Part shown: piece after piece, positions 1 through 64,000 of the stretch
Layout of the letters: each line of letters starts with the position of its first letter
Numbering within the stretch: position 1 is the first letter of the stretch
Assembly (NCBI RefSeq): GCF_004382795.1
Contig: NZ_SMSG01000001.1
Span: forward strand, 682,001 to 746,000
Source of the DNA: Cumulibacter soli
GTDB taxonomy: Bacteria > Actinomycetota > Actinomycetes > Mycobacteriales > Antricoccaceae
Length of the DNA stretch: 64,000 bases
Direction of reading: 5' to 3'
The notes under the pieces: generated by a model
What the model saw: only the letters and a program-made list of their open reading frames with translations
What the model was told of the DNA's origin: nothing
The model's database searches: none
Made by a program: the position numbers and the translations under genes

Positions 1-951
1 GTACGGCCCAACCCACGCAGCCAACCCGTCGTAATCGTCCAGGAGTCGCTGTGCGACTTCACGCGACGAGCCAATGATCGCCATCGCCTCAAGCTGCTCG
101 TCGCCGATCAATTCGCCCATAGCGTCCCACTCGCCCTGCAGCGACAATCGGTGTAACTCGGTCTGCAGATCACCCCAGCCGTGCAATTCCAGCACCGGGC
201 GGTACGCCGGGGTCGACCCGTAGAACGCCAACTTCTTGCGAATAGCGCTAATGATCTCCGGCGCCCGCTCGTCATCGTCGAGTACGCCGACCATCGGCAC
301 TGCCGAGATTTCAACGTCCTTCAATTCTCGGCCCCCCTTCTGCGCGCCAGCGGCAACACTCGGCACAGTGACCTGGCGGATGTACTCGGGAGTGGTGAAC
401 GAGTGCAGCAGGATGCCGTCGGAGACCTCCCCGGCAACCTCGGTCATCAACGGGCCAACTGCGGCGATCTTGATCTTCGGCGGCCCGTACTCGTGCGCGG
501 CAGGCGTGAAGTTAGGCGTCATCAGCGTGTGGCGATAGAACTCACCGCGGTAATCGAGGCGACCACCGTCCTGCCAGCACGACCAGATCGCCCGCAGCGC
601 GAGCAAGTACTCCCGCATCCGAGCGGCCGGCTTCGACCACGGCATCCCGAACCGCTTCTCGATGTGCGGTTTGATCTGCGAGCCAAGACCGAGGGTGAAC
701 CGTCCCTTCGAGACCTCAGCCAGGTCGTACGCCGTATTCGCGACCGTCATCGGCGAGCGCGCGAACGCGACTGCGATGTTGGTGGTCATCTCGATCCGCT
801 CCGTGCCAAGCGCTGCCGGCACCAGCGGCAGGAACGGATCATGCCGCTCCTCAGCGATCGTCACTCCGTCGTATCCGGCATCCTCGGCGCTGCGCGCCCG
901 GTCGGCTGCGGTGGCAATGTTCTCGCTCGCTAGCCCTGTCTGAATCTTCAT
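1..951 (-). CDS. LLM-class F420-dependent oxidoreductase (3' end off window)
   Basis: A 317-codon open frame runs from an ATG at 951 to the window edge with no stop, so the C-terminus is missing. It begins MKIQTGLASENIATAADRAR and contains the luciferase-like landmarks GYDGVTIAEERHDPFLPL, a conserved IEMTTNIAVAFARSP strand-helix and GRFTLGLGSQ. These are typical of the F420-dependent luciferase-like monooxygenase (LLM) superfamily, TIM-barrel flavin/deazaflavin oxidoreductases of the cytoplasm. The substrate cannot be told. Its ATG overlaps an in-frame ATG of the divergent aldolase gene, so the two share a very short promoter region. Family call is firm; F420 rather than FMN dependence is inferred from actinobacterial context. 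Confidence 0.88.
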   Translation of the reverse strand, partial: MKIQTGLASENIATAADRARSAEDAGYDGVTIAEERHDPFLPLVPAALGTERIEMTTNIAVAFARSPMTVANTAYDLAEVSKGRFTLGLGSQIKPHIEKRFGMPWSKPAARMREYLLALRAIWSCWQDGGRLDYRGEFYRHTLMTPNFTPAAHEYGPPKIKIAAVGPLMTEVAGEVSDGILLHSFTTPEYIRQVTVPSVAAGAQKGGRELKDVEISAVPMVGVLDDDERAPEIISAIRKKLAFYGSTPAYRPVLELHGWGDLQTELHRLSLQGEWDAMGELIGDEQLEAMAIIGSSREVAQRLLDDYDGLAAWVGPY

Positions 952-979
952 GTATCGAATACTAGGTAAGAATGGGCAA

Positions 980-1726
980 ATGACTAGCATTGCGAACGAA
1001 TCAGGTACTGGCTCGCTGAAGGCGGGCATCTGGGGAACGCTCGGCGAGCCGCGGCTCGGGGCGCAGCTGGAGAACGTCGGATTTGACTGGGTGTGTCTCG
1101 ACGGCCAGCACGGGCACTACGACGACCGCGCGGTCCGCGAGACGTTCGCGCTACGCAAGAAACACCAGGTCCCGGTGCTGGTGCGCACGCTGTGGAACGA
1201 CCACGCCTTGATCGGTCGCGCGTTGGACGCCGGAGCCGACGGCGTCATCGTGCCGATGGTGCAGAACGCCGAACAGGCCGAGGCGGCCGTGGCCGCGGCG
1301 CATTACGCACCACGAGGCGGCCGTAGCCTCGGCCCCATGCAAGGCGCACCGTACGGCACTGCGCCCGGCTCCGGTCGCAAGCCGTTCGTCGCGGTGATGG
1401 TCGAATCACAGGTCGCACTCGATCAGGTCGATGCGATCGCCGCGACACCGGATCTGGACATGATCTTTGTCGGCCCGTTCGATCTGTCGATCGCACTCAG
1501 CCGCGATATCGAGGACATGATGGTGGACACGGCGGACGGCGCGCCGCTGCCGACGATCGCGGCGGCCTGTCAGCGGGCTGGGATTCACGCGGGGGCGTTC
1601 GCGGGCACTCCACAACGCGCGGCGCAGATGGTCGGGCACGGCTTTTCGTGGGTCGCGGTAACCAGCGATATCGGCGCGTTGGCGTTTGGCGGGTCCGCGG
1701 CGATCCAGCAGGCCACCGGCGCCTAG
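980..1726 (+). CDS. HpcH/HpaI-family class II aldolase
   Basis: A 248-residue protein of the HpcH/HpaI aldolase family, which cleaves 2-keto-4-hydroxy acids (for example in hydroxyphenylacetate or glucarate catabolism) in the cytoplasm using a divalent metal. Seen motifs: VCLDGQHG with the catalytic-base histidine, VRTLWND with the substrate-binding arginine, DGVIVPMVQNAEQA, MVES carrying the first metal-ligand Glu, and VGPFDLSIAL carrying the metal-ligand Asp. The usual DxEH is DGQH here. An upstream in-frame ATG at 950 overlaps the start of the divergent gene; I prefer the ATG at 980, which leaves room for a promoter. The exact substrate is unknown. It stands alone as a transcription unit. 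Confidence 0.85.
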   Translation: MTSIANESGTGSLKAGIWGTLGEPRLGAQLENVGFDWVCLDGQHGHYDDRAVRETFALRKKHQVPVLVRTLWNDHALIGRALDAGADGVIVPMVQNAEQAEAAVAAAHYAPRGGRSLGPMQGAPYGTAPGSGRKPFVAVMVESQVALDQVDAIAATPDLDMIFVGPFDLSIALSRDIEDMMVDTADGAPLPTIAAACQRAGIHAGAFAGTPQRAAQMVGHGFSWVAVTSDIGALAFGGSAAIQQATGA

Positions 1727-2038
1727 GTCGATCGCCGCCCCGTCTCGACCCCGGTCATCGATCGAACCGGCAACCCGCACTCGGTAATCGACCAACGAGG
1801 TATTCCCCCGGGCGTCGATGACGGCGGAGGCTCCCCCGTCATCGACCGGTGCGGCGACGAGGAACGAGGAGCCGCGCGGCGATGACGCAGGACTCACCGG
1901 AAAGCGACCACGCATCAACACACACCCCACGACGTCTCCACGCGCTCGGGCCTCCTTCGTCGTCACACCCTTGGTCGACGATCGGTCGGGGGGTGGACGC
2001 CGCGGTGGAGATGATGCGGGGCGCGATAGCGCAGCGGA
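1727..2038. other. intergenic region between convergent genes
   Basis: About 310 bases between the aldolase stop and the glnS stop. The only structure I can support is the inverted repeat listed separately at 1814-1846, plus scattered variants of a short TCATCGA/TCGACC motif (near 1757, 1782, 1814, 1836 and 1974). Short open frames here have no recognisable protein features and no ribosome-binding site, so I do not call a gene. Confidence 0.6.
1814..1846. terminator. bidirectional hairpin between aldolase and glnS
   Basis: A perfect 11-bp inverted repeat (GTCGATGACGG at 1814-1824 against CCGTCATCGAC at 1836-1846) with an 11-base loop lies between two convergent genes. There is no T tract, as is usual in high-GC actinobacteria. 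Role as a shared terminator is inferred from position. Confidence 0.55.
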
Positions 2039-3721
2039 CTATTGCTTCGCGGCGCGTTTCTGGATCGCCGCCCACTCGTCGCGCAATCCGACCGTCCGGT
2101 GGAAGAGTCCGGGCTGGTCCGTGTCTGCGGCGAAGTAGCCGAGGCGCTCGAACTGCAGCACCTGCCCCGGCGACGCCTCAGCCACTGCGGCCTCCGCCAG
2201 CGCGTCGGTGAGGAGCTCGCGGGAGGCGGGATTCAGGTCATCCAACGGCTCACCGCTGGCCTCGCCGGGCACCGCTGCCGTAAACAGCCTGTCGTACAGC
2301 GCTGCCTGCACCGGCACCGACTGCGGCACCGATACCCAATGCATCGTCGACTTGACCTTGCGTCCGTCCGGCGCCGAGCCGCCCTTCGAGAGCGGGTCGT
2401 ACGTCGCCCGCACTTCAACGACTTCGCCGTCGGAATCCTTCACGACCGACGTCGCCGTGATCAAATACGCACCCCGCAGCCGTACCTCCTTACCTGGTGA
2501 CAGCCGGAAGAACTTCGGCGGCGGCACCTCAGCGAAGTCATCCCGCTCGATCACCAGGGTGCCGGTGAACGCGACGCGCCGGGTCCCGTCGTCGGGGTTC
2601 TCCGGGTTGTTCGCGACCTCGAAATACTCGACTTCCGGGTTCCCGTCGGCATCCGTCGGCCAGTTATCCAGTACCAGCCGCAGCGGCCGCAGCACGACCA
2701 TCCGACGCTGCGCCGTGAGGTTCAGATCGCGGCGCACGAACGACTCCAGCAATTCGATCGCTTGCCGCGAATTAGTACGAGTCGTACCCGTCTCGACGCA
2801 GAACGCACGAATCGCACCGGCGGGGTAACCGCGGCGCCGCAGCCCACGCAGCGTCGGCATGCGCGGATCCGACCAACCCTCGACGACGCCGTCCTCGACG
2901 AGATTGCGCAGCCGTCGCTTCGAGGTGATCGTGTGCGTGACTTCCATCCGGGCGAACTCGGTCTGCTGCGGTTTGTCGCCCGGCAACGGCAACTGCTCCA
3001 GCAGCCAGTCGTACAGCGGACGGTGCGATTCAAACTCCATCGTGCACAGCGAATGCGTCACGCCCTCGATTGCGTCGCTCTGCCCGTGCGCCCAGTCGTA
3101 CGTCGGATAGATCGACCAGGTGTCCGCAGTGCGATGGTGCGACGCACGCCTGATCCGGTACAGCACGGGATCGCGCAACCACATGTTCTCGGACTGCATA
3201 TCAATCTTGGCGCGTAGGCACCGCGCGCCGTCCTCGAACTCACCGGCCCGCATCCGGCGCAGCAGATCCAGGCTTTCGGCGGCAGGCCGCGATCGGTACG
3301 GCGACTCGATACCCGGTTTGCCGTAGCCGCCGCGCTGCTCGGAGATCGTGTCGCCGTCCTGATCGTCGACGTACGCCTTGCCCTGCTCCACCAGGTACTC
3401 CGCCCAGGCATAGAGCTGCTCGAAGTAGTCGGAGGCGAACACCACCTTGCTCGGTTCGTAGCCCAGCCAACGCAGGTCCTCGAGGATCCCCTCGACGTAC
3501 TCGGCCTCCTCGGTCTCCGGATTGGTGTCGTCCATCCGAAGGTTGCAGATCCCGCCGAACCGCTGCGCCGTACTGAAGTTGACCACGATCGATTTCGCGT
3601 GCCCGATATGCAGGTAGCCATTCGGCTCGGGCGGAAATCGAGTCTGAACCCGAGCGTCGAAAGTCCCCGCTTCGTTGTCGGCGCGGACGATCTCGCTGAT
3701 GAAGTCGGTCGGTTCAGTCAT
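2039..3721 (-). CDS. glnS: glutaminyl-tRNA synthetase (GlnRS)
   Basis: A 560-residue class I aminoacyl-tRNA synthetase that charges tRNA-Gln directly with glutamine. The catalytic Rossmann domain carries PPEPNGYLHIGHAKS (HIGH motif, about residues 38-41) and ITSKRRL in place of KMSKS; DDTNPE, TYDWAHGQSD and the C-terminal anticodon-binding beta-barrels follow the E. coli GlnRS plan and length (about 554). The ATG at 3721 (MTEPTDF) is chosen over an upstream alternative because the protein aligns from there. Many actinobacteria make Gln-tRNA only through GatCAB, so a free-standing GlnRS is worth noting. It is monocistronic, and upstream of it lie low-GC bases that could be its promoter. Confidence 0.95.
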   Translation of the reverse strand: MTEPTDFISEIVRADNEAGTFDARVQTRFPPEPNGYLHIGHAKSIVVNFSTAQRFGGICNLRMDDTNPETEEAEYVEGILEDLRWLGYEPSKVVFASDYFEQLYAWAEYLVEQGKAYVDDQDGDTISEQRGGYGKPGIESPYRSRPAAESLDLLRRMRAGEFEDGARCLRAKIDMQSENMWLRDPVLYRIRRASHHRTADTWSIYPTYDWAHGQSDAIEGVTHSLCTMEFESHRPLYDWLLEQLPLPGDKPQQTEFARMEVTHTITSKRRLRNLVEDGVVEGWSDPRMPTLRGLRRRGYPAGAIRAFCVETGTTRTNSRQAIELLESFVRRDLNLTAQRRMVVLRPLRLVLDNWPTDADGNPEVEYFEVANNPENPDDGTRRVAFTGTLVIERDDFAEVPPPKFFRLSPGKEVRLRGAYLITATSVVKDSDGEVVEVRATYDPLSKGGSAPDGRKVKSTMHWVSVPQSVPVQAALYDRLFTAAVPGEASGEPLDDLNPASRELLTDALAEAAVAEASPGQVLQFERLGYFAADTDQPGLFHRTVGLRDEWAAIQKRAAKQ

Positions 3722-4171
3722 GGCCGCAAGATTACCAACGCGCGGCCGCGCATCCGCGCCCACAGCGGGCCCGTCCCGATGCTGCAGCGCTCCGCCTCGC
3801 GCGCGGCCAGCCTGCGCGATTTGGGGCTGGCGCGTCCCGCCCAGTCAGAGCAGAACCCCGTTACTGATGTGTACTAACTGTTACTGTGACGCATACGTGA
3901 TGGCACGATCGGTCTGACTCATGCGGACGGCTCACCACGGCCGGCGTACGACGAGATCGATGGGCCACGGGCGTTTGGAGTCACCGCCCACCAGGCGGTC
4001 GGCCGCAGTGTGCGGCGTGCGGATAACCCTCCGACGTCGTCGGTTTGCGCACCGAACACCGGACCATTGGTGCTACACCATCCGGTCCCTACCCGGCATC
4101 GAAAGCATGCGGCCACGGCGCACCACCGCCGGCCGCTTCTTCTGTTCACATGACCCATCGCCTACGAACGG
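3722..4171. other. divergent intergenic region glnS / BCCT transporter
   Basis: About 450 bases. The stretch 3858-3900 is noticeably less GC-rich than its surroundings and holds two direct copies of GTTACTG (3860-3866 and 3880-3886), 20 bp or two helical turns apart, which would suit a regulator site or promoter for glnS. An Arg-rich open frame at 3921-4175 shows no homology-like features and I reject it. No RNA element was recognised. Confidence 0.4.
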
Positions 4172-6067
4172 ATGAACATGAGCTCGCAGGACAATCCCCC
4201 TGCTGAACCAATCGACTCTGACCACTCGCCCGGGCTCGACGATTCTGAGTCGGAGGCCTCCCCGGTCGTCACCGACAGGTACGCCGGGCTACCGGAGTCG
4301 GTGCACCTGCCGCCCGCGATCCACCTCGGCGAGGACGACACCGACGAGGCGATCGTCGCGAAACTCCGCAGTCACGGCGTACGGCTCGGGAGGGGCCTGA
4401 TTGCGCCGGCCGTGTTCTGGCCGGCGCTGCTGGTAATCCTCGCGATCGCCATCGTCGCGGTCGCTGCTCCGGATTTCATCGATTCGCTCTTCACCAGCAT
4501 TAACGACTGGATCGTGGCGAACCTCGGCTGGTACTACATGCTGGTCGTCTCCGGATTCGTCGTGGTCGCGATCGCCATCGGACTCTCCCGGCTCGGAAAG
4601 ATCCCGCTCGGGCGCGACGGTGAGCAACCCGAGTTCTCGGTGCTCACCTGGTTCGCGATGCTGTTCGCCGCGGGTATGGGCATCGGCCTGGTCTTCTATG
4701 GCGTCGGCGAACCGCTGACCTACGCGACCGTTGACCCCAAGCCGGGCTGGGATGGCAGCCAGTCTGAGATCTCAGCCCTCGCAATGGCGCAGACGTTCGT
4801 GCATTGGGGTCTGCACCCCTGGGCGATCTACGCCATCATCGGTCTCGCGCTGGGTTACGCGATCCACCGACGCGGCCGCCCCGTGTCGATCCGGTGGGCG
4901 TTGGAGCCACTGTTCGGTGAACGGGTCAAAGGTCGCCTCGGGGATCTCATTGACGTACTCGCTATTTTCGGCACCGTATTCGGTGTGGCCACCTCTCTGG
5001 GCCTCGGCGTCCAACAGATCTCTAGCGGTATGGCCCACCTCGGCATCGTCGACGCGGTCGACAACGTCCTGTTAGTTGTTCTGATCATCGTGATCACCCT
5101 GCTGGCGACCACGTCGGTGATCAGTGGCCTCGGCGCCGGCATCAAATGGCTCTCGAATATCAACCTGTCGTTCGCCGGAGTACTGCTCATCAGCATGCTC
5201 TTGCTCGGGCCAACGATTTTCCTCCTACAGAACTTCGTCGAGTCGATCGGCGTCTACCTGGCCAACCTGTTGCAGATGAGCTTCGACGTCGGCGCCTTCG
5301 AGCGCGGCGAAGGCGCCGCCGACTGGTTCTCCGGTTGGACCGTCTTCTACTGGGGCTGGTGGATCTCGTGGTCTCCGTTCGTCGGAGTCTTCATCGCGCG
5401 GATCTCCCGCGGCCGTACGGTGCGGCAGTTCATCGCCGGCGTATTGCTGGTACCGACCATCGTGGGCTTCCTATGGTTCTCGGTTCTCGGCGGTACCGGC
5501 ATCTTCAACCAGATGTACGGCGGCGAGGACTACGTCACGCTGAACGCCGATGGCGAAGAGGTCATAGTGGCGGAGCAGGCGCTGTTCGACGTACTTGGCG
5601 GGCTACCGCTGGGACAGATCCTGTCGGTGCTGGCGATCGTCTTGGTGGCGATCTTCTTCATCACCTCCTCTGACTCGGCGTCGCTGGTGGTCGACATGCT
5701 GGCCTCCGGCGGTCACCCGAACCCGCCGATGTGGTCGCGGGTGCTGTGGGCGTTGCTGGAGGGCGCTATCGCTGCGGCATTGTTGCTGGCCGGCGGACTC
5801 GGCGCGCTGCAAGCCGCCGCCTTGGCCACTGCATTGCCATTCAGCGTGGTGTTGATACTGATGGCGTGGGCCAATATCAAGGCACTCAGAGTGGACGCGC
5901 AGATCTATGCACGAGATCAGCGTGATGAGCGGCTCGCCCGGGTGTCCAATCAGATCGCCGATGCGCTGCCCAAACATCCCGGATTCGAATCGTATGTGGA
6001 CGATCGGATCGATTACCGCATCTCGCGTAGCCGTGGGTTGCTTCGGCGCAACACCCCGCAGAAGTAA
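4172..6067 (+). CDS. BCCT family betaine/choline/carnitine transporter
   Basis: A 631-residue secondary carrier of the inner membrane that takes up quaternary ammonium compounds (glycine betaine, choline, carnitine), usually with sodium or protons, for osmoprotection or as carbon source. After an acidic N-terminal tail of about 80 residues there are some 12 hydrophobic segments. Family landmarks are GMGIGLVFYGVGEPL, HWGLHPWAIY, the long signature WGWWISWSPFVGVFIARISR, and ITSSDSASLVVDML. Two in-frame ATGs (4172 and 4178) are possible; neither has a strong ribosome-binding site. It has no partner enzyme nearby, so a pure osmolyte-uptake role is most likely. Substrate within the family is not determinable by eye. 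Confidence 0.93.
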   Translation: MNMSSQDNPPAEPIDSDHSPGLDDSESEASPVVTDRYAGLPESVHLPPAIHLGEDDTDEAIVAKLRSHGVRLGRGLIAPAVFWPALLVILAIAIVAVAAPDFIDSLFTSINDWIVANLGWYYMLVVSGFVVVAIAIGLSRLGKIPLGRDGEQPEFSVLTWFAMLFAAGMGIGLVFYGVGEPLTYATVDPKPGWDGSQSEISALAMAQTFVHWGLHPWAIYAIIGLALGYAIHRRGRPVSIRWALEPLFGERVKGRLGDLIDVLAIFGTVFGVATSLGLGVQQISSGMAHLGIVDAVDNVLLVVLIIVITLLATTSVISGLGAGIKWLSNINLSFAGVLLISMLLLGPTIFLLQNFVESIGVYLANLLQMSFDVGAFERGEGAADWFSGWTVFYWGWWISWSPFVGVFIARISRGRTVRQFIAGVLLVPTIVGFLWFSVLGGTGIFNQMYGGEDYVTLNADGEEVIVAEQALFDVLGGLPLGQILSVLAIVLVAIFFITSSDSASLVVDMLASGGHPNPPMWSRVLWALLEGAIAAALLLAGGLGALQAAALATALPFSVVLILMAWANIKALRVDAQIYARDQRDERLARVSNQIADALPKHPGFESYVDDRIDYRISRSRGLLRRNTPQK

Positions 6068-6076
6068 CTGCATGCC

Positions 6077-6115
6077 ACGAGTGGTGCGTCGCCATAACGG
6101 CGGCGCGCCACTCGT
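6077..6115 (+). terminator. hairpin after the BCCT gene
   Basis: ACGAGTGG (6077-6084) pairs with CCACTCGT (6108-6115), and the loop holds further pairing (GCG/CGC and CGCC/GGCG). It starts 10 bases after the BCCT stop and is followed by CGTTT. Intrinsic terminator inferred. Confidence 0.65.
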
Positions 6116-6259
6116 CGTTTCGGCGGGAACGCTTCTCGTTGTTCCACCACGCGGTTTCTCGGGTTTCGACGCCTCGTCCCGGTCGGACGCCGATGCTGTG
6201 GCGTGGCCGGGTCCGCACGGCGATGGGTGCGATGCGAGGGCCGGTAGGCTGGCGGCATC

Positions 6260-7720
6260 ATGACATCACCTGCTCGCCTCCGCGTCGCACCCTCGCCTAC
6301 CGGTGACCCGCACGTCGGTACCGCTTACATGTCCCTGTTCAATCTCGCGTTCGCCCGCAAAACCGGCGGGCAGTTCGTGCTGCGGATCGAGGACACCGAC
6401 CGCGCGCGGTACGTCGCGGACTCCGAGCAGCAGATCTTCGACACGCTTCGCTGGCTCGAACTGCCGTGGGACGAAGGACCGGATGTCGGTGGCCCATACG
6501 CGCCGTACCGTCAGTCCGAGCGCCTGGACACGTACCGGCCGTACGTCGAGCAGCTGCTCGAGTCGGGTCAGGCCTACTACTGCTGGTGCTCATCGGACCG
6601 GCTGAAGGAATTGCGCGAGCAGCAGCAGAAAGACAAGGTATCGCAGACCGGATACGACCGGCTGTGCCTGGGCAAGACCCGCGAAGAACGCGCCGCAATG
6701 CCCGGCTTCACCGAGAATCCCGTCGTGCGCATGCTCATCCCCGACGACGCGCCGCTGGACTTCGCGGACATCATCCGCGGCAAGGTATCGGCTCCGCGCC
6801 CCGACGATCAGGTGATTCTGAAAGCCGACGGGTTTCCGACGTACCACCTCGCCGTCGTCGTCGACGATCACCTGATGGGGATCACGCATGTCGTCCGCGG
6901 CGAGGAGTGGATCTCCTCGACTCCCAAACACGTGCTGCTGTACCGGATGCTCGGCTTGCCCACGCCAGCCTTCGCACACATGCCGCTGCTGCGGAACACG
7001 GACAAGTCGAAGATCTCCAAGCGGAAGAATCCGGCGGCGCGCCTGACCTGGTTCCGCGAGCAGGGTTACCTACCCGAAGCGCTGCGTAACTTCCTGCAGC
7101 TGCTGGCGTATCCGCCGGTCGAGGGCGAGACCGAGGTCGCGACCTTCGACGAATTCGTCGCCGGCTTCGACTGGACGAAGGTCAACACCGTTGGACCGAT
7201 CTTCGACCTGAAGAAGTTGGACTGGCTCAACGGGCACTACATTCGGTCGCTGTCGGATGCCGAGTTGGCTGATCGGATCGTCGAGCATTACGCATACACC
7301 GGCGAATGGACCCCCACGACCGACGAGGTCGAGTTGCTGCGCCGGGCCACACCGCTGATTTCCGAGCGGCTGGTGCTGCTGTCGGAGGCGCTCGACAAAC
7401 TGCAGTTTCTCTTTACGCCGGACGCCGGCATCGAGATTGCCGAGGACGCCGGCAAGGCGCTCAACGACGACTCACCTCGGGTGCTCGACGCAGCCATCGA
7501 CGCACTGGCCGAGTTGGCCGATTGGTCGACGGCGACGATCGAGACCGCCCTGCGCGCGGCCGTAGTCGACGGGCTCGGCATCAAACCGAAGTTTGCGTTC
7601 GGTCCGCTGCGCGTGGGCATCACCGGCTCGCGGGTGTCACCACCGCTGTTCGAGTCGATGGAACTGCTGGGTCGCGAATCATCACTAAGGCGCCTGCGCA
7701 ACTTCCGCGACACGCTGTAG
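6260..7720 (+). CDS. gltX: glutamyl-tRNA synthetase (GluRS)
   Basis: A 486-residue class I synthetase that charges tRNA-Glu. It opens with RLRVAPSPTGDPHVGTAY (HIGH variant HVGT, residues about 18-21), has RIEDTDRARY and the KISKRKN signature loop. Between them a C-W-C ... C pattern (YYCWCSS, then RLCLG) resembles the zinc-binding insert of E. coli-type GluRS. The C-terminal half carries the helical anticodon-binding domain. With GlnRS 3 kb away, this enzyme would be expected to discriminate against tRNA-Gln, but that is inference. It follows a hairpin after the BCCT gene and so is its own unit. Confidence 0.95.
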   Translation: MTSPARLRVAPSPTGDPHVGTAYMSLFNLAFARKTGGQFVLRIEDTDRARYVADSEQQIFDTLRWLELPWDEGPDVGGPYAPYRQSERLDTYRPYVEQLLESGQAYYCWCSSDRLKELREQQQKDKVSQTGYDRLCLGKTREERAAMPGFTENPVVRMLIPDDAPLDFADIIRGKVSAPRPDDQVILKADGFPTYHLAVVVDDHLMGITHVVRGEEWISSTPKHVLLYRMLGLPTPAFAHMPLLRNTDKSKISKRKNPAARLTWFREQGYLPEALRNFLQLLAYPPVEGETEVATFDEFVAGFDWTKVNTVGPIFDLKKLDWLNGHYIRSLSDAELADRIVEHYAYTGEWTPTTDEVELLRRATPLISERLVLLSEALDKLQFLFTPDAGIEIAEDAGKALNDDSPRVLDAAIDALAELADWSTATIETALRAAVVDGLGIKPKFAFGPLRVGITGSRVSPPLFESMELLGRESSLRRLRNFRDTL

Positions 7721-7739
7721 TCCAGCGAGCGGGACGGGG

Positions 7740-7757
7740 AGCCCCGGTAGCGGGGCT
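7740..7757 (+). terminator. short hairpin after gltX
   Basis: AGCCCCG (7740-7746), a GTAG loop and CGGGGCT (7751-7757) form a perfect 7-bp stem 19 bases after the gltX stop. There is no T tract. Terminator by position. Confidence 0.5.
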
Positions 7758-7774
7758 GGCTACCTCTGGCGGGT

Positions 7775-7890
7775 GCCGCCGACCTGCCGAACATCGTCGG
7801 CGCGCCCGGTACCGGTCGGCGGCAGATGGACGCCTCGCGTGAGGCTCCCCGGCCTGCGCGCACCTACACCGCGTGCGGCGTTCCGCGGTG
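7775..7890 (+). other. structured leader upstream of ilvD
   Basis: Two inverted repeats lie between gltX and ilvD: GCCGCCGACC at 7775-7784 with GGTCGGCGGC at 7814-7823, and CACCGCG at 7867-7873 with CGCGGTG at 7884-7890. They could be part of a 5' leader. I looked for a short peptide rich in Leu, Ile or Val codons that would indicate attenuation and did not find one. Confidence 0.3.
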
Positions 7891-7932
7891 CGGCGTAGCG
7901 TGGGAGGGTAACCAACTTCCAGGAGCAGCATC

Positions 7933-9783
7933 ATGCCTGAGCTACGCTCTCGTACCTCGACCCACGGTCGCCAAATGGCCGGTGCCCGCGCGCTGTGGCG
8001 CGCCACCGGTATGGGCGACGATGATTTCGGCAAGCCGATCATCGCGATTGCCAACTCGTACACGCAGTTCGTGCCCGGACACGTCCACCTCAAGGACATG
8101 GGCGACCTGGTCGCCGGCGCGATTCGCGAGGCCGGCGGCGTATCGAAGGAATTCAACACGATCGCGGTAGACGACGGTATCGCGATGGGCCACGCAGGCA
8201 TGCTCTACTCGCTGCCCAGTCGTGAACTCATCGCCGATTCGGTTGAGTACATGGCTAACGCCCACACCGCGGACGCCCTCGTTTGCATCAGCAACTGCGA
8301 CAAGATCACCCCCGGTATGTTGATGGCCGCGTTGCGGCTAAACATCCCGGCGATCTTCGTCTCGGGCGGACCGATGGAGGCCGGCAAGGCCGTCATCGTG
8401 AACGGCGTCGCCAGCACCCCGACAAACCTGATCACCGCGATCAACGCCTCCGCTGCCGAGGACGTCACCGATGACGGCCTGAGCGCGGTCGAGCGTTCGG
8501 CCTGTCCGACGTGCGGGTCGTGCTCCGGCATGTTCACCGCGAATTCGATGAACTGCCTGACCGAGGCGCTCGGGCTTTCGTTGCCGGGTAACGGTTCCAC
8601 GCTAGCGACCCACGCCGCCCGCAAGGACCTGTTCCTGAACGCCGGCACGACGATCGTCGATATGTGCAAGCGGTATTACGACAATGACGATGAATCGGTG
8701 CTGCCGCGCAACATCGCTAACGAAAAGGCGTTCTACAACGCGATGGCGCTCGACGTCGCGATGGGCGGCTCCACCAACACCGTGCTGCACATCCTGGCTG
8801 CGGCGCTCGAAGGTGAGATCGACTTCCAACTCCCAGCGATCGACAAGTTGTCACGCTCGGTTCCGTGCCTGTCGAAGGTTGCGCCGAATCACCCGAGTTA
8901 CCACATGGAAGACGTGCACCGAGCGGGCGGAATCCCTGCCCTGCTCGGCGAGTTGAACCGCGCCGGTCTGCTGAACACCGACGTGCACTCGGTGCACTCA
9001 CCCGACCTGCAGGGCTGGCTGGACGACTGGGATGTGCGCGGCGGCAAGGCCACCGACACCGCGCTGGAGTTGTTCCACGCGGCACCGGGCGGCGTACGCA
9101 CCACCGAGGCGTTCTCGACTCAGAACCGCTGGGACTCGCTGGACACCGATGCGGCCGAAGGGTGCATCCGGGATCTGGAGCACGCTTACACCGTCGACGG
9201 CGGCCTCGCCGTCCTCTACGGCAACCTGGCAGAGGAAGGCGCGGTCATCAAGACCGCCGGTATCGACGAAGAACTGTTCCACTTCGTTGGTACCGCTCTG
9301 GTGGTGGAGTCACAAGAGGCTGCCGTCGAGGCGATCCTGAGCAAGCGCGTACAGGCCGGACACGTCGTCGTTGTGCGCTACGAAGGGCCGTCCGGCGGTC
9401 CGGGTATGCAGGAAATGCTGCACCCGACCTCGTTCATCAAGGGCCTGGGGCTCGGCAAGGTCTGCGCGCTGATCACCGACGGCCGGTTCTCCGGCGGATC
9501 GTCGGGAATCTCGGTAGGGCACCTCTCCCCCGAGGCCGCGGCTGGCGGAACGATCGGCCTGGTCGAGGACGGCGACGAGATCGAGATCGACGTCCACGAG
9601 CGGCTGATCCGCGTCAACGTCAGCGATGCGGTACTGGCCGAGCGTCGCGCGAAGATGGAGGCGTCGGAACGTCCGTGGCAGCCGGTTGATCGTGACCGCG
9701 TGGTGAGCAAGGCACTGCAGGCGTATGCGGCGATGGCCACCTCGGCGTCCACCGGCGCGGTCCGCCAGGTTCCCACCGCGTAA
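7933..9783 (+). CDS. ilvD: dihydroxy-acid dehydratase
   Basis: A 616-residue enzyme of branched-chain amino acid synthesis that dehydrates 2,3-dihydroxy-isovalerate and 2,3-dihydroxy-3-methylvalerate to the 2-keto acids in the cytoplasm. It matches the E. coli IlvD almost throughout: THGRNMAG-like [31 protein letters not shown] (Cys 118 and 122), [19 protein letters not shown] (Cys 191, 194, 197) and the C-terminal ITDGRFSGG. These cysteines hold the iron-sulfur cluster. Length equals the E. coli protein. The ATG has a GGAG ribosome-binding site 8 bases upstream. It is followed at once by a strong terminator, so it is monocistronic; other ilv genes are not in view. Confidence 0.97.
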
Positions 9784-9794
9784 CCGTGTGAGCG

Positions 9795-9832
9795 ACTGCG
9801 GCGCGTCCCCCACGTTGGGGACGCGCCGCAGT
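9795..9832 (+). terminator. strong hairpin after ilvD
   Basis: A perfect 16-bp stem (9795-9810 with 9817-9832) around a 6-base loop begins 12 bases after the ilvD stop. It is one of the strongest stems in the window and fits an intrinsic terminator. Confidence 0.8.
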
Positions 9833-10000
9833 TGCGTCCTTACGTTCTCGCTCGTGCTCATTACCCAGCCCGCCCAGGTCGTTCCGCAGCACATATCGGC
9901 TTCATAACGCGCTTGTAGCGAGACGGCGTGTGGATATACCCGACGCCTCTGCCATCAGAGCCTGTCTTGAACCGGATCTGCGGGTATCGGCGGGCGATGA

Positions 10001-10885
10001 CTATGGTCGGCCAGCGTGCGGCACGTCCACACGAGTCGACAGCAGGACGGCCGCCTTCTCGGCCGCACGCTTGTGCGCATTCGAGTCCGGGGCACCACAG
10101 GCATACAGAGTGCGGCCGTCCGCACCGCCGAGCATGCAAGCGAACAGCCCACCGCCGCCCCAAGCGATCTCCTGTAGAACTTCTCCGCCCTCGGCGACCC
10201 GCACCAGGCGCGACCCGGCCGCGTCGGCAAACCACACCGCTCCATCGGCGTCCAAACACCCACCGTCCGGGGCAGCCTTACGCACCCGCTGCAAGTGCGC
10301 AAGATCGCTCGTGGTGGGCGCGTCGCCGAACACCGCGAAGTCCTGGCGTGCTCCGAGCATGCCATCCGGCAGAATTTCGAACTTCGAAATGCGGTTGCCG
10401 TAACTCTCGTTCACGATGAGCGTGCTGCCATCGGGAGTGATCATCGACCCGTTCGGAAAGTGCATCTCCTCGGCACCGGTTTGCGCCGAGGAGTCTGGGT
10501 GCACCACGATCACGGAGGCGGTGCGGTAATCCTCGCGTTCGAACAGGTTGAACCCGAAGTGACCAACATACGCGCGTCCCTCGGCGTCCACGACCATGTC
10601 GTTGAGGAATCCCGATGCCAGCGACGACAGGTCCGCGTGCACACTGACCTGCTGATCCCGAACCCGCAGCAGCTTCTTCTCGGTCATCGACACCAGCAGC
10701 ATCGATCCGTCCGGCGCCCACCCCATACCCGAAGGCCGGTCGTCGAGCTTGACGACCTCCTCGATGGCACCGTCGTCCGCGACCGTGATGACCCTGCCGG
10801 TGTAGAAGTCCGACACGAACAGTTTTCCGTCGTGCCAGCGTGGGCCTTCCAGGAAGGTGAATCCGTCCGCTACCTGTTCGAGCAT
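10001..10885 (-). CDS. SMP-30/gluconolactonase-family lactonase
   Basis: A 294-residue six-bladed beta-propeller hydrolase of the SMP-30/gluconolactonase/LRE family, which opens sugar or aromatic lactones using a bound divalent metal. Seen are FLEGPRWHDGKLFVSDF (metal-ligand Glu near the N-terminus), GMGWAPDGSMLLVSM, FLNDMVVDAEGRAYVG, FPNGSMITPDG and DGGCLDADGAVWFAD, all typical blade repeats of the family. I start at the ATG at 10885 (MLEQVADGF) because GGGGG lies 6 bases upstream; two further ATGs at 10897 and 10900 are less well placed. It lies 85 bases downstream of the LLM oxidoreductase on the same strand, so the two may be co-transcribed. The substrate is unknown. Confidence 0.85.
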   Translation of the reverse strand: MLEQVADGFTFLEGPRWHDGKLFVSDFYTGRVITVADDGAIEEVVKLDDRPSGMGWAPDGSMLLVSMTEKKLLRVRDQQVSVHADLSSLASGFLNDMVVDAEGRAYVGHFGFNLFEREDYRTASVIVVHPDSSAQTGAEEMHFPNGSMITPDGSTLIVNESYGNRISKFEILPDGMLGARQDFAVFGDAPTTSDLAHLQRVRKAAPDGGCLDADGAVWFADAAGSRLVRVAEGGEVLQEIAWGGGGLFACMLGGADGRTLYACGAPDSNAHKRAAEKAAVLLSTRVDVPHAGRP

Positions 10886-10985
10886 GTGTGCCCCCATCAT
10901 CGTCGATACGTTTCTTCGTTGACCGTACGGCGATGCCGCCTAGCCGCCAAGCGAACTCGGGCCTAGCGATGAACCCGCGACGGCA

Positions 10986-11963
10986 CTAGCCGACGGCCGC
11001 GATGAAACGTTCGAGTTCACCAGCGATATCGGTACCGGCAGGTTGAAACACGACCTCGGTTGCCCCACGTTCCTCGAGTTCGGCGATCCGTTCACGTAAC
11101 TCGCTCGCGGTTCCGGTCAGGGTCAGCCGTTTGATCTCGCTGAACGACTCTTCGTACGCCTTGCGATCGTGCTCGTTCATATTGACCAGGTGCCCCTCGT
11201 GCACCGCGAGGTGGCGTTGGTCAGCAGGTAATGCCTCGATGCTCTGCAGCCATTGGGCGCCGCCCGGTTGGTCGCGGACGGCGTCCGCGCCGCCTGCCTC
11301 GTACAGGCTGTGCAGCCGGACCGCGGTACCGTGCGCGGCGGCCTCAGCGACGCGCCGCGAGGAGAGATCCTCGCCTTCCTCCAGCACAGTCCCGTACAGC
11401 AGCAACGCCTGCCAGCCCGTCACATGCGGGTTCGGCGTCCGCGCAGCAAACGTTCCGTCACCAACCGCCATCGCCACCTTCGCGCCCACAGGTCCTCCGG
11501 CACCGATCAGGATCGGCACGTCGATCGGCCGCGCAGCCCCGAACCCGTCACCGTGCAGCATCTTGATCGGGGCGCCTTCCCATTCGACAGTCTCGCCTGC
11601 GAGCAGTCCCCGAAGCGCCCGGACGTAGTTCTCGACCTCCTTGAATCGCAGCGGCTTTTGACCCAAGGCTCGACGACCGGTGAACCCGGCCCCGACGCCG
11701 ACGTACACCCGACCGGGCGCCATCTCATGCAGCATCGCAATCGCGGCGGCATTGGTCATCGGGTGCCGCAGGCTGGGCACCAGAACGCCCGGGCCAAGTC
11801 CGATCCGCGATGTCCGTTCGGCAGCGAGCGCGAGCATCGCCCACACGTCGGGGTACAGCGGCGGCGAGTCGTAAGCCCACGCCCGCAGGTATCCCAATTC
11901 CTCCGCGATCCGGGCATGTTCGGGTGTATTCATACTGGTGGCGAGGGCGCAGGAAATCTCCAT
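10986..11963 (-). CDS. LLM-class F420-dependent oxidoreductase
   Basis: A 325-residue luciferase-like TIM-barrel protein. Features include EELGYLRAWAYDSPPLYPDVW near the N-terminus, TSRIGLGPGVLVPSLRHP, GRVYVGVGAGFTGRRALG and PILIGAGGPVGAKVA, matching the F420-dependent LLM group of actinobacteria. Such enzymes oxidise or reduce alcohols, imines or aromatic compounds with coenzyme F420. It is transcribed away from the SGNH hydrolase gene, with a palindromic operator-like site between them, and is followed by the SMP-30 lactonase, suggesting a small catabolic unit of oxidation followed by lactone opening. That pathway link is inference. Confidence 0.87.
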   Translation of the reverse strand: MEISCALATSMNTPEHARIAEELGYLRAWAYDSPPLYPDVWAMLALAAERTSRIGLGPGVLVPSLRHPMTNAAAIAMLHEMAPGRVYVGVGAGFTGRRALGQKPLRFKEVENYVRALRGLLAGETVEWEGAPIKMLHGDGFGAARPIDVPILIGAGGPVGAKVAMAVGDGTFAARTPNPHVTGWQALLLYGTVLEEGEDLSSRRVAEAAAHGTAVRLHSLYEAGGADAVRDQPGGAQWLQSIEALPADQRHLAVHEGHLVNMNEHDRKAYEESFSEIKRLTLTGTASELRERIAELEERGATEVVFQPAGTDIAGELERFIAAVG

Positions 11964-12004
11964 GCACCGTGCCTACCACCTGCGGTGCGGTGAGCGCGAG
12001 GCTC

Positions 12005-12051
12005 GCTGACATATTTGTCAGCGCGACCGCTCGCTGACATAGTTGGTCGGC
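12005..12051. promoter_or_regulatory. palindromic operator pair in divergent promoter
   Basis: Between the LLM gene and the SGNH gene, GCTGACATATTTGTCAGC (12005-12022) is a perfect 7-bp inverted repeat with a 4-base centre. A degenerate second copy (GCTGACATAGTTGGTCGGC, 12033-12051) starts 28 bp after the first. Two similarly oriented sites in a 125-bp divergent region look like operators of a TetR- or GntR-type repressor; no such regulator gene is adjacent. Confidence 0.55.
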
Positions 12052-12088
12052 GCGGCCATCGCCAGCTGGCGGTCGTAAACTCGCCGGT

Positions 12089-12931
12089 ATGACTTACCGG
12101 CGATATGTCGCGATTGGGGACTCCACCACCGAAGGCCTTGAAGACGCCTACCCACCCCACGCCGACTTGTACGCCGACAACGGCCATACGCTCTCACCGA
12201 GCCACCCCAGCGAGCGCGGCTCGTACCGGGGCTGGGCGGACCGGCTCGCGGTTCACCTCGCACAGGCCCAGGACGCGCCACTGGACTACGCGAACCTCGC
12301 CATCCGCGGGAACAAACTCGCCGATGTCCGCACGCAACTCCCGGTCGCTCTAGAGATGCAGCCCGACGTGATGTCGATCGTCGCCGGCGTCAACGACGCT
12401 TCCGGGTTCTCCTGGAACAAACACGCCGCGCGCGGCCACGTCGCCTACCTGTTCCGAAAGGCGCGCGAATCCGGTGCGGACGTCGTTACCTTCACCATGC
12501 CCGACCCCTCAGCGGTGAACTGGTTAGTTCGCCCACTGCGTCGCAATGTCTTCGAACTCAACGACATCACCCGCACGGAAGCCAAACGTTACGGCGTTCG
12601 CGTGCTCGACCTGCCCCGTTACGACGTCAGCGTTGACGCTCGGTTGTGGCACGCCGACCGGCTGCACGCGACCAGCCAGGGGCACGCCATCATCGCTCGC
12701 GGCCTGGCATTCGCCCTCAGCGTCCCCGGTTTTGACGAGTCCTTCAGCGAGAATCTGCCGTCGTCCGCTCCGGTGGGCATACGCCAGCGTCTTCGGGAGG
12801 ACCGCACCTGGCTTCGCGAGTTCCTGCTGCCGCATGCGAAACGCCATCGTCAGGGAATCTCGATGGGCGACGGACGAACACCCAAGCGCCCCATTCCGCT
12901 GCCGGTCGGCCCGGAAATGATCGCCGACTAG
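12089..12931 (+). CDS. SGNH/GDSL-family hydrolase
   Basis: A 280-residue esterase/lipase of the SGNH superfamily. The blocks are clear: YVAIGDSTTEG (block I, nucleophile Ser at about residue 12), NLAIRGN (block II), VAGVNDA (block III) and DRLHATSQGH (block V, catalytic Asp and His). There is no signal peptide, so it should act in the cytoplasm on an acyl ester. The last 60 residues are basic and have no recognised fold. It ends 7 bases from the stop of the convergent oligopeptide-transport ATPase gene with no terminator between them. The natural ester is unknown. Confidence 0.87.
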   Translation: MTYRRYVAIGDSTTEGLEDAYPPHADLYADNGHTLSPSHPSERGSYRGWADRLAVHLAQAQDAPLDYANLAIRGNKLADVRTQLPVALEMQPDVMSIVAGVNDASGFSWNKHAARGHVAYLFRKARESGADVVTFTMPDPSAVNWLVRPLRRNVFELNDITRTEAKRYGVRVLDLPRYDVSVDARLWHADRLHATSQGHAIIARGLAFALSVPGFDESFSENLPSSAPVGIRQRLREDRTWLREFLLPHAKRHRQGISMGDGRTPKRPIPLPVGPEMIAD

Positions 12932-12938
12932 CGACGCA

Positions 12939-14033
12939 TTACTGCACGCCGACGGTGCGATCCCATTCGGTATCACGCAGGTCGATCACCGGTGCACCCG
13001 CCAACTTCGGGCCCTCGGTGTGCAAATGGCATTCCGAGTAACCACCGCCCGCGATCGCGTACCGGTCGGGTTTGACCTCCCGGCAGATCTCCATCGCGAA
13101 CGGACAGCGGGTGGCGAACGCGCACCCCACCGGCGGCGACCACGGGTCTGGCGGCTCACCGTGGACCATGTCCTGGCGCCCTCCGCCGGAGGTGACCGCG
13201 GCCCGAGGATTCGGCACCGCGGACACCAGTACCGCGGTGTACGGATGGCGGGATTCGTGAATGACTTGGTCCTGCCCGCCGAGTTCTACGATTCGCCCCA
13301 GGTACATCACCGCGATTCGGTCGCTCACCTTGCGCACCACGGCAAGGTCGTGACCGATAAAGAGGTACGCCGAGCTCAGCTCTTGTTTGAGTCGCTGCAG
13401 CAAGCGGAGGATCTGGCCTCGGGTCGACACATCGAGCGCGCTCACGGCTTCATCCAGAATCAGCACGCTCGGATCGGTGATCAGCGCCCGCGCGATGGCG
13501 ACGCGTTGACGCTGCCCGCCGGAGAATTCGTGAGGGTACTTCTCGAGCGCATCGTCGTTCAGACCGACGAGGCCGAGCATTTCCCGGACCCGACTCGGCC
13601 ATTGGTCCGCGGGCTGGATGCCGTGCACCTTCAGTGGCTCCTCCAACAGTTGCCGCACGGTCATCGAGGGATTGAGCGAGGAGTACGGATCCTGGTACAC
13701 CATCTGCATGGCCTTGCGTTCGGCACGAAGTGCCGTTCCGGAGAGTTCGGTCCACTCGGTTCCGGCAACCTTGATCGATCCACTTTCCAGCGGAATCAGC
13801 CGTTCGATCGCTTGAGCGACTGTCGATTTCCCAGATCCCGACTCTCCCACGAGCCCCAGGACTTCCCCAGGAAAGATGGAGAACGACACCTCGGTCGCTG
13901 CGTGCAACGTCTGCTTCTCACGCCCCAGCAGTCCCCGCGTGCGCGAGTAGGTGACGGTCAGGTCCGTGACCTCGAGCGCCGGCCGCTGATCAATGCCCAC
14001 CGTCTCTGCGTCTTGCGCTGCCGCGTTCTCCAC
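12939..14033 (-). CDS. peptide/nickel ABC importer ATPase, DppF/OppF type
   Basis: A 364-residue ABC ATPase, the second nucleotide-binding subunit of the importer encoded just upstream. It has Walker [10 protein letters not shown], the ABC signature FSGGQRQRVAIARAL, Walker B LILDEAVSALD and a C-terminal oligopeptide-permease extension with CAFATRCPFAMEICR, the Cys-containing segment of DppF/OppF proteins. The start is a GTG at 14033 that overlaps the stop of the previous ATPase gene (TAGTG) and has a GGAGGG ribosome-binding site, so translation is probably coupled. It is the last gene of the dpp-like run and sits in the cytoplasm on the inner face of the membrane complex. Confidence 0.93.
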   Translation of the reverse strand: MENAAAQDAETVGIDQRPALEVTDLTVTYSRTRGLLGREKQTLHAATEVSFSIFPGEVLGLVGESGSGKSTVAQAIERLIPLESGSIKVAGTEWTELSGTALRAERKAMQMVYQDPYSSLNPSMTVRQLLEEPLKVHGIQPADQWPSRVREMLGLVGLNDDALEKYPHEFSGGQRQRVAIARALITDPSVLILDEAVSALDVSTRGQILRLLQRLKQELSSAYLFIGHDLAVVRKVSDRIAVMYLGRIVELGGQDQVIHESRHPYTAVLVSAVPNPRAAVTSGGGRQDMVHGEPPDPWSPPVGCAFATRCPFAMEICREVKPDRYAIAGGGYSECHLHTEGPKLAGAPVIDLRDTEWDRTVGVQ

Positions 14034-15022
14034 TACAGTCCCTCCAACTGAAGTTCAGACGCCCGACGGCATCGCACGTCTCGACCGTGCACCTTCGCTA
14101 GCTCAATGCCCTCACTTGTTCGACATGCTTCTTCGACGTACGAACAGCGTTCGGCGAATCGACAACCGTGGATCTCGGTCTTGATCGACGGCACTTGTCC
14201 GGGGATGGTGGCGACAGTCTGCGAGTCGTCATCCAGGCTGATGATCGATCCCAGCAACCCGCTGGTGTACGGATGCAGCGGCTCGTGGAAGACCTTGGGC
14301 GTCTTATCGAGTTCGACGATCTCCCCCGCGTACATCACCGCTGTCCGATCGGCAATTTCAGCGATTACCCCTAAGTCATGGGTAATGAGTAGGACACTCA
14401 TGTGCGATTCGCCTTGTAGTTCTTTGATCAGGTCGAGTATGAGGGCCTGGACCGTCACATCCAATGCGGTCGTCGGTTCGTCCGCGATGAGTAGTTCGGG
14501 CGAGCAGGCCAGCGCCATCGCGATCATCGCCCGCTGCCGCATTCCACCCGAGAAATGATGCGGGTACTGCTCCACGTTTCGACGCGCATTCGGGATGCCG
14601 ACACGATCAATCATCTCGATCGCGCGATCCCAGGCTTGTTTGCGATTGCGATCGGTGTGCACGCGAACCACTTCGGCGATCTGCTCGCCGATGGTGTACG
14701 CCGGGTTCAGGCTCGACATCGGCTCTTGAAAGATCATTCCGACTCGATCCCCGCGAACTCGGTCGAGTTCACGGGGCTTCATGCCAAGTAACTCTGTACC
14801 GCCCAGCCGTACACTTCCCTGTACTCGGGACGTGTGCGCCGGCAGTAGCCCGAGCAGCGACATCGAGGTGACGCTCTTACCGGAGCCGGATTCGCCCACC
14901 AAACCGAAGACTTCGTTACGGGCAACCGAGAACGATACGTCGCGGACAGCGCGATTCCACCCTGTATTGAGGAGGAACTCGACGTTCAGTGAGTCGACCT
15001 CGAGTAGCGCTTCACCCGTCAT
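14033..15022 (-). CDS. peptide/nickel ABC importer ATPase, DppD/OppD type
   Basis: A 329-residue ABC ATPase with Walker [11 protein letters not shown]-loop [10 protein letters not shown], signature [15 protein letters not shown], Walker [13 protein letters not shown] and the switch His in [11 protein letters not shown]. The C-terminal [17 protein letters not shown] is the DppD/OppD cluster-like Cys motif. I take the ATG at 15022 (MTGEALL), one base after the permease stop and 8 bases from a GGAGG site, rather than a longer frame reaching into the permease gene. It pairs with the downstream ATPase to drive import of the ligand bound by the family-5 lipoproteins. Confidence 0.93.
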
Positions 15023-15023
15023 A

Positions 15024-15917
15024 TCAGGACCTCCGCTCTCGGCCGATCGAGTCGCGGATCCCGTCACCGACGAGGTTGAACGCGAGGACGGCGATGGCGA
15101 TCAGCGAACCCGACACGATAACGGCGACCGGAATCTGCGATACGTACGGTACGGCTCGACCCAGCAGCGACCCCAGGCTCGCATCGGGCGGTTGAACGCC
15201 CAGCCCCAGGAAGCTCAACGATGCCTCGACCAGCAGCGCGGTACCCATCGCGAGCGAAATCTGCACGACGATCGGCGACAACGCGTTCGGCACCAGGTGC
15301 CGCATCACGATGCGAGTCTTGCTGCACCCCAGCGTTTCCGCCGCACGGATGTAGGTCTCGGGCTTGATGCTGGCAGCTGAGGCACGAGCGACACGGAACA
15401 AGCGCGGGGCATAGACGATTCCGATCGCCAACATCGCGTTCGTCAGACCCGGGCCGCGAATGCCGACGATGACCACGGCGAGCAGCAAGCCAGGGAATGT
15501 CATGAGCGCATCGGCAATCCGGGACAGTACGGCGTCCCACTTTCCACCGAGATATCCAGCAATGATGCCCAACGGTGCGCCCAGCACCACGCTGAGCGCA
15601 GTGGCCTGCGCAGCAGCGAGCAACGAGGTCCGCATCCCGTACAGCACGCGGCTGAACATGTCGCGGCCAAGATCGTCGGTGCCGAGCCAATGCGCACCGC
15701 TCGGACCTTGCAGCGCATCTTGCAGACTGTTTTGCGCCGGAGGATAGGGCGCGATGACCGGCGCAAGAAGCGCGAGTAGCACCATCACCACAAGCACGCA
15801 CAGGGATGCGAACGCCAGCCGCTGCCGCACGAATCGATGTATTGTCCGGAACCGCTCCGAGTGCTTCTTGGCGCCCGAGTTCGGCGCCGCCACATTGACA
15901 GTAGGTTCGGTACTCAT
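15024..15917 (-). CDS. peptide/nickel ABC importer permease, DppC type
   Basis: A 297-residue inner-membrane permease. It has the N-terminal OppC-type segment (one transmembrane helix, then HWLGTDDLGRDMFSRVLYGMRTSL) and the binding-protein-dependent transport domain ending in the EAA-loop region AAETLGCSKTRIVMRHLVPNA. About six transmembrane helices are visible. The chosen ATG at 15917 overlaps the stop of the upstream permease by ATGA and has AAGGTGA upstream; a longer frame starting 27 bases earlier would lie inside that gene. It forms a heterodimeric channel with the DppB-type subunit. Confidence 0.93.
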   Translation of the reverse strand: MSTEPTVNVAAPNSGAKKHSERFRTIHRFVRQRLAFASLCVLVVMVLLALLAPVIAPYPPAQNSLQDALQGPSGAHWLGTDDLGRDMFSRVLYGMRTSLLAAAQATALSVVLGAPLGIIAGYLGGKWDAVLSRIADALMTFPGLLLAVVIVGIRGPGLTNAMLAIGIVYAPRLFRVARASAASIKPETYIRAAETLGCSKTRIVMRHLVPNALSPIVVQISLAMGTALLVEASLSFLGLGVQPPDASLGSLLGRAVPYVSQIPVAVIVSGSLIAIAVLAFNLVGDGIRDSIGRERRS

Positions 15918-16858
15918 CAGGTTCTCACCTTCGGACTCAACCATCCGTACGACAGGTCAACCAGCAGATTCACGATCAGCACTACGAACGCGGAGAAGAT
16001 CCCAATCCCCAGCACAACGGGGATATCGCGCTCCAGGATGGACTTGATGATCTGCGACCCGAGTCCGTTCAGATTGAACACCGTCTCGACCACCACGGTG
16101 CTGCCCAGCAGGCGGGATATCTGCACGCCCATCACAGTTACCACGGGCATCGACGCGTTGCGGAAACCGTGCTTGAACACTACCGATCGTCGCCCGACAC
16201 CTTTCGCCGTTGCCGTTCGGATGTAGTCCAACTCCAGGACGTCACCCAGTGACGCTCGAATGTGTCTGGTTAACTCTGCGGCCACTCCCGTCCCCAGCGT
16301 GATGGCAGGTAGGACAAGGTGTTGATACCAACCAACCGGATCCGCGGTGAACTCTACGTAGCCGGTCGCGGGGAACATCGGGATAGATACGGCCAGCCCC
16401 AGCACCAGCAGTAGACCGAGGAAGAAGTCCGGAATCGCGATGCCCAAGGATGAGGCGACCACGGCGAACCGGTCGGTCAGTCTGCCGCGACGGGTCGCCG
16501 CGATGATTCCCAGCGGAACCGAGATCACAATGGCGAATACCAACGACAGCAAGATCAGGCTCGCCGTCACCGGCAAGCGATCCATGATGATGTCCATGAC
16601 GTCGCGACCTTGGACGAACGACCGCCCAAAGTCTCCCTGCAGCACGTTCCCCGCCCACAAGAAGTACTGGGCGTAGAGGGGCTTATTGAGGCCCAACCGT
16701 TCGCGCGCTTCAGCAACAGTTGCCTCGTCGGCGTCCGGTCCGGCCGCCGCCCGCGCCGGATCGCCCGACGTCATGTGCAGCATGAGGAACGTGATCGTCA
16801 TGACGATGACGAGCGTGATGACAGCCGATAACAGACGGCGTCCGATATAGGGCAGCAT
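15917..16858 (-). CDS. peptide/nickel ABC importer permease, DppB type
   Basis: A 313-residue permease beginning MLPYIGRRLLSAVITLVIVM, the standard DppB/OppB first helix, followed by LMLHMTSGDPAR, the ERLGLNKPLYAQYFLW segment and an EAA loop (YIRTATAKGVGRRSVVFKHGFRNA). Six transmembrane helices. It starts 3 bases after the lipoprotein gene stops and overlaps the next permease by 4 bases, so the importer genes are one operon in the order lipoprotein, B, C, D, F. Confidence 0.93.
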   Translation of the reverse strand: MLPYIGRRLLSAVITLVIVMTITFLMLHMTSGDPARAAAGPDADEATVAEARERLGLNKPLYAQYFLWAGNVLQGDFGRSFVQGRDVMDIIMDRLPVTASLILLSLVFAIVISVPLGIIAATRRGRLTDRFAVVASSLGIAIPDFFLGLLLVLGLAVSIPMFPATGYVEFTADPVGWYQHLVLPAITLGTGVAAELTRHIRASLGDVLELDYIRTATAKGVGRRSVVFKHGFRNASMPVVTVMGVQISRLLGSTVVVETVFNLNGLGSQIIKSILERDIPVVLGIGIFSAFVVLIVNLLVDLSYGWLSPKVRT

Positions 16859-16861
16859 GAC

Positions 16862-18418
16862 CTAGGAGGGGCTGCAGCCTTCGCCCACGGTCACGTCTCG
16901 CAAATCCGGTGCGCCCGACCCGAGGTACGGATTCACGTTCAACACGCAGCCCGGCTCGGCGGCATAGATGTTTGCCCGGGTGATGACCGGCAGCGTCGCC
17001 ACCAACTCGGTGGTGAGCGCGCTCGCCTCCTGCACGGCAGTTGTGCGCGCCTCTGCGTCGCTGTCCGCGATCCCCTGAATCTCGACGATCTTGTCCGCCA
17101 GATCTGGGGAGATCACGCCGGCCGGTGCGTACGAGGCGTTCTCGCCGACCAACACTTCAAGCGTCTGGAGCGGATCTGCTCGACCGCCCCAACGGGCCAT
17201 CATCACGTCACCGACCTCGCCGCTGGTGTAGAGCCCGATCTGGCTGACATCCACTGTCTCGAATTCGACCGTGATTCCGACATCCGCAAGTTGCGCCTGG
17301 ATCGCCTCAGCTAATTGCAAGTACTCCGGCGTATTGAGCAGCAGCCAACTGAGCGTCACTTCCGGCGTGCCTGCCTCGGCAAGGAGTTCCTTTGCCTTGT
17401 CCGGATCATGCGGGTAATCAACGGCGTCCGGAGACGAATACGGAGAATCTCCGGGGAAGACCTGAACGACTGGTTCCGCCGTACCGAAGGAAAGCGCTTC
17501 GGCCAGTCCTTCACGATCGAGTGCATAACTGACTGCCTGACGAACCTTCAGATCCTTCAGCGGACCGCTGGTGTTCAGGTACATGACCCATTCGCTGCTG
17601 GTGGGATTCACGGTCACCTCGAGCCCGGAGTTCTCGGCTTCGGTGACCTGCCGCGGTGAGACCAGCGCCAGGTTCGCCTCGCCGGACCTCAAGGAATTCA
17701 GTCGCGTTTGGTCGTCCGCGACGTACCGCGCGGTGAACTTGGCCGGCCGATCACCCGGGCCGTCCCAGAAGTCATCGAAACGCGACATCACGGTCTCGTC
17801 GTTCGGCTCATAGGAGTCGACCATGTACGGGCCAGCCCCGACGGGGTCCAGATCAACACCTGTCGAGCCATCGATCGCATCCGGGCTGATCATCATTCCC
17901 AACTGCGTGGCGAGGCGAAACGCGAGTCCCGAGTCTGGCTCCTTGAGGGTGATAAGGACGGTCATCTCGTCCTGCGCCTCGACCTTCGCGATATTCTCCG
18001 CGCCGTCCTTGACCGCGATACCGGGCGCGGGGTGGTTCTGGCTGCGTTCAATGTTCTTGACGACGGCGTCGGCGTTGAACTCGGCCCCATCGTGAAAGGT
18101 CACGCCATCGCGGAGTGTCAACTCGAACTCGGTCAGTTCGTCGTTAACGAATCCCCACTCGGTGGCGAGTCCCGGTTCCAGTTCACCCTCCGGGGTCATC
18201 GTCAGCAGACGCTCGTAGATCGCATATAGGCCGGTTTGGGCGAAGCTGCTGTCATTCTGTGAGCCCGCAGGATCGAGATCGAGATTTCCTGATGCATCCA
18301 GGTACACCAGCTCACCATTCGGGTCGACCGGCGCGGCTTCGGCTGCGTCGTCTGAAGTCCCTCCCCCACAGGCCGTCAACAACATCACCAGTGCCACAGC
18401 GGAGATCCTCAGTCGCAT
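16862..18418 (-). CDS. ABC importer solute-binding lipoprotein, family 5
   Basis: A 518-residue extracellular solute-binding protein of the DppA/OppA (SBP_bac_5) family. A signal peptide ends in a lipobox (VMLLTACGGG, acylated Cys), so it is anchored on the outer face of the membrane. The body has the family pattern: LATEWGFVNDELTEFELTLR, DGVTFHDGAEFNADAVVKNIER and the later AVSYALDREGLAEAL. I start at the ATG at 18418 (MRLRISAV); a GTG at 18433 is also in frame. It is directly followed by both permease genes. Ligand could be a peptide, nickel-chelate, glycoside or xenobiotic; a second member of the same family lies at 21500-23083. Confidence 0.92.
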   Translation of the reverse strand: MRLRISAVALVMLLTACGGGTSDDAAEAAPVDPNGELVYLDASGNLDLDPAGSQNDSSFAQTGLYAIYERLLTMTPEGELEPGLATEWGFVNDELTEFELTLRDGVTFHDGAEFNADAVVKNIERSQNHPAPGIAVKDGAENIAKVEAQDEMTVLITLKEPDSGLAFRLATQLGMMISPDAIDGSTGVDLDPVGAGPYMVDSYEPNDETVMSRFDDFWDGPGDRPAKFTARYVADDQTRLNSLRSGEANLALVSPRQVTEAENSGLEVTVNPTSSEWVMYLNTSGPLKDLKVRQAVSYALDREGLAEALSFGTAEPVVQVFPGDSPYSSPDAVDYPHDPDKAKELLAEAGTPEVTLSWLLLNTPEYLQLAEAIQAQLADVGITVEFETVDVSQIGLYTSGEVGDVMMARWGGRADPLQTLEVLVGENASYAPAGVISPDLADKIVEIQGIADSDAEARTTAVQEASALTTELVATLPVITRANIYAAEPGCVLNVNPYLGSGAPDLRDVTVGEGCSPS

Positions 18419-18572
18419 TCCGGCCAGCCTCACTTCAACTCGTCGCGATCACGTGTGTCGTCAAAATAGTTGCGTTGAAGGTACACGTTCTGTGATCTGA
18501 GTCAACGTGCTTGACAATCGCCGAGATAACGATCGAATCTCGGACCCGGGTCGACGGCTCGCCAGACGACGG

Positions 18573-19229
18573 CTACTTTTCGGTGACGGCGAGGTTCTCC
18601 AGGAGAGCATCGCGACCCTGCATGATGTGCTCAGCCATCAGGTTTCCGGCCCGTCGGCCTTCGCCATTCGCGATGGCCTCGGTAATCATGTAATGGAACT
18701 GGGCGGACCGGCGTCGCTCGTCAATCTGGTAGCGGCGAAAGGCCGTGAAGACCAACGGCGCGTCGACAGCTTGATTCAGCAATTGCGCGAGTCTCGGATG
18801 CCTCGCCGCTTCCACGATCCGCCCGTGCAACTGCTTATTCGCCGCGTTGACCTGCCGGATTGATTCGGTAGTGGAGTCGCTGTGTTCGACAACCCGCTCG
18901 AACTCCACAGCGTCCGATCGCAGTAGTTCGAGTTGATCCGGCTCGATACGTTCAGCCGCTAACTCGCTCGCGTATGCCTCCAACCGACACCGCATCTCGT
19001 AATAGTCGAGGATCTCCTCTTCGGAGACAGGCCGCACGATCGCCCCGCGGTTGGCCTCGCTGATCACGAGTCCTTCGGCCTGTAGTCGGCGCAGCGCCTC
19101 ACGGATCGGCGTACGCGAGAGGTTCAGATCAGCAGCGAGCCGCTGCTCAATGAGCCGGTCGGATGGTGCGAGGCGCCCCTCGACGATCGCGTCACGGATC
19201 CGGTCGTATGCATCGCGGGCCTGGTTCAT
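18573..19229 (-). CDS. GntR-family transcriptional regulator, FCD type
   Basis: A 218-residue regulator with an N-terminal winged helix (YDRIRDAIVEGRLAPSDRLIEQRLAADL, then SRTPIREALRRLQAEGLV) and a C-terminal all-helical FCD ligand-binding domain (RCRLEAYASELAAER, ANKQLHGRIVEAARH, HYMITEAIANGE). FCD regulators bind small organic acids and normally control the adjacent catabolic or transport genes. The gene sits inside the minus-strand run between the CMD-like gene and the lipoprotein gene, so it probably controls the dpp-like importer. The ATG has GAGGA 6 bases upstream. A 7-bp inverted repeat (TCACGTC/GACGTGA, 19230-19262) lies immediately before the start and could be an autoregulatory site. 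Confidence 0.92.
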   Translation of the reverse strand: MNQARDAYDRIRDAIVEGRLAPSDRLIEQRLAADLNLSRTPIREALRRLQAEGLVISEANRGAIVRPVSEEEILDYYEMRCRLEAYASELAAERIEPDQLELLRSDAVEFERVVEHSDSTTESIRQVNAANKQLHGRIVEAARHPRLAQLLNQAVDAPLVFTAFRRYQIDERRRSAQFHYMITEAIANGEGRRAGNLMAEHIMQGRDALLENLAVTEK

Positions 19230-19329
19230 TCACGTCCTCAATACGCCTCGGGCGAGACGTGACTGCGCTGGTAGTCGTACCGGATCAACAATAGCCAACA
19301 GTTACGCGCCCACTACAGCCCGAACGACG

Positions 19330-19968
19330 TTACGACGTGGCCGCACCGATATCGGTCGCGTCATGACCTTCAGGCGCAGCAACCTCGACGATCGGCTCCT
19401 CCCGATCGTCGAACTCGAGACGCAAGGCCCGCGCAATGACTGCGTGCATGTCATACATGGCAGTGATATAGGTGAACTCGAGGATCTCTTTGTCGCTGAG
19501 GAACGTCTTCAGTGCCGCAAACACGCCGTCCGCCACCCGGCCGCCGTCGGCTACCAGCGCGTCGGTGTAGGCCAGCACCGCCCGCTCCTGGTCACTGAAC
19601 TCGTCCGAGGTTTGCCACGCGGGAATAGCTGCGATCTTCGACTCCGACATTCCCAGCTTGCGGCATGACTTACAGTGCTGCGAGAAGACGAACTGACTGC
19701 CACGCAGCCACCCCGCCCGCGTCTGGCCCAGCTCGCGCAGCACCGGAGAGAGGGTGCGCTCGGGGTTCGCGTACAGGCGAAAACCGTGAACCGCATGCTC
19801 GAGTACATCGGGCGCGAGTGCGAACACGGTCCACCAGTCACCGGACGTACCTGTCGCCGTTCCAGGCGTATCGACCGGATCGACTCCCTCACCAAAAAGC
19901 TGGTCGTACATGCGCTGAACGATCGGCGCGTCCGACTCATTACGACGAACCTGCTGCAAGCGTGGCAT
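19330..19968 (-). CDS. carboxymuconolactone decarboxylase (AhpD-like) family protein
   Basis: A 212-residue all-helical protein of the CMD/AhpD-like superfamily. The core CxxC pair is visible in QFVFSQHCKSCRKLGMSE, with the RAVLAYTDALVADGG helix behind it. Members are either lactone decarboxylases or thiol peroxidases; the CxxC favours the redox type, although the histidine usually three residues after the second Cys is not present. It has a GAGGA ribosome-binding site and lies 52 bases after the PEP-mutase-family gene, on the same strand as the importer. Function in the presumed catabolic unit is unknown. Confidence 0.8.
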   Translation of the reverse strand: MPRLQQVRRNESDAPIVQRMYDQLFGEGVDPVDTPGTATGTSGDWWTVFALAPDVLEHAVHGFRLYANPERTLSPVLRELGQTRAGWLRGSQFVFSQHCKSCRKLGMSESKIAAIPAWQTSDEFSDQERAVLAYTDALVADGGRVADGVFAALKTFLSDKEILEFTYITAMYDMHAVIARALRLEFDDREEPIVEVAAPEGHDATDIGAATS

Positions 19969-20020
19969 TTCGTTCCTCTTCCCTCATCTCAGCCGTGCCG
20001 GTCGGCACAACCGTTGCCCA

Positions 20021-20908
20021 TTACTGCTGAAACTCAGCCTCCAGATCACGGATTCGACCGAGACCCAGCAGATCCGTAACTCCATCGAATGTCTCCATCT
20101 GCGGCAGTGATGCATTCGTTGACCCCGTACCCCGCAGGGAATCGAGCATGGCGCGCATCGCGTACGCGGCAGTCAGCATCGTGCTGATCGGGAATATCAC
20201 TACGTTGTAGCCGAGATCGCGCACGAGCTCCATACTCAGCACCTCGGTCTTACCGCCCTCGACCCAGTTGAACACCAATGGATATCCGCGTAGTCGCGTG
20301 GCCACGAGTTCAATATCTGCCTGCGTCTTGGGTGCCTCCACAAACAGGACGTCGGCCCCGGCGTCCGCGAATGCCTTCGCGCGGTCGATCGCGTCATCCA
20401 CGCCGTTGACCGCGATCGCGTCAGTGCGCGCGATTATCAGCAAGTCCGGGTCGGTACGCGCGGCGACCGCGGCCCGGATTTTCGCGACCGCGTCATCGCG
20501 AGCGATAACCTCTTTTCCAGCCATATGCCCGCAACGCTTCGGGTAGACCTGATCTTCGAGCTGCACACCGGCGACGCCCGCCTGCTCATAGTCCTTTACG
20601 GTGCGCACGACGTTGATCTCGTTACCGAAGCCAGTGTCAGCATCGGCGATTACCGGCTGCGAGGTCGACTGGCAGACCCGGCGAACCGTGTCGACCATCT
20701 CGGTACCGGTGACGAGGCCGACGTCGGGTCGGCCCAGCAGACCCGCCGCTACACCGAATCCGGACACGTAGCAGCCATCGAAACCAGCGACTTCGATCAA
20801 TCGCGCGCTCAGTGCGTCGTACGCACCGGGCAGGATGACCGTGCCCTCTTGCACTCGTTTGCGGAAGTCGGCCCGGCTAGGTGGGCGACGGTCAAGGAAA
20901 TCAGACAT
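20021..20908 (-). CDS. isocitrate lyase/PEP mutase family enzyme (methylisocitrate lyase-like)
   Basis: A 295-residue alpha/beta-barrel enzyme that breaks or forms C-C or C-P bonds of 2-hydroxy acids. Seen are LPGAYDALSARLIEVAGFDGCYVSGFGV, the metal-binding DADTGFGN, VQLEDQVYPKRCGH with the catalytic-loop Cys, and IIARTDA. The KRCGH motif points to the lyase branch (2-methylisocitrate, 2,3-dimethylmalate and related substrates) rather than phosphonomutase. Its neighbours are DoxX and the second solute-binding protein upstream and the CMD-like gene downstream, suggesting breakdown of an imported branched organic acid; this is inference. Confidence 0.86.
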   Translation of the reverse strand: MSDFLDRRPPSRADFRKRVQEGTVILPGAYDALSARLIEVAGFDGCYVSGFGVAAGLLGRPDVGLVTGTEMVDTVRRVCQSTSQPVIADADTGFGNEINVVRTVKDYEQAGVAGVQLEDQVYPKRCGHMAGKEVIARDDAVAKIRAAVAARTDPDLLIIARTDAIAVNGVDDAIDRAKAFADAGADVLFVEAPKTQADIELVATRLRGYPLVFNWVEGGKTEVLSMELVRDLGYNVVIFPISTMLTAAYAMRAMLDSLRGTGSTNASLPQMETFDGVTDLLGLGRIRDLEAEFQQ

Positions 20909-20977
20909 TCAAGGTCTCCAGGTAGAGCTATTCGAATCATTGTGATGAACGTAGCCGCCAGCGAGGATTTATCGCGC

Positions 20978-21496
20978 CTAGGGACCCGCCTCACTCGAAC
21001 CAAGTCGCATCATCAGCGGCTTGGCCGCTACGAATCCCAGCCCGGCGACGATCCCAACCGCCGCCGCGCTCCAGCGCACCCACTCCGCCGGATAGATATC
21101 CATCGCATGATCAAGTGCGAATCGCCCCGGACCGATGAGCGCCAGCGCTACTGCCGCGGCCGCGAGCGCGCCCGGCAACTCATACCCGCCCTTTGATCCC
21201 CACACCCCATTCGGCCAGTGCACGGATGCCGCGACTATGAGCGTGCCGGCCAATGCCGCGGCCGCAAGCGGAGTGAACAAACCCAGCACCAACAGCACGC
21301 CGCCGCCGAGTTCGGCCGCTATCGCTATCGTCACGGTCATCCGGCCGGGCCGGAACCCGAGCCGGTCGAATAGCGCGGCCATCGACGCAAACCCGTCACC
21401 GCCGAACGCCCCCGTTGCCTTCTGCATCGCGTGGCAGATCAGCAGCACGCCAACGACGAGACGTAGGAGAAACAGGCCGGTATCGACTGCCGTCAT
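20978..21496 (-). CDS. DoxX-family membrane protein
   Basis: A 172-residue integral membrane protein with four to five hydrophobic helices (TGLFLLRLVVGVLLICHAMQK at the N-terminus, then three more) and the conserved GGxLLxLGLFTPLAA segment of DoxX proteins. Family members are linked to thiol or quinone redox chemistry in the membrane but most have no assigned role. It begins 3 bases after the second solute-binding lipoprotein stops, so the two are co-translated. Confidence 0.85.
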   Translation of the reverse strand: MTAVDTGLFLLRLVVGVLLICHAMQKATGAFGGDGFASMAALFDRLGFRPGRMTVTIAIAAELGGGVLLVLGLFTPLAAAALAGTLIVAASVHWPNGVWGSKGGYELPGALAAAAVALALIGPGRFALDHAMDIYPAEWVRWSAAAVGIVAGLGFVAAKPLMMRLGSSEAGP

Positions 21497-21499
21497 CGC

Positions 21500-23083
21500 C
21501 TATCCCGAGATCGCGACGCCGCGCTGGGTCGGCGCGTCGAAGGCGGGCTGTTCGACGTTCGAGACGTTCGTCGAGTACGCCGATCCCAGGTGCAGCAGGC
21601 AAATCGGGATGATCTGGCTCTGCTGATCGAGCAGGCTCTGCGCCACCTCGGCATAGAGTTCCTTGCGTTCGTCCGGATCGACTGGACTCGCCGCCTCCAT
21701 GGCTAGGTCAACCGTTTCCTGCGAAGCGGCCTGCCCGATGTTGTACGGGTGGCCCGGCGCGAAGTACGCCATCGCACCGTTCGGGTCAGGAGTTCCGACG
21801 TACGGCAATGTCGCTAGTTCCACCGTCTGATCGACAGAGAAGTTCTGGCTCAACTCGGCCGAGGGCACCGGCTTCACGCTGGCCTTGATACCGACCTCCG
21901 CCAGTTGTGCCTGCACAACTTCGGAGAGTTGAGTGAACATCGTGATGTTGGGGGTCATCAACTGCAGTTCGATCTCTCCTTCTACCCCACCCTCGGAGAG
22001 CAGTTCTTTGGCCTTCTCGGCATCGTGCGGATAGATGTCCAGTCCATCGCCGACCTCGTCGCTGTAGCCGACAGACGTCGAGGGGAACGGCTGGATGCTG
22101 GGCGTGCAGTGTCCTTCGAAGAGGCCCTGGGCGATCTCTTCCCGGTCAAGCGCGTACTGGATCGCCAGTCGCGCGCTCTCCTCGTCGAACGGTGCTTTTT
22201 CTGCGTTCACGGCGATGTAGAGGAAGTTGTTCGCCTCACTGGATACGACGTTGAACTCGTCCTCGATGGCCTGATCGATCTGTCCCGGCTGTAGGTAGAT
22301 CCCGTCGAGCTCACCACTCTTCAATGCGTTGTAGCGGGTCTGGTCGTCGATCATTACCCGGTAAGTCATGGTGGCGACGTTCTGCACGGCGGGATCCCAA
22401 TAGTCATCGGTCTTCTCGAACTCGGCCGTATCGCCCGGCGTGAAGTCAGTCAGCGTGTATGCGCCGATTCCCACTGGTTCTTGGTCAAGCTTTCCCGCCT
22501 TGGCTGCGGTAGGCGAAACCATGATTCCGGATCGGACACCTAGAGCCGTCATGTACGAACCCAAACCATAGGAAACGTCGATCTTGATCGTCGTCTTGTC
22601 GATGACCTCAGCCGAGGAGAACGCCGAGGACTCGGCTGCCAGCAGGCTGCCTTCGGCGGCGTTGCGCTCCAGGTTGAACTTCACGGCTTCGGCGTCGAAC
22701 GGCGTGCCGTCGGTGAAGGTCAGTCCGTCCTGCAGGGTGAGCGTCACGGAGGAGTTGTCTTCGGCGACCTCCCATTCGGTCGCGAGCATCGGTTGCAGCT
22801 GCCCCGTCCGGTCCAGGTCGAGGAGCCGGTCGTAGACAGGGCGATAGATCGGCAGGTCCCCGCCGCTGAGGCTCTTCGTAGGGTCCCAACTCGCCGGGAA
22901 CGCGATCGTGGCCCACCGAAAGTTTCCGGCCGGATCAACGTCGTCCGCTAGCTCGATGGACGTCGGTATGTCGCTTGTTGCCGGGCCTGAGGACTTCGTG
23001 TTCGACTCCGGTGCGTCGCCGCACGCTGCAACCAGCAGGGTGAGACAGACGCCGGCGATTCCGACGTGGATCTTCGACTTCAT
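21500..23083 (-). CDS. second ABC importer solute-binding lipoprotein, family 5
   Basis: A 527-residue SBP_bac_5 protein with a lipoprotein signal (LTLLVAACGDA) and the family blocks RTGQLQPMLATEWEVAEDNSSVTLTLQ, DGLTFTDGTPFDAEAVKFNLER and IQYALDREEIAQGLFEGH. It heads the minus-strand run, 5 kb upstream of the permease genes, and differs clearly in sequence from the lipoprotein at 16862-18418. Either both feed one permease pair, widening its substrate range, or this one serves another system. Its upstream region carries two TGTACACAA sites. Confidence 0.92.
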   Translation of the reverse strand: MKSKIHVGIAGVCLTLLVAACGDAPESNTKSSGPATSDIPTSIELADDVDPAGNFRWATIAFPASWDPTKSLSGGDLPIYRPVYDRLLDLDRTGQLQPMLATEWEVAEDNSSVTLTLQDGLTFTDGTPFDAEAVKFNLERNAAEGSLLAAESSAFSSAEVIDKTTIKIDVSYGLGSYMTALGVRSGIMVSPTAAKAGKLDQEPVGIGAYTLTDFTPGDTAEFEKTDDYWDPAVQNVATMTYRVMIDDQTRYNALKSGELDGIYLQPGQIDQAIEDEFNVVSSEANNFLYIAVNAEKAPFDEESARLAIQYALDREEIAQGLFEGHCTPSIQPFPSTSVGYSDEVGDGLDIYPHDAEKAKELLSEGGVEGEIELQLMTPNITMFTQLSEVVQAQLAEVGIKASVKPVPSAELSQNFSVDQTVELATLPYVGTPDPNGAMAYFAPGHPYNIGQAASQETVDLAMEAASPVDPDERKELYAEVAQSLLDQQSQIIPICLLHLGSAYSTNVSNVEQPAFDAPTQRGVAISG

Positions 23084-23205
23084 AGCGGTCCAATCTGGGT
23101 GTTACGACGATCGCCGACGCGGGTGCTGGTCAACGAGAGAGGTAGGCCGGACCCATTGGGGAGGATGAACACCCGCGGCTCCGATACTCGAAAGCGTAGA
23201 TCATT

Positions 23206-23285
23206 TTGTACACAATCGACAACATTGGTGGTCATATTTGCCAGAATCTGGGCCCCTCAGGCGTCAGTATGTACACAACATGTTG
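23206..23285. promoter_or_regulatory. repeated TGTACACAA sites in divergent promoter
   Basis: The region between the lipoprotein gene and the VOC gene is AT-richer than its surroundings. TGTACACAA occurs twice (23207-23215 and 23270-23278); the first is within TTGTACACAA, a TTGT-N2-ACAA palindrome like GntR-family operators, the second runs into the perfect palindrome CAACATGTTG (23276-23285). The GntR/FCD protein encoded at 18573-19229 is the obvious candidate binder; this is inferred. Confidence 0.45.
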
Positions 23286-23389
23286 CGGGCGCGCCAGTGA
23301 TGTGTAACAGTTGATCCATTGGAGCCCGCCGCGATGAGTGGCGCCACGACTCCACACATGAACCCATCCGCCGCCTTTTGGAGGCCACC

Positions 23390-23944
23390 GTGTCTGAGAA
23401 GAAAACCCCACCGTTCGCAGTGTCCGGCATCAACCACCTCGCACTCGTCTGCTCCAACATGGAGAAGACCGTCGAGTTCTACGAAGATGTACTCGGCTTC
23501 CCGCTGATTAAGACCGTCGAGCTCCCCGGCGGCGCCGGCCAGCACTTCTTCTTCGACATCGGCGGCGGTAACCACCTGGCCTTCTTCTGGTTCCCCGACG
23601 CTCCAGCCCCGGCGCCCGGTATTGCCGCCGCTGCTGGAATGCCCGGTGGCGGGGACCTCACCAGCGCGGTTGGTTCGATGAACCACGTCGCCTTCACCAT
23701 TCCGCTGGACAAGTTCGACGAGTACCGCGAGAAACTCATCGCGGCCGGCGTGAACACCGGCGTCATCCTCAACCATGACGACAGCGAGTCGACAGTGGCT
23801 CAGGAAATGCATCCGGGCGTATTCGTCCGTTCGCTGTACTTCCAGGATCCTGACGGCATCCTGCTCGAGTTCGCTTGCTACACGCGCGAACTGACCGACG
23901 ACGACGTCAAGCACGCTCCGGCGAACCAGACTGCTGGCGCCTAG
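23390..23944 (+). CDS. VOC-family (glyoxalase/extradiol dioxygenase-like) protein
   Basis: A 184-residue vicinal-oxygen-chelate protein made of two beta-alpha-beta-beta-beta modules. Seen: INHLALVCSNMEKTVEFYEDVLGF, the insert GAGQHFFFDIGGGNHLAFFWF, SMNHVAFTIPLDKFDEYREKL and the closing DPDGILLEFACY with a metal-ligand Glu. The first His and Glu of each half are in place for a divalent metal. It starts at a GTG (23390) with GGAGG 5 bases upstream. VOC enzymes include dioxygenases, lyases and isomerases; a role in the same catabolic unit as the divergent importer run is plausible but unproved. Confidence 0.85.
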   Translation: MSEKKTPPFAVSGINHLALVCSNMEKTVEFYEDVLGFPLIKTVELPGGAGQHFFFDIGGGNHLAFFWFPDAPAPAPGIAAAAGMPGGGDLTSAVGSMNHVAFTIPLDKFDEYREKLIAAGVNTGVILNHDDSESTVAQEMHPGVFVRSLYFQDPDGILLEFACYTRELTDDDVKHAPANQTAGA

Positions 23945-23960
23945 CCCGCATCGAGCGCGA

Positions 23961-23997
23961 GAGGGGCTGTTCCTGCCGCCGACAGGAACAGACCCTC
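23961..23997. terminator. bidirectional hairpin between VOC gene and alaC
   Basis: CTGTTCCTG (23967-23975) pairs with CAGGAACAG (23983-23991), extended by GAGGG/CCCTC; 7-base loop; followed by TCTTC. It begins 17 bases after the VOC stop and ends 96 bases before the end of the convergent aminotransferase gene. Confidence 0.7.
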
Positions 23998-24092
23998 TTC
24001 GCATATACCTGAAAAGTACGCAGTTACTGGGGTGCGAGAGAACCGCGTCGACGCACCGGCGATAGGCGCACGCCTGAGCGAGCGCGAATCGG

Positions 24093-25268
24093 CTAGCCGA
24101 GTTTGGGCAGCGCGCGCCTCAGTCCGCGCATCCCCTGGCGGATACGCGCCTCATTCTCAATCAAGGCAAATCGAACGTGTCCTTCGCCGCCCGGGCCGAA
24201 CCCGACCCCGGGCGACACGGCGACGTGCGCCTCCTTGACCAGCATGGACGCGAACTCGACCGACCCCATCTCCTTATATTGCTCGGGAATCGGCGCCCAT
24301 AAGAACATCGTGCCCCGCGGCGCTTCGACCTCCCAACCGATGTCGTTCAAACCCTTCACCAGTGCATCGCGCCGAGACTGGTACACCGGCTGCACTTCCC
24401 TCGGATAGTCCGGCTGTTCCTGCAACGTCACGGTGGCCGCGATCTGGATCGGCTGGAAGGTGCCGTAGTCCAAGTACGACTTCAGTTTCGCCAACGCCCC
24501 GACAACATCTTTGTTACCCGCGAGGAACGCCATTCGCCAGCCGGCCATCGAGAACGACTTGGTCATCGAATACAGTTCGACGGCGCATTCCTTGGCGCCG
24601 TCAGCCTGCAGGATCGATGGCGGGTTCCAGCCGTCAAAGCCCAGGTCGGCGTACGCATTGTCGTGTACGACGATGATGTCGCGTTCGCGAGCAAAATCGA
24701 CGACTCGCTGGAAGAACTCGAGTTCTACCGTCGCCGTCGTCGGGTTGTGCGGGAATGACAGCACGATCACCCGCGGCTTCGGCCACGAGTACTCGTAGGA
24801 CTCAACGATATTTCCAAACAGGTCCTCATTCGTGCCCATCGCGATCTCACGAACCGAGGCTCCGGCGAACAACGGGCCCCAAATATGAATCGGGTAGGAC
24901 GGCGCAGGTACGAGCGCCGCATCCCCAGGCTCGAGCAACACCCACATCAGGTGGCTGAAACCCTCCTTCGCCCCGATCGTCGAAATGACCTCGGTCTCGG
25001 GATCCAGGTCGACGTTGAAGCGCCGCTTGTAGAGATCGGCGAACCCCTTGCGCAGGTTCGGCAGACCCCGCGAACTGGAGTAGCGGTGGTTGCGAGAGTT
25101 GTGCGCGGCCTCGGCCAGCTTCTCCACAGCGATCTCTGGAGAGGGCAGGTCAGGGTTTCCGAAGCCGAGGTCGATGATGTCGATCCCGGCTCGACGCGCT
25201 TCTACCTTGAGTGAGTCAATGATGGTGAAGACGTACGGCGGCATGCCGGTGATGCGACGAAAATCCAT
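24093..25268 (-). CDS. alaC: AlaC-type glutamate-pyruvate aminotransferase
   Basis: A 391-residue class I PLP aminotransferase in the cytoplasm. It closely follows E. coli AlaC (YfdZ): LPPYVF-like MPPYVFTIIDSLK, HRYSSSRGLPNLRKG, GAKEGFSHLMW, PAPSYPIHIWG, LSFPHNPTTATVELEFF, VVHDNAYADLGFDGWN, the PLP-lysine segment SMTKSFSMAGWRM, YLDYGTFQPIQIAA and the C-terminal VSPGVGFGPGGEGHVRFALIEN. AlaC makes alanine from pyruvate with glutamate. Related LL-diaminopimelate aminotransferases share the fold, but the motif spacing favours AlaC. Divergent from an enoyl-CoA hydratase-family gene. Confidence 0.92.
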   Translation of the reverse strand: MDFRRITGMPPYVFTIIDSLKVEARRAGIDIIDLGFGNPDLPSPEIAVEKLAEAAHNSRNHRYSSSRGLPNLRKGFADLYKRRFNVDLDPETEVISTIGAKEGFSHLMWVLLEPGDAALVPAPSYPIHIWGPLFAGASVREIAMGTNEDLFGNIVESYEYSWPKPRVIVLSFPHNPTTATVELEFFQRVVDFARERDIIVVHDNAYADLGFDGWNPPSILQADGAKECAVELYSMTKSFSMAGWRMAFLAGNKDVVGALAKLKSYLDYGTFQPIQIAATVTLQEQPDYPREVQPVYQSRRDALVKGLNDIGWEVEAPRGTMFLWAPIPEQYKEMGSVEFASMLVKEAHVAVSPGVGFGPGGEGHVRFALIENEARIRQGMRGLRRALPKLG

Positions 25269-25422
25269 TAGGCGATTCTACGGCGCGGACCATCGCCGCT
25301 TTTCGGGGGCACCATACATTAGTTTTCGTGTTTCGACCCGCCCACCCACAGCACAACGGCCATCGCACCGATAGCGTTTAGCCGCCGCCAATCCAGATCC
25401 ACACGAGAGCGAGACCGACACA

Positions 25423-26199
25423 GTGAGCGAGACCGAGCTGATCGGCTACGACATCATCGACCGCGTCGCGGTGCTACGGATGCAGAAAGCGCCGGTCAAC
25501 GCACTCGACGATCGGATGCTCGACGCGCTGCACGACGCGTATCGGCGCGCGGATGCCGATCCTGGCGTTGGGGCGATCATCCTCACCAGCGGCGTGGAGA
25601 AGGTGTTCTGCGGCGGGATGGACCTCAAGTGGGCCTGGAGCGCCGACGTGCTCGAGATGCGGGCTTTCATCCGCAAGCTCTATATCGGCACCATGGACGT
25701 CCAATATCACCTGTCCAAACCGACCATCGCGGCCGTGAATGCGCCGGCCCGCGGGGCGGGGATCACGCTTTCGATCACGTGCGACATGGTGGTCGCCGCG
25801 CAGGAGGCCACCCTCGGTTATCCGGAGATCAACGTCGGTTTCATCGCCGCGATCCACAACGCGCATCTGCCGCAGATCATCGGTCGCGCCAAGGCATTCG
25901 AACTGCTCGTCGGAGGGGAGCCCATCAGTGCCGCCGAAGCCGAACGGATGGGCCTGATCAACCACGCCGTACCCGGCGATCGTTTGTTGGAGAAGGCACT
26001 CGAACTCGGGCGGCTGATGGCCGGGAAGTCACCACAGTTGATGAACCTGGCGCGTAGCGCGTTCGTTCGACAGAACGACCTCGACTACCGCCGCTCGGTG
26101 GAAAACCAGATTGAGGCCCTGTGTACGACGTTCGCCAGCGCCGACAGTAAGGAGGCGATTGCTGCATTCGTCGAGAAGCGCGCACCCCACTGGGCGTAA
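25423..26199 (+). CDS. enoyl-CoA hydratase/isomerase (crotonase) family protein
   Basis: A 258-residue crotonase-fold protein acting on acyl-CoA thioesters in the cytoplasm. It has the oxyanion-hole region IILTSGVEKVFCGGMDLKWAW, ARGAGITLSITCDMVVA and the second catalytic segment ATLGYPEINVG with its Glu; the first catalytic Glu position of true hydratases (in the GGG/C region) is not conserved, so isomerase or another crotonase reaction is possible. The start is a GTG at 25423 with a weak GAGAG site. Its neighbour at 26270 is another crotonase but on the opposite strand, and the two share little beyond family motifs. Confidence 0.85.
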   Translation: MSETELIGYDIIDRVAVLRMQKAPVNALDDRMLDALHDAYRRADADPGVGAIILTSGVEKVFCGGMDLKWAWSADVLEMRAFIRKLYIGTMDVQYHLSKPTIAAVNAPARGAGITLSITCDMVVAAQEATLGYPEINVGFIAAIHNAHLPQIIGRAKAFELLVGGEPISAAEAERMGLINHAVPGDRLLEKALELGRLMAGKSPQLMNLARSAFVRQNDLDYRRSVENQIEALCTTFASADSKEAIAAFVEKRAPHWA

Positions 26200-26269
26200 C
26201 CCGAGTCCGTTCAGAGCACCGGCGACCAGCCGCTGATCGCGTTACTGGCCGCCGGCCGAACACCCGAGA

Positions 26270-27058
26270 TTAGGCCGAGAGGCCGGTGAACTTCGGTGCC
26301 CGCCGCTCATTGAACGCGGCCACCCCTTCGGTGATCTCACCTGTCGCGATCGCTTCGTTCATCAGCGTGTTCGACTCCTCGAACGATGCCGCGAAGTCCT
26401 TATCGAAGTGGTCATAGACCTGCTTCTTCATCACCGCGATCGCCCGTGGCGACACGCTGTCAGCGAGTTGCTGTGCGTACGCGACCGCCTCGTCGACGAC
26501 TTTGCCCGGCGCCGAAATGAAGTTCACCAGCCCCATCTCGTACGCGCGGTCGCTGGTGATGACCCGCGAGGACATCAACAGGTCCAGCGCGTGGCTGGTC
26601 CCCACGATCCGCGGTAGCAACCACGACACGCCGTGCTCGGCGATCAGGCCCAACTTGGCGAACGCTGTCGTCATTTTCACGCCCGGCTCCGCGAAGCGGA
26701 CGTCGCCCATCGTCGACTGCACCAAACCCATGCCGGCCGCTGCACCGTTGATCGCGACGATCAGCGGCTTCGGAAACGACAACGGGTAGGTAATCGGTCG
26801 CTCGGCGTTGACGTTGGTCTCACCGGCCTCGCCAACCTCTTCGAGGTGTCCCATATCGGCACCGGCGCAGAAGCCCTTGCCCGCGCCGGTCAGGACGACG
26901 GCGCGGATCTCTGGGTCGGCAGCGGCCGCATCGAGCGCCCCGAAGTATTGCGCGCCCATCGGGCCGCTCCAGCTGTTCAACCTCTCCGGGTTGTTCAGCG
27001 TGATGACGAGCACCGACCCGCGCCGTTCGGTGAGGACCTTCTGTTGATCGTCCGACAT
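26270..27058 (-). CDS. enoyl-CoA hydratase/isomerase (crotonase) family protein
   Basis: A 262-residue crotonase: LTERRGSVLVITLNNPERLNSW, VVLTGAGKGFCAGADMGHLEE (oxyanion hole), KPLIVAINGAAAGMGL, TTAFAKLGLIAEHGVSWLLPR and C-terminal FNERRAPKFTG. The motif KLGLIAEHG has the Glu-like position of hydratases replaced by the AEHG form seen in many actinobacterial PaaG/EchA homologues. The ATG at 27058 is preferred over 27073 because AAAGGT lies just upstream. Likely role is fatty acid or aromatic acyl-CoA degradation; the substrate is not deducible. Confidence 0.87.
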   Translation of the reverse strand: MSDDQQKVLTERRGSVLVITLNNPERLNSWSGPMGAQYFGALDAAAADPEIRAVVLTGAGKGFCAGADMGHLEEVGEAGETNVNAERPITYPLSFPKPLIVAINGAAAGMGLVQSTMGDVRFAEPGVKMTTAFAKLGLIAEHGVSWLLPRIVGTSHALDLLMSSRVITSDRAYEMGLVNFISAPGKVVDEAVAYAQQLADSVSPRAIAVMKKQVYDHFDKDFAASFEESNTLMNEAIATGEITEGVAAFNERRAPKFTGLSA

Positions 27059-27165
27059 GCAATTACCTTTCAAGGCGACGTTTTAGGTTGCCCCATTCAT
27101 ATCGGTCACGAGCAACGATGGCTAGTACACCGGGCGAGGTGCTTCGTTCGCGACGTGCCAGGAGG

Positions 27166-27510
27166 CTACGCTGGCGTGCCTCGACCGTCGCGCGAACCGT
27201 CACCGTTGTCGGATTCACGGTCGACCTGCCAACCTCCGTCTGGCCCCGCGCTTGGCCCGTCCGCGCGAGGGCCATCAGCGCTGCCCGCCGCGGAACCTGT
27301 ACCTGCCGCGCCGGGCTGGGGGCCGCGATCGCGCTCATTGCCGGTGAATGAGTCCACCTTGTTCAGTACGCCGTCCACCTTGTCGGCGTACTTGCCCTTG
27401 GTCTGCTTGTTCACGAACGAGCCGGCCTTGTCGGCAACCTTCGAAATTTTGTCGGGATTCTTCTCGGCAAACTGCTGCGCCTTGCGCAGAATCTGGTCGA
27501 ACTTGCCCAT
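27166..27510 (-). CDS. MT0933/Rv0909-type antitoxin-family protein
   Basis: A 114-residue protein whose first 60 residues (MGKFDQILRKAQQFAEKNP, then KVADKAGSFVNKQTKGKY and KVDGVLNKVDSFTG) match the small MT0933 (Rv0909) antitoxin family: amphipathic, Lys-rich helices that look like a membrane- or nucleic acid-associated coat. The remaining half is Gly/Asp/Pro-rich and probably disordered. GGAGGTGA sits 5 bases before the ATG at 27510. In M. tuberculosis the partner toxin is the neighbouring SRPBCC-fold Rv0910; no such gene is next to this one, so it is an orphan here and the antitoxin role is unproved. Confidence 0.75.
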   Translation of the reverse strand: MGKFDQILRKAQQFAEKNPDKISKVADKAGSFVNKQTKGKYADKVDGVLNKVDSFTGNERDRGPQPGAAGTGSAAGSADGPRADGPSAGPDGGWQVDRESDNGDGSRDGRGTPA

Positions 27511-27660
27511 TTCCGTCACCTCCGATAGATGTGGTCATCACACCAGCGTGCAACGCCGCGAGAAGGTTCCGAGCCACTCACCGAAACTTCACGACCGGCA
27601 CCCACAACGCTCACATCGCACCGAGCGCCGCAGGCGCTGATTGGCCGAATGTCGCTGCGC

Positions 27661-28542
27661 TCAGGAAATGGAGTTATACCACTGCGACAGCGCCTGACCG
27701 ATCTCATCGGGCGAGTCCTCTTGAATGAAGTGGTCGCCTGAGACCGTAACCTCGCGCTGGTTTGGCCACGCGCGGGCGAACTCGCGTTGCGCGCCGGTGA
27801 GGATCGAGCCGGGGTCGGCGTTGACAAACAGTTTCGGGATGGAGCTGCCCGAGAGCCACGAACTGTAATCGTTGACAATTTGGCAGACGTCGTCCGGCTG
27901 TCCCTCGATGGGAATCTGCCTCGGCCACGTCAACGTGGGACGCCGACCCTCTCCGGGCTCAGCGAACGGCGCTCGATAGATGGCCATTTCCTCCTCGGTC
28001 AGCGTCCGCAGGATCGACGATGGCAGCACGCGCTCAACGAAGATGTTCTTCTCGAGGATGAGCTTCTCCCCGGCTTCGGATCGGAACCCCTGAAAGATGC
28101 CGCGTGCGGCTTCTGGCCATTCATCCCAGGTCACCTCACGAACAATCGCCTCCATATAAGCGATGCCGAGTACGCACTCGCGGTTGCGGTTAGCCCAGTC
28201 GAACCCGAGCGCCGAGCCCCAGTCATGGACGACGAGCGTCACCCGCTCGGTGACGCCGAGCTGTCGAAGCAGCGCGTCGAGATAGCGCCGGTGCTCGACG
28301 AAACGGTAACTGTCGGGCCCCGAGTCGGCGAGTTTGTCCGAGTCGCCCATGCCGATCAAGTCCGGCGCGATGCATCGAGCGCTCGACTGCACGTGTGGAA
28401 TCACGTTGCGCCACAGGTAGGACGACGTCGGATTGCCGTGCAGGAACACGATGGGATCACCCGTTCCGACGTCGACATAGGCCATCCGGCGACCTAGAAC
28501 GTCGGTGTATCGCTTTTCTAGCGGCTGTGCGGATAGCGGCAT
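27661..28542 (-). CDS. LinB-like haloalkane dehalogenase (HLD-II)
   Basis: A 293-residue alpha/beta-hydrolase that hydrolyses carbon-halogen bonds of haloalkanes. It is unusually close to LinB of Sphingobium: LGRRMAYVDVGTGDPIVF, HGNPTSSYLWRNVIPH, PDLIGMGDSDKL, VVHDWGSALGFDWANR, GIAYMEAIV, RPTLTWPRQIPI, FIQEDSPDEIG. All key residues are present with one-position offset from LinB: nucleophile D107, halide-binding N37 and W108, acid E131, base H271. I start at the ATG at 28542; a longer frame overlaps the upstream gene by 80 bases. It follows an Rv2466c-like gene and both lie opposite an HxlR regulator. The real substrate may be a natural halogenated compound. Confidence 0.93.
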   Translation of the reverse strand: MPLSAQPLEKRYTDVLGRRMAYVDVGTGDPIVFLHGNPTSSYLWRNVIPHVQSSARCIAPDLIGMGDSDKLADSGPDSYRFVEHRRYLDALLRQLGVTERVTLVVHDWGSALGFDWANRNRECVLGIAYMEAIVREVTWDEWPEAARGIFQGFRSEAGEKLILEKNIFVERVLPSSILRTLTEEEMAIYRAPFAEPGEGRRPTLTWPRQIPIEGQPDDVCQIVNDYSSWLSGSSIPKLFVNADPGSILTGAQREFARAWPNQREVTVSGDHFIQEDSPDEIGQALSQWYNSIS

Positions 28543-28600
28543 TTCGATTCCAATCCACGCGACATGCGGCGGTGTGGTCAGTGAGTTGGCCAGTCTCCGG

Positions 28601-29335
28601 TCAGCCGCGTTGGTCTTTGGTCCGGCGGCTGCCGCCGTGCCAATCTTCGGTAGGTCCGATTTCTGAGGCGGATACGCCAAGTGCGGGCAACTGAGGCCGC
28701 TCGCGCAAACTACGTTTCAGTTCGGCGAAACCCGGATAGCGTGCGAGTCCAACCACGTGATCCCACAGTTGCGCGGCGTCTGTTTCTTCGGGTAGTCGAC
28801 TGATCACCGGTCCGAAGAAGGCGACTCCGTGCGGCGGGTCGACATGAATGATCGGGGTGCCCACGTCCTTACCGGCCGCGGCGAGAGCTTCGTCCGTCTC
28901 CACCTGAATCAGCGGATCGAGCGAGTCGTCATCGATCGCGGCGGCGTACGTCGTCGATAGCCCGGCCGCGCGCAACGCGTCCTCGGCGAAGGCAACCGTG
29001 CCGCGCTCATCGCCGCCGTCTGCGCTCTGCGACAACGGAGCCAATTCGAAGATCTTGGTGCCGAGGGCGTCATAGAGTGCGCCGACGGCGGCGTTGCCTT
29101 CGCTCGTACGGACCTGACGGCACACGCGCAGTAGCCGAAGTCCCGCGGTGTGTCCGTCTTCGTACCCACGCGGAAAGTGAGCGTCGTAGTCGACGTCAGC
29201 ATTGACCTGGCGAAGAGAGATAAATCGCCATTCGGTGCGGTAGTCCCGCTGTCGCATTACCTGACGCACCCATTTGCTGGTCATCCAGGCGAACGGGCAG
29301 ACGGGATCGAAGTAGAAGCGGAGGTCGGACGTCAT
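28601..29335 (-). CDS. Rv2466c-like DsbA-fold protein with monothiol active site
   Basis: A 244-residue thioredoxin-fold protein with an inserted helical domain, like the mycothiol-dependent nitroreductase Rv2466c: LRFYFDPVCPFAWMTSKWV, WRFISLRQVN, DVGTPIIHVDPPHGVAFFGPVISRLP and LARYPGFAELKR. Rv2466c has a CPWC active site, whereas this one reads CPFA, so only the N-terminal Cys remains and a disulphide cannot form within the motif. A monothiol mechanism with mycothiol, or a conjugating rather than reducing role, would fit. It lies 58 bases upstream of the haloalkane dehalogenase on the same strand, so the two probably form a detoxification operon under HxlR control. Confidence 0.85.
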   Translation of the reverse strand: MTSDLRFYFDPVCPFAWMTSKWVRQVMRQRDYRTEWRFISLRQVNADVDYDAHFPRGYEDGHTAGLRLLRVCRQVRTSEGNAAVGALYDALGTKIFELAPLSQSADGGDERGTVAFAEDALRAAGLSTTYAAAIDDDSLDPLIQVETDEALAAAGKDVGTPIIHVDPPHGVAFFGPVISRLPEETDAAQLWDHVVGLARYPGFAELKRSLRERPQLPALGVSASEIGPTEDWHGGSRRTKDQRG

Positions 29336-29353
29336 AGTTGTGTCCTGTCAGTC

Positions 29354-29405
29354 GCTGACTTGCAGAGTGCAACGTAGCAACCTGCGTAGCGTTGCGCAAG
29401 TCAGC
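29354..29405. promoter_or_regulatory. nested palindromic operator between hxlR-type and DsbA-type genes
   Basis: GCTGACTTGC (29354-29363) is the exact reverse complement of GCAAGTCAGC (29396-29405), and inside it GCAACG (29369-29374) pairs with CGTTGC (29390-29395). The element fills the 86-bp gap between two divergent genes, covering both promoters. It is the likely binding site of the HxlR protein encoded beside it. Confidence 0.7.
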
Positions 29406-29421
29406 GTCGTATCGTGAGGCG

Positions 29422-29889
29422 ATGAGTAAGGAGCTGGGAAAGTCCTCGGACTGTTCGGTCGCTCGCGCGTTGACCGTGCTCAATGATCCGTGGACGGTGT
29501 TGATTGTTCGCGAAGCGCTCATCGCCAAGTCAACGCGCTTCGGACAGTTTCGTGACGCTCTAGGAATCGCCCCCAACATCTTGACCAAACGGCTGCGACA
29601 CGTCGTTGCTGAGGGACTGATGGAGCGGCGTACTTACCAGGCGCCGGGAGCGCGGACCCGCGACGAGTACGTATTGACCGAGTCGGGCCGGGCACTGAGC
29701 ATCGTCATCGCATCGCTCGCCGATTGGGGGCGACAGTACCTGGCGCGCCCGGGCAGTCATTCGCCGCTGTTCGTCGACGCACAGACCGGAGTCTCCGCGC
29801 GGCTACTGTTCGCCGATGCCGAGGGAATCGCGCACCACCCCGCTGAACTGATCGCCGAGCGCGCCCCGGATGCCGACCTCGCGCGTTAG
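29422..29889 (+). CDS. HxlR-family winged-helix transcriptional regulator
   Basis: A 155-residue regulator of the HxlR/MarR-like winged-helix group: SSDCSVARALTVLNDPWTVLIVREAL, FGQFRDALGIAPNILTKRLRHVVAEGL (recognition helix) and a wing with RTRDEYVLTESGRAL, followed by a dimerisation helix and a short C-terminal extension (60 residues) of unknown role. HxlR proteins often carry a conserved Cys near the N-terminus that senses electrophiles or aldehydes; a Cys is present at SSDCSVA. Start taken at ATG 29422 with GAGGCG upstream. It is divergent from the dehalogenase operon and probably represses it in the absence of an inducing electrophile. Confidence 0.9.
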   Translation: MSKELGKSSDCSVARALTVLNDPWTVLIVREALIAKSTRFGQFRDALGIAPNILTKRLRHVVAEGLMERRTYQAPGARTRDEYVLTESGRALSIVIASLADWGRQYLARPGSHSPLFVDAQTGVSARLLFADAEGIAHHPAELIAERAPDADLAR

Positions 29890-30021
29890 CGCATCACGGC
29901 CGGCATCCGCCAGTACACGGACGTGGCAACGCTGGCCTCGGCGACGGTCATCCGTTACCCCACTTCCACGTTGTCCGGCGGCCGCGTGAGTATGGCGGGG
30001 AAGTGGGCCCAGTGGGAGCGC

Positions 30022-31578
30022 CTACGCCCTGCCGGCGGGTCGGTCTGCTGGCGCCTCGTCCGAGCCGTCGTGGCGCTGGGCGAGCTCCGCCCGCTCGGCA
30101 GCCGTCTGGGGCGCGTCGAACTCGGCGCCCGGGTCCTCGACTTCGGTAAACGCCTCTTCGTCGCTGAGGTCGGCGCGGTGCCTGGGGAGCGCGAAGGCGA
30201 CAAGGGTCCCGGCGATGGCCGCGAACATTGACGCGGCGAAGATGAGCCGGAACGCGTGGTCGGTCGGCACATCAGCGCCATCCACCTCGATCACCTCCGC
30301 GGCCAGAATCATCGCAACTACCGCGGATGAGCACGACGTCCCGACACTGCGCAGCAACGCGTTCAGACCATTCGCGGACGCCGTTTCGGTGACGGGCACG
30401 GCGCGCATAATCAGCGTCGGCAGGGCGGCGTACGCCAACGCGACACCCGAACTGCTCAGGCAGATCGCGATCAGTAACAACACCAGCGAGCGACCTGTGA
30501 ACACCATCAGCAGGTACCCCACGGCGATCAGCATTCCGCCGGTGATCAGCGTGACCTTCGCACCACGACGGTGCGAGATGATCGCCGAGACCGGCGCTAG
30601 CGCGACCATCAGCACACCGGACGGCAGCAGAAACAACCCCGCCTGCGCAGGGGACATCCCAAAGCCGGCGCCGGGGCTTTCGGGCAGCGTGAGCATCTGC
30701 ATTGCGCCGAGCATTTGCCCGAACATGCTGAACCCGATCAGCACGGTGGCAATGTTCGTCAGCATGACCGGACGCCGAGACATGGTGCGCAAATCGACCA
30801 AGGGGTCTGTTCGACGCAACTCGAACGGGATCCAGCCGACGAGAATCACCGCGGATGCAATGAACAGCCCGATGGTCACGCTGCTGCCCCAGCCCCATGT
30901 CGAGCCCTTCGAAATCGCCAACAGCAACGCGAGCATGGCGGCCGACAACAGCAGCGAGCCAACGTAATCAACCCGCCCGGGCGAGCGAACCGTGGACTCC
31001 TCCACCACAAACAGGATCAGCACTAGCAGGATGACACCCACGACCGCGCTGAGCACGAACACCATGTTCAGCCCGAGGTTGCTGTAAACGAATCCGCCCA
31101 ACGGCGGTCCGATTGCGCCGCCGATCCCCATTGTCGCGCTCATCATGCCGACGGCTGCGCCAATGCGTTCTTTGGGTAGCAGGTCGCGCATCACGCTGAT
31201 GCCCACTGGCACGATCGCGAAACTCAGGCCTTGTAGGCCACGGCCGAGCAACACCATGAACAACGATCCGCCGATGGCACCCACGATCGACCCGATCGTG
31301 ACGAAGGCGAGGCTCAGTACCAGCATCTTGCGCTTGCCGAACATGTCGGCCAGCCGCGAAATGATCGGCATGCTCACCGCGCTGGTCAACAGCGTCACCG
31401 TGACTACCCAGGACGCGTTCTCCGGAGTCGTATCCAGCGTGTGGTGCAGATCCGCCAGCGCGGGGACGAGCGAGGTCTGCTGCAGCGAGATCGCTAGACC
31501 GCAGAAACTCAGGACGGCGATGATGGTGCGGACGTTCTGAGTACGTCGAACAGCCGGTCGCGCGAATGACGAAAGCAC
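30022..31578 (-). CDS. MFS multidrug exporter, DHA2 (14-TM) type
   Basis: A 518-residue drug:proton antiporter. About 14 hydrophobic helices are visible, with motif A in RLADMFGKRKMLVLSLAF, motif C-like ISVMRDLLPKERIGAAVGMMSATMGIGGAIGPPLGGF and a 70-residue acidic cytoplasmic tail (DEEAFTEVEDP). Start is a GTG at 31578; no ATG is better placed. It lies 92 bases downstream of the EspI-like ATPase on the same strand, with the palindrome ACGAATTCGT (31622-31631) in the gap, so it may have its own regulated promoter. Substrate unknown. Confidence 0.88.
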   Translation of the reverse strand: MLSSFARPAVRRTQNVRTIIAVLSFCGLAISLQQTSLVPALADLHHTLDTTPENASWVVTVTLLTSAVSMPIISRLADMFGKRKMLVLSLAFVTIGSIVGAIGGSLFMVLLGRGLQGLSFAIVPVGISVMRDLLPKERIGAAVGMMSATMGIGGAIGPPLGGFVYSNLGLNMVFVLSAVVGVILLVLILFVVEESTVRSPGRVDYVGSLLLSAAMLALLLAISKGSTWGWGSSVTIGLFIASAVILVGWIPFELRRTDPLVDLRTMSRRPVMLTNIATVLIGFSMFGQMLGAMQMLTLPESPGAGFGMSPAQAGLFLLPSGVLMVALAPVSAIISHRRGAKVTLITGGMLIAVGYLLMVFTGRSLVLLLIAICLSSSGVALAYAALPTLIMRAVPVTETASANGLNALLRSVGTSCSSAVVAMILAAEVIEVDGADVPTDHAFRLIFAASMFAAIAGTLVAFALPRHRADLSDEEAFTEVEDPGAEFDAPQTAAERAELAQRHDGSDEAPADRPAGRA

Positions 31579-31670
31579 AAATCACCGAATCATGGATCGC
31601 GTAAAGAACTTATCCTAGCGAACGAATTCGTCTGCGCCGAATTCACGCAGTGGGCTGCACGACAACTAGG

Positions 31671-33962
31671 CTAGCGAGCGCCTTGGAAGCCATCGGCGAC
31701 GGTGGCCGCGAGCTCGACAAACGCGTGCTCGGTCTCCGGCTTGAGTCGCGAGGTGTCGATCCGTCCACCCACGACCAGGTGTGGGTCGAACGGGATCTCA
31801 ACAACCGCGCGACACCGCGACTCGAAATGCCGCCGCAGTACCGCCATGTCAACGGTGTTCGATTTCTCCCGGACCGATGCGATGACGGCGACGGACTGCG
31901 AGACCAGGTGGCCGTAGCCGTGGGCCACGAGCCAGTCCAGGGTCTTCGATGCACGCGAGGAACCGTCGACGCTCGGCGCACCCACGACCACCAGCGAGTT
32001 GGCCTGCTCCAGGGTGCCTTTCATCGCCGAATGCAGCATGCCGGTGCCGGAGTCGGTCAGTACGACGTTGTAATACCGCGAAAGCAGGTCCGTGACTTCG
32101 GTGTACTGCCGCTCGTCGAACGCCTCGCTGATCTCGGCGTCCTGGTCGGAGGCGAGCACTTGCAACCGCCCAGCCAGCGACATGTAGCGGGAAATATCGG
32201 TAAAGGACGAGATCTCGTCCAGGTGATCGAGCATGGTGCGCACGGATACGTCGGTGACGCCGGTGAGCCGTTCAGCCAGGGTGCCCGCATCGGGATTGGC
32301 ATCGAGCGCAACTACCCGATCGCCGCGGTACTGCGCGAGCGTGAGTCCCAGGCACGACGTCGTCGTCGTCTTGCCGATGCCACCCTTGAGGCTGACGACC
32401 GCGATCTTGTGGCACCCATGGATGGGCGTGCGGACACGGTCGAGTAGGGCGTTGCGCTCGGTCTCCTCCTTAGAGGCGCCGAGGTTGATCCCGCCGAATG
32501 ACGCCTTGTACAGCACTCGGCGCCACCCGCCAGCGGGGGCGGGCTTGCTCTCGCGAACGAGCGCGGCATGGTTGAAGTCGATCGGCATGATCGAGTTCGG
32601 CGCCTGCGGCCCTTGCAGATGGGCTGGTATTGCGGCGACATTCACCTCCGCCGGGACGGCGAAGGCGCCAGACTGCGGAGCCTGCGCTGCGGCGTATGGA
32701 CTCGACTGCACAGCGGGTCCACCCTGTTGCGCAGCAGGCCCACCTGGTTGCGCGGCCGCGCGCGGATCAGCACCTGCCGTCGGGACAGCAGGCGGCACTG
32801 CGGGACCGGGCTCGGGCGGTACGGCGTTCCCGGGTGGCGTCCACTGGCTCCAGGTCTGCGGCTGCGGGGGCGTGGCAGCTTCGTACGCCGCTGGCCCCTC
32901 CGCCGATTGTTCCCACGCTGGCTGTCGGGGCCCCGACCGTCCCGGTGCAGGCTGTTCCTGCGGCTGCGGATCGTGGCCCTGCTGTTGCTGAGCGGGCTGT
33001 TCCCACCCCGATTGTTGTTCCGGCGCCGACCGCCCCTGTGGTTGCTCGTGTGCCGGAGCAGGCGACATCGGACCGTCCGCGGTCGACCTCACATCGCCGT
33101 CCGCGCCCGGCGTCACGTCACCGTCAGTCGGTCGCGGCGATTCGCTACTGGCGGCGCCATCGTGCGCCGGCGGCTCTGACTCATCCTCCGGCACGGCGTG
33201 CCGACCGAGTGGGCCTTGCTCCTGCTCGAGACCTGCGGGCGATGAGACGTGGCGCTCCAGGTCCTGCCGCGCCTCGGTTGCCACCGGCTGTGACGTACGC
33301 ACGTTCTGTGGCCATGCTGCGACCGCACTGTCGGCGTTCTGCGAATCCGACTGCTGTTCGCCGACCTGAGCGTGGCTGTCGGGCTCAGGCAATTCGTTCG
33401 CGTGTGGCAGCCGCGGGATCTCGTACGGCGCTCCCGGCCCGTAATGTGCGCGCTGCACGTACGGCACGGCGCCGGGCTGCTGAGACTGCGAACGCCCATC
33501 AGGCGAAGCGCCGGGTTGCTGAGCCGACGGTTGGGAGTCAGGCGTTCCGCCCGGCAGCGGACCGGTCTGCACGTGTGACTGCCGCTCCTGCGGGCCACCG
33601 GATTCCGATGAGGAGGCGAACTGCGGCGGTGCGGCATCCGAGACGGCGCGCGGCATCGGCGCCGGGTCACGACGCGGCGGCACCTGCTGATGCGCCCAAC
33701 CGCTAGAGGTGTTGCTGGGCGCGACGTTCGGCATCGGCGCTGGCGGCGGTGGCACTTTCGGCGTCCACGGGTCTGGAATGTCGTGCTGATTCACCTGCGG
33801 CGGAAGCCAATTGCGCACGGGGGCCGGTTGCTCGGGCACTCCGGGCTCGGGCGAATCCAGCCACGGATCGGGCGGTAATTGACGCGACGTGCCTGATTCG
33901 GCGCCAGGGCTCGTCGCGTCCTGCGGCCGATTCGAATCTGACGTGCTCGGCTGTTCACTCAC
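31671..33962 (-). CDS. EspI-like ParA/MinD-family ATPase with Pro/Gln-rich N-terminus
   Basis: A 763-residue protein in two parts. Residues 1 to about 440 are a Pro/Gln/Ser-rich low-complexity region. The C-terminal half is a ParA/MinD-type ATPase: a conserved lead-in GGWRRVLYKASFGGINLG, a deviant Walker A VVSLKGGIGKTTTTSCL (about residue 527, with the signature lysine), ALDANPDAGTLAERL, and YNVVLTDSGTG in the Walker B position. This plan is that of EspI (Rv3876) and SCO5717-type proteins, which accompany type VII secretion loci. No ESX gene is in this window. It is divergent from the Hsp70-dynamin operon, whose last gene has a similar Pro/Gln-rich region. GTG 33962 is the likely start (TTG 33965 possible). 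Confidence 0.85.
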   Translation of the reverse strand: MSEQPSTSDSNRPQDATSPGAESGTSRQLPPDPWLDSPEPGVPEQPAPVRNWLPPQVNQHDIPDPWTPKVPPPPAPMPNVAPSNTSSGWAHQQVPPRRDPAPMPRAVSDAAPPQFASSSESGGPQERQSHVQTGPLPGGTPDSQPSAQQPGASPDGRSQSQQPGAVPYVQRAHYGPGAPYEIPRLPHANELPEPDSHAQVGEQQSDSQNADSAVAAWPQNVRTSQPVATEARQDLERHVSSPAGLEQEQGPLGRHAVPEDESEPPAHDGAASSESPRPTDGDVTPGADGDVRSTADGPMSPAPAHEQPQGRSAPEQQSGWEQPAQQQQGHDPQPQEQPAPGRSGPRQPAWEQSAEGPAAYEAATPPQPQTWSQWTPPGNAVPPEPGPAVPPAVPTAGADPRAAAQPGGPAAQQGGPAVQSSPYAAAQAPQSGAFAVPAEVNVAAIPAHLQGPQAPNSIMPIDFNHAALVRESKPAPAGGWRRVLYKASFGGINLGASKEETERNALLDRVRTPIHGCHKIAVVSLKGGIGKTTTTSCLGLTLAQYRGDRVVALDANPDAGTLAERLTGVTDVSVRTMLDHLDEISSFTDISRYMSLAGRLQVLASDQDAEISEAFDERQYTEVTDLLSRYYNVVLTDSGTGMLHSAMKGTLEQANSLVVVGAPSVDGSSRASKTLDWLVAHGYGHLVSQSVAVIASVREKSNTVDMAVLRRHFESRCRAVVEIPFDPHLVVGGRIDTSRLKPETEHAFVELAATVADGFQGAR

Positions 33963-34317
33963 CAAGAGTTTGAGTCCTCCCGCGGTATGCGCCCTGCGCT
34001 GATGCCACCGATATGCATCCGACTACCCTAGTCATCGAAGGTTGGCCAACGGTGCATAGTTCAAACTTCTTTCAGGCAACTGTCTCCGACGGTTCATCGA
34101 CATGCACTGGATCACACGTACGGCACTCCCCGGCCCGTCGGGGATCCACGAGCCGCACCATTACGTCGGAGCCCCTGGAAGTTCAGTGACAGCAGGGGCC
34201 TACATGGCAGTATGGGCGTGGGTGCGATGTGCGCGCCCGATGCTGACGACGAAGACTTAACAACCTCCGCACGCGACACCCAGCGGTCAACGGCGCGGCG
34301 GAGTGCAAGGGGTGAGA
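33963..34317. other. divergent promoter region of EspI-like and Hsp70-like genes
   Basis: About 355 bases between two divergent starts. A hairpin (GCCCCTG 34171-34177 with CAGGGGC 34193-34199, 15-base loop) is the only clear structure. I could not pick promoter hexamers with confidence and found no convincing small gene. Confidence 0.4.
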
Positions 34318-35934
<1,617 letters not shown>

Positions 35935-35956
35935 CGATACCGAAAGGAGCCCGCCG

Positions 35957-37480
35957 ATGACCTCTCCCGCGCCGCGCCGCATGTCTTCGCTGGTCATCGG
36001 TATGGCCGAATCACTGCTATCCCGGGTTCCTCCGGCCACTGCCAACGAGATCAGCGCGATCACCAATCGCCTTCGCGGTCCACTCCAACTCGCGGTCGCC
36101 GGCCGGATCAAATCAGGTAAATCGACGGTCGTCAATGGGATGATCGGGCGGCGGGTATCAGCCACCGACGTACGCGAATGCACGCGAATGGTCACCCGAT
36201 TCCAGTACGGCACCGTCGACCGCGTCGAGGTTCGAAAGAACGACGGCACCGTCATCACGCTGCCCTACGACGGCGACGGCGTGATCCCCGCCGACCTCGG
36301 CTGCGACCCCGAGGAGGTCGCCGTAGTCGATGCATATCTGACGTATGACGCGCTGCGCGACGTGACCATCATCGACACCCCCGGCCTCGCGTCACTACAC
36401 GATCAAAGCGTGGGCCGCACCCAGGCGATGCTGGGCAGCGAGGAGCCCGACGAGCATGGTGCCGTCGACGAACGTTCGCAGCAAGCGATCGCGTCGGCAG
36501 AGGCAGTCTTGTACGTCATCACCCAGTCGATCCGGGCCGACGACGCGGACGCGCTCAGCGCCTTCCGCCGCACCTCCAGCGGGCAGACCAGCAGCCCGAT
36601 CAACGCACTGGCGATCCTGAACAAGGCCGACATGGTGCAGGCAGATGACCCGATGGCTGCAGCGGCAGAACTGGCTCGCGATCACAGCTACACGCTGCGG
36701 CATACCGTCTCCCAGGTGCTCCCGCTAGCGGGATTGATGGCGGAGTCCGCGCGCACCGGAAACTTCACCGAGGCTGATGCGCAGGTGTTGCGCGACATTG
36801 CCGGACTGGACGAGTCCACTCGACAGGTTCTGTTCATGTCGACAGATTTCTTCGTACGCCCCGAGATCCCCGTCGATGTAGCCGGACGCGAGCGCGTGCT
36901 CACCCTGCTCGACTTGTATGGCGCCCGCACCGCCGTCGATGCAATCCTGGCCGACCCGCAGATCACCACTGGCCGAATTCGGGAACTGCTCGAACAGGAC
37001 AGCGGATTTCCCGCACTGAACAAGGTGATCCTGGGCGTGTTCAGCGTGCGCGCCGACGACATCAAGTCGGCTGTCGCGCTCGCCGCTCTCGAACAACTCG
37101 CACACGATTCGCCGCCGCCGGTACGCGACACGATGGCCGATGAGCTCGAGGAGTTGTACCAGCACCCCGAGGCGCAGCAATTGCGCCTGCTCGAGGCGGC
37201 GACGCTGGTGTCCACCGGGAAGGTGGACTTACCGGACGAGATGTTCGACGAAGTGCGGATGCTCGTGACCGGAACCGCGCCCGACCAGATGCTCGGCGCA
37301 CCCGGGGCGACGGCAAATGAACTGGTACAGCACGCGCTAGCCGCGGCCGGGCGATGGCGCGAGTTCGCAACCTTCGGATCTAACCCCGCTCAATCTCGAA
37401 TCGCTCATACGATCCATCGTTCGTACTTCATGCTCTGGCAGCATCTACGAACCCTCACCGCAGGAGGGACCACTTCATGA
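35957..37480 (+). CDS. dynamin-like GTPase (IniC-like), short member
   Basis: A 507-residue dynamin-superfamily GTPase. G1 is AGRIKSGKSTVVNGM (residues about 48-62), the G2 threonine is in CTRMVTRF (76), G3 is IIDTPG (139-143) and G4 LNKAD (221-225). A helical stalk-like region follows; I see no membrane helix. The G1 and overall size resemble mycobacterial IniC. AAAGGAG lies 10 bases before the ATG, 22 bases after the Hsp70-like stop, and the gene overlaps the GrpE-like gene by ATGA. Bacterial dynamin-like proteins often work in pairs, one with and one without a membrane-binding segment; the partner is encoded two genes on. Confidence 0.9.
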   Translation: MTSPAPRRMSSLVIGMAESLLSRVPPATANEISAITNRLRGPLQLAVAGRIKSGKSTVVNGMIGRRVSATDVRECTRMVTRFQYGTVDRVEVRKNDGTVITLPYDGDGVIPADLGCDPEEVAVVDAYLTYDALRDVTIIDTPGLASLHDQSVGRTQAMLGSEEPDEHGAVDERSQQAIASAEAVLYVITQSIRADDADALSAFRRTSSGQTSSPINALAILNKADMVQADDPMAAAAELARDHSYTLRHTVSQVLPLAGLMAESARTGNFTEADAQVLRDIAGLDESTRQVLFMSTDFFVRPEIPVDVAGRERVLTLLDLYGARTAVDAILADPQITTGRIRELLEQDSGFPALNKVILGVFSVRADDIKSAVALAALEQLAHDSPPPVRDTMADELEELYQHPEAQQLRLLEAATLVSTGKVDLPDEMFDEVRMLVTGTAPDQMLGAPGATANELVQHALAAAGRWREFATFGSNPAQSRIAHTIHRSYFMLWQHLRTLTAGGTTS

Positions 37481-38037
37481 CCGACAACCAGACACCACCG
37501 CAGCAGGACGTCGAGGATGTGCTGGAACTCGCCCTGCGAGAGCGCGCCGTGGAAAGCGACGACGACTACGACGACCAAGCCGAAGCGGATTCAACCGCCG
37601 ACGCACCAGCCGACTCCGATCCCGAGGCCGCCGCGGCCGACTCGAACGAGGACGGCGAGGACTACGTGCTGTACTCCGAGGTGCGTCCGCACCTGGAGGC
37701 GCTGGTCCAGTTGCAGTCCGAACGCGAACAGCTCCTTGACGAGCGCGACAAGATGATCGGGCTATTGCTGTACGCCCGCGACCGAGTCGCATCCGCCGCG
37801 GTCGCTTCCCGGATGGACGACAACCTGGCACAACTCGGTATCGAGCTCATCGTTCCGGCTGTCGGCGACCGGTTCGACGCGCAGCAGCACGAGGCCTCGG
37901 CGACCGTGTTCACCGAGGACTCCGCACTGCACGGCACGATCGCCGAGATCGAACTTGCCGGATACCGCGACGGCGAACGTCTGGTACGGCACCCGATCGT
38001 CACGGTATTTACAACCGATCGCCCGACGTCGACATGA
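37477..38037 (+). CDS. GrpE-like nucleotide exchange factor
   Basis: A 186-residue protein with a very acidic N-terminus (residues 28-62), a coiled-coil (about 66-100: EALVQLQSEREQLLDERDKM) and a C-terminal beta-domain matching GrpE: LGIELIVPAVGDRFDAQQHEA (118-140), GTIAEIELAGYRDGERLVR (153-171) and a closing VTVF strand. This is the Hsp70-contacting part of GrpE. It overlaps its neighbours by 4 bases on both sides, so production is tightly coupled to the two GTPases. The general dnaK-grpE operon is not here, so I infer a dedicated factor for the membrane Hsp70-like protein. Sequence similarity is convincing at the C-terminal domain only. Confidence 0.82.
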   Translation: MTDNQTPPQQDVEDVLELALRERAVESDDDYDDQAEADSTADAPADSDPEAAAADSNEDGEDYVLYSEVRPHLEALVQLQSEREQLLDERDKMIGLLLYARDRVASAAVASRMDDNLAQLGIELIVPAVGDRFDAQQHEASATVFTEDSALHGTIAEIELAGYRDGERLVRHPIVTVFTTDRPTST

Positions 38038-41000
38038 CCGCACCCAAACAGGGCTCGGGCAAACGAATCACGCTGTCTCAGCTCGCGCGGCAGACCGCTG
38101 ATCGCGGTCTGGCGGTACTCGAAGAGCACGACCCGGAAGTCGCGGGGCGACTGTCGCGCATGCGTGGTCGGCGCCCCGACAAACCCACGGTCGTGGTGGT
38201 TGGTGAAGCAAAACGCGGCAAGTCGAGTCTGACGAATGCGCTGATCAACGTTCCGGGACTCTCCCCCGTCGACTCACGCATCGCCACGAGCACGTACATC
38301 ATGTTTCGGCGCGGGCCGAAGACTGCGGCGCGTGCACTGTTGCCGGGAGCGCAAGAACCCGTAGAAGTGCCGCTAGATCAGATGCGCGACTGGGCAACCG
38401 ACCTCGGCAATCGCGGCGAATACGCGCCACCGCGGCTGATCGAGGTTGAGTGCGACTCGCCCTTACTGGGCAATCTGAATCTCGTCGACACACCCGGCGT
38501 CGGCGGGCTGGACGCTACGCACGCCGAGATCGCGCTGCGCGCCGTCGGCCGAGCGACAGCCCTGCTGTTCGTCTGCGACGCGTCCGCACCGTTCACCAAA
38601 CCCGAACTAGAGTTCCTCGATAAGGCATCGAAGAATATCGATCTTGTTATCTTCGCGGTAACCAAGACCGATGCCTACCGCGGCTGGCGGCAAATCGTCG
38701 AGGACAACCGGGCCTTGCTGCGCGAACACGCACCTCGGTTCGCGGACAGCGTGATGATGCCAGTCTCATCGAAGCTATTCGAACAAGCCGCGCTGATGGG
38801 GACCAGCGACCTGGGCACCGCCCTGCGCGAGGAATCCCAAATCACCCAGTTGCAGGCGGCCCTGCAGGAGCAGGTCGCGATCAAGGCGTCGGCGTTGCAC
38901 GAAGCCAATCTGCTGCGCACCATGCGCTCGCAACTCGACGGACTGATGACCAGCCTCGAGGACAGCCGCCGCGCCTGTCAGCCGGATGTGGAGTACGCCA
39001 ATCGGCTCAAGGAGAACCGCGACCGCCTCATGGCCGCCCGCAAGGCGGACTCGCGCGCCTGGCAGCTGCGCTTGCGTTCGCTGTTGTCGCGGGCACGACT
39101 CGACACGATGGCCGACATTCAGTCCGAGAACCGCAAGTTCTTGGCGTTCTGGCGACGGCAGATCGAGGAAATGGACAAGGCCCGACTGAAGGCCATCGGC
39201 CCGCAACTCGATATGGCGTTGCGCGCATCGTCGATGCAGATCTTCGACCGCCAACAGGCCCGCATGCAAGGCGTCTCGCGCACCGTGCTGCAGTCGATGT
39301 TCGCGCAGAACGAACTGGCCGAGGTGTACGCCGCCCTGCAGCGCCCCCGTCAGGTCGCTAGTACCAGCGGCCCCTCGCGACGCCAGTCCAGCGCCGACGA
39401 GAAGGTGCTCACCAACATCAGCATGATGTCGGGCATCTCAATCACCAGCATCACCGGCAGCGGGCTGACCGCCGCGACCGGCGCGGCGATAATCGCGTGG
39501 CCGATCGCCGTCGCCGTGGGTGTCAGCGTCGCAGGCTGGATCGTGTGGGCGCGACGTACGGCGTCCGACCGAAACCAACTGAAGATCTGGCTGAACGAGA
39601 CGCTCGGCGAGACCCGGGCCCGCCTCGAAGCCGACGCATCGGCGTACTTCATCGAGGCCGAGCACGAGTTGACACTGGCCCTGGACCGCGCATTGGTACG
39701 TCGGATTGAGACGCTCGACGGTCACATCAAGCAGATCGACCAATCGCTGAAGGTGGACCGCGGCGAACGCGAGCGCCGCGCTGCGGCGATCACGAAACAA
39801 ATCAACACCGTGCGCGAAGTCGCCGGCACAATCGAGCAACTACTGCCGAGGCTGCGCAATGCCGTCGTACAGCGACGCCAGAAGCCACAGCAGGAAGGCT
39901 CGGAAGCACCGGGGACACCGGCGGCAGACGCGCAGAGCCAGGAAGGGAGCGCTCAGCCCGCTCCAGGTGGCGCCGACGCTCAGCCCCAGCCCGCCACAAG
40001 CAACGCAGCACCGCCCCAACCTGATCAAGGCGATGGCACACCGGCGCAGCCGGATCAAGCGCAGGCCCCGCAGACCGCCGCCGCGCAGCCCGTACAGACG
40101 CAGGCGCAGCCCGCGCAGGCGACCGGCCTACCGCCAGGGCAGAGTGCCGCGGCGGATCCGGCCAGCGCTAGTCCAGCAGGCTCGGGACCGCAGCCTCCGG
40201 CGGCCCAGGCCCCTGCCGCGGCTCCCGCGGACACCACACTGCCAGTCACGCCGCGAATGTGGCGGACTCTGGACGAAGGCTCGGCATCCGGCAATGCCAC
40301 GGATGTCAGCCAGAATTCCGCCGCCGACCAGAATTCCGTAGCGCGGAATGAGGCCGAACCTAAAACCCAGCGCGACCTAACCTCGAGTCTCACGCCTGCC
40401 GCATCAGGATCACACGACGAGAACACAGGGAATCAGCCCGCGGCGAAGCCAGCCACGCCCCGAGCCCCGCAATCGGTCGCCGCTATGGCCAGGGCGGCGT
40501 CCGCAAGACTCGCGCAACGTCGAGCCGCCGAAAGCGGGGCCGCATCCGCACCGGCACCACCTGCGACGCAGACCTCCACACCACAGGCACAGGCACAGGG
40601 ATCGTCTACGACCCAGGTACCCGAACAGGCGCCGTCCGAGTCGTCAACGCCGACGGCCGAGGGTGCGCAACCGATGTACGCCGGGGCGCAACCACCCGCC
40701 GACGCCGCGGAACCCGACCGGACCGCGAAACCTGCACAACCAGGACCCGACGCGGAGTACCCCGGCGCCACAGACGCCAGCTATCCGCAGCCACCCAGTC
40801 AGGGCGATGACCGCCAGGCGTCACCGCTAATTGGACCCGATGCCAGCTACCCGACATCACCGGCACCCGAGGCCGATGCCGGTTATCCGCCACCCTCACC
40901 TCAGCCCGACGTCAATTACACGACACAAGGGCCACCAGCGCCGGTCTCGAACTACCCCGCACCCGCGCCTGGCGCCGAGTACGCCGGCACACCACAAGCC

Positions 41001-41813
41001 GGGTATCGCCAGCCACCCGCTCAGGGCGCCGGCCATCAGCAGCCACAGCCCTCCGGCCCCGGTTCGAACTACCCCACTGCGCCATCTCCTGGATCCGACG
41101 CCAACTACCCGTCACCACAACACCCGGGACGACCCGACGCTCACTACTCGGCCTCACAGCCACCGGGACGACCCGACGCCAACTACCCGGCCTCACAGCC
41201 ACCGGCGACTACTTCGAGTCACCTAGAGCCCCAGCCACCCGGCCCCGGTTCGCACTACCCTGCATCGCCACCGACCGGTCCGATGGCGAGCCAACCCCCA
41301 CAACCCCCCGCTACGAGTGCCGGCTATCCGAACGCGCAGCCGCCGCATGCACCGCAACCGCCGGGCGCCAACGCCGGTCATGCAGCCGCGCAGCAGCCGA
41401 CGACCGGAGCATTCGCGGCACCCGCAGCGCCCCCGCAGGTCACCTACTCTCCACTGCCTCCCGACGACGAGCCGGACACGCACAGCACTGCCACACCGGC
41501 CGACGGCGGATTTCCTCCGCCGTCCCCCGACACGGCCGCACCCGTCGGAGCGTTCCCACCGCCTGCGCCGTACGCACACTCGGCCGGAGCGCCGGCAGCA
41601 CCACAGCACCCACAGCACCCACAGCACCCACAGCACCCACAGCACCCACAGCACGGTCCTACCCACGCCGGTCAGCAGTGGCCGCCTACCGGACCAGCAA
41701 CTCAAGGTCCGGGAGCGGCGGCTCAGACTCAGGACGGGACCGAGCAGCGGACGCCCGGCTCAGCCGGTCAGTTCGGCGCGCCGCCGCACAACCCGAATGA
41801 GCACAACACCTAG
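38034..41813 (+). CDS. dynamin-like GTPase with hydrophobic segment and long Pro/Gln/Tyr-rich tail
   Basis: A 1259-residue protein in three parts. Residues 50-290: GTPase domain with G1 VGEAKRGKSSLTNAL (57-65), G2 in ATSTYIMF, G3 VDTPGVGG (152-155), G4 TKTD (210-213). Residues 290-615: helical stalk interrupted by a hydrophobic stretch (about 464-507, including AIIAWPIAVAVGVSVAGWIVW) fit for membrane insertion, then a charged coiled-coil. Residues 616-1259: low-complexity Pro/Gln/Ala tail with about a dozen Tyr-centred repeats of the type DANYPxSQ and a terminal run of six PQH units. The GTPase half is IniA-like; a tail of this size is far beyond the usual 600-700 residues of bacterial dynamins. 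ATGA overlap with the GrpE-like gene. Confidence 0.88.
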   Translation: MTAPKQGSGKRITLSQLARQTADRGLAVLEEHDPEVAGRLSRMRGRRPDKPTVVVVGEAKRGKSSLTNALINVPGLSPVDSRIATSTYIMFRRGPKTAARALLPGAQEPVEVPLDQMRDWATDLGNRGEYAPPRLIEVECDSPLLGNLNLVDTPGVGGLDATHAEIALRAVGRATALLFVCDASAPFTKPELEFLDKASKNIDLVIFAVTKTDAYRGWRQIVEDNRALLREHAPRFADSVMMPVSSKLFEQAALMGTSDLGTALREESQITQLQAALQEQVAIKASALHEANLLRTMRSQLDGLMTSLEDSRRACQPDVEYANRLKENRDRLMAARKADSRAWQLRLRSLLSRARLDTMADIQSENRKFLAFWRRQIEEMDKARLKAIGPQLDMALRASSMQIFDRQQARMQGVSRTVLQSMFAQNELAEVYAALQRPRQVASTSGPSRRQSSADEKVLTNISMMSGISITSITGSGLTAATGAAIIAWPIAVAVGVSVAGWIVWARRTASDRNQLKIWLNETLGETRARLEADASAYFIEAEHELTLALDRALVRRIETLDGHIKQIDQSLKVDRGERERRAAAITKQINTVREVAGTIEQLLPRLRNAVVQRRQKPQQEGSEAPGTPAADAQSQEGSAQPAPGGADAQPQPATSNAAPPQPDQGDGTPAQPDQAQAPQTAAAQPVQTQAQPAQATGLPPGQSAAADPASASPAGSGPQPPAAQAPAAAPADTTLPVTPRMWRTLDEGSASGNATDVSQNSAADQNSVARNEAEPKTQRDLTSSLTPAASGSHDENTGNQPAAKPATPRAPQSVAAMARAASARLAQRRAAESGAASAPAPPATQTSTPQAQAQGSSTTQVPEQAPSESSTPTAEGAQPMYAGAQPPADAAEPDRTAKPAQPGPDAEYPGATDASYPQPPSQGDDRQASPLIGPDASYPTSPAPEADAGYPPPSPQPDVNYTTQGPPAPVSNYPAPAPGAEYAGTPQAGYRQPPAQGAGHQQPQPSGPGSNYPTAPSPGSDANYPSPQHPGRPDAHYSASQPPGRPDANYPASQPPATTSSHLEPQPPGPGSHYPASPPTGPMASQPPQPPATSAGYPNAQPPHAPQPPGANAGHAAAQQPTTGAFAAPAAPPQVTYSPLPPDDEPDTHSTATPADGGFPPPSPDTAAPVGAFPPPAPYAHSAGAPAAPQHPQHPQHPQHPQHPQHGPTHAGQQWPPTGPATQGPGAAAQTQDGTEQRTPGSAGQFGAPPHNPNEHNT
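41126..41203 (+). repeat. 39-bp tandem duplication within the dynamin tail
   Basis: Two nearly identical 39-bp units (41126-41164 and 41165-41203) encode GRPDAHYSASQPP and GRPDANYPASQPP. The copies differ at few bases, implying recent expansion, while the other Tyr repeats of the tail have diverged further. Confidence 0.85.
41601..41654 (+). repeat. six perfect 9-bp tandem repeats (PQH)
   Basis: CCACAGCAC occurs six times without change and encodes (Pro-Gln-His)6 near the C-terminus of the long dynamin-like protein. Copy number can be expected to vary by slippage without shifting the frame. Confidence 0.95.
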
Positions 41814-41933
41814 CGGGCACCTGGATCCTTAGCGCGACAGGAGCCTCGAGCGGCGTGAACTCCGGAAACGTCTCGGGGAGAGTCGACCGCGAGGTTGTGA
41901 TGCCGATGCGCTGCATCGTCGACCGCGCGATAG

Positions 41934-41954
41934 TCCACCGGGATTCCCGGTGGA
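41934..41954. terminator. hairpin after the Hsp70-dynamin operon
   Basis: A perfect 9-bp stem (TCCACCGGG at 41934-41942, ATT loop, CCCGGTGGA at 41946-41954) lies 120 bases after the operon and 64 bases before the end of the convergent membrane-protein gene. No T tract. The rest of 41814-42017 holds only two copies of GTCGACCGCG (41882 and 41919). Confidence 0.5.
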
Positions 41955-42017
41955 GACGCCGTCGACGATGAACTGCACGCGCACGCCGCGCTAGTCAGGA
42001 AGTTATTCGTCCGGGAG

Positions 42018-42464
42018 TTAGAAGTCCGGCGTCGGGTTACGCCGCGCGGAATCCTCCAGCATGTTGAACCCCAGCCACCCAGCCGAGGCCAGCAGTGCAG
42101 CGATCAACACGACGGGCCCGAGGGCGCCATCCATATACAGCGCGGTGAGCGCGAGCGGCAAGTTGAGCAAGACCGAAAGCCAGGGCGCCGACAGACTGCC
42201 CATCAACCCGATCGTGGTCATCGCGATGGCCATCAGAGCCACCGCAAACGGAATCCAGAACAGGTGCTGGGCGCTGGGAATGTACGAATCCGAACTCGCC
42301 GTGATCGCCAACCATGCGTAGACCACAGCGATAGTCACCTGCGTGATTCCTATGACATACAGCGCACGCTGAGTGCTCGAACCGTGGCGGTCACTGCCGG
42401 GCAATGAGGGCCAGCGCACATGAGGGACACCGAAACGGCGGGAAATGGGACGCGTGGAGACCAT
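42018..42464 (-). CDS. hypothetical four-helix membrane protein
   Basis: A 148-residue protein with four hydrophobic helices (YVIGITQVTIAVVYAWLAI; LFWIPFAVALMAIAMTTIGL; LSVLLNLPLALTALYM; VVLIAALLASAGWLGFNML) and short loops; the N-terminus is basic (ISRRFGVPHVRWPS), so it should face the cytoplasm. I do not recognise the family. The ATG at 42464 has AAGAAGGT 6 bases upstream. A longer frame upstream exists but runs through bases that look like promoter sequence. It stands alone between the dynamin operon and pckG. Confidence 0.65.
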   Translation of the reverse strand: MVSTRPISRRFGVPHVRWPSLPGSDRHGSSTQRALYVIGITQVTIAVVYAWLAITASSDSYIPSAQHLFWIPFAVALMAIAMTTIGLMGSLSAPWLSVLLNLPLALTALYMDGALGPVVLIAALLASAGWLGFNMLEDSARRNPTPDF

Positions 42465-42768
42465 AGTGACCTTCTTGCCGGGGAAGAGCAGGACCTGTCG
42501 GGGAATTCCATCGTAAGCATCTGACCCAATAACCACAATCGCCCCATTAGCCCCATTAATCACAATTGCAACACGAACAACACGTCGCGCGCGCATGCGT
42601 GACCCCGCGCACTGATCTATGACAAGGCCCCTAACTGCGCAGTACGATCCCTCCACCGCACCCCGCCTGTTGTGAGCACTCTCGCCCCACCTAGAGGATG
42701 CCTGCGCAACGCGCAAGACATATCGTGTAACAACCAGGCGACACCCCGAGACCGAGGAGCACAAAGAC
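42465..42768. other. divergent intergenic region upstream of pckG
   Basis: About 300 bases. It includes a relatively AT-rich stretch with a direct repeat of GCCCCATTA (two copies, near 42542 and 42551) and CACAAT motifs near 42460-42570. It must hold the promoters of pckG and the membrane-protein gene, but I cannot place hexamers with confidence. Confidence 0.35.
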
Positions 42769-44598
42769 GTGACTTCGCAGGACAATCTGACCGTTGAGGA
42801 CGCCCCGACTAAGCACAAGGAGCTCCTTGCTTGGGTCGCCGAGGTCGCCGCGATGACGCAGCCGGACGCCATCCGCTGGGTCGACGGATCTGACATGGAG
42901 TGGAAGCAGATCACCGATCAGCTCGTCGAGGCTGGCACGATCGTGCGTCTGAACGAGGAGAAGCGCCCGAACTCGTTCTGGGCCATGTCCGACCCGACGG
43001 ACGTCGCTCGCGTCGAAGACCGCACCTACATCTGTTCCGAGAACGAGGTAGACGCCGGCCCGACGAACAACTGGATGGATCCGGCCGAGATGAAAGGGAT
43101 CCTCAAGGGTCTCTACGCCGGCTCGATGAAGGGTCGCACGATGTACGTCGTGCCGTTCTGCATGGGCCCGATCGACGCCGACGACCCGAAGTTCGGCATC
43201 GAGATCACCGACTCCGAGTACGTCGTCCTGTCGATGCGCATTATGTGCCGCACCGGACAGAACGTGCTCGACGCACTCGGCGACGAGCGCCCGTTCGTCA
43301 AGGCTCTACACTCGGTGGGTGCTCCGCTGGCCGAGGGCCAGGCCGACGTGCCGTGGCCCTGCAGCGACACCAAGTACATCACCCACTTCCCGGAGACCCG
43401 CGAGATCTGGTCCTACGGTTCGGGCTACGGCGGCAACGCCCTCCTCGGCAAGAAGTGCTTCTCGCTGCGCATCGGTTCGGTGCTGGGCCGCGATGAGGGC
43501 TGGATGGCCGAGCACATGCTCATCCTGAAGCTGACCTCCCCCGAGGGCAAGACCCACTACATCACCGGCGCATTCCCCTCGGCCTGCGGTAAGACCAACC
43601 TCGCGATGCTGGAGCCGACCGTTCCCGGCTGGAAGGTCGAGACCCTCGGCGACGACATCGCCTGGCTGCGCTTCGGCTCGGACGGTCGCCTGTACGCCGT
43701 GAACCCCGAGTTCGGCTTCTTCGGTGTCGCCCCGGGTACCTCGTACGAGACCAACCCGAACGCGATGCGCACGATGGAGAAGGGCAACTCGATCTTCACG
43801 AACGTCGCGCGTACCGACGACGGCGACGTGTGGTGGGAGGGGATGACCAAGGACGCCCCCGAGCACCTCATCGACTGGCACGGCAACGACTGGACTCCCG
43901 CTTCGGGCGCGGTTAGCTCGCACCCCAACAGCCGTTTCTGCACCCCGATCGATCAGTGCCCGGTTCTCGCGCCGGAGTACCACAACGAGCCGAACGGCGT
44001 GCCGATCTCTGCGATCATCTTCGGCGGCCGCCGCAAGACCACGATCCCGTTGGTGACCGAGTCCCGCGACTGGCAGCACGGCGTATTCATGGGTGCGACG
44101 ACCTCCTCGGAGACCACCGCCGCCGCGACCGGCGCCGTGGGCGTCGTCCGCCGCGACCCGATGGCGATGCTGCCGTTCATCGGCTATAACGCCGGCGACT
44201 ACATCAACCACTGGATCGAGATGGGCAAGAAGTCTGACGCATCGAAGATGCCGAAGGTCTTCTACGTCAACTGGTTCCGCCGCGACGACGACAACTCGTT
44301 CCTGTGGCCGGGATTCGGCGAGAACAGCCGCGTGCTGAAGTGGATCGTCGAGCGCATCGAAGGCACCGCGGAGGCCGTGGACACCCCGATCGGACGTGTG
44401 CCGGCCGAAGGTTCGCTCGACATCGACGGCCTGGACATCTCGGCCGAGCAGCTGGCCAAGGCGTCGGCCGTCAAGGTCGATGAATGGAAGGCCGAGATCC
44501 CGCTGATCGAGGAATGGTTCGCCAAACTGGGTGAGCGCTTGCCCTCGACCATGCACGACGAGTTGAGCACGCTCAAGGGCAACCTCGACAACGCCTAA
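42769..44598 (+). CDS. pckG: phosphoenolpyruvate carboxykinase (GTP)
   Basis: A 609-residue GTP-dependent PEP carboxykinase that interconverts oxaloacetate and PEP at the entry to gluconeogenesis, or anaplerotically. Clear landmarks are the kinase P-loop with the active-site cysteine ([13 protein letters not shown]), LGDDIAWL for Mn binding, RVESRDWQ-like [14 protein letters not shown] and the C-terminal NWFRRDDDN with guanine-binding aromatics. Length is standard for the GTP family and unlike the ATP form. Codon use is strongly biased to C-ending codons, consistent with high expression. The start is a GTG at 42769 with GAGGAG upstream. Two strong hairpins follow the stop. Confidence 0.97.
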
Positions 44599-44606
44599 CG
44601 CTTCAC

Positions 44607-44649
44607 CTGTGGTGGTTTAGCCCCGACCATCGGGGCTAAACCACCACAG
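44607..44649 (+). terminator. strong hairpin after pckG
   Basis: A perfect 19-bp stem (44607-44625 with 44631-44649) and 5-base loop start 9 bases after the pckG stop. Among the longest perfect stems in the window; terminator or 3'-end stabiliser. Confidence 0.85.
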
Positions 44650-44650
44650 C

Positions 44651-44698
44651 ACGACGAAAGGTCCGCCACCCGATTTCGGGCGGCGGACCTTTCGTCGT
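44651..44698 (-). terminator. strong hairpin after the PAC2 gene
   Basis: A 17-bp perfect stem (44651-44667 with 44682-44698) with a smaller inner stem (CCCGA/TCGGG) lies between the pckG hairpin and the stop of the convergent PAC2 gene at 44706. It follows the PAC2 stop by 7 bases on the minus strand, so it probably ends that transcript. Confidence 0.8.
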
Positions 44699-44705
44699 AC
44701 GAGGG

Positions 44706-45617
44706 TTAATTTTCGCCCTGACCCCGCAGGAACGCTTCCAACTCAGCGCCGATCTCGTCGGCGGTCGGCAACTCGGAGTCATCGGCAGCCAGCAGGCTGG
44801 GACGCTCCAGCGACCCCATATAGGCGTCGTACTGCTGCTCCAGCGCCGCGACTACAGGCTTGATCTCGGCCTTGTCGCGCAACTGCTCCTCGATAGCCAC
44901 CCGGGCAGCTTCGGCGGAGGCATCCAGCTTCGCGCGGCGCAGCCGCAGCCCGGTCACCGCGACCACGCGATCGAGGGCTGCCGCAGCCGTCATCGGCAGT
45001 TCCATCTGCGCCAGGTAGTGCGGTACGTGCACGGCGAAGCCAACCGCGTCGTGCCCGCCCTCGCGCAGGCGTAACTCCAGCAGTCCATCGAAGCTAGCCG
45101 GTACGGCGACCTTCCCGAATGGACTCGGCGTGCCACCTATCAAAGAGTTGTCCGTGGCATGAGTCAATACGCCGATCGGGCGAGTATGCGGCACACCCAT
45201 CGGGATGCCATGCATCGTAGTGATCGTGAGCGTGACGCCCAGTTCCTTCACCACGCCGAGCACCGCTGCCGCGACGCGCTCCCACTGATAATCGGGTTCG
45301 ACCCCGCGTAGCAACAGAAACGCCGTGCCATCGACATCGGTCACCCGGTGCAGTTCGATACTCGGAGCGTCGTACGAGGCGTAGTGATCGGTATCGAAAA
45401 CCATCGTGGGACGTCGTCCGCGGTAATCGACGACCTGGTCGACGTCGAAACTGGCGACCAGTTGGCTCTCGTGGTGTTCGAGGATGTAATCGGCCACCTG
45501 TTGCTGGGTGTGGCCGGCATCGACGAATCCGTCGAGGGCAACCAGCATGGTCGACGCCGACACTTCGTCGGCGTCGATGCCTTCGGCGTACGAGTAAATA
45601 CCGTCAGGATTCAGCAT
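44706..45617 (-). CDS. PAC2-family protein
   Basis: A 303-residue protein of the PAC2 (proteasome assembly chaperone 2-like) family, widely kept in actinobacteria and typified by Rv2125. Seen are MLVALDGFVDAGHTQQQVADYI, RRPTMVFDTDHYASYDAP, LLLRGVEPDYQWERV, TTMHGIPMGVPHTRPIG and VGFAVHVPHYLAQMELP, then a helical C-terminal region with KAEIKPVVAALEQQYD. A link to proteasome assembly in actinobacteria is by homology only; no proteasome gene is here. It is divergent from the PadR cassette. Confidence 0.88.
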   Translation of the reverse strand: MLNPDGIYSYAEGIDADEVSASTMLVALDGFVDAGHTQQQVADYILEHHESQLVASFDVDQVVDYRGRRPTMVFDTDHYASYDAPSIELHRVTDVDGTAFLLLRGVEPDYQWERVAAAVLGVVKELGVTLTITTMHGIPMGVPHTRPIGVLTHATDNSLIGGTPSPFGKVAVPASFDGLLELRLREGGHDAVGFAVHVPHYLAQMELPMTAAAALDRVVAVTGLRLRRAKLDASAEAARVAIEEQLRDKAEIKPVVAALEQQYDAYMGSLERPSLLAADDSELPTADEIGAELEAFLRGQGEN

Positions 45618-45781
45618 TATCGAATACCTCAGCTATGTGTGCTCAAGAGTTGTCTGTTCTCAACTACTTGGTCGTGCGCGACTCCCCCGGACGGCGGGGG
45701 CATCTGGACGAGTCAACGTGCTGGGACCGTTTGCTATTCCCGTGTGAGCGAAGCAATCACGCCGCTCCGGTAATCACTGTT

Positions 45782-45814
45782 GCTAAGTACTGCTACTTAG
45801 CGTTACTTTATAGT
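45782..45814 (+). promoter_or_regulatory. PadR operator and -10 of the PadR-ABC cassette
   Basis: GCTAAGTA (45782-45789) and TACTTAGC (45794-45801) form a perfect 8-bp inverted repeat, followed by a TATAGT -10-like hexamer (45809-45814), 30 bases before the PadR start. The palindrome covers the expected -35 region, so binding should block transcription. I could not identify a good -35 hexamer. Confidence 0.65.
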
Positions 45815-45843
45815 GGTAGTCAACGACGCTAGGTAGGTAACCC

Positions 45844-46197
45844 GTGGCAAGCCAGATGACCGAGATGCTCAAAGGAACACTCGACGGGATCGTCCTCGCG
45901 CTGCTTGCCGACCGGCCCGCCTACGGATACGAAATCACGAGCTGGCTGCGCGATCGGGGCTTCACCGATATCGCCGAGGGGACCGTGTACGCACTCCTCG
46001 TGCGCATCGAACGGCGGGCGTTGGTCGACGTGGAGAAGGTGCCGTCAGAGAAGGGCCCGCCTCGCAAGGTCTACACCCTCAACCCGACTGGCCGAGCCCA
46101 CCTGGACGAGTTCTGGCGCACCTGGAGCTTCCTCGCCGAAGTCATCGAGCAGCTCCGAACCCCCGGCGCCCGCGCGCCCCGTCAGACAGGAGAATAA
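45844..46197 (+). CDS. PadR-family transcriptional regulator
   Basis: A 117-residue winged-helix repressor: MLKGTLDGIVLALLADRPAYGYEITSWLRDRGF, EGTVYALLVRIERRALVDVEKV (recognition helix and wing), KGPPRKVYTLNPTGRAHLDEF, then a short dimerisation helix (PadR subfamily 2, no long C-terminal domain). Such regulators bind cytotoxic ligands and de-repress neighbouring exporters. Start may be GTG 45844 (AGGTAGGT upstream) or ATG 45856. It heads an operon with DUF1048 and two ABC genes and probably represses itself through the palindrome at 45782-45801. Confidence 0.92.
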   Translation: MASQMTEMLKGTLDGIVLALLADRPAYGYEITSWLRDRGFTDIAEGTVYALLVRIERRALVDVEKVPSEKGPPRKVYTLNPTGRAHLDEFWRTWSFLAEVIEQLRTPGARAPRQTGE

Positions 46198-46199
46198 CC

Positions 46200-46568
46200 A
46201 TGGTCGCGAAATGGATCGAGACGCTCACCGGACCACTTGAGCAGAAGAAGCAGTACCGAGAGGCGAAAGCCCGAATCCAGGCTCTACCCTCGCCATACCG
46301 CCAGACGGCCGACGCTCTCAACCGCTACTTGACGCTGTACGCGGCCGTCACCGACGGCGCCACACTGGTACAGATGCACTCGGATCTCGCCGACCTCCTC
46401 GAACGCGCGGCGGCGGACAACACCCCGGTTGGTGACGTGGTCGGCGACGACCCGGTCGACTTCGCCGAAACGTTCGCCTTGGCGTATGGCGGCAAGCAAT
46501 GGATCGACAAGGAGCGCCAGCGCCTTATCCGTGCGATCGAGGACGCGAAGCGAGACGAACCGCAATGA
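46200..46568 (+). CDS. DUF1048-family protein
   Basis: A 122-residue helical, soluble protein. The pattern KKQYREAKARIQALPSPYRQTADALNRYL followed by DLADLLERAA and VDFAETFALAYGG is that of DUF1048, a family that almost always sits between a padR gene and an ABC exporter. Function unknown. AGGAGA lies 8 bases before the ATG, and the stop overlaps the next gene's ATG (ATGA). Confidence 0.85.
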   Translation: MVAKWIETLTGPLEQKKQYREAKARIQALPSPYRQTADALNRYLTLYAAVTDGATLVQMHSDLADLLERAAADNTPVGDVVGDDPVDFAETFALAYGGKQWIDKERQRLIRAIEDAKRDEPQ

Positions 46569-47401
46569 GCACCGCGATCTCGACCAAGCCCGCGATTCAC
46601 GTTCGCGGATTACGCAAGTCGTTCGGCGACGTCGAGGTGCTGCGCGACCTTGACCTCGACATCCCCCAGGGCTCCGTCCTCGCGCTATTGGGCTCAAACG
46701 GTGCCGGAAAGACGACGCTGATCCGGATCCTGTCGACGCTGATTCCTGCGGACAGTGGTACCACGACGGTGTGCGGGCATGATCTCGATGCGGCGCCGAG
46801 CGATGTGCGCGCCGCGATCAGTCTCACGGGACAGTTCGCCGCGGTGGACGAGGTACTCAGTGGCCGCGAGAACCTGCTGTTGATGGCTAAGTTGCGCCAC
46901 CTTCAGAACCCCGCCGAGGCCACCGACGCACTCTTGGAGCGTTTTGCGCTAGCCGAGGTGGGTTCGCGCAGGGCCGGCAGATACTCCGGCGGCATGCGGC
47001 GTCGACTGGACATCGCGATGAGCCTGGTCGGCGACCCACCGATCGTGTTTCTGGACGAACCCACGACTGGCCTGGATCCACAGGCGCGTCTTGAGGTGTG
47101 GCGGACGATCCGAGCCCTGGTCGATGCCGGGACGACGATCCTGCTCACCACTCAGTACCTCGATGAGGCCGAGTACCTCGCCGACCGGATCGCGATTCTG
47201 CATGAGGGCACCATCATCCGCACCGGAACCCTGGCCGAACTCAAGAGCCTGCTGCCGACCGCCGAAATCGAGTACGTCGAAAAGCAACCCAGCCTCGAGG
47301 ACGTATTCCTCTCACTCATCGAGGAACCGCGCCTGTCGCCTGAACCAGATTCGCTGCCGTCGGGGGCGACGCCCGAGGCCGACTCGGGAGGTTCATCATG
47401 A
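46565..47401 (+). CDS. ABC exporter ATPase, daunorubicin-resistance (DrrA) type
   Basis: A 278-residue ABC ATPase: Walker A LLGSNGAGKTTLIRIL, signature YSGGMRRRLDIAMSL, Walker B IVFLDEPTTGLD, switch region LTTQYLDEAEYLADRIAIL, and the C-terminal DrrA-type tail with PSLEDVFLSLIEE. The start is the ATG at 46565 overlapping the DUF1048 stop; a longer upstream frame is rejected. With the membrane subunit encoded next (4-bp overlap) it forms a two-component drug or lipid exporter induced through PadR. Confidence 0.93.
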   Translation: MSTAISTKPAIHVRGLRKSFGDVEVLRDLDLDIPQGSVLALLGSNGAGKTTLIRILSTLIPADSGTTTVCGHDLDAAPSDVRAAISLTGQFAAVDEVLSGRENLLLMAKLRHLQNPAEATDALLERFALAEVGSRRAGRYSGGMRRRLDIAMSLVGDPPIVFLDEPTTGLDPQARLEVWRTIRALVDAGTTILLTTQYLDEAEYLADRIAILHEGTIIRTGTLAELKSLLPTAEIEYVEKQPSLEDVFLSLIEEPRLSPEPDSLPSGATPEADSGGSS

Positions 47402-48162
47402 CTGCGCACGCTCTGGCTGACACGCGAACACTGACCGCACGGTCGCTACGGCACGTGTTGCGCAGCCCTGACACGATCGTCACCACCGCGGTGACGCCCG
47501 TCGCGCTACTGCTGCTGTTCGTTTATGTGCTCGGCGGCGCGATCAACACCGGCAACGATGGCCCGTACATCAACTACCTACTGCCCGGCGTCCTGCTAAT
47601 CACCATCGCGTCGGGCGTCGCATATACGGCATACCGGCTGTTCCTGGATCTACGCGGCGGACTGGTGCAGCGGTTCGGCTCGATGCCAATCGCGCGCTCA
47701 GCCATCCTGTGGGCACACGCGCTGACCTCCGTCGTGGCCACGATGGGCTCGGTCGTGCTGGTTGTCGCGATCGCCTTCCTGATGGGCTTTCGGACTTCTG
47801 CCACGGTCGGCGGGTGGCTGCTGGTCACCGCACTGCTGACGCTATTCGCACTGGCGTTGACCTGGCTCGCCGTGCTGGCTGGCTTATCGGCGAAGTCGGT
47901 CGACGGCGCGAGCGCGTTCAGTTATCCACTGATTTTTCTGCCGTTCATCAGTTCCGCGTTCGTACCAACCGACAGCATGCCCGGACCGGTTGCGTGGTTC
48001 GCCGAACATCAACCGGTCACGGCGATCGTGAACTCATTACGGGCGACATTTGCCGGCACCACGCCCGGTGCTGACCTGTGGCTCGCGCTCGGGTGGCTGC
48101 TCGCGATCCTCGCCGTGGCGTATATCGGGGCGGGCTCGTCGTACCGCCGGACTTTCCGTTAG
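47398..48162 (+). CDS. ABC-2 type exporter membrane subunit (DrrB type)
   Basis: A 254-residue ABC-2 permease with six hydrophobic helices, beginning with TLTARSLRHVLRSPDTIVTTAVTPVALLLLFVYVLGG. It has the typical LLPGVLLITIASGVAYTAYRLFLDLRGGLVQRFGSMPIARSA loop and a final FVPTDSMPGPVAWFAEHQPVT segment. It exports the substrate energised by the preceding ATPase; substrate unknown. Confidence 0.92.
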   Translation: MTAHALADTRTLTARSLRHVLRSPDTIVTTAVTPVALLLLFVYVLGGAINTGNDGPYINYLLPGVLLITIASGVAYTAYRLFLDLRGGLVQRFGSMPIARSAILWAHALTSVVATMGSVVLVVAIAFLMGFRTSATVGGWLLVTALLTLFALALTWLAVLAGLSAKSVDGASAFSYPLIFLPFISSAFVPTDSMPGPVAWFAEHQPVTAIVNSLRATFAGTTPGADLWLALGWLLAILAVAYIGAGSSYRRTFR

Positions 48163-48239
48163 TGCGGCGCGACGCCTCCTGACGCCTCGAAGCCGCACTC
48201 CCCCAGAGGGCACCCACCGGCCACACCTAAGGACTGCTC

Positions 48240-48632
48240 ATGGGCATCCGCATCAACGTGACGAGCGTGCTCGTCGACGACCAGGCCAAAGCACTCGCCT
48301 TCTATACCGAGCAGCTCGGATTCGTCCCGAAAACCGACGTACCGGTGGGCGAGTTTCGCTGGTTGACCGTCGTCGGTCCCAACGAACCGGACGGGACGGA
48401 ATTGCTGCTCGAACCCGACCAGCACCCGGCCGCGAAGGCGTTCAAGGAAGCACTCGTCGCCGACGGCATCCCCGCGACCTCGTTCGCGGTCGACGACGTG
48501 GCGCAAGTACACGCCACACTTTCCGCCCGCGGCATTCGCTTTACTCAGCAGCCAACCACGATGGGGCCGGTCGTCACGGTCGTCCTGGACGACACGTGCG
48601 GCAACCTCATCCAGCTCACCAGCCCTGCGTGA
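48240..48632 (+). CDS. VOC-family (glyoxalase superfamily) protein
   Basis: A 130-residue single-domain VOC protein: INVTSVLVDDQAKALAFYTEQLGF, FRWLTVVGPNEPDGTELLLEP, then the second module ending in DDTCGNLIQLTSP. This group includes antibiotic-binding immunity proteins and lyases. The N-terminal metal-ligand position has Ser/Val rather than His (NVTSV), suggesting binding rather than metal catalysis. AAGGA precedes the ATG. It lies 78 bases after the PadR-ABC cassette and might be co-transcribed, giving export plus sequestration. Confidence 0.85.
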   Translation: MGIRINVTSVLVDDQAKALAFYTEQLGFVPKTDVPVGEFRWLTVVGPNEPDGTELLLEPDQHPAAKAFKEALVADGIPATSFAVDDVAQVHATLSARGIRFTQQPTTMGPVVTVVLDDTCGNLIQLTSPA

Positions 48633-48771
48633 GCGCTTTAGTCGGTTGAGCGGACGCCCCTACACCGCGACGACTGGTCCGGGCGCTGCCCGTGAGCTGG
48701 CTAAGAACGCACAACGGAAGGCGTACGGTCCGCTCCGTGGGTCCGACGACAAGCCGGCGGCACCCGGGACC

Positions 48772-49071
48772 TCAGCGCTCGAGGGCTTTGTTGATCCGCT
48801 CCACTTTCGCGGTGAGTTGGTTGCTGAATCCGGGGCGGATATCGGCTTTCAGCACGAGTCCAACTCGCGGGGAGGACGCCGCGACCACGTCGACGGCCTT
48901 CTTCACAACAGCCATGACCTCGTCCCACTCACCCTCGATATTCGTGAACATCGAGTTCGTCTCGCACGGCAACCCGCTGTCGCGTACGACACGAACTGCC
49001 TCGGCAACGGCCTCGGTAACCGAGCCGTCGTCCGAGGTGGACGTCGGTGAAATCGAGAACGCGACGATCAT
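48772..49071 (-). CDS. MTH1187-family thiamine-binding-type protein
   Basis: A 99-residue ferredoxin-like alpha/beta protein: MIVAFSISPTSTSDDGSVTEAVAEAVRVV, GLPCETNSMFTNIEGEWDEVMAVVKKA and GLVLKADIRPGF. It matches the MTH1187/YkoF-like family, whose members form tetramers and bind thiamine or related small ligands. It ends the minus-strand pair that starts with the MFS gene, 24 bases upstream. Function in actinobacteria is unproved. Confidence 0.85.
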   Translation of the reverse strand: MIVAFSISPTSTSDDGSVTEAVAEAVRVVRDSGLPCETNSMFTNIEGEWDEVMAVVKKAVDVVAASSPRVGLVLKADIRPGFSNQLTAKVERINKALER

Positions 49072-49095
49072 GCTGACTCCTTATGAATAAGCGAT

Positions 49096-50340
49096 TTAGG
49101 CGTCGAGGTCCGGGTAGCCATAGGAACCGTCCGGGACGACCTGGCGGCCACGCACCTGCAGTTTGCGATTACCCGCCCACACAACCAGGCCGGCGACGGC
49201 GACCGCAACGGTGCCCACACCGAATGCCAGGTTCGGCGAGTACTCATCGGTCACGACGCCGGACAACGACGTACCGACCGCGACACCCAGCGCGAGCATC
49301 GTGCCGAGCCAGGTGAATCCCTCGTTGGTCTGCTCACGCGGCACAATCTCCTCGCAGATCGTGAACATCGTGATCAGCGAGGGCGACACCGCGATACCGC
49401 AGACGGCGACGAACAGCGTCATCAGCCAGATATTCGAGATGATCAGGGTCGGCAACGTCGCGAGCGTAAGCGCACCGAGCAACAGCACCAGGCGGCGGTT
49501 CAGCGGAGCGAGCCAATCGATCGTGCCCCATACCAGCCCCGAGAGCATCGATCCGATCGCCAGCGCCGCAATCAGCACACCGGCCATGGACCCGCTGCCC
49601 TGTTCGCGAGCGAACGCGGTCAGCACGAGTTCGAAGGTGCCGAGCACCGTGCCCATCGCCAGCGCGACTACGCACAGAATCATCAGACCCGGAATCTTGA
49701 TCGGCGAACCGGTGCTGCGCAACTGATCCAGATCGCGCCCCGGTGGGGGTTCGGTCCGGGTCTGGGTGGCGAAGAGCAAACTGCCGCAGACGGCGAATGC
49801 TGCGGCGACGACCATACCGGTGGTCGCATGACCGCTGGTGGACAGAACCGTGACGAGCACGGGTCCGAGAATGAACACCAGCTCGTCGAGGACGGATTCC
49901 ATCGCCAGGGCGGTCGGCAGCCGGCTCGATCCCTCCAGCATGTATGCCCAGCGGGCGCGCAGCATGGAGCCGACAGGAGGTATGAATCCACCCGCTATCG
50001 CTGCCGTGGCATACAGCATCCAGGCGGGCGCGTGATTCTGAACTGCGACGATGAATAGTCCGGCACCCGCGCCGAACATGATCACGACCGGGACCAGGAC
50101 ACGGCGTTGGCCATACCGGTCAGCGAGACGGCCCAGGATCGGGCCGAGGATCGCGGTGGCGACAGCGCCGACGGCCGCCACCGTACCGCCCAGCCCGTAC
50201 GACGACCCCGGGTACTCGCCAACAATGAGGAACACCGACCCGAGGCCGACCATCGATAACGGGAGTCGTCCGATGAATCCGAAGAGTTCCATCAGAGCGG
50301 TATTCGGGGTGCGCAGAACCTCGCGATAAGGCCCTAACAC
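49096..50340 (-). CDS. MFS transporter, 12-TM
   Basis: A 414-residue major facilitator carrier with about 12 helices. Motif A appears as GRLADRYGQRRVLVPVV between helices 2 and 3; other landmarks are LGGTVAAVGAVATAILGPILG and FVAVCGIAVSPSLITMF. It resembles the broad group of actinobacterial drug/efflux MFS proteins. Start is a GTG at 50340 with a poor ribosome-binding site. It precedes the MTH1187-type gene by 24 bases on the same strand. Confidence 0.87.
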   Translation of the reverse strand: MLGPYREVLRTPNTALMELFGFIGRLPLSMVGLGSVFLIVGEYPGSSYGLGGTVAAVGAVATAILGPILGRLADRYGQRRVLVPVVIMFGAGAGLFIVAVQNHAPAWMLYATAAIAGGFIPPVGSMLRARWAYMLEGSSRLPTALAMESVLDELVFILGPVLVTVLSTSGHATTGMVVAAAFAVCGSLLFATQTRTEPPPGRDLDQLRSTGSPIKIPGLMILCVVALAMGTVLGTFELVLTAFAREQGSGSMAGVLIAALAIGSMLSGLVWGTIDWLAPLNRRLVLLLGALTLATLPTLIISNIWLMTLFVAVCGIAVSPSLITMFTICEEIVPREQTNEGFTWLGTMLALGVAVGTSLSGVVTDEYSPNLAFGVGTVAVAVAGLVVWAGNRKLQVRGRQVVPDGSYGYPDLDA

Positions 50341-50676
50341 GCGATCACCACACCGGACACGCTATCGGATCGAATACGAGCATGCGCGCTGACTGGCCAA
50401 ACAACGCCAGGACCATAACGAACGCCTCGCACCGCGACATCCACCTGGATATGCGTCGATCCGGGCCGCCCGCGAACTAACCGTGCGCGGTTCGTACGAC
50501 CCGGCGCCGCGCACCGGTCAGCACCACGCCGCGCCCGAGGATCACCCGAACCCACGCGGGCACCGATCACCAGCGAACTTCGTCGATGAAGTGACTCGGC
50601 TCGACGCCTTGTCTGCGCACCGACCAGGTACCTTGGAGACACTCATGCGTCCGCCCAGACCCCGGAGGCCAGCCCG
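50341..50676. other. divergent intergenic region (MFS / membrane protein)
   Basis: About 335 bases holding both promoters. A short frame at 50483-50680 is very Arg/Pro-rich and has no ribosome-binding site; I see no supported gene, repeat or RNA. Confidence 0.4.
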
Positions 50677-51843
50677 ATGACGACACCGCAAAACCCAGGT
50701 GGCTCCGACCCGGCGGCGACGCCACCGGCGCGACCTCGGCGCGGTAGGCATTGGGCTCCTGGGCAGGACGACGACGACGATCCACACCCCTCGGATTACC
50801 AGAGCGCAGAGTCATCCACCGACGCATCGGCGGATACGACACCGAAACCCACCGAGACCGCCCCCGACGCCACTGAGGCGGAGCACGCGCAGACACCCGC
50901 GCCCGAAGAGGCCATCGCCGATGAATCCGCTGGATCCGGCTCAACGGACCCGGCAGCGTCATCACCAGATTCAGCCGGCTCCGACTCGAGCGATACCGCC
51001 ACGTCCGATACGGATTCGAGCGATACAGATTCGAGCAGTACAGCTTCGAGCGACGCCGAGTCGGGAAATACCGAGTCGAAGGCCGTGGAGAGGTCGAACT
51101 CCGACTCCACGGCTCCGGACGCAACGGCGCCCGAGACCACATCGGCAAGCATCCCCTCGGCAGACACAACGCCGCCAGGCACCGCGAGGGCGGATGCTAC
51201 CGAGGCAGAAACTACGCCGGTCGAGGGCTTCGCTCCGCCAGTCGCGGGGGCCTTTGAACCGCCTGCCGCGGGCACTCTCGACTCACGTGGTACGGCAGCC
51301 GCAACGGACGCCGCCGAATCGCGGAGCGGTCCACGGCACGCAGCGTCCGGATCTCGTTTTCGCCTGCAACCGTGGATGTTGGTGATCGCCGCGGTCGTGG
51401 TGATCCTGCTCGTCGTCTGGCTCGTCATCGGCCTCACCTCCGGAAGCGGGGACGACAACGACGCGCCTTCTGACTCGTCGACAACCTCCGCGGCCCCAAC
51501 ATCAAGCGAAGAAGCTGCACCCTCTTCGGTCGAGGCCGTCGCTCTCCCGCAGGTGCTGTGCATGGGTCAGTCGTACGCGATGCTGGAGCCCGACCTGACT
51601 ACTGACGAAATGCTCGCTGACCCCGCGGCGCTGGAAGAGAAGTATCCGGGCAGCATCCTGTCGACGATCCCCGCCGGTTGCATCGCGGATTCCACGGAAC
51701 GCGATCAGGTCGTGCTCGCGCTCGGTCCATTCCCCAGCCTCGCCGAAGCGTGTGCCGCGGGTACCGAGGCCGAAGTGAAGTTCACGGCGTACGAAGGTAG
51801 CGCCGACACCGGCTTGACGGCCGCGGCCTGCCCGGGGGCATAA
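50677..51843 (+). CDS. single-pass membrane protein with long acidic disordered N-terminus and Cys-containing outer domain
   Basis: A 388-residue protein of no recognised family. Residues 1 to about 225 are Ser/Thr/Asp/Ala-rich, very acidic and probably disordered (runs such as SDTDSSDTDSSS). One membrane helix follows (WMLVIAAVVVILLVVWLVIGL, about 232-252). The outer part is a Ser/Thr linker and a compact domain of about 100 residues with four cysteines (VLCMGQSYAML, PAGCIAD, EACAAGTE, TAACPGA) that could form two disulphides. Orientation with N-terminus inside is inferred from the Arg-rich flank (SRFRLQPW). GGAGG precedes the ATG. It is 2 bases upstream of the asparaginase gene, so the two are translated together. 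Confidence 0.75.
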   Translation: MTTPQNPGGSDPAATPPARPRRGRHWAPGQDDDDDPHPSDYQSAESSTDASADTTPKPTETAPDATEAEHAQTPAPEEAIADESAGSGSTDPAASSPDSAGSDSSDTATSDTDSSDTDSSSTASSDAESGNTESKAVERSNSDSTAPDATAPETTSASIPSADTTPPGTARADATEAETTPVEGFAPPVAGAFEPPAAGTLDSRGTAAATDAAESRSGPRHAASGSRFRLQPWMLVIAAVVVILLVVWLVIGLTSGSGDDNDAPSDSSTTSAAPTSSEEAAPSSVEAVALPQVLCMGQSYAMLEPDLTTDEMLADPAALEEKYPGSILSTIPAGCIADSTERDQVVLALGPFPSLAEACAAGTEAEVKFTAYEGSADTGLTAAACPGA

Positions 51844-51845
51844 GG

Positions 51846-52823
51846 ATGCAGAGCGCTGCCCCCACGCCACGGGTGCACGTCATCTCCCTCGGCGGCACGA
51901 TCGCCTCGAGTGCCAGCGACGGGTCACCTGTCGCGCCCGAGATCACCGGGGCACAGCTCGTGGCGGCAGTCCCCCAGTTGCGGGCCGTCGCCGAGGTGAC
52001 GACCGAACAACTGGCCCAAGTGGGATCGCCCAGCCTTGATATCGACACCGTTCGCCAGGTCGCCATCCGCGGCGCGGCCGCGGTCGCGGACGGTGCGCGG
52101 GGCGTCGTCATCACGCAGGGCACCGACACGCTCGAGGAGACCGCGTACCTGCTGTCGTTACTGAACGACACTGGCAGACCGTTCGTCGCGACCGGCGCGA
52201 TGCGTAATCCGACGATGGCCGGCGCCGACGGCCCGGCCAATCTCCTCGCTGCGGTGAGTGCTGCCGCGAGCGATGAACTCGTCGACGTACGGGCTCTGCT
52301 GGCCTTCAACGATGAACTGCATGACCCGCTGTGGGTACGCAAATCGCACACAGCCAGTACGGCGACATTCACCTCTGCCCCTCAGGCCGGACCGATGGGG
52401 TGGCTGCACGAAGGCGAGATCCGGCTCGGATATCGCCCGGCAACACCGCCGTGGACCGGTTCGCCCTCGCTCGAAATTCCCCCGGTCGCGCTCGTATCCG
52501 CCGGGCTCGGTGAGGACCTGCGCCTCGTCGAACCACTGCCCGACCTCGGGTACGCCGGCGTCGTCATCGCAGGCACCGGCGGCGGTCACGTGCATCAGGA
52601 CGCCGTTGATCGAGTGACCGCACTCGCTCAGCGGGTGCCGGTGGTGATTGCCTCACGTACCGGCTCGGGGCAGTTACTGCGGCGCACGTACGGATTCCGC
52701 GGTGGGGAGGTAGACCTGCTCTCGCGAGGTCTGCTCAGCGCCGGAGGTCTATCAGCGCCCAAAGCGCGGCTGCTGCTGGGGCTCATGCTGGCGCACGACG
52801 CCGTCGCTGACTGGCCCTACTAG
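51846..52823 (+). CDS. ansA: L-asparaginase, type I
   Basis: A 325-residue bacterial-type asparaginase hydrolysing asparagine to aspartate and ammonia. Two threonines of the active site are visible: ISLGGTIASSASDG near the N-terminus and VVITQGTDTLEETAYLL (TQGTDT block). The lysine is in the DELHDPLWVRKSHTA segment. No signal peptide, so it is cytoplasmic. The gene begins 2 bases after the disordered membrane-protein gene. A hairpin ends the unit. Family members also act on glutamine or are lysophospholipase-like; asparaginase is most likely. Confidence 0.92.
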   Translation: MQSAAPTPRVHVISLGGTIASSASDGSPVAPEITGAQLVAAVPQLRAVAEVTTEQLAQVGSPSLDIDTVRQVAIRGAAAVADGARGVVITQGTDTLEETAYLLSLLNDTGRPFVATGAMRNPTMAGADGPANLLAAVSAAASDELVDVRALLAFNDELHDPLWVRKSHTASTATFTSAPQAGPMGWLHEGEIRLGYRPATPPWTGSPSLEIPPVALVSAGLGEDLRLVEPLPDLGYAGVVIAGTGGGHVHQDAVDRVTALAQRVPVVIASRTGSGQLLRRTYGFRGGEVDLLSRGLLSAGGLSAPKARLLLGLMLAHDAVADWPY

Positions 52824-52843
52824 CCGCGCAGACGACCCTCGTC

Positions 52844-52873
52844 GCGGCGCCCATCAGCACGTTGGGGCGCCGC
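52844..52873. terminator. hairpin after asparaginase
   Basis: GCGGCGCCC (52844-52852) pairs with GGGCGCCGC (52865-52873) around a 12-base loop, 20 bases after the stop. A smaller GCGGCC/GGCCGC hairpin follows at 52881-52896. The convergent CoA-transferase gene ends at 53058. Confidence 0.65.
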
Positions 52874-53057
52874 TGGATCTGCGGCCGGGTGGCCGCCGGC
52901 GTGTCGGCCACCGAACCCGCCACACCCGGCGTCGAGACCCGCCGTACGTGACACCGTCTTCATACCGAGGTGACCGACAGTTTGAGCTGGCACTCTCGCA
53001 GGCACGCTGAACGCAGTCTCAGCACAGCTCACGCTGCGTTTTCAGCGCTGCGCGCGA

Positions 53058-54344
53058 CTATCGGATCGCGTCAGAGAGCGTCGCTCGGTGCTCCGGGTGC
53101 GCGATCGCGATCAGTCGACCAGGACGTTCATCCAGCGGTACACCGCGCAGATCAGCGACGCCGTACTCAGTGACAAACAGATCGGCGTCCGCACGTGGCG
53201 TCGTCACCACACCATCGGCCAGACGCGGCACAATCCGCGATAGCGCACCCTTTGCCGCGGACGACGGGAAGGCGATGATTGACCGTCCCCGCGCCGAGGT
53301 CATCGCGGCGCGGACGAAGTCCAACTGGCCACCGACGCCGCCGGCGTACTTCCCATTCATCGTCTCCGCGTTCACCTGCCCGTACAGGTCGACCTCGATC
53401 GCCGAGTTGATCGCCCAGAAATCATCGAAGGCGACCAATGAGCGCGGGCCATGCGTGTGATCAATCGACCGGACGGCAAGTTGTTCGTTGTCGTCGGCCC
53501 AATCCGCGAGACGCTTCGAACCGAACACCAGCCCGGTGACCGAGACCCCGGGGTCGATCTCCTTGCGCGCGTTCGTGATGACCCCGGATTCGATCAACTC
53601 CAGCACCGAATCAGTCATCATCCCCGAGTGATAGCCGAGGTCCTTCTTGCCGGCGAGCGCATACGCGGTCGCATCGGGGACGGCGCCGATCCCGAGTTGA
53701 ATCGTCGCGCCGTCCGGCACTCGATCGGCGATCAGCGAAGCAATTGTCTGAGCGTCTGGGCTCTGCTTGGCCGCCGGCCACTCCATCACCGGGCTGTCGC
53801 TGCGCACGAAGAAGTCCAGATCGCTCAGCGCCACCTTCGTATCGCCGTGACTGAAGGGCACGTTCGGGTTGATCTCGCCGACCACGACCCGAGCACGGCG
53901 TATCGCCTCCTGCAGCATGTCGCCGACCAACCCCGTTGAGCACACCCCACCGCGAGGCTCGGACAACTGCACCAGGACCACGTCCAACTCGACGATGCCC
54001 TGACGAATGAGCTGCGGAACGCTGCCGAGTCGGATCGGCATCACGTCGACCGCGCCGACCTTGGTCAGCCGCGCCGTCTCCCCTAACCCGCCGAACCCGA
54101 AGAACCGGAAAGTGTCGGTCTGCTCCGCATTGAGCGTGTCTCCGCGAGTTACCCCCAAGAAGAGATTGAGCCGCTCGCCGTCACCGACGATTTCTCTACG
54201 TTGCGCGACGAGAGCCCGGGTCAACGTGATCGGCTCGGCGGTACCCTGCCCCCAGACCAATGTGTCACCGGGGCGGATGATCTTCGCCAGGTCCAGCGAG
54301 TCGGTAGTGAGTTCAGTCGGTTCGGCAGTTCGGTCGCGCAGCAC
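53058..54344 (-). CDS. acetyl-CoA hydrolase/CoA-transferase family protein, catalytic Glu replaced
   Basis: A 428-residue member of the family containing 4-hydroxybutyrate and acetyl/butyryl CoA-transferases, which move CoA between carboxylic acids. Both domains are present: GDTLVWGQGTAEPITLTRAL, GEINPNVPFSHGDTKV, ATIQLGIGAVPDATAYAL, NSAIEVDLYGQVNAE, YAGGVGGQLDFVRAAMTSA and VTEYGVADLRG. The usual KKxLGxHTEM segment, whose Glu forms the covalent CoA-thioester intermediate, reads KKDLGYHSGMM here, with Gly (about residue 241) in place of Glu. Transfer by the classical mechanism is therefore doubtful; hydrolase or another role is possible. Start is a GTG at 54344 with GGAGG upstream. Divergent from the molybdenum hydroxylase gene. 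Confidence 0.85.
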   Translation of the reverse strand: MLRDRTAEPTELTTDSLDLAKIIRPGDTLVWGQGTAEPITLTRALVAQRREIVGDGERLNLFLGVTRGDTLNAEQTDTFRFFGFGGLGETARLTKVGAVDVMPIRLGSVPQLIRQGIVELDVVLVQLSEPRGGVCSTGLVGDMLQEAIRRARVVVGEINPNVPFSHGDTKVALSDLDFFVRSDSPVMEWPAAKQSPDAQTIASLIADRVPDGATIQLGIGAVPDATAYALAGKKDLGYHSGMMTDSVLELIESGVITNARKEIDPGVSVTGLVFGSKRLADWADDNEQLAVRSIDHTHGPRSLVAFDDFWAINSAIEVDLYGQVNAETMNGKYAGGVGGQLDFVRAAMTSARGRSIIAFPSSAAKGALSRIVPRLADGVVTTPRADADLFVTEYGVADLRGVPLDERPGRLIAIAHPEHRATLSDAIR

Positions 54345-54473
54345 CAGATTCCTCCACAATTGTCACCGGGTTCTCTCCGGCTCGGGCATGAGCGTAACTA
54401 ATGTGGAGTCGGGCATCGGTGCGTAGCGCCTCGGCACGGCGTCACCACGCCACTGAAGGGAAAGGACGGCGAC

Positions 54474-56768
54474 GTGAGCATTCTCGGCACCCGCGTACTA
54501 CGCACGGAGGACCCGCGATTTCTCACCGGTCGCTCGATCTACACCGCGGACCTCACTGATCCGCGTCTGAACGGCGCCGCACACGCCTACTTCGTACGCT
54601 CGAGCATCGCGCACGGCGTCGTTGAGCAGATCTCCACGGCCACAGCGCGACAGGCCCCCGGTGTCCTCGCCGTCTACACCGCCCGCGACCTGCCGATGCT
54701 GCCGGTTCCACCGGGGCTGCGCCCGCTCGAGCCCCAGATGCACCGTGCTCCGCTGGCCACCGATCGAGTCCGGTTCGTCGGCGAACCTATCGCGCTGGTG
54801 ATCGCGCGCACGGAGGCCGAGGCGCTGGACGCCGCCGAACTGATCGAGATCGATATCGAACCGCTGGACGTGGTCGTCGACGCACACGACGCCCAGCGCG
54901 ACGAAGTGCTGCTGTTTCCCAGTGCCGGCACCAACGTCACCATTTCCCACGGCCAGCAGGAAGCCGACCCGAGACTGTTTGACGACTGCGAGGTGGTGGT
55001 TGAACAGGACATCGTGAACCAGCGCATCGCGGTCGTGCCGATGGAGGGTCGCGCCGGCGCCTGCGTGTGGGACGGCGACGGCCGGCTGACGATGTGGCTG
55101 TCGAACCAGGGAGCGCAAGCATCGCAGGCAGAACTCGCGATGATGCTGGGCATCGACACCGCTCAAGTGCACGTCATCACCCCCGACGTCGGGGGCGGAT
55201 TCGGCGCGAAAGTGCGTTGCGAACCCGAGCACGCGGTCATTGCGGCGGCCGCGCGACTGCTGGATCGAGCAGTGCTGTGGGTCGAACACCGCAGCGAAAA
55301 CATGCTTGCGATGCACGGACGCGCCCAACATCAGCGGGTACGGATCGGCGGCTCACGAGACGGCACCATCTCGGCGTACTCGCTCGCTCTGCTTCAGGAT
55401 GCAGGCGCGTATCCGCGGATCGGCGCAATGTTGCCGAACAACACCCTGCGGATGGCTCAAGGGTGTTACGACATCCCGCGCGTCGAAACGAGTTCGACCT
55501 CGGTCGTCACCAACACCGTCCCGGTGGTCGCCTACCGTGGCGCGGGACGCCCAGAGGCGGCCGCCGCGATCGAGCGGGCTGTCGACCTGTTCGCCGCGGA
55601 GATCGAGATGGATCCCGCCGAGGTGCGCCGCCGCAACTTCGTCGACACTTTCCCGTTCCAGACCCACAGCGACGTCGTCTACGACTCCGGCGACTACCCC
55701 GGAGCGCTGGCGAAGGTATTAGCAGCGGCCGGTTACGACACTCTGCGCGCCGAACAGCGCACCCGCCGCGAACGCGGAGATGTCGTCCAACTCGGCCTAG
55801 GCTTGGCCACCTACGTGGAGATCACGATGGGTGCAGGCACGGAGAATGCGACCGTTGAGCTGCACCCCGACGGCACCGTCACGGTCCTGACCGGAACCTC
55901 TCCGCATGGTCAAGGCCACGCGACGTCCTGGGCGATGATCGTCAGTGACCAACTCGGTGTCCCGATGGAGGCGATCACCGTGCTGCACGGTGACACCGAT
56001 CTGATTCCGGTAGGCGGCGGCACCGGTGGATCGCGGTCTCTACAACTCGGCGGTGTTGCCGTCCAGCACGCGACCTACGACCTGGTCGAGGAAATCAAGA
56101 AGCGCGCGGCGGACGTTCTGGAAGCTAACCCGAACGACATTGAGATCGACAAGCAGAGCCAATCGGTAGTCGTGCGCGGCGCGCCGTCTACCGCGATCCC
56201 GTTAGGCGCGTTGGCAGAGACCGAGGACCTGTCGGCCTACCACGTGTACAAGGGCGAATCACCCACTTACCCATTCGGCGCGCAGCTCGCAGTGGTCGAG
56301 GTCGATACAGAGACCGGCTTCGCTCGGCTGCGGGACATCTTCACCTGCGACGATGCCGGGAAGATACTGAACCCGATGCTGTTTGACGGACAACGGCATG
56401 GCGGTATCGCTCAGGGAGCGTCGCAGGCGTTGTACGAAGAGTTCGTGTACGACGAATATGGCAATCCGATGACCGCCACCCTGGTCGACTACGCCTTCCC
56501 CACCGCCGCCGACCTGCCGGAATATTCGCTGAGCACCCAGGAAACGCCGACACCGCACAACACTCTGGGCGCCAAAGGAATCGGTGAAGCAGGCACGATT
56601 GGCGCGACTCCGGCAGTGCATAACGCGGTGATCGATGCCCTCGCACCATACGGGGTACGGCATCTCGATATGCCACTCAGTCCGCAACGCGTGTGGCAAG
56701 CCATCGATGAGGCCACCGTCGCACCGAGTACCCGCAGAACCTGGATCAACGAGTACACGGTCGACTAG
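54474..56768 (+). CDS. xanthine dehydrogenase-family molybdopterin-binding subunit (CoxL form II type), orphan
   Basis: A 764-residue large subunit of a molybdenum hydroxylase. It begins LGTRVLRTEDPRFLTGRSIYT, has the Mo-cofactor segments PDVGGGFGAKVR and GTSPHGQGHATSW, the active-site loop AYRGAGR at 353-359 (form II; CO dehydrogenase form I has AYxCSFR) and the catalytic Glu in KGIGEAG (about 705). These enzymes hydroxylate aldehydes, N-heterocycles or acyl-CoAs, feeding electrons through an FeS and a FAD subunit. Neither partner gene is adjacent: the next gene encodes a leader peptide and a binding protein. GTG start at 54474 with AAAGGA upstream. Substrate unknown. Confidence 0.92.
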   Translation: MSILGTRVLRTEDPRFLTGRSIYTADLTDPRLNGAAHAYFVRSSIAHGVVEQISTATARQAPGVLAVYTARDLPMLPVPPGLRPLEPQMHRAPLATDRVRFVGEPIALVIARTEAEALDAAELIEIDIEPLDVVVDAHDAQRDEVLLFPSAGTNVTISHGQQEADPRLFDDCEVVVEQDIVNQRIAVVPMEGRAGACVWDGDGRLTMWLSNQGAQASQAELAMMLGIDTAQVHVITPDVGGGFGAKVRCEPEHAVIAAAARLLDRAVLWVEHRSENMLAMHGRAQHQRVRIGGSRDGTISAYSLALLQDAGAYPRIGAMLPNNTLRMAQGCYDIPRVETSSTSVVTNTVPVVAYRGAGRPEAAAAIERAVDLFAAEIEMDPAEVRRRNFVDTFPFQTHSDVVYDSGDYPGALAKVLAAAGYDTLRAEQRTRRERGDVVQLGLGLATYVEITMGAGTENATVELHPDGTVTVLTGTSPHGQGHATSWAMIVSDQLGVPMEAITVLHGDTDLIPVGGGTGGSRSLQLGGVAVQHATYDLVEEIKKRAADVLEANPNDIEIDKQSQSVVVRGAPSTAIPLGALAETEDLSAYHVYKGESPTYPFGAQLAVVEVDTETGFARLRDIFTCDDAGKILNPMLFDGQRHGGIAQGASQALYEEFVYDEYGNPMTATLVDYAFPTAADLPEYSLSTQETPTPHNTLGAKGIGEAGTIGATPAVHNAVIDALAPYGVRHLDMPLSPQRVWQAIDEATVAPSTRRTWINEYTVD

Positions 56769-56854
56769 CAGCCCCGCGGTAAGCGACGCGCTAGCTCGCG
56801 GTTAAGATCTGCTGAACCTGATTGGCCGCGAGCCCCACTGAGGAGTATCCCGAG

Positions 56855-56909
56855 AATGCACCGCTGGAAGCGCGATGTCGGCAGCATGCTGACCAAGCGT
56901 CGGTGCATT
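56855..56909 (+). promoter_or_regulatory. inverted repeat overlapping leader peptide start (attenuator-like)
   Basis: AATGCACCG (56855-56863) is the exact complement of CGGTGCATT (56901-56909); the second arm lies within codons 6 to 8 of the Cys-rich leader peptide, and the first lies before its start. Translation of the leader would break this pairing, which is the logic of an attenuator. Role inferred. Confidence 0.5.
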
Positions 56910-56951
56910 GATCTTTGCCGCGTGTCAGCCTGCCGCTGTCGCGCGATCTAG
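56886..56951 (+). CDS. Cys-rich leader peptide (Ms5788A type)
   Basis: A 21-codon open frame from ATG 56886 to TAG. It encodes a short basic N-terminus and then RRCIDLCRVSACRC, with four cysteines in 10 residues. This matches the actinobacterial leader peptides with the core RRxxDLCRVxxxxC, known from the Ms5788A family of M. smegmatis and similar short frames ahead of sulfur-assimilation genes, where cysteine-starved ribosomes stall and change downstream expression. It ends 68 bases before the start of a binding-protein gene. No clear ribosome-binding site sits at the expected spacing; a leaderless or weakly initiated transcript is possible, as seen for some mycobacterial examples. It is too short for normal gene finding. 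Confidence 0.75.
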   Translation: MLTKRRCIDLCRVSACRCRAI

Positions 56952-57019
56952 ACCCCTCGAGCAGTTACTCAGCGCCGCAGCGCGCGCCCTTTCGCATCTT
57001 CAAGGACTCTTAGCTACCC

Positions 57020-58276
57020 ATGTCACGCCGCGCCTTCGTATTCACCACGCTTGCAATCACCGCCACCACAGCACTTTCGGCCTGCTCAACCAAGTCCGAA
57101 GGTTCCTCCCCCGCCGACAGCAACGGCGTCGCCGCCGACGTCGGCGTTACCGACGACACCATCACCCTGGGCGTTCTGACCGACCTGTCCGGGACCTTTA
57201 AAGATGTCGGAATCGCCATGACAGCAGGCAATCAGGCCTGGGTCGATGAGATCAACGCATCAGGGGGAATATGCGGGCGCACGATCGAGATCGATATCAA
57301 AGATCACGGATACAAACCCGAGAACGCGATCTCCCTTTACGAACAACAGAAGGGCAGTTCGCTAGGACTGCTGCAACTGCACGGATCGCCGACCCTAGCC
57401 GCACTGAAGGAACGCATCACCACGGACGAGGTGCTCTCGGTGACCGGCTCTTGGTCCTCGGCCAACCTCGACTCGCCGTCGGTACTGACGGTCGGCCAAA
57501 CTTACGACGTCGAGATCATCAACGGGCTGGCGTGGTTCACTGAGCAGGGCTTCATCAAGGATGGCGACACGATCGCGCATATCTATGCGGACTCCGAGTA
57601 CGGCCAGAACGGCCTGCTCGGGTCACAGTTCTACGCCGAGCAGCACGGGCTGAATTTGATCGAGGTTCCCGTTTCCGCCAGTGACACCGATATGGCGGCG
57701 ACCGTCACCAAACTGAAGAGTCAAGGGGTCACGGCGATCGCCCTGACAACCAGCCCGGCCGCCGCGGCAGGCGTCGGCATCCAGACCAAAGCACAGGGCC
57801 TCGACGTACCACTGCTCGGCAGCAATCCCAGTTTCAGCACGACCTTCTTGAGTGACGATCAAACCTACGCGGCGCTGGATCGCTATTATGTCGCGAGTTC
57901 CGGCGATTCATTGGGCTCGGAGAATCCCGCCGCAGCGGAGTTGCTGCAGCAGGTACAAGACTCGACTGAGGACGCACCGAACGACGCGGCAGTCATGGGC
58001 TACACATTCGGGCTCGCATGGCAGGCGATCCTCGAGACAGCGTGCGACTCCGGCGACCTCACCCGGAGCGGGATTCTTGCCGCGAAACAGCAAGTCTCTG
58101 CGATAGATACCAACGGCTTGACCGGCACGCTGGACTTCTCGGTTCCGGGGGCTCCGTCCTCCCGCACGGGCTTCTTGGCGCAACTCGATGTTGACGCCGT
58201 CAGCGGGACAACCGTCGTCGCAGAACTGTACGAGTCACCGGAAGCCGGCGAGTACGCCGCACCATTCGAGGAGTAG
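57020..58276 (+). CDS. branched-chain-type ABC solute-binding lipoprotein, orphan
   Basis: A 418-residue periplasmic-binding protein of the LivJ/Peripla_BP_6 class. A signal peptide with lipobox (TTALSACST) is followed by ITLGVLTDLSGTFKDVGIAM, GGICGRTIEIDIKDHGY and DTIAHIYADSEYGQNG, typical of LIV-type sensors. No permease or ATPase gene is near, so it is an orphan. The gene is preceded by the Cys-rich leader peptide and an inverted repeat, so its expression probably follows cysteine supply; a sulfur-containing ligand is therefore a reasonable guess, not a seen fact. Start ATG at 57020. Confidence 0.9.
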   Translation: MSRRAFVFTTLAITATTALSACSTKSEGSSPADSNGVAADVGVTDDTITLGVLTDLSGTFKDVGIAMTAGNQAWVDEINASGGICGRTIEIDIKDHGYKPENAISLYEQQKGSSLGLLQLHGSPTLAALKERITTDEVLSVTGSWSSANLDSPSVLTVGQTYDVEIINGLAWFTEQGFIKDGDTIAHIYADSEYGQNGLLGSQFYAEQHGLNLIEVPVSASDTDMAATVTKLKSQGVTAIALTTSPAAAAGVGIQTKAQGLDVPLLGSNPSFSTTFLSDDQTYAALDRYYVASSGDSLGSENPAAAELLQQVQDSTEDAPNDAAVMGYTFGLAWQAILETACDSGDLTRSGILAAKQQVSAIDTNGLTGTLDFSVPGAPSSRTGFLAQLDVDAVSGTTVVAELYESPEAGEYAAPFEE

Positions 58277-58348
58277 GCGTCTATCGCTTCGCACCTGCGG
58301 CGGTGAGGGCGGACCCATACCGGCGCACCGGTTTGGGAGAATAGGTTC

Positions 58349-59101
58349 ATGGATCGCACCAACGAGACCTACTTTGCCGACGTCGTAAGCAATGAGTTGC
58401 TCACCCCGCACATGCGGCGCATCGTGTTCGCGGTGGACGGCTGGACGTCATCGGGTATCGCCGATGAGTGGGTCCGACTATTCTTCCCCAGCCCGGGTGG
58501 CGAGGATGCTGCGCTCCCGGTGAGCCAAGGTAAAGGATGGTCATTCCCGGACGGCGTGCCACGAGAGGGACGTTGGTACTCGGTTCGCGCTATTGACGGC
58601 GCCCGCCTCACAATCGACATCGTGGTCCACGAGTCGGGCGTCGCGGCGGCCTGGGCGGCGACAGCCGAACCGGGTAGCCGAATCGCGATCACCGGCCCAG
58701 ATGGGCGCTATGGAGCCGATGTAGCGGTGGACTGGGAGTTGATCGCGGCCGACATGACCGGCCTACCCGCAGCGCTTCGCATCCTTGCCGAATTGCCCGC
58801 GGGACGCCGCGCGATCGCCGTGCTCGAGGTCCAGGACGCCGCGGATGAACAGCCGGTGAATTCCGCCGCTGACGTCGAGGTCCGGTGGCTACATAATCCG
58901 CAACACGGACACGCACCGAGTCTGCTCCCCGCGGCAATTCGCGACCTGCGTTGGCTCGACGGTTCCCCGTACGTCTGGATGAGCGCCGAAGCCGCTGCAA
59001 CGCGGGACATCCGCTCGTTCGCGCGCCGCGACAAAAAGGTGCCCAACGGCTGCGCACACGTAGTCGGCTACTGGAGCATGCGGCGCAATACCGCGCGCTG
59101 A
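58349..59101 (+). CDS. siderophore-interacting protein (FAD-dependent ferric-siderophore reductase)
   Basis: A 250-residue SIP-family flavoprotein with ferredoxin-reductase-like domains: NELLTPHMRRIVFAVDG, DEWVRLFFPSP, RWYSVRAIDGARLTIDIVVHESGVAAAWAATAEPGSRIAITGPDG (FAD-binding RxYSxR and the following Gly-rich loop), then the C-terminal NADH-binding domain with SPYVWMSAEAAATRDIR and HVVGYWSMR. It reduces ferric siderophores in the cytoplasm to release iron. Upstream AGG site is weak; the gene stands between the binding-protein gene and pgm. No iron-box was identified. Confidence 0.9.
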   Translation: MDRTNETYFADVVSNELLTPHMRRIVFAVDGWTSSGIADEWVRLFFPSPGGEDAALPVSQGKGWSFPDGVPREGRWYSVRAIDGARLTIDIVVHESGVAAAWAATAEPGSRIAITGPDGRYGADVAVDWELIAADMTGLPAALRILAELPAGRRAIAVLEVQDAADEQPVNSAADVEVRWLHNPQHGHAPSLLPAAIRDLRWLDGSPYVWMSAEAAATRDIRSFARRDKKVPNGCAHVVGYWSMRRNTAR

Positions 59102-59329
59102 CATCGCGACCCCAGGACAGTCCCCACCCTTCGTCACGCATATATCGGCGATGCCCACCCCAAGCACGCCCACGCCGGCATTCCATCGCCAACATCCGGT
59201 CGATCGACCAAGGTGCCCCGGCGAGTCGCGCGAGCCCGCATGCGGCACGCCACACGAAGGGCAAAAGTTGCCAGAGGCCACCGATAACGGCAAGGATGAA
59301 GGCCCGAGCGGCAGAAAGAGGCAACTGAG

Positions 59330-60973
59330 ATGGCGAACCACCCGCGGGCGGGTCAGCGTGCGACGAAGGACGACCTCGTCGACATCGAGGAATTGTTCGC
59401 GGCGTACTACCAACGGCAGCCCGATATCGCCGACCCCACCCAGAAAGTCTCCTTCGGCACTAGCGGACACCGCGGCTCGTCGCTGAAGACGTCATTCAAC
59501 GACGCACACATAGCCGCAACATCGCAGGCGATCGTGGAATACCGACAGAAGGAAGGTATTACCGGCCCACTATTCGTCGGCCGCGACACGCACGCGTTAT
59601 CTGGTCCGGCGAAACAAACTGCGTTGGAAGTCTTCGCCGCGAACAACGTCCGCGTCGTCGTCGACGCGCGCGGCGGGTACACGCCGACGCCAGCGATATC
59701 GCACGCGATCTTGACCTATAACAACTCCGGCCGATCGGATCGGGCTGACGGTATCTGCGTCACCCCTTCGCACAACCCTCCTACCGACGGCGGTTTCAAA
59801 TACAACCCCCCGCACGGCGGTCCCGCTGGGGCCGACGTCACCAGCCGCATCCAGGACCGCGCGAACGAACTGATCGCGACCGGGCTCGGCGGCGTGAAGC
59901 GAATCGGCATTGAGGAGGCGCGGTCCGCACCGACCACCGGTGTCCATGATTACCTGGATGCGTACGTATCTGACCTCAGTTCGATCATCGATATGGACGC
60001 GATCCGCGAAGCTGGTATCCGGATCGGAGCCGACCCGCTCGGCGGCGCATCAGTCCACTACTGGGCCGAGATCGCCAAACGTTATGACCTCGACCTGACG
60101 GTCGTCAACGACTCAGTCGACCCACAGTGGGGATTCATGACACTTGACTGGGACGGCAAGATCCGGATGGACTGCTCCTCGCCGTATGCGATGGCCTCGC
60201 TGGTCGCGAACAAAGACAAGTTCGATATATCCACCGGCAACGATGCGGACGCCGACCGGCACGGTATCGTGACTCCGGACGGCGGGTTGATGAACCCGAA
60301 TCACTATCTGGCCGTCGCGATCGAGTACCTGTTCACCTGCCGGGCGAACTGGTCGCCGTCCGCTGCCATCGGGAAGACACTGGTGTCCTCCTCAATGATC
60401 GATCGGGTGGCCAACGCACTGGGCAGGCAACTCATCGAGGTCCCGGTTGGGTTCAAGTGGTTCGTCAACGGGCTCGCCGACGGCTCCATCGGATTCGGCG
60501 GCGAAGAGTCCGCCGGAGCGTCGTTCCTACGACGCAATGGGAAAGTCTGGACGACGGACAAGGACGGGATCATTCTCGCGCTACTCGCCGCGGAGATCCT
60601 TGCGGTCACTGAGAAGTCGCCGTCGCAATTGTACGAGGCGCTGACCGAGCAGTACGGCACGCCGGCCTATAGCAGGATCGATGCGCCGGCAACGCCGGAG
60701 CAAAAGACGAAGCTCGGCAAACTGAACGCGGCCGCCGTGACGGCCACGACGCTGGCCGGCGAGGAAATTCTGTCGAAAACGACCGAGGCTCCTGGGAACA
60801 AGTCACCACTCGGCGGGCTGAAGGTCTCGACCGAAACGGGCTGGTTCGCGGCGCGCCCCTCGGGCACCGAGGACGTCTACAAGGTGTATGCCGAGTCGTT
60901 CAAGGGCGAACCCTCGCTGGCGAAGATCCAGGCCGAAGCACAGCAGGTCGTGCACGACGCTATCGGCGAGTAA
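59330..60973 (+). CDS. pgm: phosphoglucomutase, alpha-D-glucose-specific
   Basis: A 547-residue alpha-phosphohexomutase interconverting glucose-1-phosphate and glucose-6-phosphate. Seen: SFGTSGHRGSSLKTSFNDAHI, the phosphoserine loop VTPSHNPPTDGGFKYNPPHGGPAG, the Mg loop GNDADADRHGIV, the sugar loop GFGGEESAGASF and the C-terminal phosphate loop WFAARPSGTEDVYKVYAESF. It belongs to the 545-residue bacterial Pgm type like E. coli Pgm. AGAGG precedes the ATG. Cytoplasmic, central to glycogen, trehalose and nucleotide-sugar synthesis. Confidence 0.96.
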   Translation: MANHPRAGQRATKDDLVDIEELFAAYYQRQPDIADPTQKVSFGTSGHRGSSLKTSFNDAHIAATSQAIVEYRQKEGITGPLFVGRDTHALSGPAKQTALEVFAANNVRVVVDARGGYTPTPAISHAILTYNNSGRSDRADGICVTPSHNPPTDGGFKYNPPHGGPAGADVTSRIQDRANELIATGLGGVKRIGIEEARSAPTTGVHDYLDAYVSDLSSIIDMDAIREAGIRIGADPLGGASVHYWAEIAKRYDLDLTVVNDSVDPQWGFMTLDWDGKIRMDCSSPYAMASLVANKDKFDISTGNDADADRHGIVTPDGGLMNPNHYLAVAIEYLFTCRANWSPSAAIGKTLVSSSMIDRVANALGRQLIEVPVGFKWFVNGLADGSIGFGGEESAGASFLRRNGKVWTTDKDGIILALLAAEILAVTEKSPSQLYEALTEQYGTPAYSRIDAPATPEQKTKLGKLNAAAVTATTLAGEEILSKTTEAPGNKSPLGGLKVSTETGWFAARPSGTEDVYKVYAESFKGEPSLAKIQAEAQQVVHDAIGE

Positions 60974-60977
60974 CGCC

Positions 60978-60994
60978 GGTCCTGTCCGAGGACC
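60978..60994 (+). terminator. small hairpin after pgm
   Basis: GGTCCT and AGGACC around a 5-base loop, 4 bases after the pgm stop. The stem is short (6 bp) and the MMPL gene begins 35 bases later, so read-through is likely. Confidence 0.3.
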
Positions 60995-61029
60995 CACCCG
61001 TCCCGCCATCGCCCTGGCACAATTGGCGC

Positions 61030-63273
61030 ATGACATCGGCACCCAGACCATCTCCCGAGCCGACCTCCGCGAGGCGGAGATCCCGGGTTCGTGTTGGTCC
61101 GGCGCTGATCGTCGCACTCGTCATCGCGGCCTGGCTGTCGATCGCTGGCCTCGGTGGCGCCTCATTGGGCAGCCTTGGACAGGTCACCTCCAACGACGAA
61201 TCTTCGTGGCTGCCGGAGTCGGCGGAATCCGTGCTCGCGAACGCGAAACTCGCTGAACTTGACGACACCGGGGCGCTACCGGCGCTCGTCGTACTTCTCG
61301 GCGATTCCGTGGGACCGGACCTCCCGAATGAGGGCGGTACTCAGCCCGGAGGGTCAACCAGTCCCGGCTCGGACCCATCGGGAGGACCCGAGTCGCCATA
61401 TGCCAGCTACGGCGCCGATGTCGCCGCCGAGGTTTATATCGACGACGTCCCGCTGAACGACCTGTTGGCTGTCGGCCAGTCGGTCACCGCCGTGCCTGCT
61501 AATGACGGTTCCGGCATCTTGCTCATCGTGCCGCTGGACGCGAAGCAGATGGGTGAAACGCTCGACGATGGCGAATCCCAACTGGCCATGACCGTCGATC
61601 AACTGCGTGAGTCGCTTACGCAGGTCACGGGCGCCGAACAAATCTTCATCACCGGTCCGGCCGGATTCGCGAACGACATCAGCGCGGCATTTGCGGGAAT
61701 CGACGGCGTCCTGCTACTAGTCACCCTCAGCGTCGTACTGATCATCCTGCTGCTGGTCTACCGATCCGTGGTGCTTCCGCTGATCGTGCTATTCACTTCT
61801 GTCAGCGGACTTGCCCTGGCTGGGTTCGTGGTCTATCGCTTGGCGAAGGCCGACGTCCTCGTCGTGAGCGGGCAGACCCAGGGCATTCTGTTCATCCTCG
61901 TGGTCGGCGCGGCCACCGACTACGGACTGCTGCTCGTCGCCCGTTATCGCGAGGAACTCGAACGACACGAGCGTCCGCTCGATGCGATGAAGGTGGCCTG
62001 GCGGGCGTGCCTCGAACCGATCGCGGCATCCGCCGGCACTGTCATCGCGGCGCTGCTGTGTCTGACGCTGTCCGATCTCAACTCCAATCAAGGACTCGGA
62101 CCGGTTGGCGCAATCGGCATCGTCGCTGCTTTGGTAGCCGCGCTCACGCTATTGCCCGCACTTCTCCTCCTCGGCCGCGGCGTATTTTGGCCACGGATCC
62201 CCCGATTCGGACACGACCCCGTCGAGAAACAGGGGTTGTGGGCGCGGATCTCGCACCTCGTCGAGGCCAGACCACGTCAGATCTGGCTCACGGTCGCCGC
62301 GATTCTGATCGCCTTCTGCTTCGCCGTACCGACATTCAAAGCCAATGGCACCAGCGAGGCCGAGGTCTTTATGACCGAGGTTGACGCGGTCACCGGACAA
62401 GAGATCCTCGACGAACGTTTCGATGCGGCAGCAGCCGATCCGATCCAGATCCTCGTCCCAGCGATCGACGCTGGCTCTGTGGCCGACGCCGTTGAAAATG
62501 TCGAGGGCGTCGAGGGTGTATCCGTCGGATCCCAGGAAACCTCGGACGGTTACGTCGAGGTGAGAGTCATCGCTGAGGACGCCGGTCACACCGCAGACCT
62601 CGTCACCGAGATTAGGCCGATCGTGCACGCGACCAACTCTGATGCGATGGTCGGCGGCCGGGCCGCAGTGGACGTCGATACCCGCGAGACGGCTCAGCGA
62701 GACCTCACTGTCATCATCCCGGTGGTGCTCGTGGTCGTGCTGGTCATCCTGATCGCACTGCTACGCGCGATCGTCGCACCGCTGATGCTGATCACCGCGA
62801 CCGCCGTGTCGTTCGGCACGGCGCTGGGGGTATCGGCACTGGTGTTCAACCATGTGCTCGACTTTCCCGGCGCCGACCCCACGGTGCCACTTCTCGGTTT
62901 CATCTTCTTGGTCGCGCTCGGCGTCGATTATTCGATCTTCCTGATGACGCGTGCTCGCGAAGAGGTCGGCACACTCGGCCCACGCGACGGCGTCGCTCAC
63001 GCACTTCGCGTGACCGGTCCGGTGATCACGAACGCCGGGGTCGTGTTGGCCGCGACGTTCGCCGCATTGTCGGTGCTACCGCTGTTGTTCATGGTGCAGA
63101 TCGCTTTTGTAGTCGCCTTCGGCGTCCTCCTCGACACCCTCGTCGTGCGCTCATTCCTGGTTCCGGCGATGGCGATCGACGCCGGCCGACACACCTGGTG
63201 GCCGTCCCGGCTCAGCGCGGATCGAGGAACCGATCGGGCCGCAGGAAAAGAATTCCACCCAACGCACACGTAA
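61030..63273 (+). CDS. MMPL-family RND exporter
   Basis: A 747-residue membrane transporter of the MmpL/RND superfamily with 12 transmembrane helices: one N-terminal, five more after an outer domain, then the same pattern again. Proton-relay motifs are visible as GAATDYGLLLVARYREEL in the first half and FLVALGVDYSIFLMTRAREEV in the second. The first outer loop has a Gly/Ser/Pro-rich insert (NEGGTQPGGSTSPGSDPSGG). Mycobacterial MmpL proteins export cell-envelope lipids or siderophores; the substrate here is unknown. The start at 61030 has no good ribosome-binding site; it lies 57 bases after pgm and may be translated from the same transcript. Confidence 0.92.
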   Translation: MTSAPRPSPEPTSARRRSRVRVGPALIVALVIAAWLSIAGLGGASLGSLGQVTSNDESSWLPESAESVLANAKLAELDDTGALPALVVLLGDSVGPDLPNEGGTQPGGSTSPGSDPSGGPESPYASYGADVAAEVYIDDVPLNDLLAVGQSVTAVPANDGSGILLIVPLDAKQMGETLDDGESQLAMTVDQLRESLTQVTGAEQIFITGPAGFANDISAAFAGIDGVLLLVTLSVVLIILLLVYRSVVLPLIVLFTSVSGLALAGFVVYRLAKADVLVVSGQTQGILFILVVGAATDYGLLLVARYREELERHERPLDAMKVAWRACLEPIAASAGTVIAALLCLTLSDLNSNQGLGPVGAIGIVAALVAALTLLPALLLLGRGVFWPRIPRFGHDPVEKQGLWARISHLVEARPRQIWLTVAAILIAFCFAVPTFKANGTSEAEVFMTEVDAVTGQEILDERFDAAAADPIQILVPAIDAGSVADAVENVEGVEGVSVGSQETSDGYVEVRVIAEDAGHTADLVTEIRPIVHATNSDAMVGGRAAVDVDTRETAQRDLTVIIPVVLVVVLVILIALLRAIVAPLMLITATAVSFGTALGVSALVFNHVLDFPGADPTVPLLGFIFLVALGVDYSIFLMTRAREEVGTLGPRDGVAHALRVTGPVITNAGVVLAATFAALSVLPLLFMVQIAFVVAFGVLLDTLVVRSFLVPAMAIDAGRHTWWPSRLSADRGTDRAAGKEFHPTHT

Positions 63274-63403
63274 ACCCTTCCGCATGTGTCCGCGGTCACC
63301 TAATGTGACGGGTGGTTGATCCACCTGTCAGGTTGTCTCGCCTCACGCAGCACCATTCCGCGTGGGGCGAGTCGGATCCGCACCGCCTAGGAGGAGCGAG
63401 AAA

Positions 63404-64000
63404 ATGAAGGTCAAGGCAGCAATCATGAAGACCCCGGACGCCCGGGAGTGGTCGGTCGAGACCATTGATGTCGGCGACCCGGTAGCCAGCGAGGTCCAGG
63501 TCAAATTGACCGTCTCAGGCTTGTGCCACTCGGATGAGCATGTGCTCAACGGCGCCACCCCGATGGCGTTCCATCCGGTTCTTGGCGGGCACGAAGGTGC
63601 CGGCGTCGTGACCAAGGTCGGGCCCGGAGTCACCGACTACAAAGAGGGCGACCACGTCGTCCTCGCGTTCATCCCGGCCTGCGGTAAGTGCCGCCCCTGC
63701 TCGAAGGGCTTGCAGAATCTCTGCGACCTCGGCGCCGGTCTGCTCACCGGTCAAGCCATCTCCGACGGCACCTTCCGCTACAACACCGAAGGTGGCGATC
63801 CCATCGTGCCGATGTGCCTGTTGGGCACCTTCTCGCCGTACGTCACCGTGCACGAGGCATCGGTCGTCAAGATTGAGGACGACATTCCGCTGGACAAGGC
63901 CGCGCTGCTCGGCTGCGGCGTGTCCACCGGTTGGGGTTCAGCCACCGAGATCGGCGGCACCAAGGTCGGCGACACGGTCGTCGTCATGGGCTGCGGCGGC
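63404..64000 (+). CDS. zinc-containing NDMA-dependent-type alcohol dehydrogenase (3' end off window)
   Basis: An open frame of 199 codons from ATG 63404 to the window edge with GGAGGAG 8 bases upstream. It begins MKVKAAIMKTPDAREWSVE and has GLCHSDEHVLNG (catalytic-zinc Cys), VLGGHEGAGVV, and the structural-zinc cluster ACGKCRPCSKGLQNLC, then GCGVSTGWGSATE and the start of the NAD-binding fold MGCGG. This is the class III-like group annotated as NDMA-dependent alcohol dehydrogenases in actinobacteria, which keep NAD(H) tightly bound. Weak inverted repeats (GGTGG/CCACC at 63311-63325) lie upstream. The C-terminal half is missing. Confidence 0.92.
   Translation, partial: MKVKAAIMKTPDAREWSVETIDVGDPVASEVQVKLTVSGLCHSDEHVLNGATPMAFHPVLGGHEGAGVVTKVGPGVTDYKEGDHVVLAFIPACGKCRPCSKGLQNLCDLGAGLLTGQAISDGTFRYNTEGGDPIVPMCLLGTFSPYVTVHEASVVKIEDDIPLDKAALLGCGVSTGWGSATEIGGTKVGDTVVVMGCGG

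What the first reader, a model, noticed from the sequence alone, without database searches (positions are those of the whole stretch)
33962..41813. Four-gene Hsp70-like/dynamin/GrpE-like/dynamin operon facing an EspI-like ATPase
Seen: five neighbouring genes in a divergent arrangement, the last three of the operon overlapping by 4 bp each, with intact GTPase motifs in both dynamins, an intact Hsp70 nucleotide-binding domain with a membrane helix, a GrpE C-terminal domain, and low-complexity Pro-rich regions in three of the products. Known: bacterial dynamins such as IniA/IniC or DynA/DynB remodel membranes in pairs, and GrpE resets Hsp70. Inferred: an Hsp70-type ATPase and exchange factor have been recruited to assemble or disassemble a dynamin coat at the membrane, positioned by a ParA-type ATPase. 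I do not know this set as a described system.
Basis: partly seen in the sequence, partly recalled or inferred. Interest (0 to 1): 0.88.

Follow-up and report, generated by a model that had tools for sequence, protein, structure and literature searches.

The report
Dynamin pair with Hsp70 and GrpE
Many actinobacteria keep together genes for two membrane-bending GTPases and a cut-down version of the protein that resets Hsp70, often beside a membrane-tethered Hsp70-like ATPase without its usual cargo-binding part, which suggests a chaperone-type switch controlling a membrane-remodelling machine.

Summary
At 34303-41813 (+) lie genes for an Hsp70-like ATPase, a dynamin (DynC), a GrpE-like protein and a second dynamin (DynA); the last three overlap by 4 bp. 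DynC-GrpE-DynA is a real conserved unit: 54 of 55 GrpE-like matches of 35 bits or more in 200 genomes of the order lie just downstream of DynC, against 0 of 21 weaker ones; in a set found with DynC, 79 of 80 loci carry the trio in order. Hsp70 lies in the fetched stretch at 29 of 45 trio loci, in several gene orders, but at only 2 of those 80, nearly all Pseudonocardiaceae. Its ATPase is intact and its substrate-binding domain absent; the GrpE-like protein keeps the wing and lacks the conserved basic patch of the stalk. The pair is related to IniA/IniC; the genome has a separate iniBAC-like locus. The ParA-type neighbour was found only in the window's family. Best reading: an SBD-less Hsp70 switch, reset by its own exchange factor, regulates a heterotypic dynamin pair at the membrane. 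Binding and function are inferred; canonical GrpE-DnaK contact residues are not kept.

The parts
31671..33965 (-). MinD/ParA-type ATPase with ~470-residue Pro/Gln-rich N-terminus, divergent from the operon; lineage-specific neighbour, probably not a core part
   Evidence: ORF; Pfam CbiA 4e-8; found in 3 of 40 fetched regions, all in the window's family
34303..35934 (+). Hsp70-like ATPase, 543 aa: nucleotide-binding domain (about residues 1-356), Pro-rich linker, C-terminal TM; no substrate-binding domain detected
   Evidence: SBD search; TM
35869..35925 (+). single predicted transmembrane segment (residues 523-541) at the very C-terminus of the Hsp70-like protein
   Evidence: Hydropathy scan
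35957..37480 (+). DynC: dynamin-like GTPase, 507 aa, no predicted TM, distant relative of IniC
   Evidence: Pfam Dynamin_N 4.9e-12; AF2 model pLDDT 81.7, Foldseek top hits BDLP and IniA at modest TM-scores
37477..38037 (+). GrpE-like protein, 186 aa: acidic N-terminus, helix 66-103, short helix 107-119, beta-wing 122-179
   Evidence: Pfam GrpE 6.1e-9; profile vs PDB; AF2 model; Foldseek ranks 1-12 all GrpE
37840..38013 (+). GrpE beta-wing (residues 122-179)
   Evidence: AF2 model; alignment
38034..41813 (+). DynA: dynamin-like GTPase related to IniA, 1259 aa, with a TM/paddle at residues 486-504 and a ~630-residue Pro-rich tail
   Evidence: Pfam Dynamin_N 3.6e-15; phmmer to M. smegmatis IniA 6j72 E 6.8e-27; TM
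39489..39545 (+). predicted TM/paddle segment of DynA, at a place like that reported for IniA (463-485)
   Evidence: IniA position from PMC6715688 (passages)

Best explanation
This is a four-part membrane-remodelling module of Actinomycetes. DynC and DynA form a heterotypic dynamin pair of the IniA/IniC kind; DynA inserts in the membrane through its paddle and DynC acts as soluble partner or adaptor. The Hsp70-like protein is an ATP-driven conformational switch tethered to the membrane, not a folding chaperone: it has the ATPase but no substrate-binding domain. Its nucleotide state controls docking or release of the dynamin pair, and the cut-down GrpE-like protein pries ADP out of it and so sets the dwell time. 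SHOWN: the trio is conserved, Hsp70 is often linked, the domains are as described, the SBD and the conserved basic patch of the GrpE stalk are missing, and membrane segments are predicted. INFERRED: GrpE-like binds the Hsp70-like NBD; Hsp70-like acts on DynC/DynA; and the role lies in envelope maintenance or stress, by analogy with iniBAC and from the LuxR-type or two-component regulators beside the operon in other families.
For: Trio linkage: 54/55 versus 0/21 for weaker GrpE matches, and 79/80 in a DynC-found set. The set is held together in different orders: Hsp70-DynC-GrpE-DynA (window, L035, L037, L038, L061, L072), DynA-GrpE-Hsp70-DynC (L079), Hsp70-Hsp70-GrpE-DynA..DynC (L098/L099), GrpE..DynC-DynA..Hsp70 with Hsp70 on the other strand (L100-L104, L106). 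Hsp70 NBD relatives occur in 54/55 GrpE-like genomes versus 26/145 others (relatedness not corrected). In dynamin-bearing stretches 51 of 51 non-canonical Hsp70 ORFs show no SBD; outside them 8 of 11 do (a few ORFs are pieces of one gene). Key ATPase residues are kept in 40 of 40 readable rows. A TM follows the NBD at 17 of 18 order-level trio loci with linked Hsp70; where the linked Hsp70 lacks one, the GrpE-like ORF usually has one (L062, L096, L100-L104, L106; not L097) (ORF starts are mechanical). GrpE identity by profile and fold. 11 of 15 loci fetched for lower-scoring, mostly IniC-type, DynC hits have a TM-bearing Hsp70-like gene, one beside an IniR of 1426 bits. Housekeeping dnaK, grpE and dnaJ lie elsewhere in the genome. 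In M. tuberculosis GrpE the long helix contacts NBD IA and SBD, the wing NBD IB/IIB (PMC10803776, passages); the basic patch in that helix is in 0 of 34 GrpE-like rows and 5 of 6 ordinary ones.
Against: No binding or activity data. Canonical GrpE-DnaK contacts are not kept: Mtb GrpE Arg169 aligns with Leu/Val here (read by eye), its DnaK partner Glu236 varies (Val in the window), and the DnaK hairpin with Tyr257 is a gap in 33 of 41 Hsp70-likes, also at L077, L078 and L094, which have no recognised GrpE-like gene, so this is not clean co-variation. In the DynC-found set Hsp70 is within 8 kb at 2 of 80 loci; none of the other 78, nearly all Pseudonocardiaceae, has it. This Hsp70 family is wider than the module: 26 of 80 genomes with it lack the GrpE-like gene, and one paralogue group sits by type VII secretion genes. 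L077 and L078 have DynC and DynA without a recognised GrpE-like gene. In the DynC tree L112, which has a GrpE gene, falls on the ini side; its GrpE scores like an ordinary one. No dedicated J-domain protein.
Confidence: 0.5

Rival explanations
1. The GrpE-like protein has lost exchange-factor activity and serves as a structural adaptor between DynC and DynA (its gene sits between theirs); the Hsp70-like protein is a separate partner.
For: The trio is far more tightly kept than the Hsp70 link (79/80 versus 2/80); canonical contact residues to Hsp70 are not conserved; the GrpE-DynA gap is exactly -4 bp at 13 of 33 loci (mechanical starts), which suggests coupled translation.
Against: Wing signature and fold are strongly conserved; genomes with it almost always have an NBD relative of the SBD-less Hsp70 (54/55); rearranged sets place GrpE next to Hsp70 (L079, L098, L099).
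Confidence: 0.25
2. The GrpE-like protein recruits the housekeeping DnaK to the dynamin coat for ATP-driven uncoating, much as auxilin recruits Hsc70 to clathrin; the SBD-less Hsp70 is a regulator.
For: It is a real GrpE relative by profile and fold, and the genome has a housekeeping dnaK, grpE and dnaJ set.
Against: Arg169 and the loop that contacts DnaK IIB are changed or shortened; the basic patch of the helix that acts on DnaK is missing; the SBD-less Hsp70 co-occurs with it.
Confidence: 0.1
3. Ordinary chaperone help: Hsp70 and GrpE simply fold the aggregation-prone dynamins.
For: Authors report poor stability of IniC after purification (PMC6715688, passages).
Against: No substrate-binding domain was detected in the Hsp70-like protein and no dedicated J-protein is linked.
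Confidence: 0.06
4. An anti-phage defence cassette of the bacterial-dynamin (LeoABC-like) sort.
For: PADLOC LeoA/LeoBC models match DynA at 8.7e-22 and 4.4e-17.
Against: Those models may simply report dynamins; the unit is widely kept and lies near pckA at loci of three families, unlike mobile defence islands.
Confidence: 0.03
5. The four genes form one machine positioned by the ParA-type ATPase.
For: The divergent ParA-like gene is kept in the window's family (L035, L037, L038).
Against: Not found in the other 37 of 40 fetched regions, where two-component (scanned in L045) or large LuxR-type regulators (scanned in L059) and their cluster relatives often take the divergent place.
Confidence: 0.06

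Closest known systems
IniA/IniC dynamin pair of the mycobacterial iniBAC operon, with regulator IniR
   Same: Two neighbouring dynamin-like GTPases; DynA matches IniA (6j72, E 6.8e-27) with a TM/paddle at a like place; a TM-bearing Hsp70-like gene often lies near ini-type pairs too (11 of 15 loci), and PMC5760070 (passages) notes a dnaK-like gene downstream of iniR in M. smegmatis.
   Different: No IniB or IniR beside the window operon; a GrpE-like gene lies between the dynamins; DynC comes first; the window genome has a separate iniBAC-like locus (L075), so this is a paralogous system.
Cyanobacterial dynamin 'chaperone clade' (DLP with a DnaK-domain gene downstream), PMC5827413 (passages)
   Same: Linkage of a bacterial dynamin with an Hsp70-family gene.
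   Different: GrpE is not mentioned in that main text (0 occurrences); cyanobacterial genes were not compared here.
DnaK-GrpE chaperone system
   Same: Hsp70 nucleotide-binding domain with intact ATPase motifs; GrpE wing and short helices.
   Different: No SBD detected, no J-protein linked, no basic patch of the GrpE stalk, TM segments predicted, canonical contact residues changed.
Streptomyces DynA/DynB and Campylobacter Cj-DLP1/2 dynamin pairs
   Same: Heterotypic dynamin pairs, encoded side by side (PMC6104087 passages; Streptomyces DynB also in PMC8748795 passages).
   Different: 1 of 6 genomes of a genus taken to be Streptomyces (f33 g78; name inferred, not shown) gave a hit to DynA at 1e-8 (3.9e-9); no Hsp70/GrpE partners are mentioned in the passages read.

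Membership tests
Bacterial dynamin-like proteins | GTPase motifs G1 and G3 intact in both proteins | tested here: met
   P-loop pattern in 63 of 63 DynC and 62 of 62 DynA relatives; D[TA]P[GA] in 62 and 60; [NTS]KxD (G4) in only 37 of 63 and 48 of 62, though present in both window proteins
Bacterial dynamin-like proteins | BDLP/mitofusin-type fold (GTPase plus helical bundles) | tested here: met
   DynC model's top Foldseek hits are BDLP and IniA, best E 1e-10, TM-scores modest; DynA tested by sequence only
iniBAC (IniA/IniC) system | IniA/IniC-type dynamin pair | tested here: met
   DynA to IniA E 6.8e-27; DynC and lower-scoring, IniC-type proteins at about 29-38% identity
iniBAC (IniA/IniC) system | IniB and IniR in the locus | tested here: not met
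   The neighbours at 31671-33965 and 42769-44598 are a ParA-type ATPase and pckA; IniB-like and IniR were seen at other loci (L075; L088)
iniBAC (IniA/IniC) system | Induction by cell-wall inhibitors | not testable with these tools
   Needs expression data
Hsp70 chaperones (DnaK) | Nucleotide-binding domain with catalytic residues | tested here: met
   HSP70 2.4e-33; K70 in 40 of 40 readable rows; D, G, G, T and D of DLGGGTFD in 40 of 40, its middle G in 37 of 40
Hsp70 chaperones (DnaK) | Substrate-binding domain | tested here: not met
   No SBD match in the window protein, nor in 53 other non-canonical ORFs
GrpE nucleotide exchange factors | Beta-wing with FDPxxHEA-type signature | tested here: met
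GrpE nucleotide exchange factors | Long N-terminal helix with its conserved basic patch | tested here: not met
   Pfam match starts at profile position 97 of 165; patch in 0 of 34 GrpE-like rows (cut to the last 150 residues or fewer) against 5 of 6 ordinary GrpE; the model does show a 38-residue helix, 66-103, so part of a stalk remains
GrpE nucleotide exchange factors | Residues that contact Hsp70 IIB (Mtb Arg169, Asp110, Ser118) | tested here: not met
   Alignment read against PMC10803776 passages and numbering
GrpE nucleotide exchange factors | Stimulates ADP release | not testable with these tools
   Biochemistry needed
ESX EspI | Pro-rich MinD/ParA ATPase within a type VII locus (recalled definition) | tested here: inconclusive
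   MinD/ParA-type and Pro-rich, but the genome's EccC-type genes over cut-off lie elsewhere (C4, C2); EspI itself not compared

The most novel reading that the evidence does not exclude
A dual-nucleotide membrane machine: an SBD-less, membrane-tethered Hsp70 that has become a pure ATP switch, timed by its own cut-down GrpE, drives assembly or release of a heterotypic dynamin coat. As far as my searches show it would be the first case where a GrpE-type exchange factor controls a dynamin, and of GrpE working without substrate release.
Probability: 0.4. Interest if true: 0.88.

Novelty: new variant of a known kind. Interest (0 to 1): 0.72.

Why it matters
Bacterial dynamins have few known regulators (general knowledge), and iniBAC is induced by cell-wall drugs in mycobacteria. 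A conserved exchange-factor gene between the two dynamin genes, with an Hsp70-type ATPase often beside them, gives a concrete, testable regulator of dynamin assembly. It also shows Hsp70 and GrpE taken apart: the domain that holds cargo and the GrpE patch that works on it are both missing, while ATPase and wing stay. That would make nucleotide exchange on an Hsp70 domain a general-purpose switch.

Tried and rejected
Rejected: ParA as a core part. Phage defence (PADLOC LeoA match only). Streptomyces DynA/DynB as the same system (genus inferred). IniR as the regulator of this operon: the large regulator in L059 shares only the LuxR HTH and a faint stretch near the P-loop with IniR. Co-variation of GrpE-like and Hsp70-like contact residues: not shown. 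Stop-codon context as proof of gene overlap (30 of 44 junctions read ATGA or GTGA): dropped, because frame was not required and such contexts are common by chance. Spread outside the class: of 396 phylum genomes 8 match at E <= 1e-13, the window and 7 others at 52.7-57.6 bits; 6 of the 7 align from model position 30-37 on, one (G647) from position 12; none was fetched. Class tallies at 1e-5 (346 of 394) are taken to be mostly ordinary GrpE and were not used as counts. The 12 extra trio loci come from 20 stretches that I picked from the highest outside-order matches, skipping a few of equal score such as G393 and G464, so 11 of 12 is not a rate for the class; L112 among them has a GrpE that scores like an ordinary one. 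Left out of the trio counts: L105, L107-L111, L113, L114 of that fetch, and L055, L065, L067-L071 of the 40 regions. L036 (4.2 kb) has no room for Hsp70; some other stretches are shorter than 20 kb. The tree output was cut: the DynA tree and parts of the others were not seen; trees are FastTree, midpoint-rooted. Gene starts in relatives are mechanical, so gaps and N-terminal TM calls are rough. A promoter and terminator scan gave nothing beyond chance. The first genome-contig scan with the single GrpE-like protein found no relatives. Recalled and from no call: EspI, auxilin, the wording of the G-motifs, family names read from organism names.

Full report
WHAT IS THERE. The window holds a divergent pair of units. 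On the minus strand, 31671-33965, is a MinD/ParA-type ATPase with a long Pro/Gln-rich N-terminus. On the plus strand follow an Hsp70-like gene (34303-35934), DynC (35957-37480), a GrpE-like gene (37477-38037) and DynA (38034-41813); the last three overlap by 4 bp. Downstream lies pckA (42769-44598; Pfam PEPCK_GTP 4.6e-175). Pfam confirms HSP70, Dynamin_N twice and GrpE. No NCBIfam model reaches its cut-off for the five proteins.

ANATOMY. The Hsp70-like protein has an NBD of about 356 residues with its nucleotide motifs, a Pro-rich linker and one predicted C-terminal TM at residues 523-541. No substrate-binding domain was detected. Of 62 non-canonical Hsp70 ORFs tested (some are pieces of one gene), 51 lie in dynamin-bearing stretches and none of these shows an SBD; of the 11 outside, 8 do (L067, L076, L107-L111, L114) and 3 do not (L084, two in L093). 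The GrpE-like protein was modelled with high confidence (block means 95-98 for residues 71-180): helix 66-103, helix 107-119, wing 122-179. The 12 best structure matches in the PDB are all GrpE, and the family profile finds seven GrpE chains at E 9e-7 or better. In M. tuberculosis GrpE the long N-terminal helix, with conserved basic residues, contacts DnaK NBD IA and the SBD, while the wing contacts NBD IB and IIB (PMC10803776, passages). The basic patch is found in 0 of 34 GrpE-like rows and in 5 of 6 ordinary GrpE; in the window the place that holds NYRKR in a mycobacterial GrpE reads RPHLE in an ungapped register. Some helix remains (38 residues), so the stalk is altered and shortened rather than wholly gone. 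DynC models as a BDLP/IniA-type dynamin (pLDDT 81.7 for the best of five models, the others 58.7-68.2). DynA matches M. smegmatis IniA and has one predicted TM near the place of IniA's (PMC6715688 passages).

CONSERVATION. In 200 genomes drawn from the order, the window's included, 73 matched the GrpE-like protein at 1e-3, with 76 matches. Of 55 matches of 35 bits or more, 54 lie directly downstream of DynC on the same strand within 3 kb; of 21 weaker ones none do. The one exception, G013, has its only DynC-type match on another contig. Of 40 fetched regions 33 carry DynC, GrpE-like and DynA on one strand. In a search by DynC in named genomes, 415 of 449 candidate stretches were relatives and the best 80 were kept; 79 of the 80 carry the trio in order, the miss being a 4.3-kb contig. 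By their names these 80 are nearly all Pseudonocardiaceae, plus Nakamurella lactea and an unclassified Pseudonocardiales MAG. Outside the order, 12 of 20 high-scoring class-level stretches that I picked carry a GrpE gene with both dynamins. In 396 genomes of the phylum the seven matches other than the window score 57.6 bits or less and, but for one, cover the wing region and little more; none was examined further.

THE HSP70 LINK. Hsp70 is within the fetched stretch (mostly 20 kb) at 18 of 33 order-level and 11 of 12 class-level trio loci, directly upstream of DynC on the same strand in nine fetched regions and in the window. The set survives rearrangement: L079 has DynA-GrpE-Hsp70-DynC (GrpE 39.6 bits), L098 and L099 Hsp70-Hsp70-GrpE-DynA..DynC, L100-L104 and L106 GrpE..DynC-DynA..Hsp70 with Hsp70 on the other strand. 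Against this, only 2 of the 80 DynC-found loci have Hsp70 within 8 kb, and these are the Nakamurella and the unclassified MAG; none of the other 78 do. In the order sample, genomes of that family with the GrpE-like gene do have NBD relatives elsewhere. Across the 200 genomes, 54 of 55 with the GrpE-like gene have an Hsp70 NBD match at 1e-45, against 26 of 145 without (Fisher p about 1e-27, relatedness not corrected). The miss, G002, has its operon on a 4.2-kb contig. The Hsp70 family is wider than this module: L201 has a copy with no dynamin in the stretch, and six loci (L196-L200, L202) have a TM-bearing copy without detected SBD beside genes that in L196, the only one scanned, are type VII secretion genes.

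RELATION TO INIBAC. Lower-scoring DynC matches include IniC-type proteins; in L088 the locus holds an IniR at 1426 bits. Of 15 loci fetched for such matches, 11 have an Hsp70-like gene with a predicted TM (L089 scored too low to enter the SBD test; L079 is one of the 11 and has a GrpE-like gene); L075 has a degenerate one, L080 a piece at the end of the stretch, L081 none and L090 only dnaK. In the visible parts of the trees DynC and Hsp70 proteins split alike into ini-type and mostly GrpE-bearing groups, with L112 (GrpE-bearing) on the ini side of the DynC tree. PMC5760070 (passages) mentions a dnaK-like gene downstream of iniR in M. smegmatis, and PMC5827413 (passages) a cyanobacterial dynamin clade with a DnaK-domain gene downstream. 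So an Hsp70-dynamin link has been seen before; a GrpE-like member was not found in print (searches, in a library that lacks most subscription journals). The window genome also has an iniBAC-like locus (L075: Gly/Asn-rich IniB-like protein, IniA-like, IniC-like), so the operon here is a paralogous system.

REGULATORY SURROUNDINGS. In L045 a histidine kinase and a LuxR-type response regulator face the operon; in L059 an 860-residue protein with an AAA-type match and a LuxR HTH does. By clustering, relatives of the kinase and of the large regulator occur at 11 and 8 of the 40 regions, these two included. The latter resembles IniR only in the HTH and a faint stretch near the P-loop. In the window's family the ParA-like gene takes that place.

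MECHANISM. I favour a switch: ATP-bound and ADP-bound states of the membrane-tethered Hsp70 domain differ in affinity for DynC or DynA, and the GrpE-like protein resets it. The joint loss of the SBD and of the stalk patch fits an exchange factor that no longer has substrate to release. At nearly every locus with both genes, Hsp70 or GrpE-like is predicted to be membrane-anchored (L097 is an exception). Weak points: Arg169, Asp110 and Ser118 of Mtb GrpE and Glu236 and Tyr257 of DnaK, which hold the canonical IIB contact, are not kept, the hairpin loss is also seen at loci without a recognised GrpE-like gene (L077, L078, L094), and Hsp70 is unlinked in Pseudonocardiaceae. The adaptor rival is therefore alive. 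No J-domain gene is linked; the genome has two matches, one beside the housekeeping grpE.

VERDICT.

Noticed in passing
L075 (G000:C3:526500-546000), 7473-12519 (-) and 15321-16430 (-): A separate iniBAC-like locus in the window's genome (IniB-like Gly/Asn-rich protein, IniA-like, IniC-like) with a degenerate Hsp70-like ORF in which the DLGGGT motif reads DLGRHT.
   Followed up: partly
L196:8498-18282 (and L197-L200, L202): A TM-bearing Hsp70 paralogue without detected SBD sits next to type VII secretion genes (EccC, EccD, WXG100, subtilase; scanned in L196 only).
   Followed up: partly
L109:9374-11786, L110, L111, L114: GrpE-Hsp70 gene pairs 7 or 27 bp apart, or overlapping, with an SBD-type Hsp70 of about 530 residues and no dynamins in the stretch; seems a different, chaperone-type system.
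   Followed up: no
L052, L054, L056, L059, L062, L063, L073, L100-L104, L106: GrpE-like ORFs with one or two predicted TM segments ahead of the wing, i.e. possibly membrane-bound GrpE relatives (ORF starts are mechanical).
   Followed up: partly
window 41596-41654 and 41095-41205: Tandem repeats of 9 bp (CAGCACCCA, 6.7 copies; Gln-His-Pro in DynA) and 39 bp within the Pro-rich DynA tail; such tracts may vary between strains.
   Followed up: no
window 42769-44598 (+): pckA (PEP carboxykinase, PEPCK_GTP 4.6e-175) lies downstream; its relatives (cluster c5) occur downstream of the dynamin unit at 14 loci of three families, the window included.
   Followed up: partly
L077 and L078: Hsp70, DynC and DynA without a recognisable GrpE-like gene: apparent natural losses useful as a comparison.
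   Followed up: no
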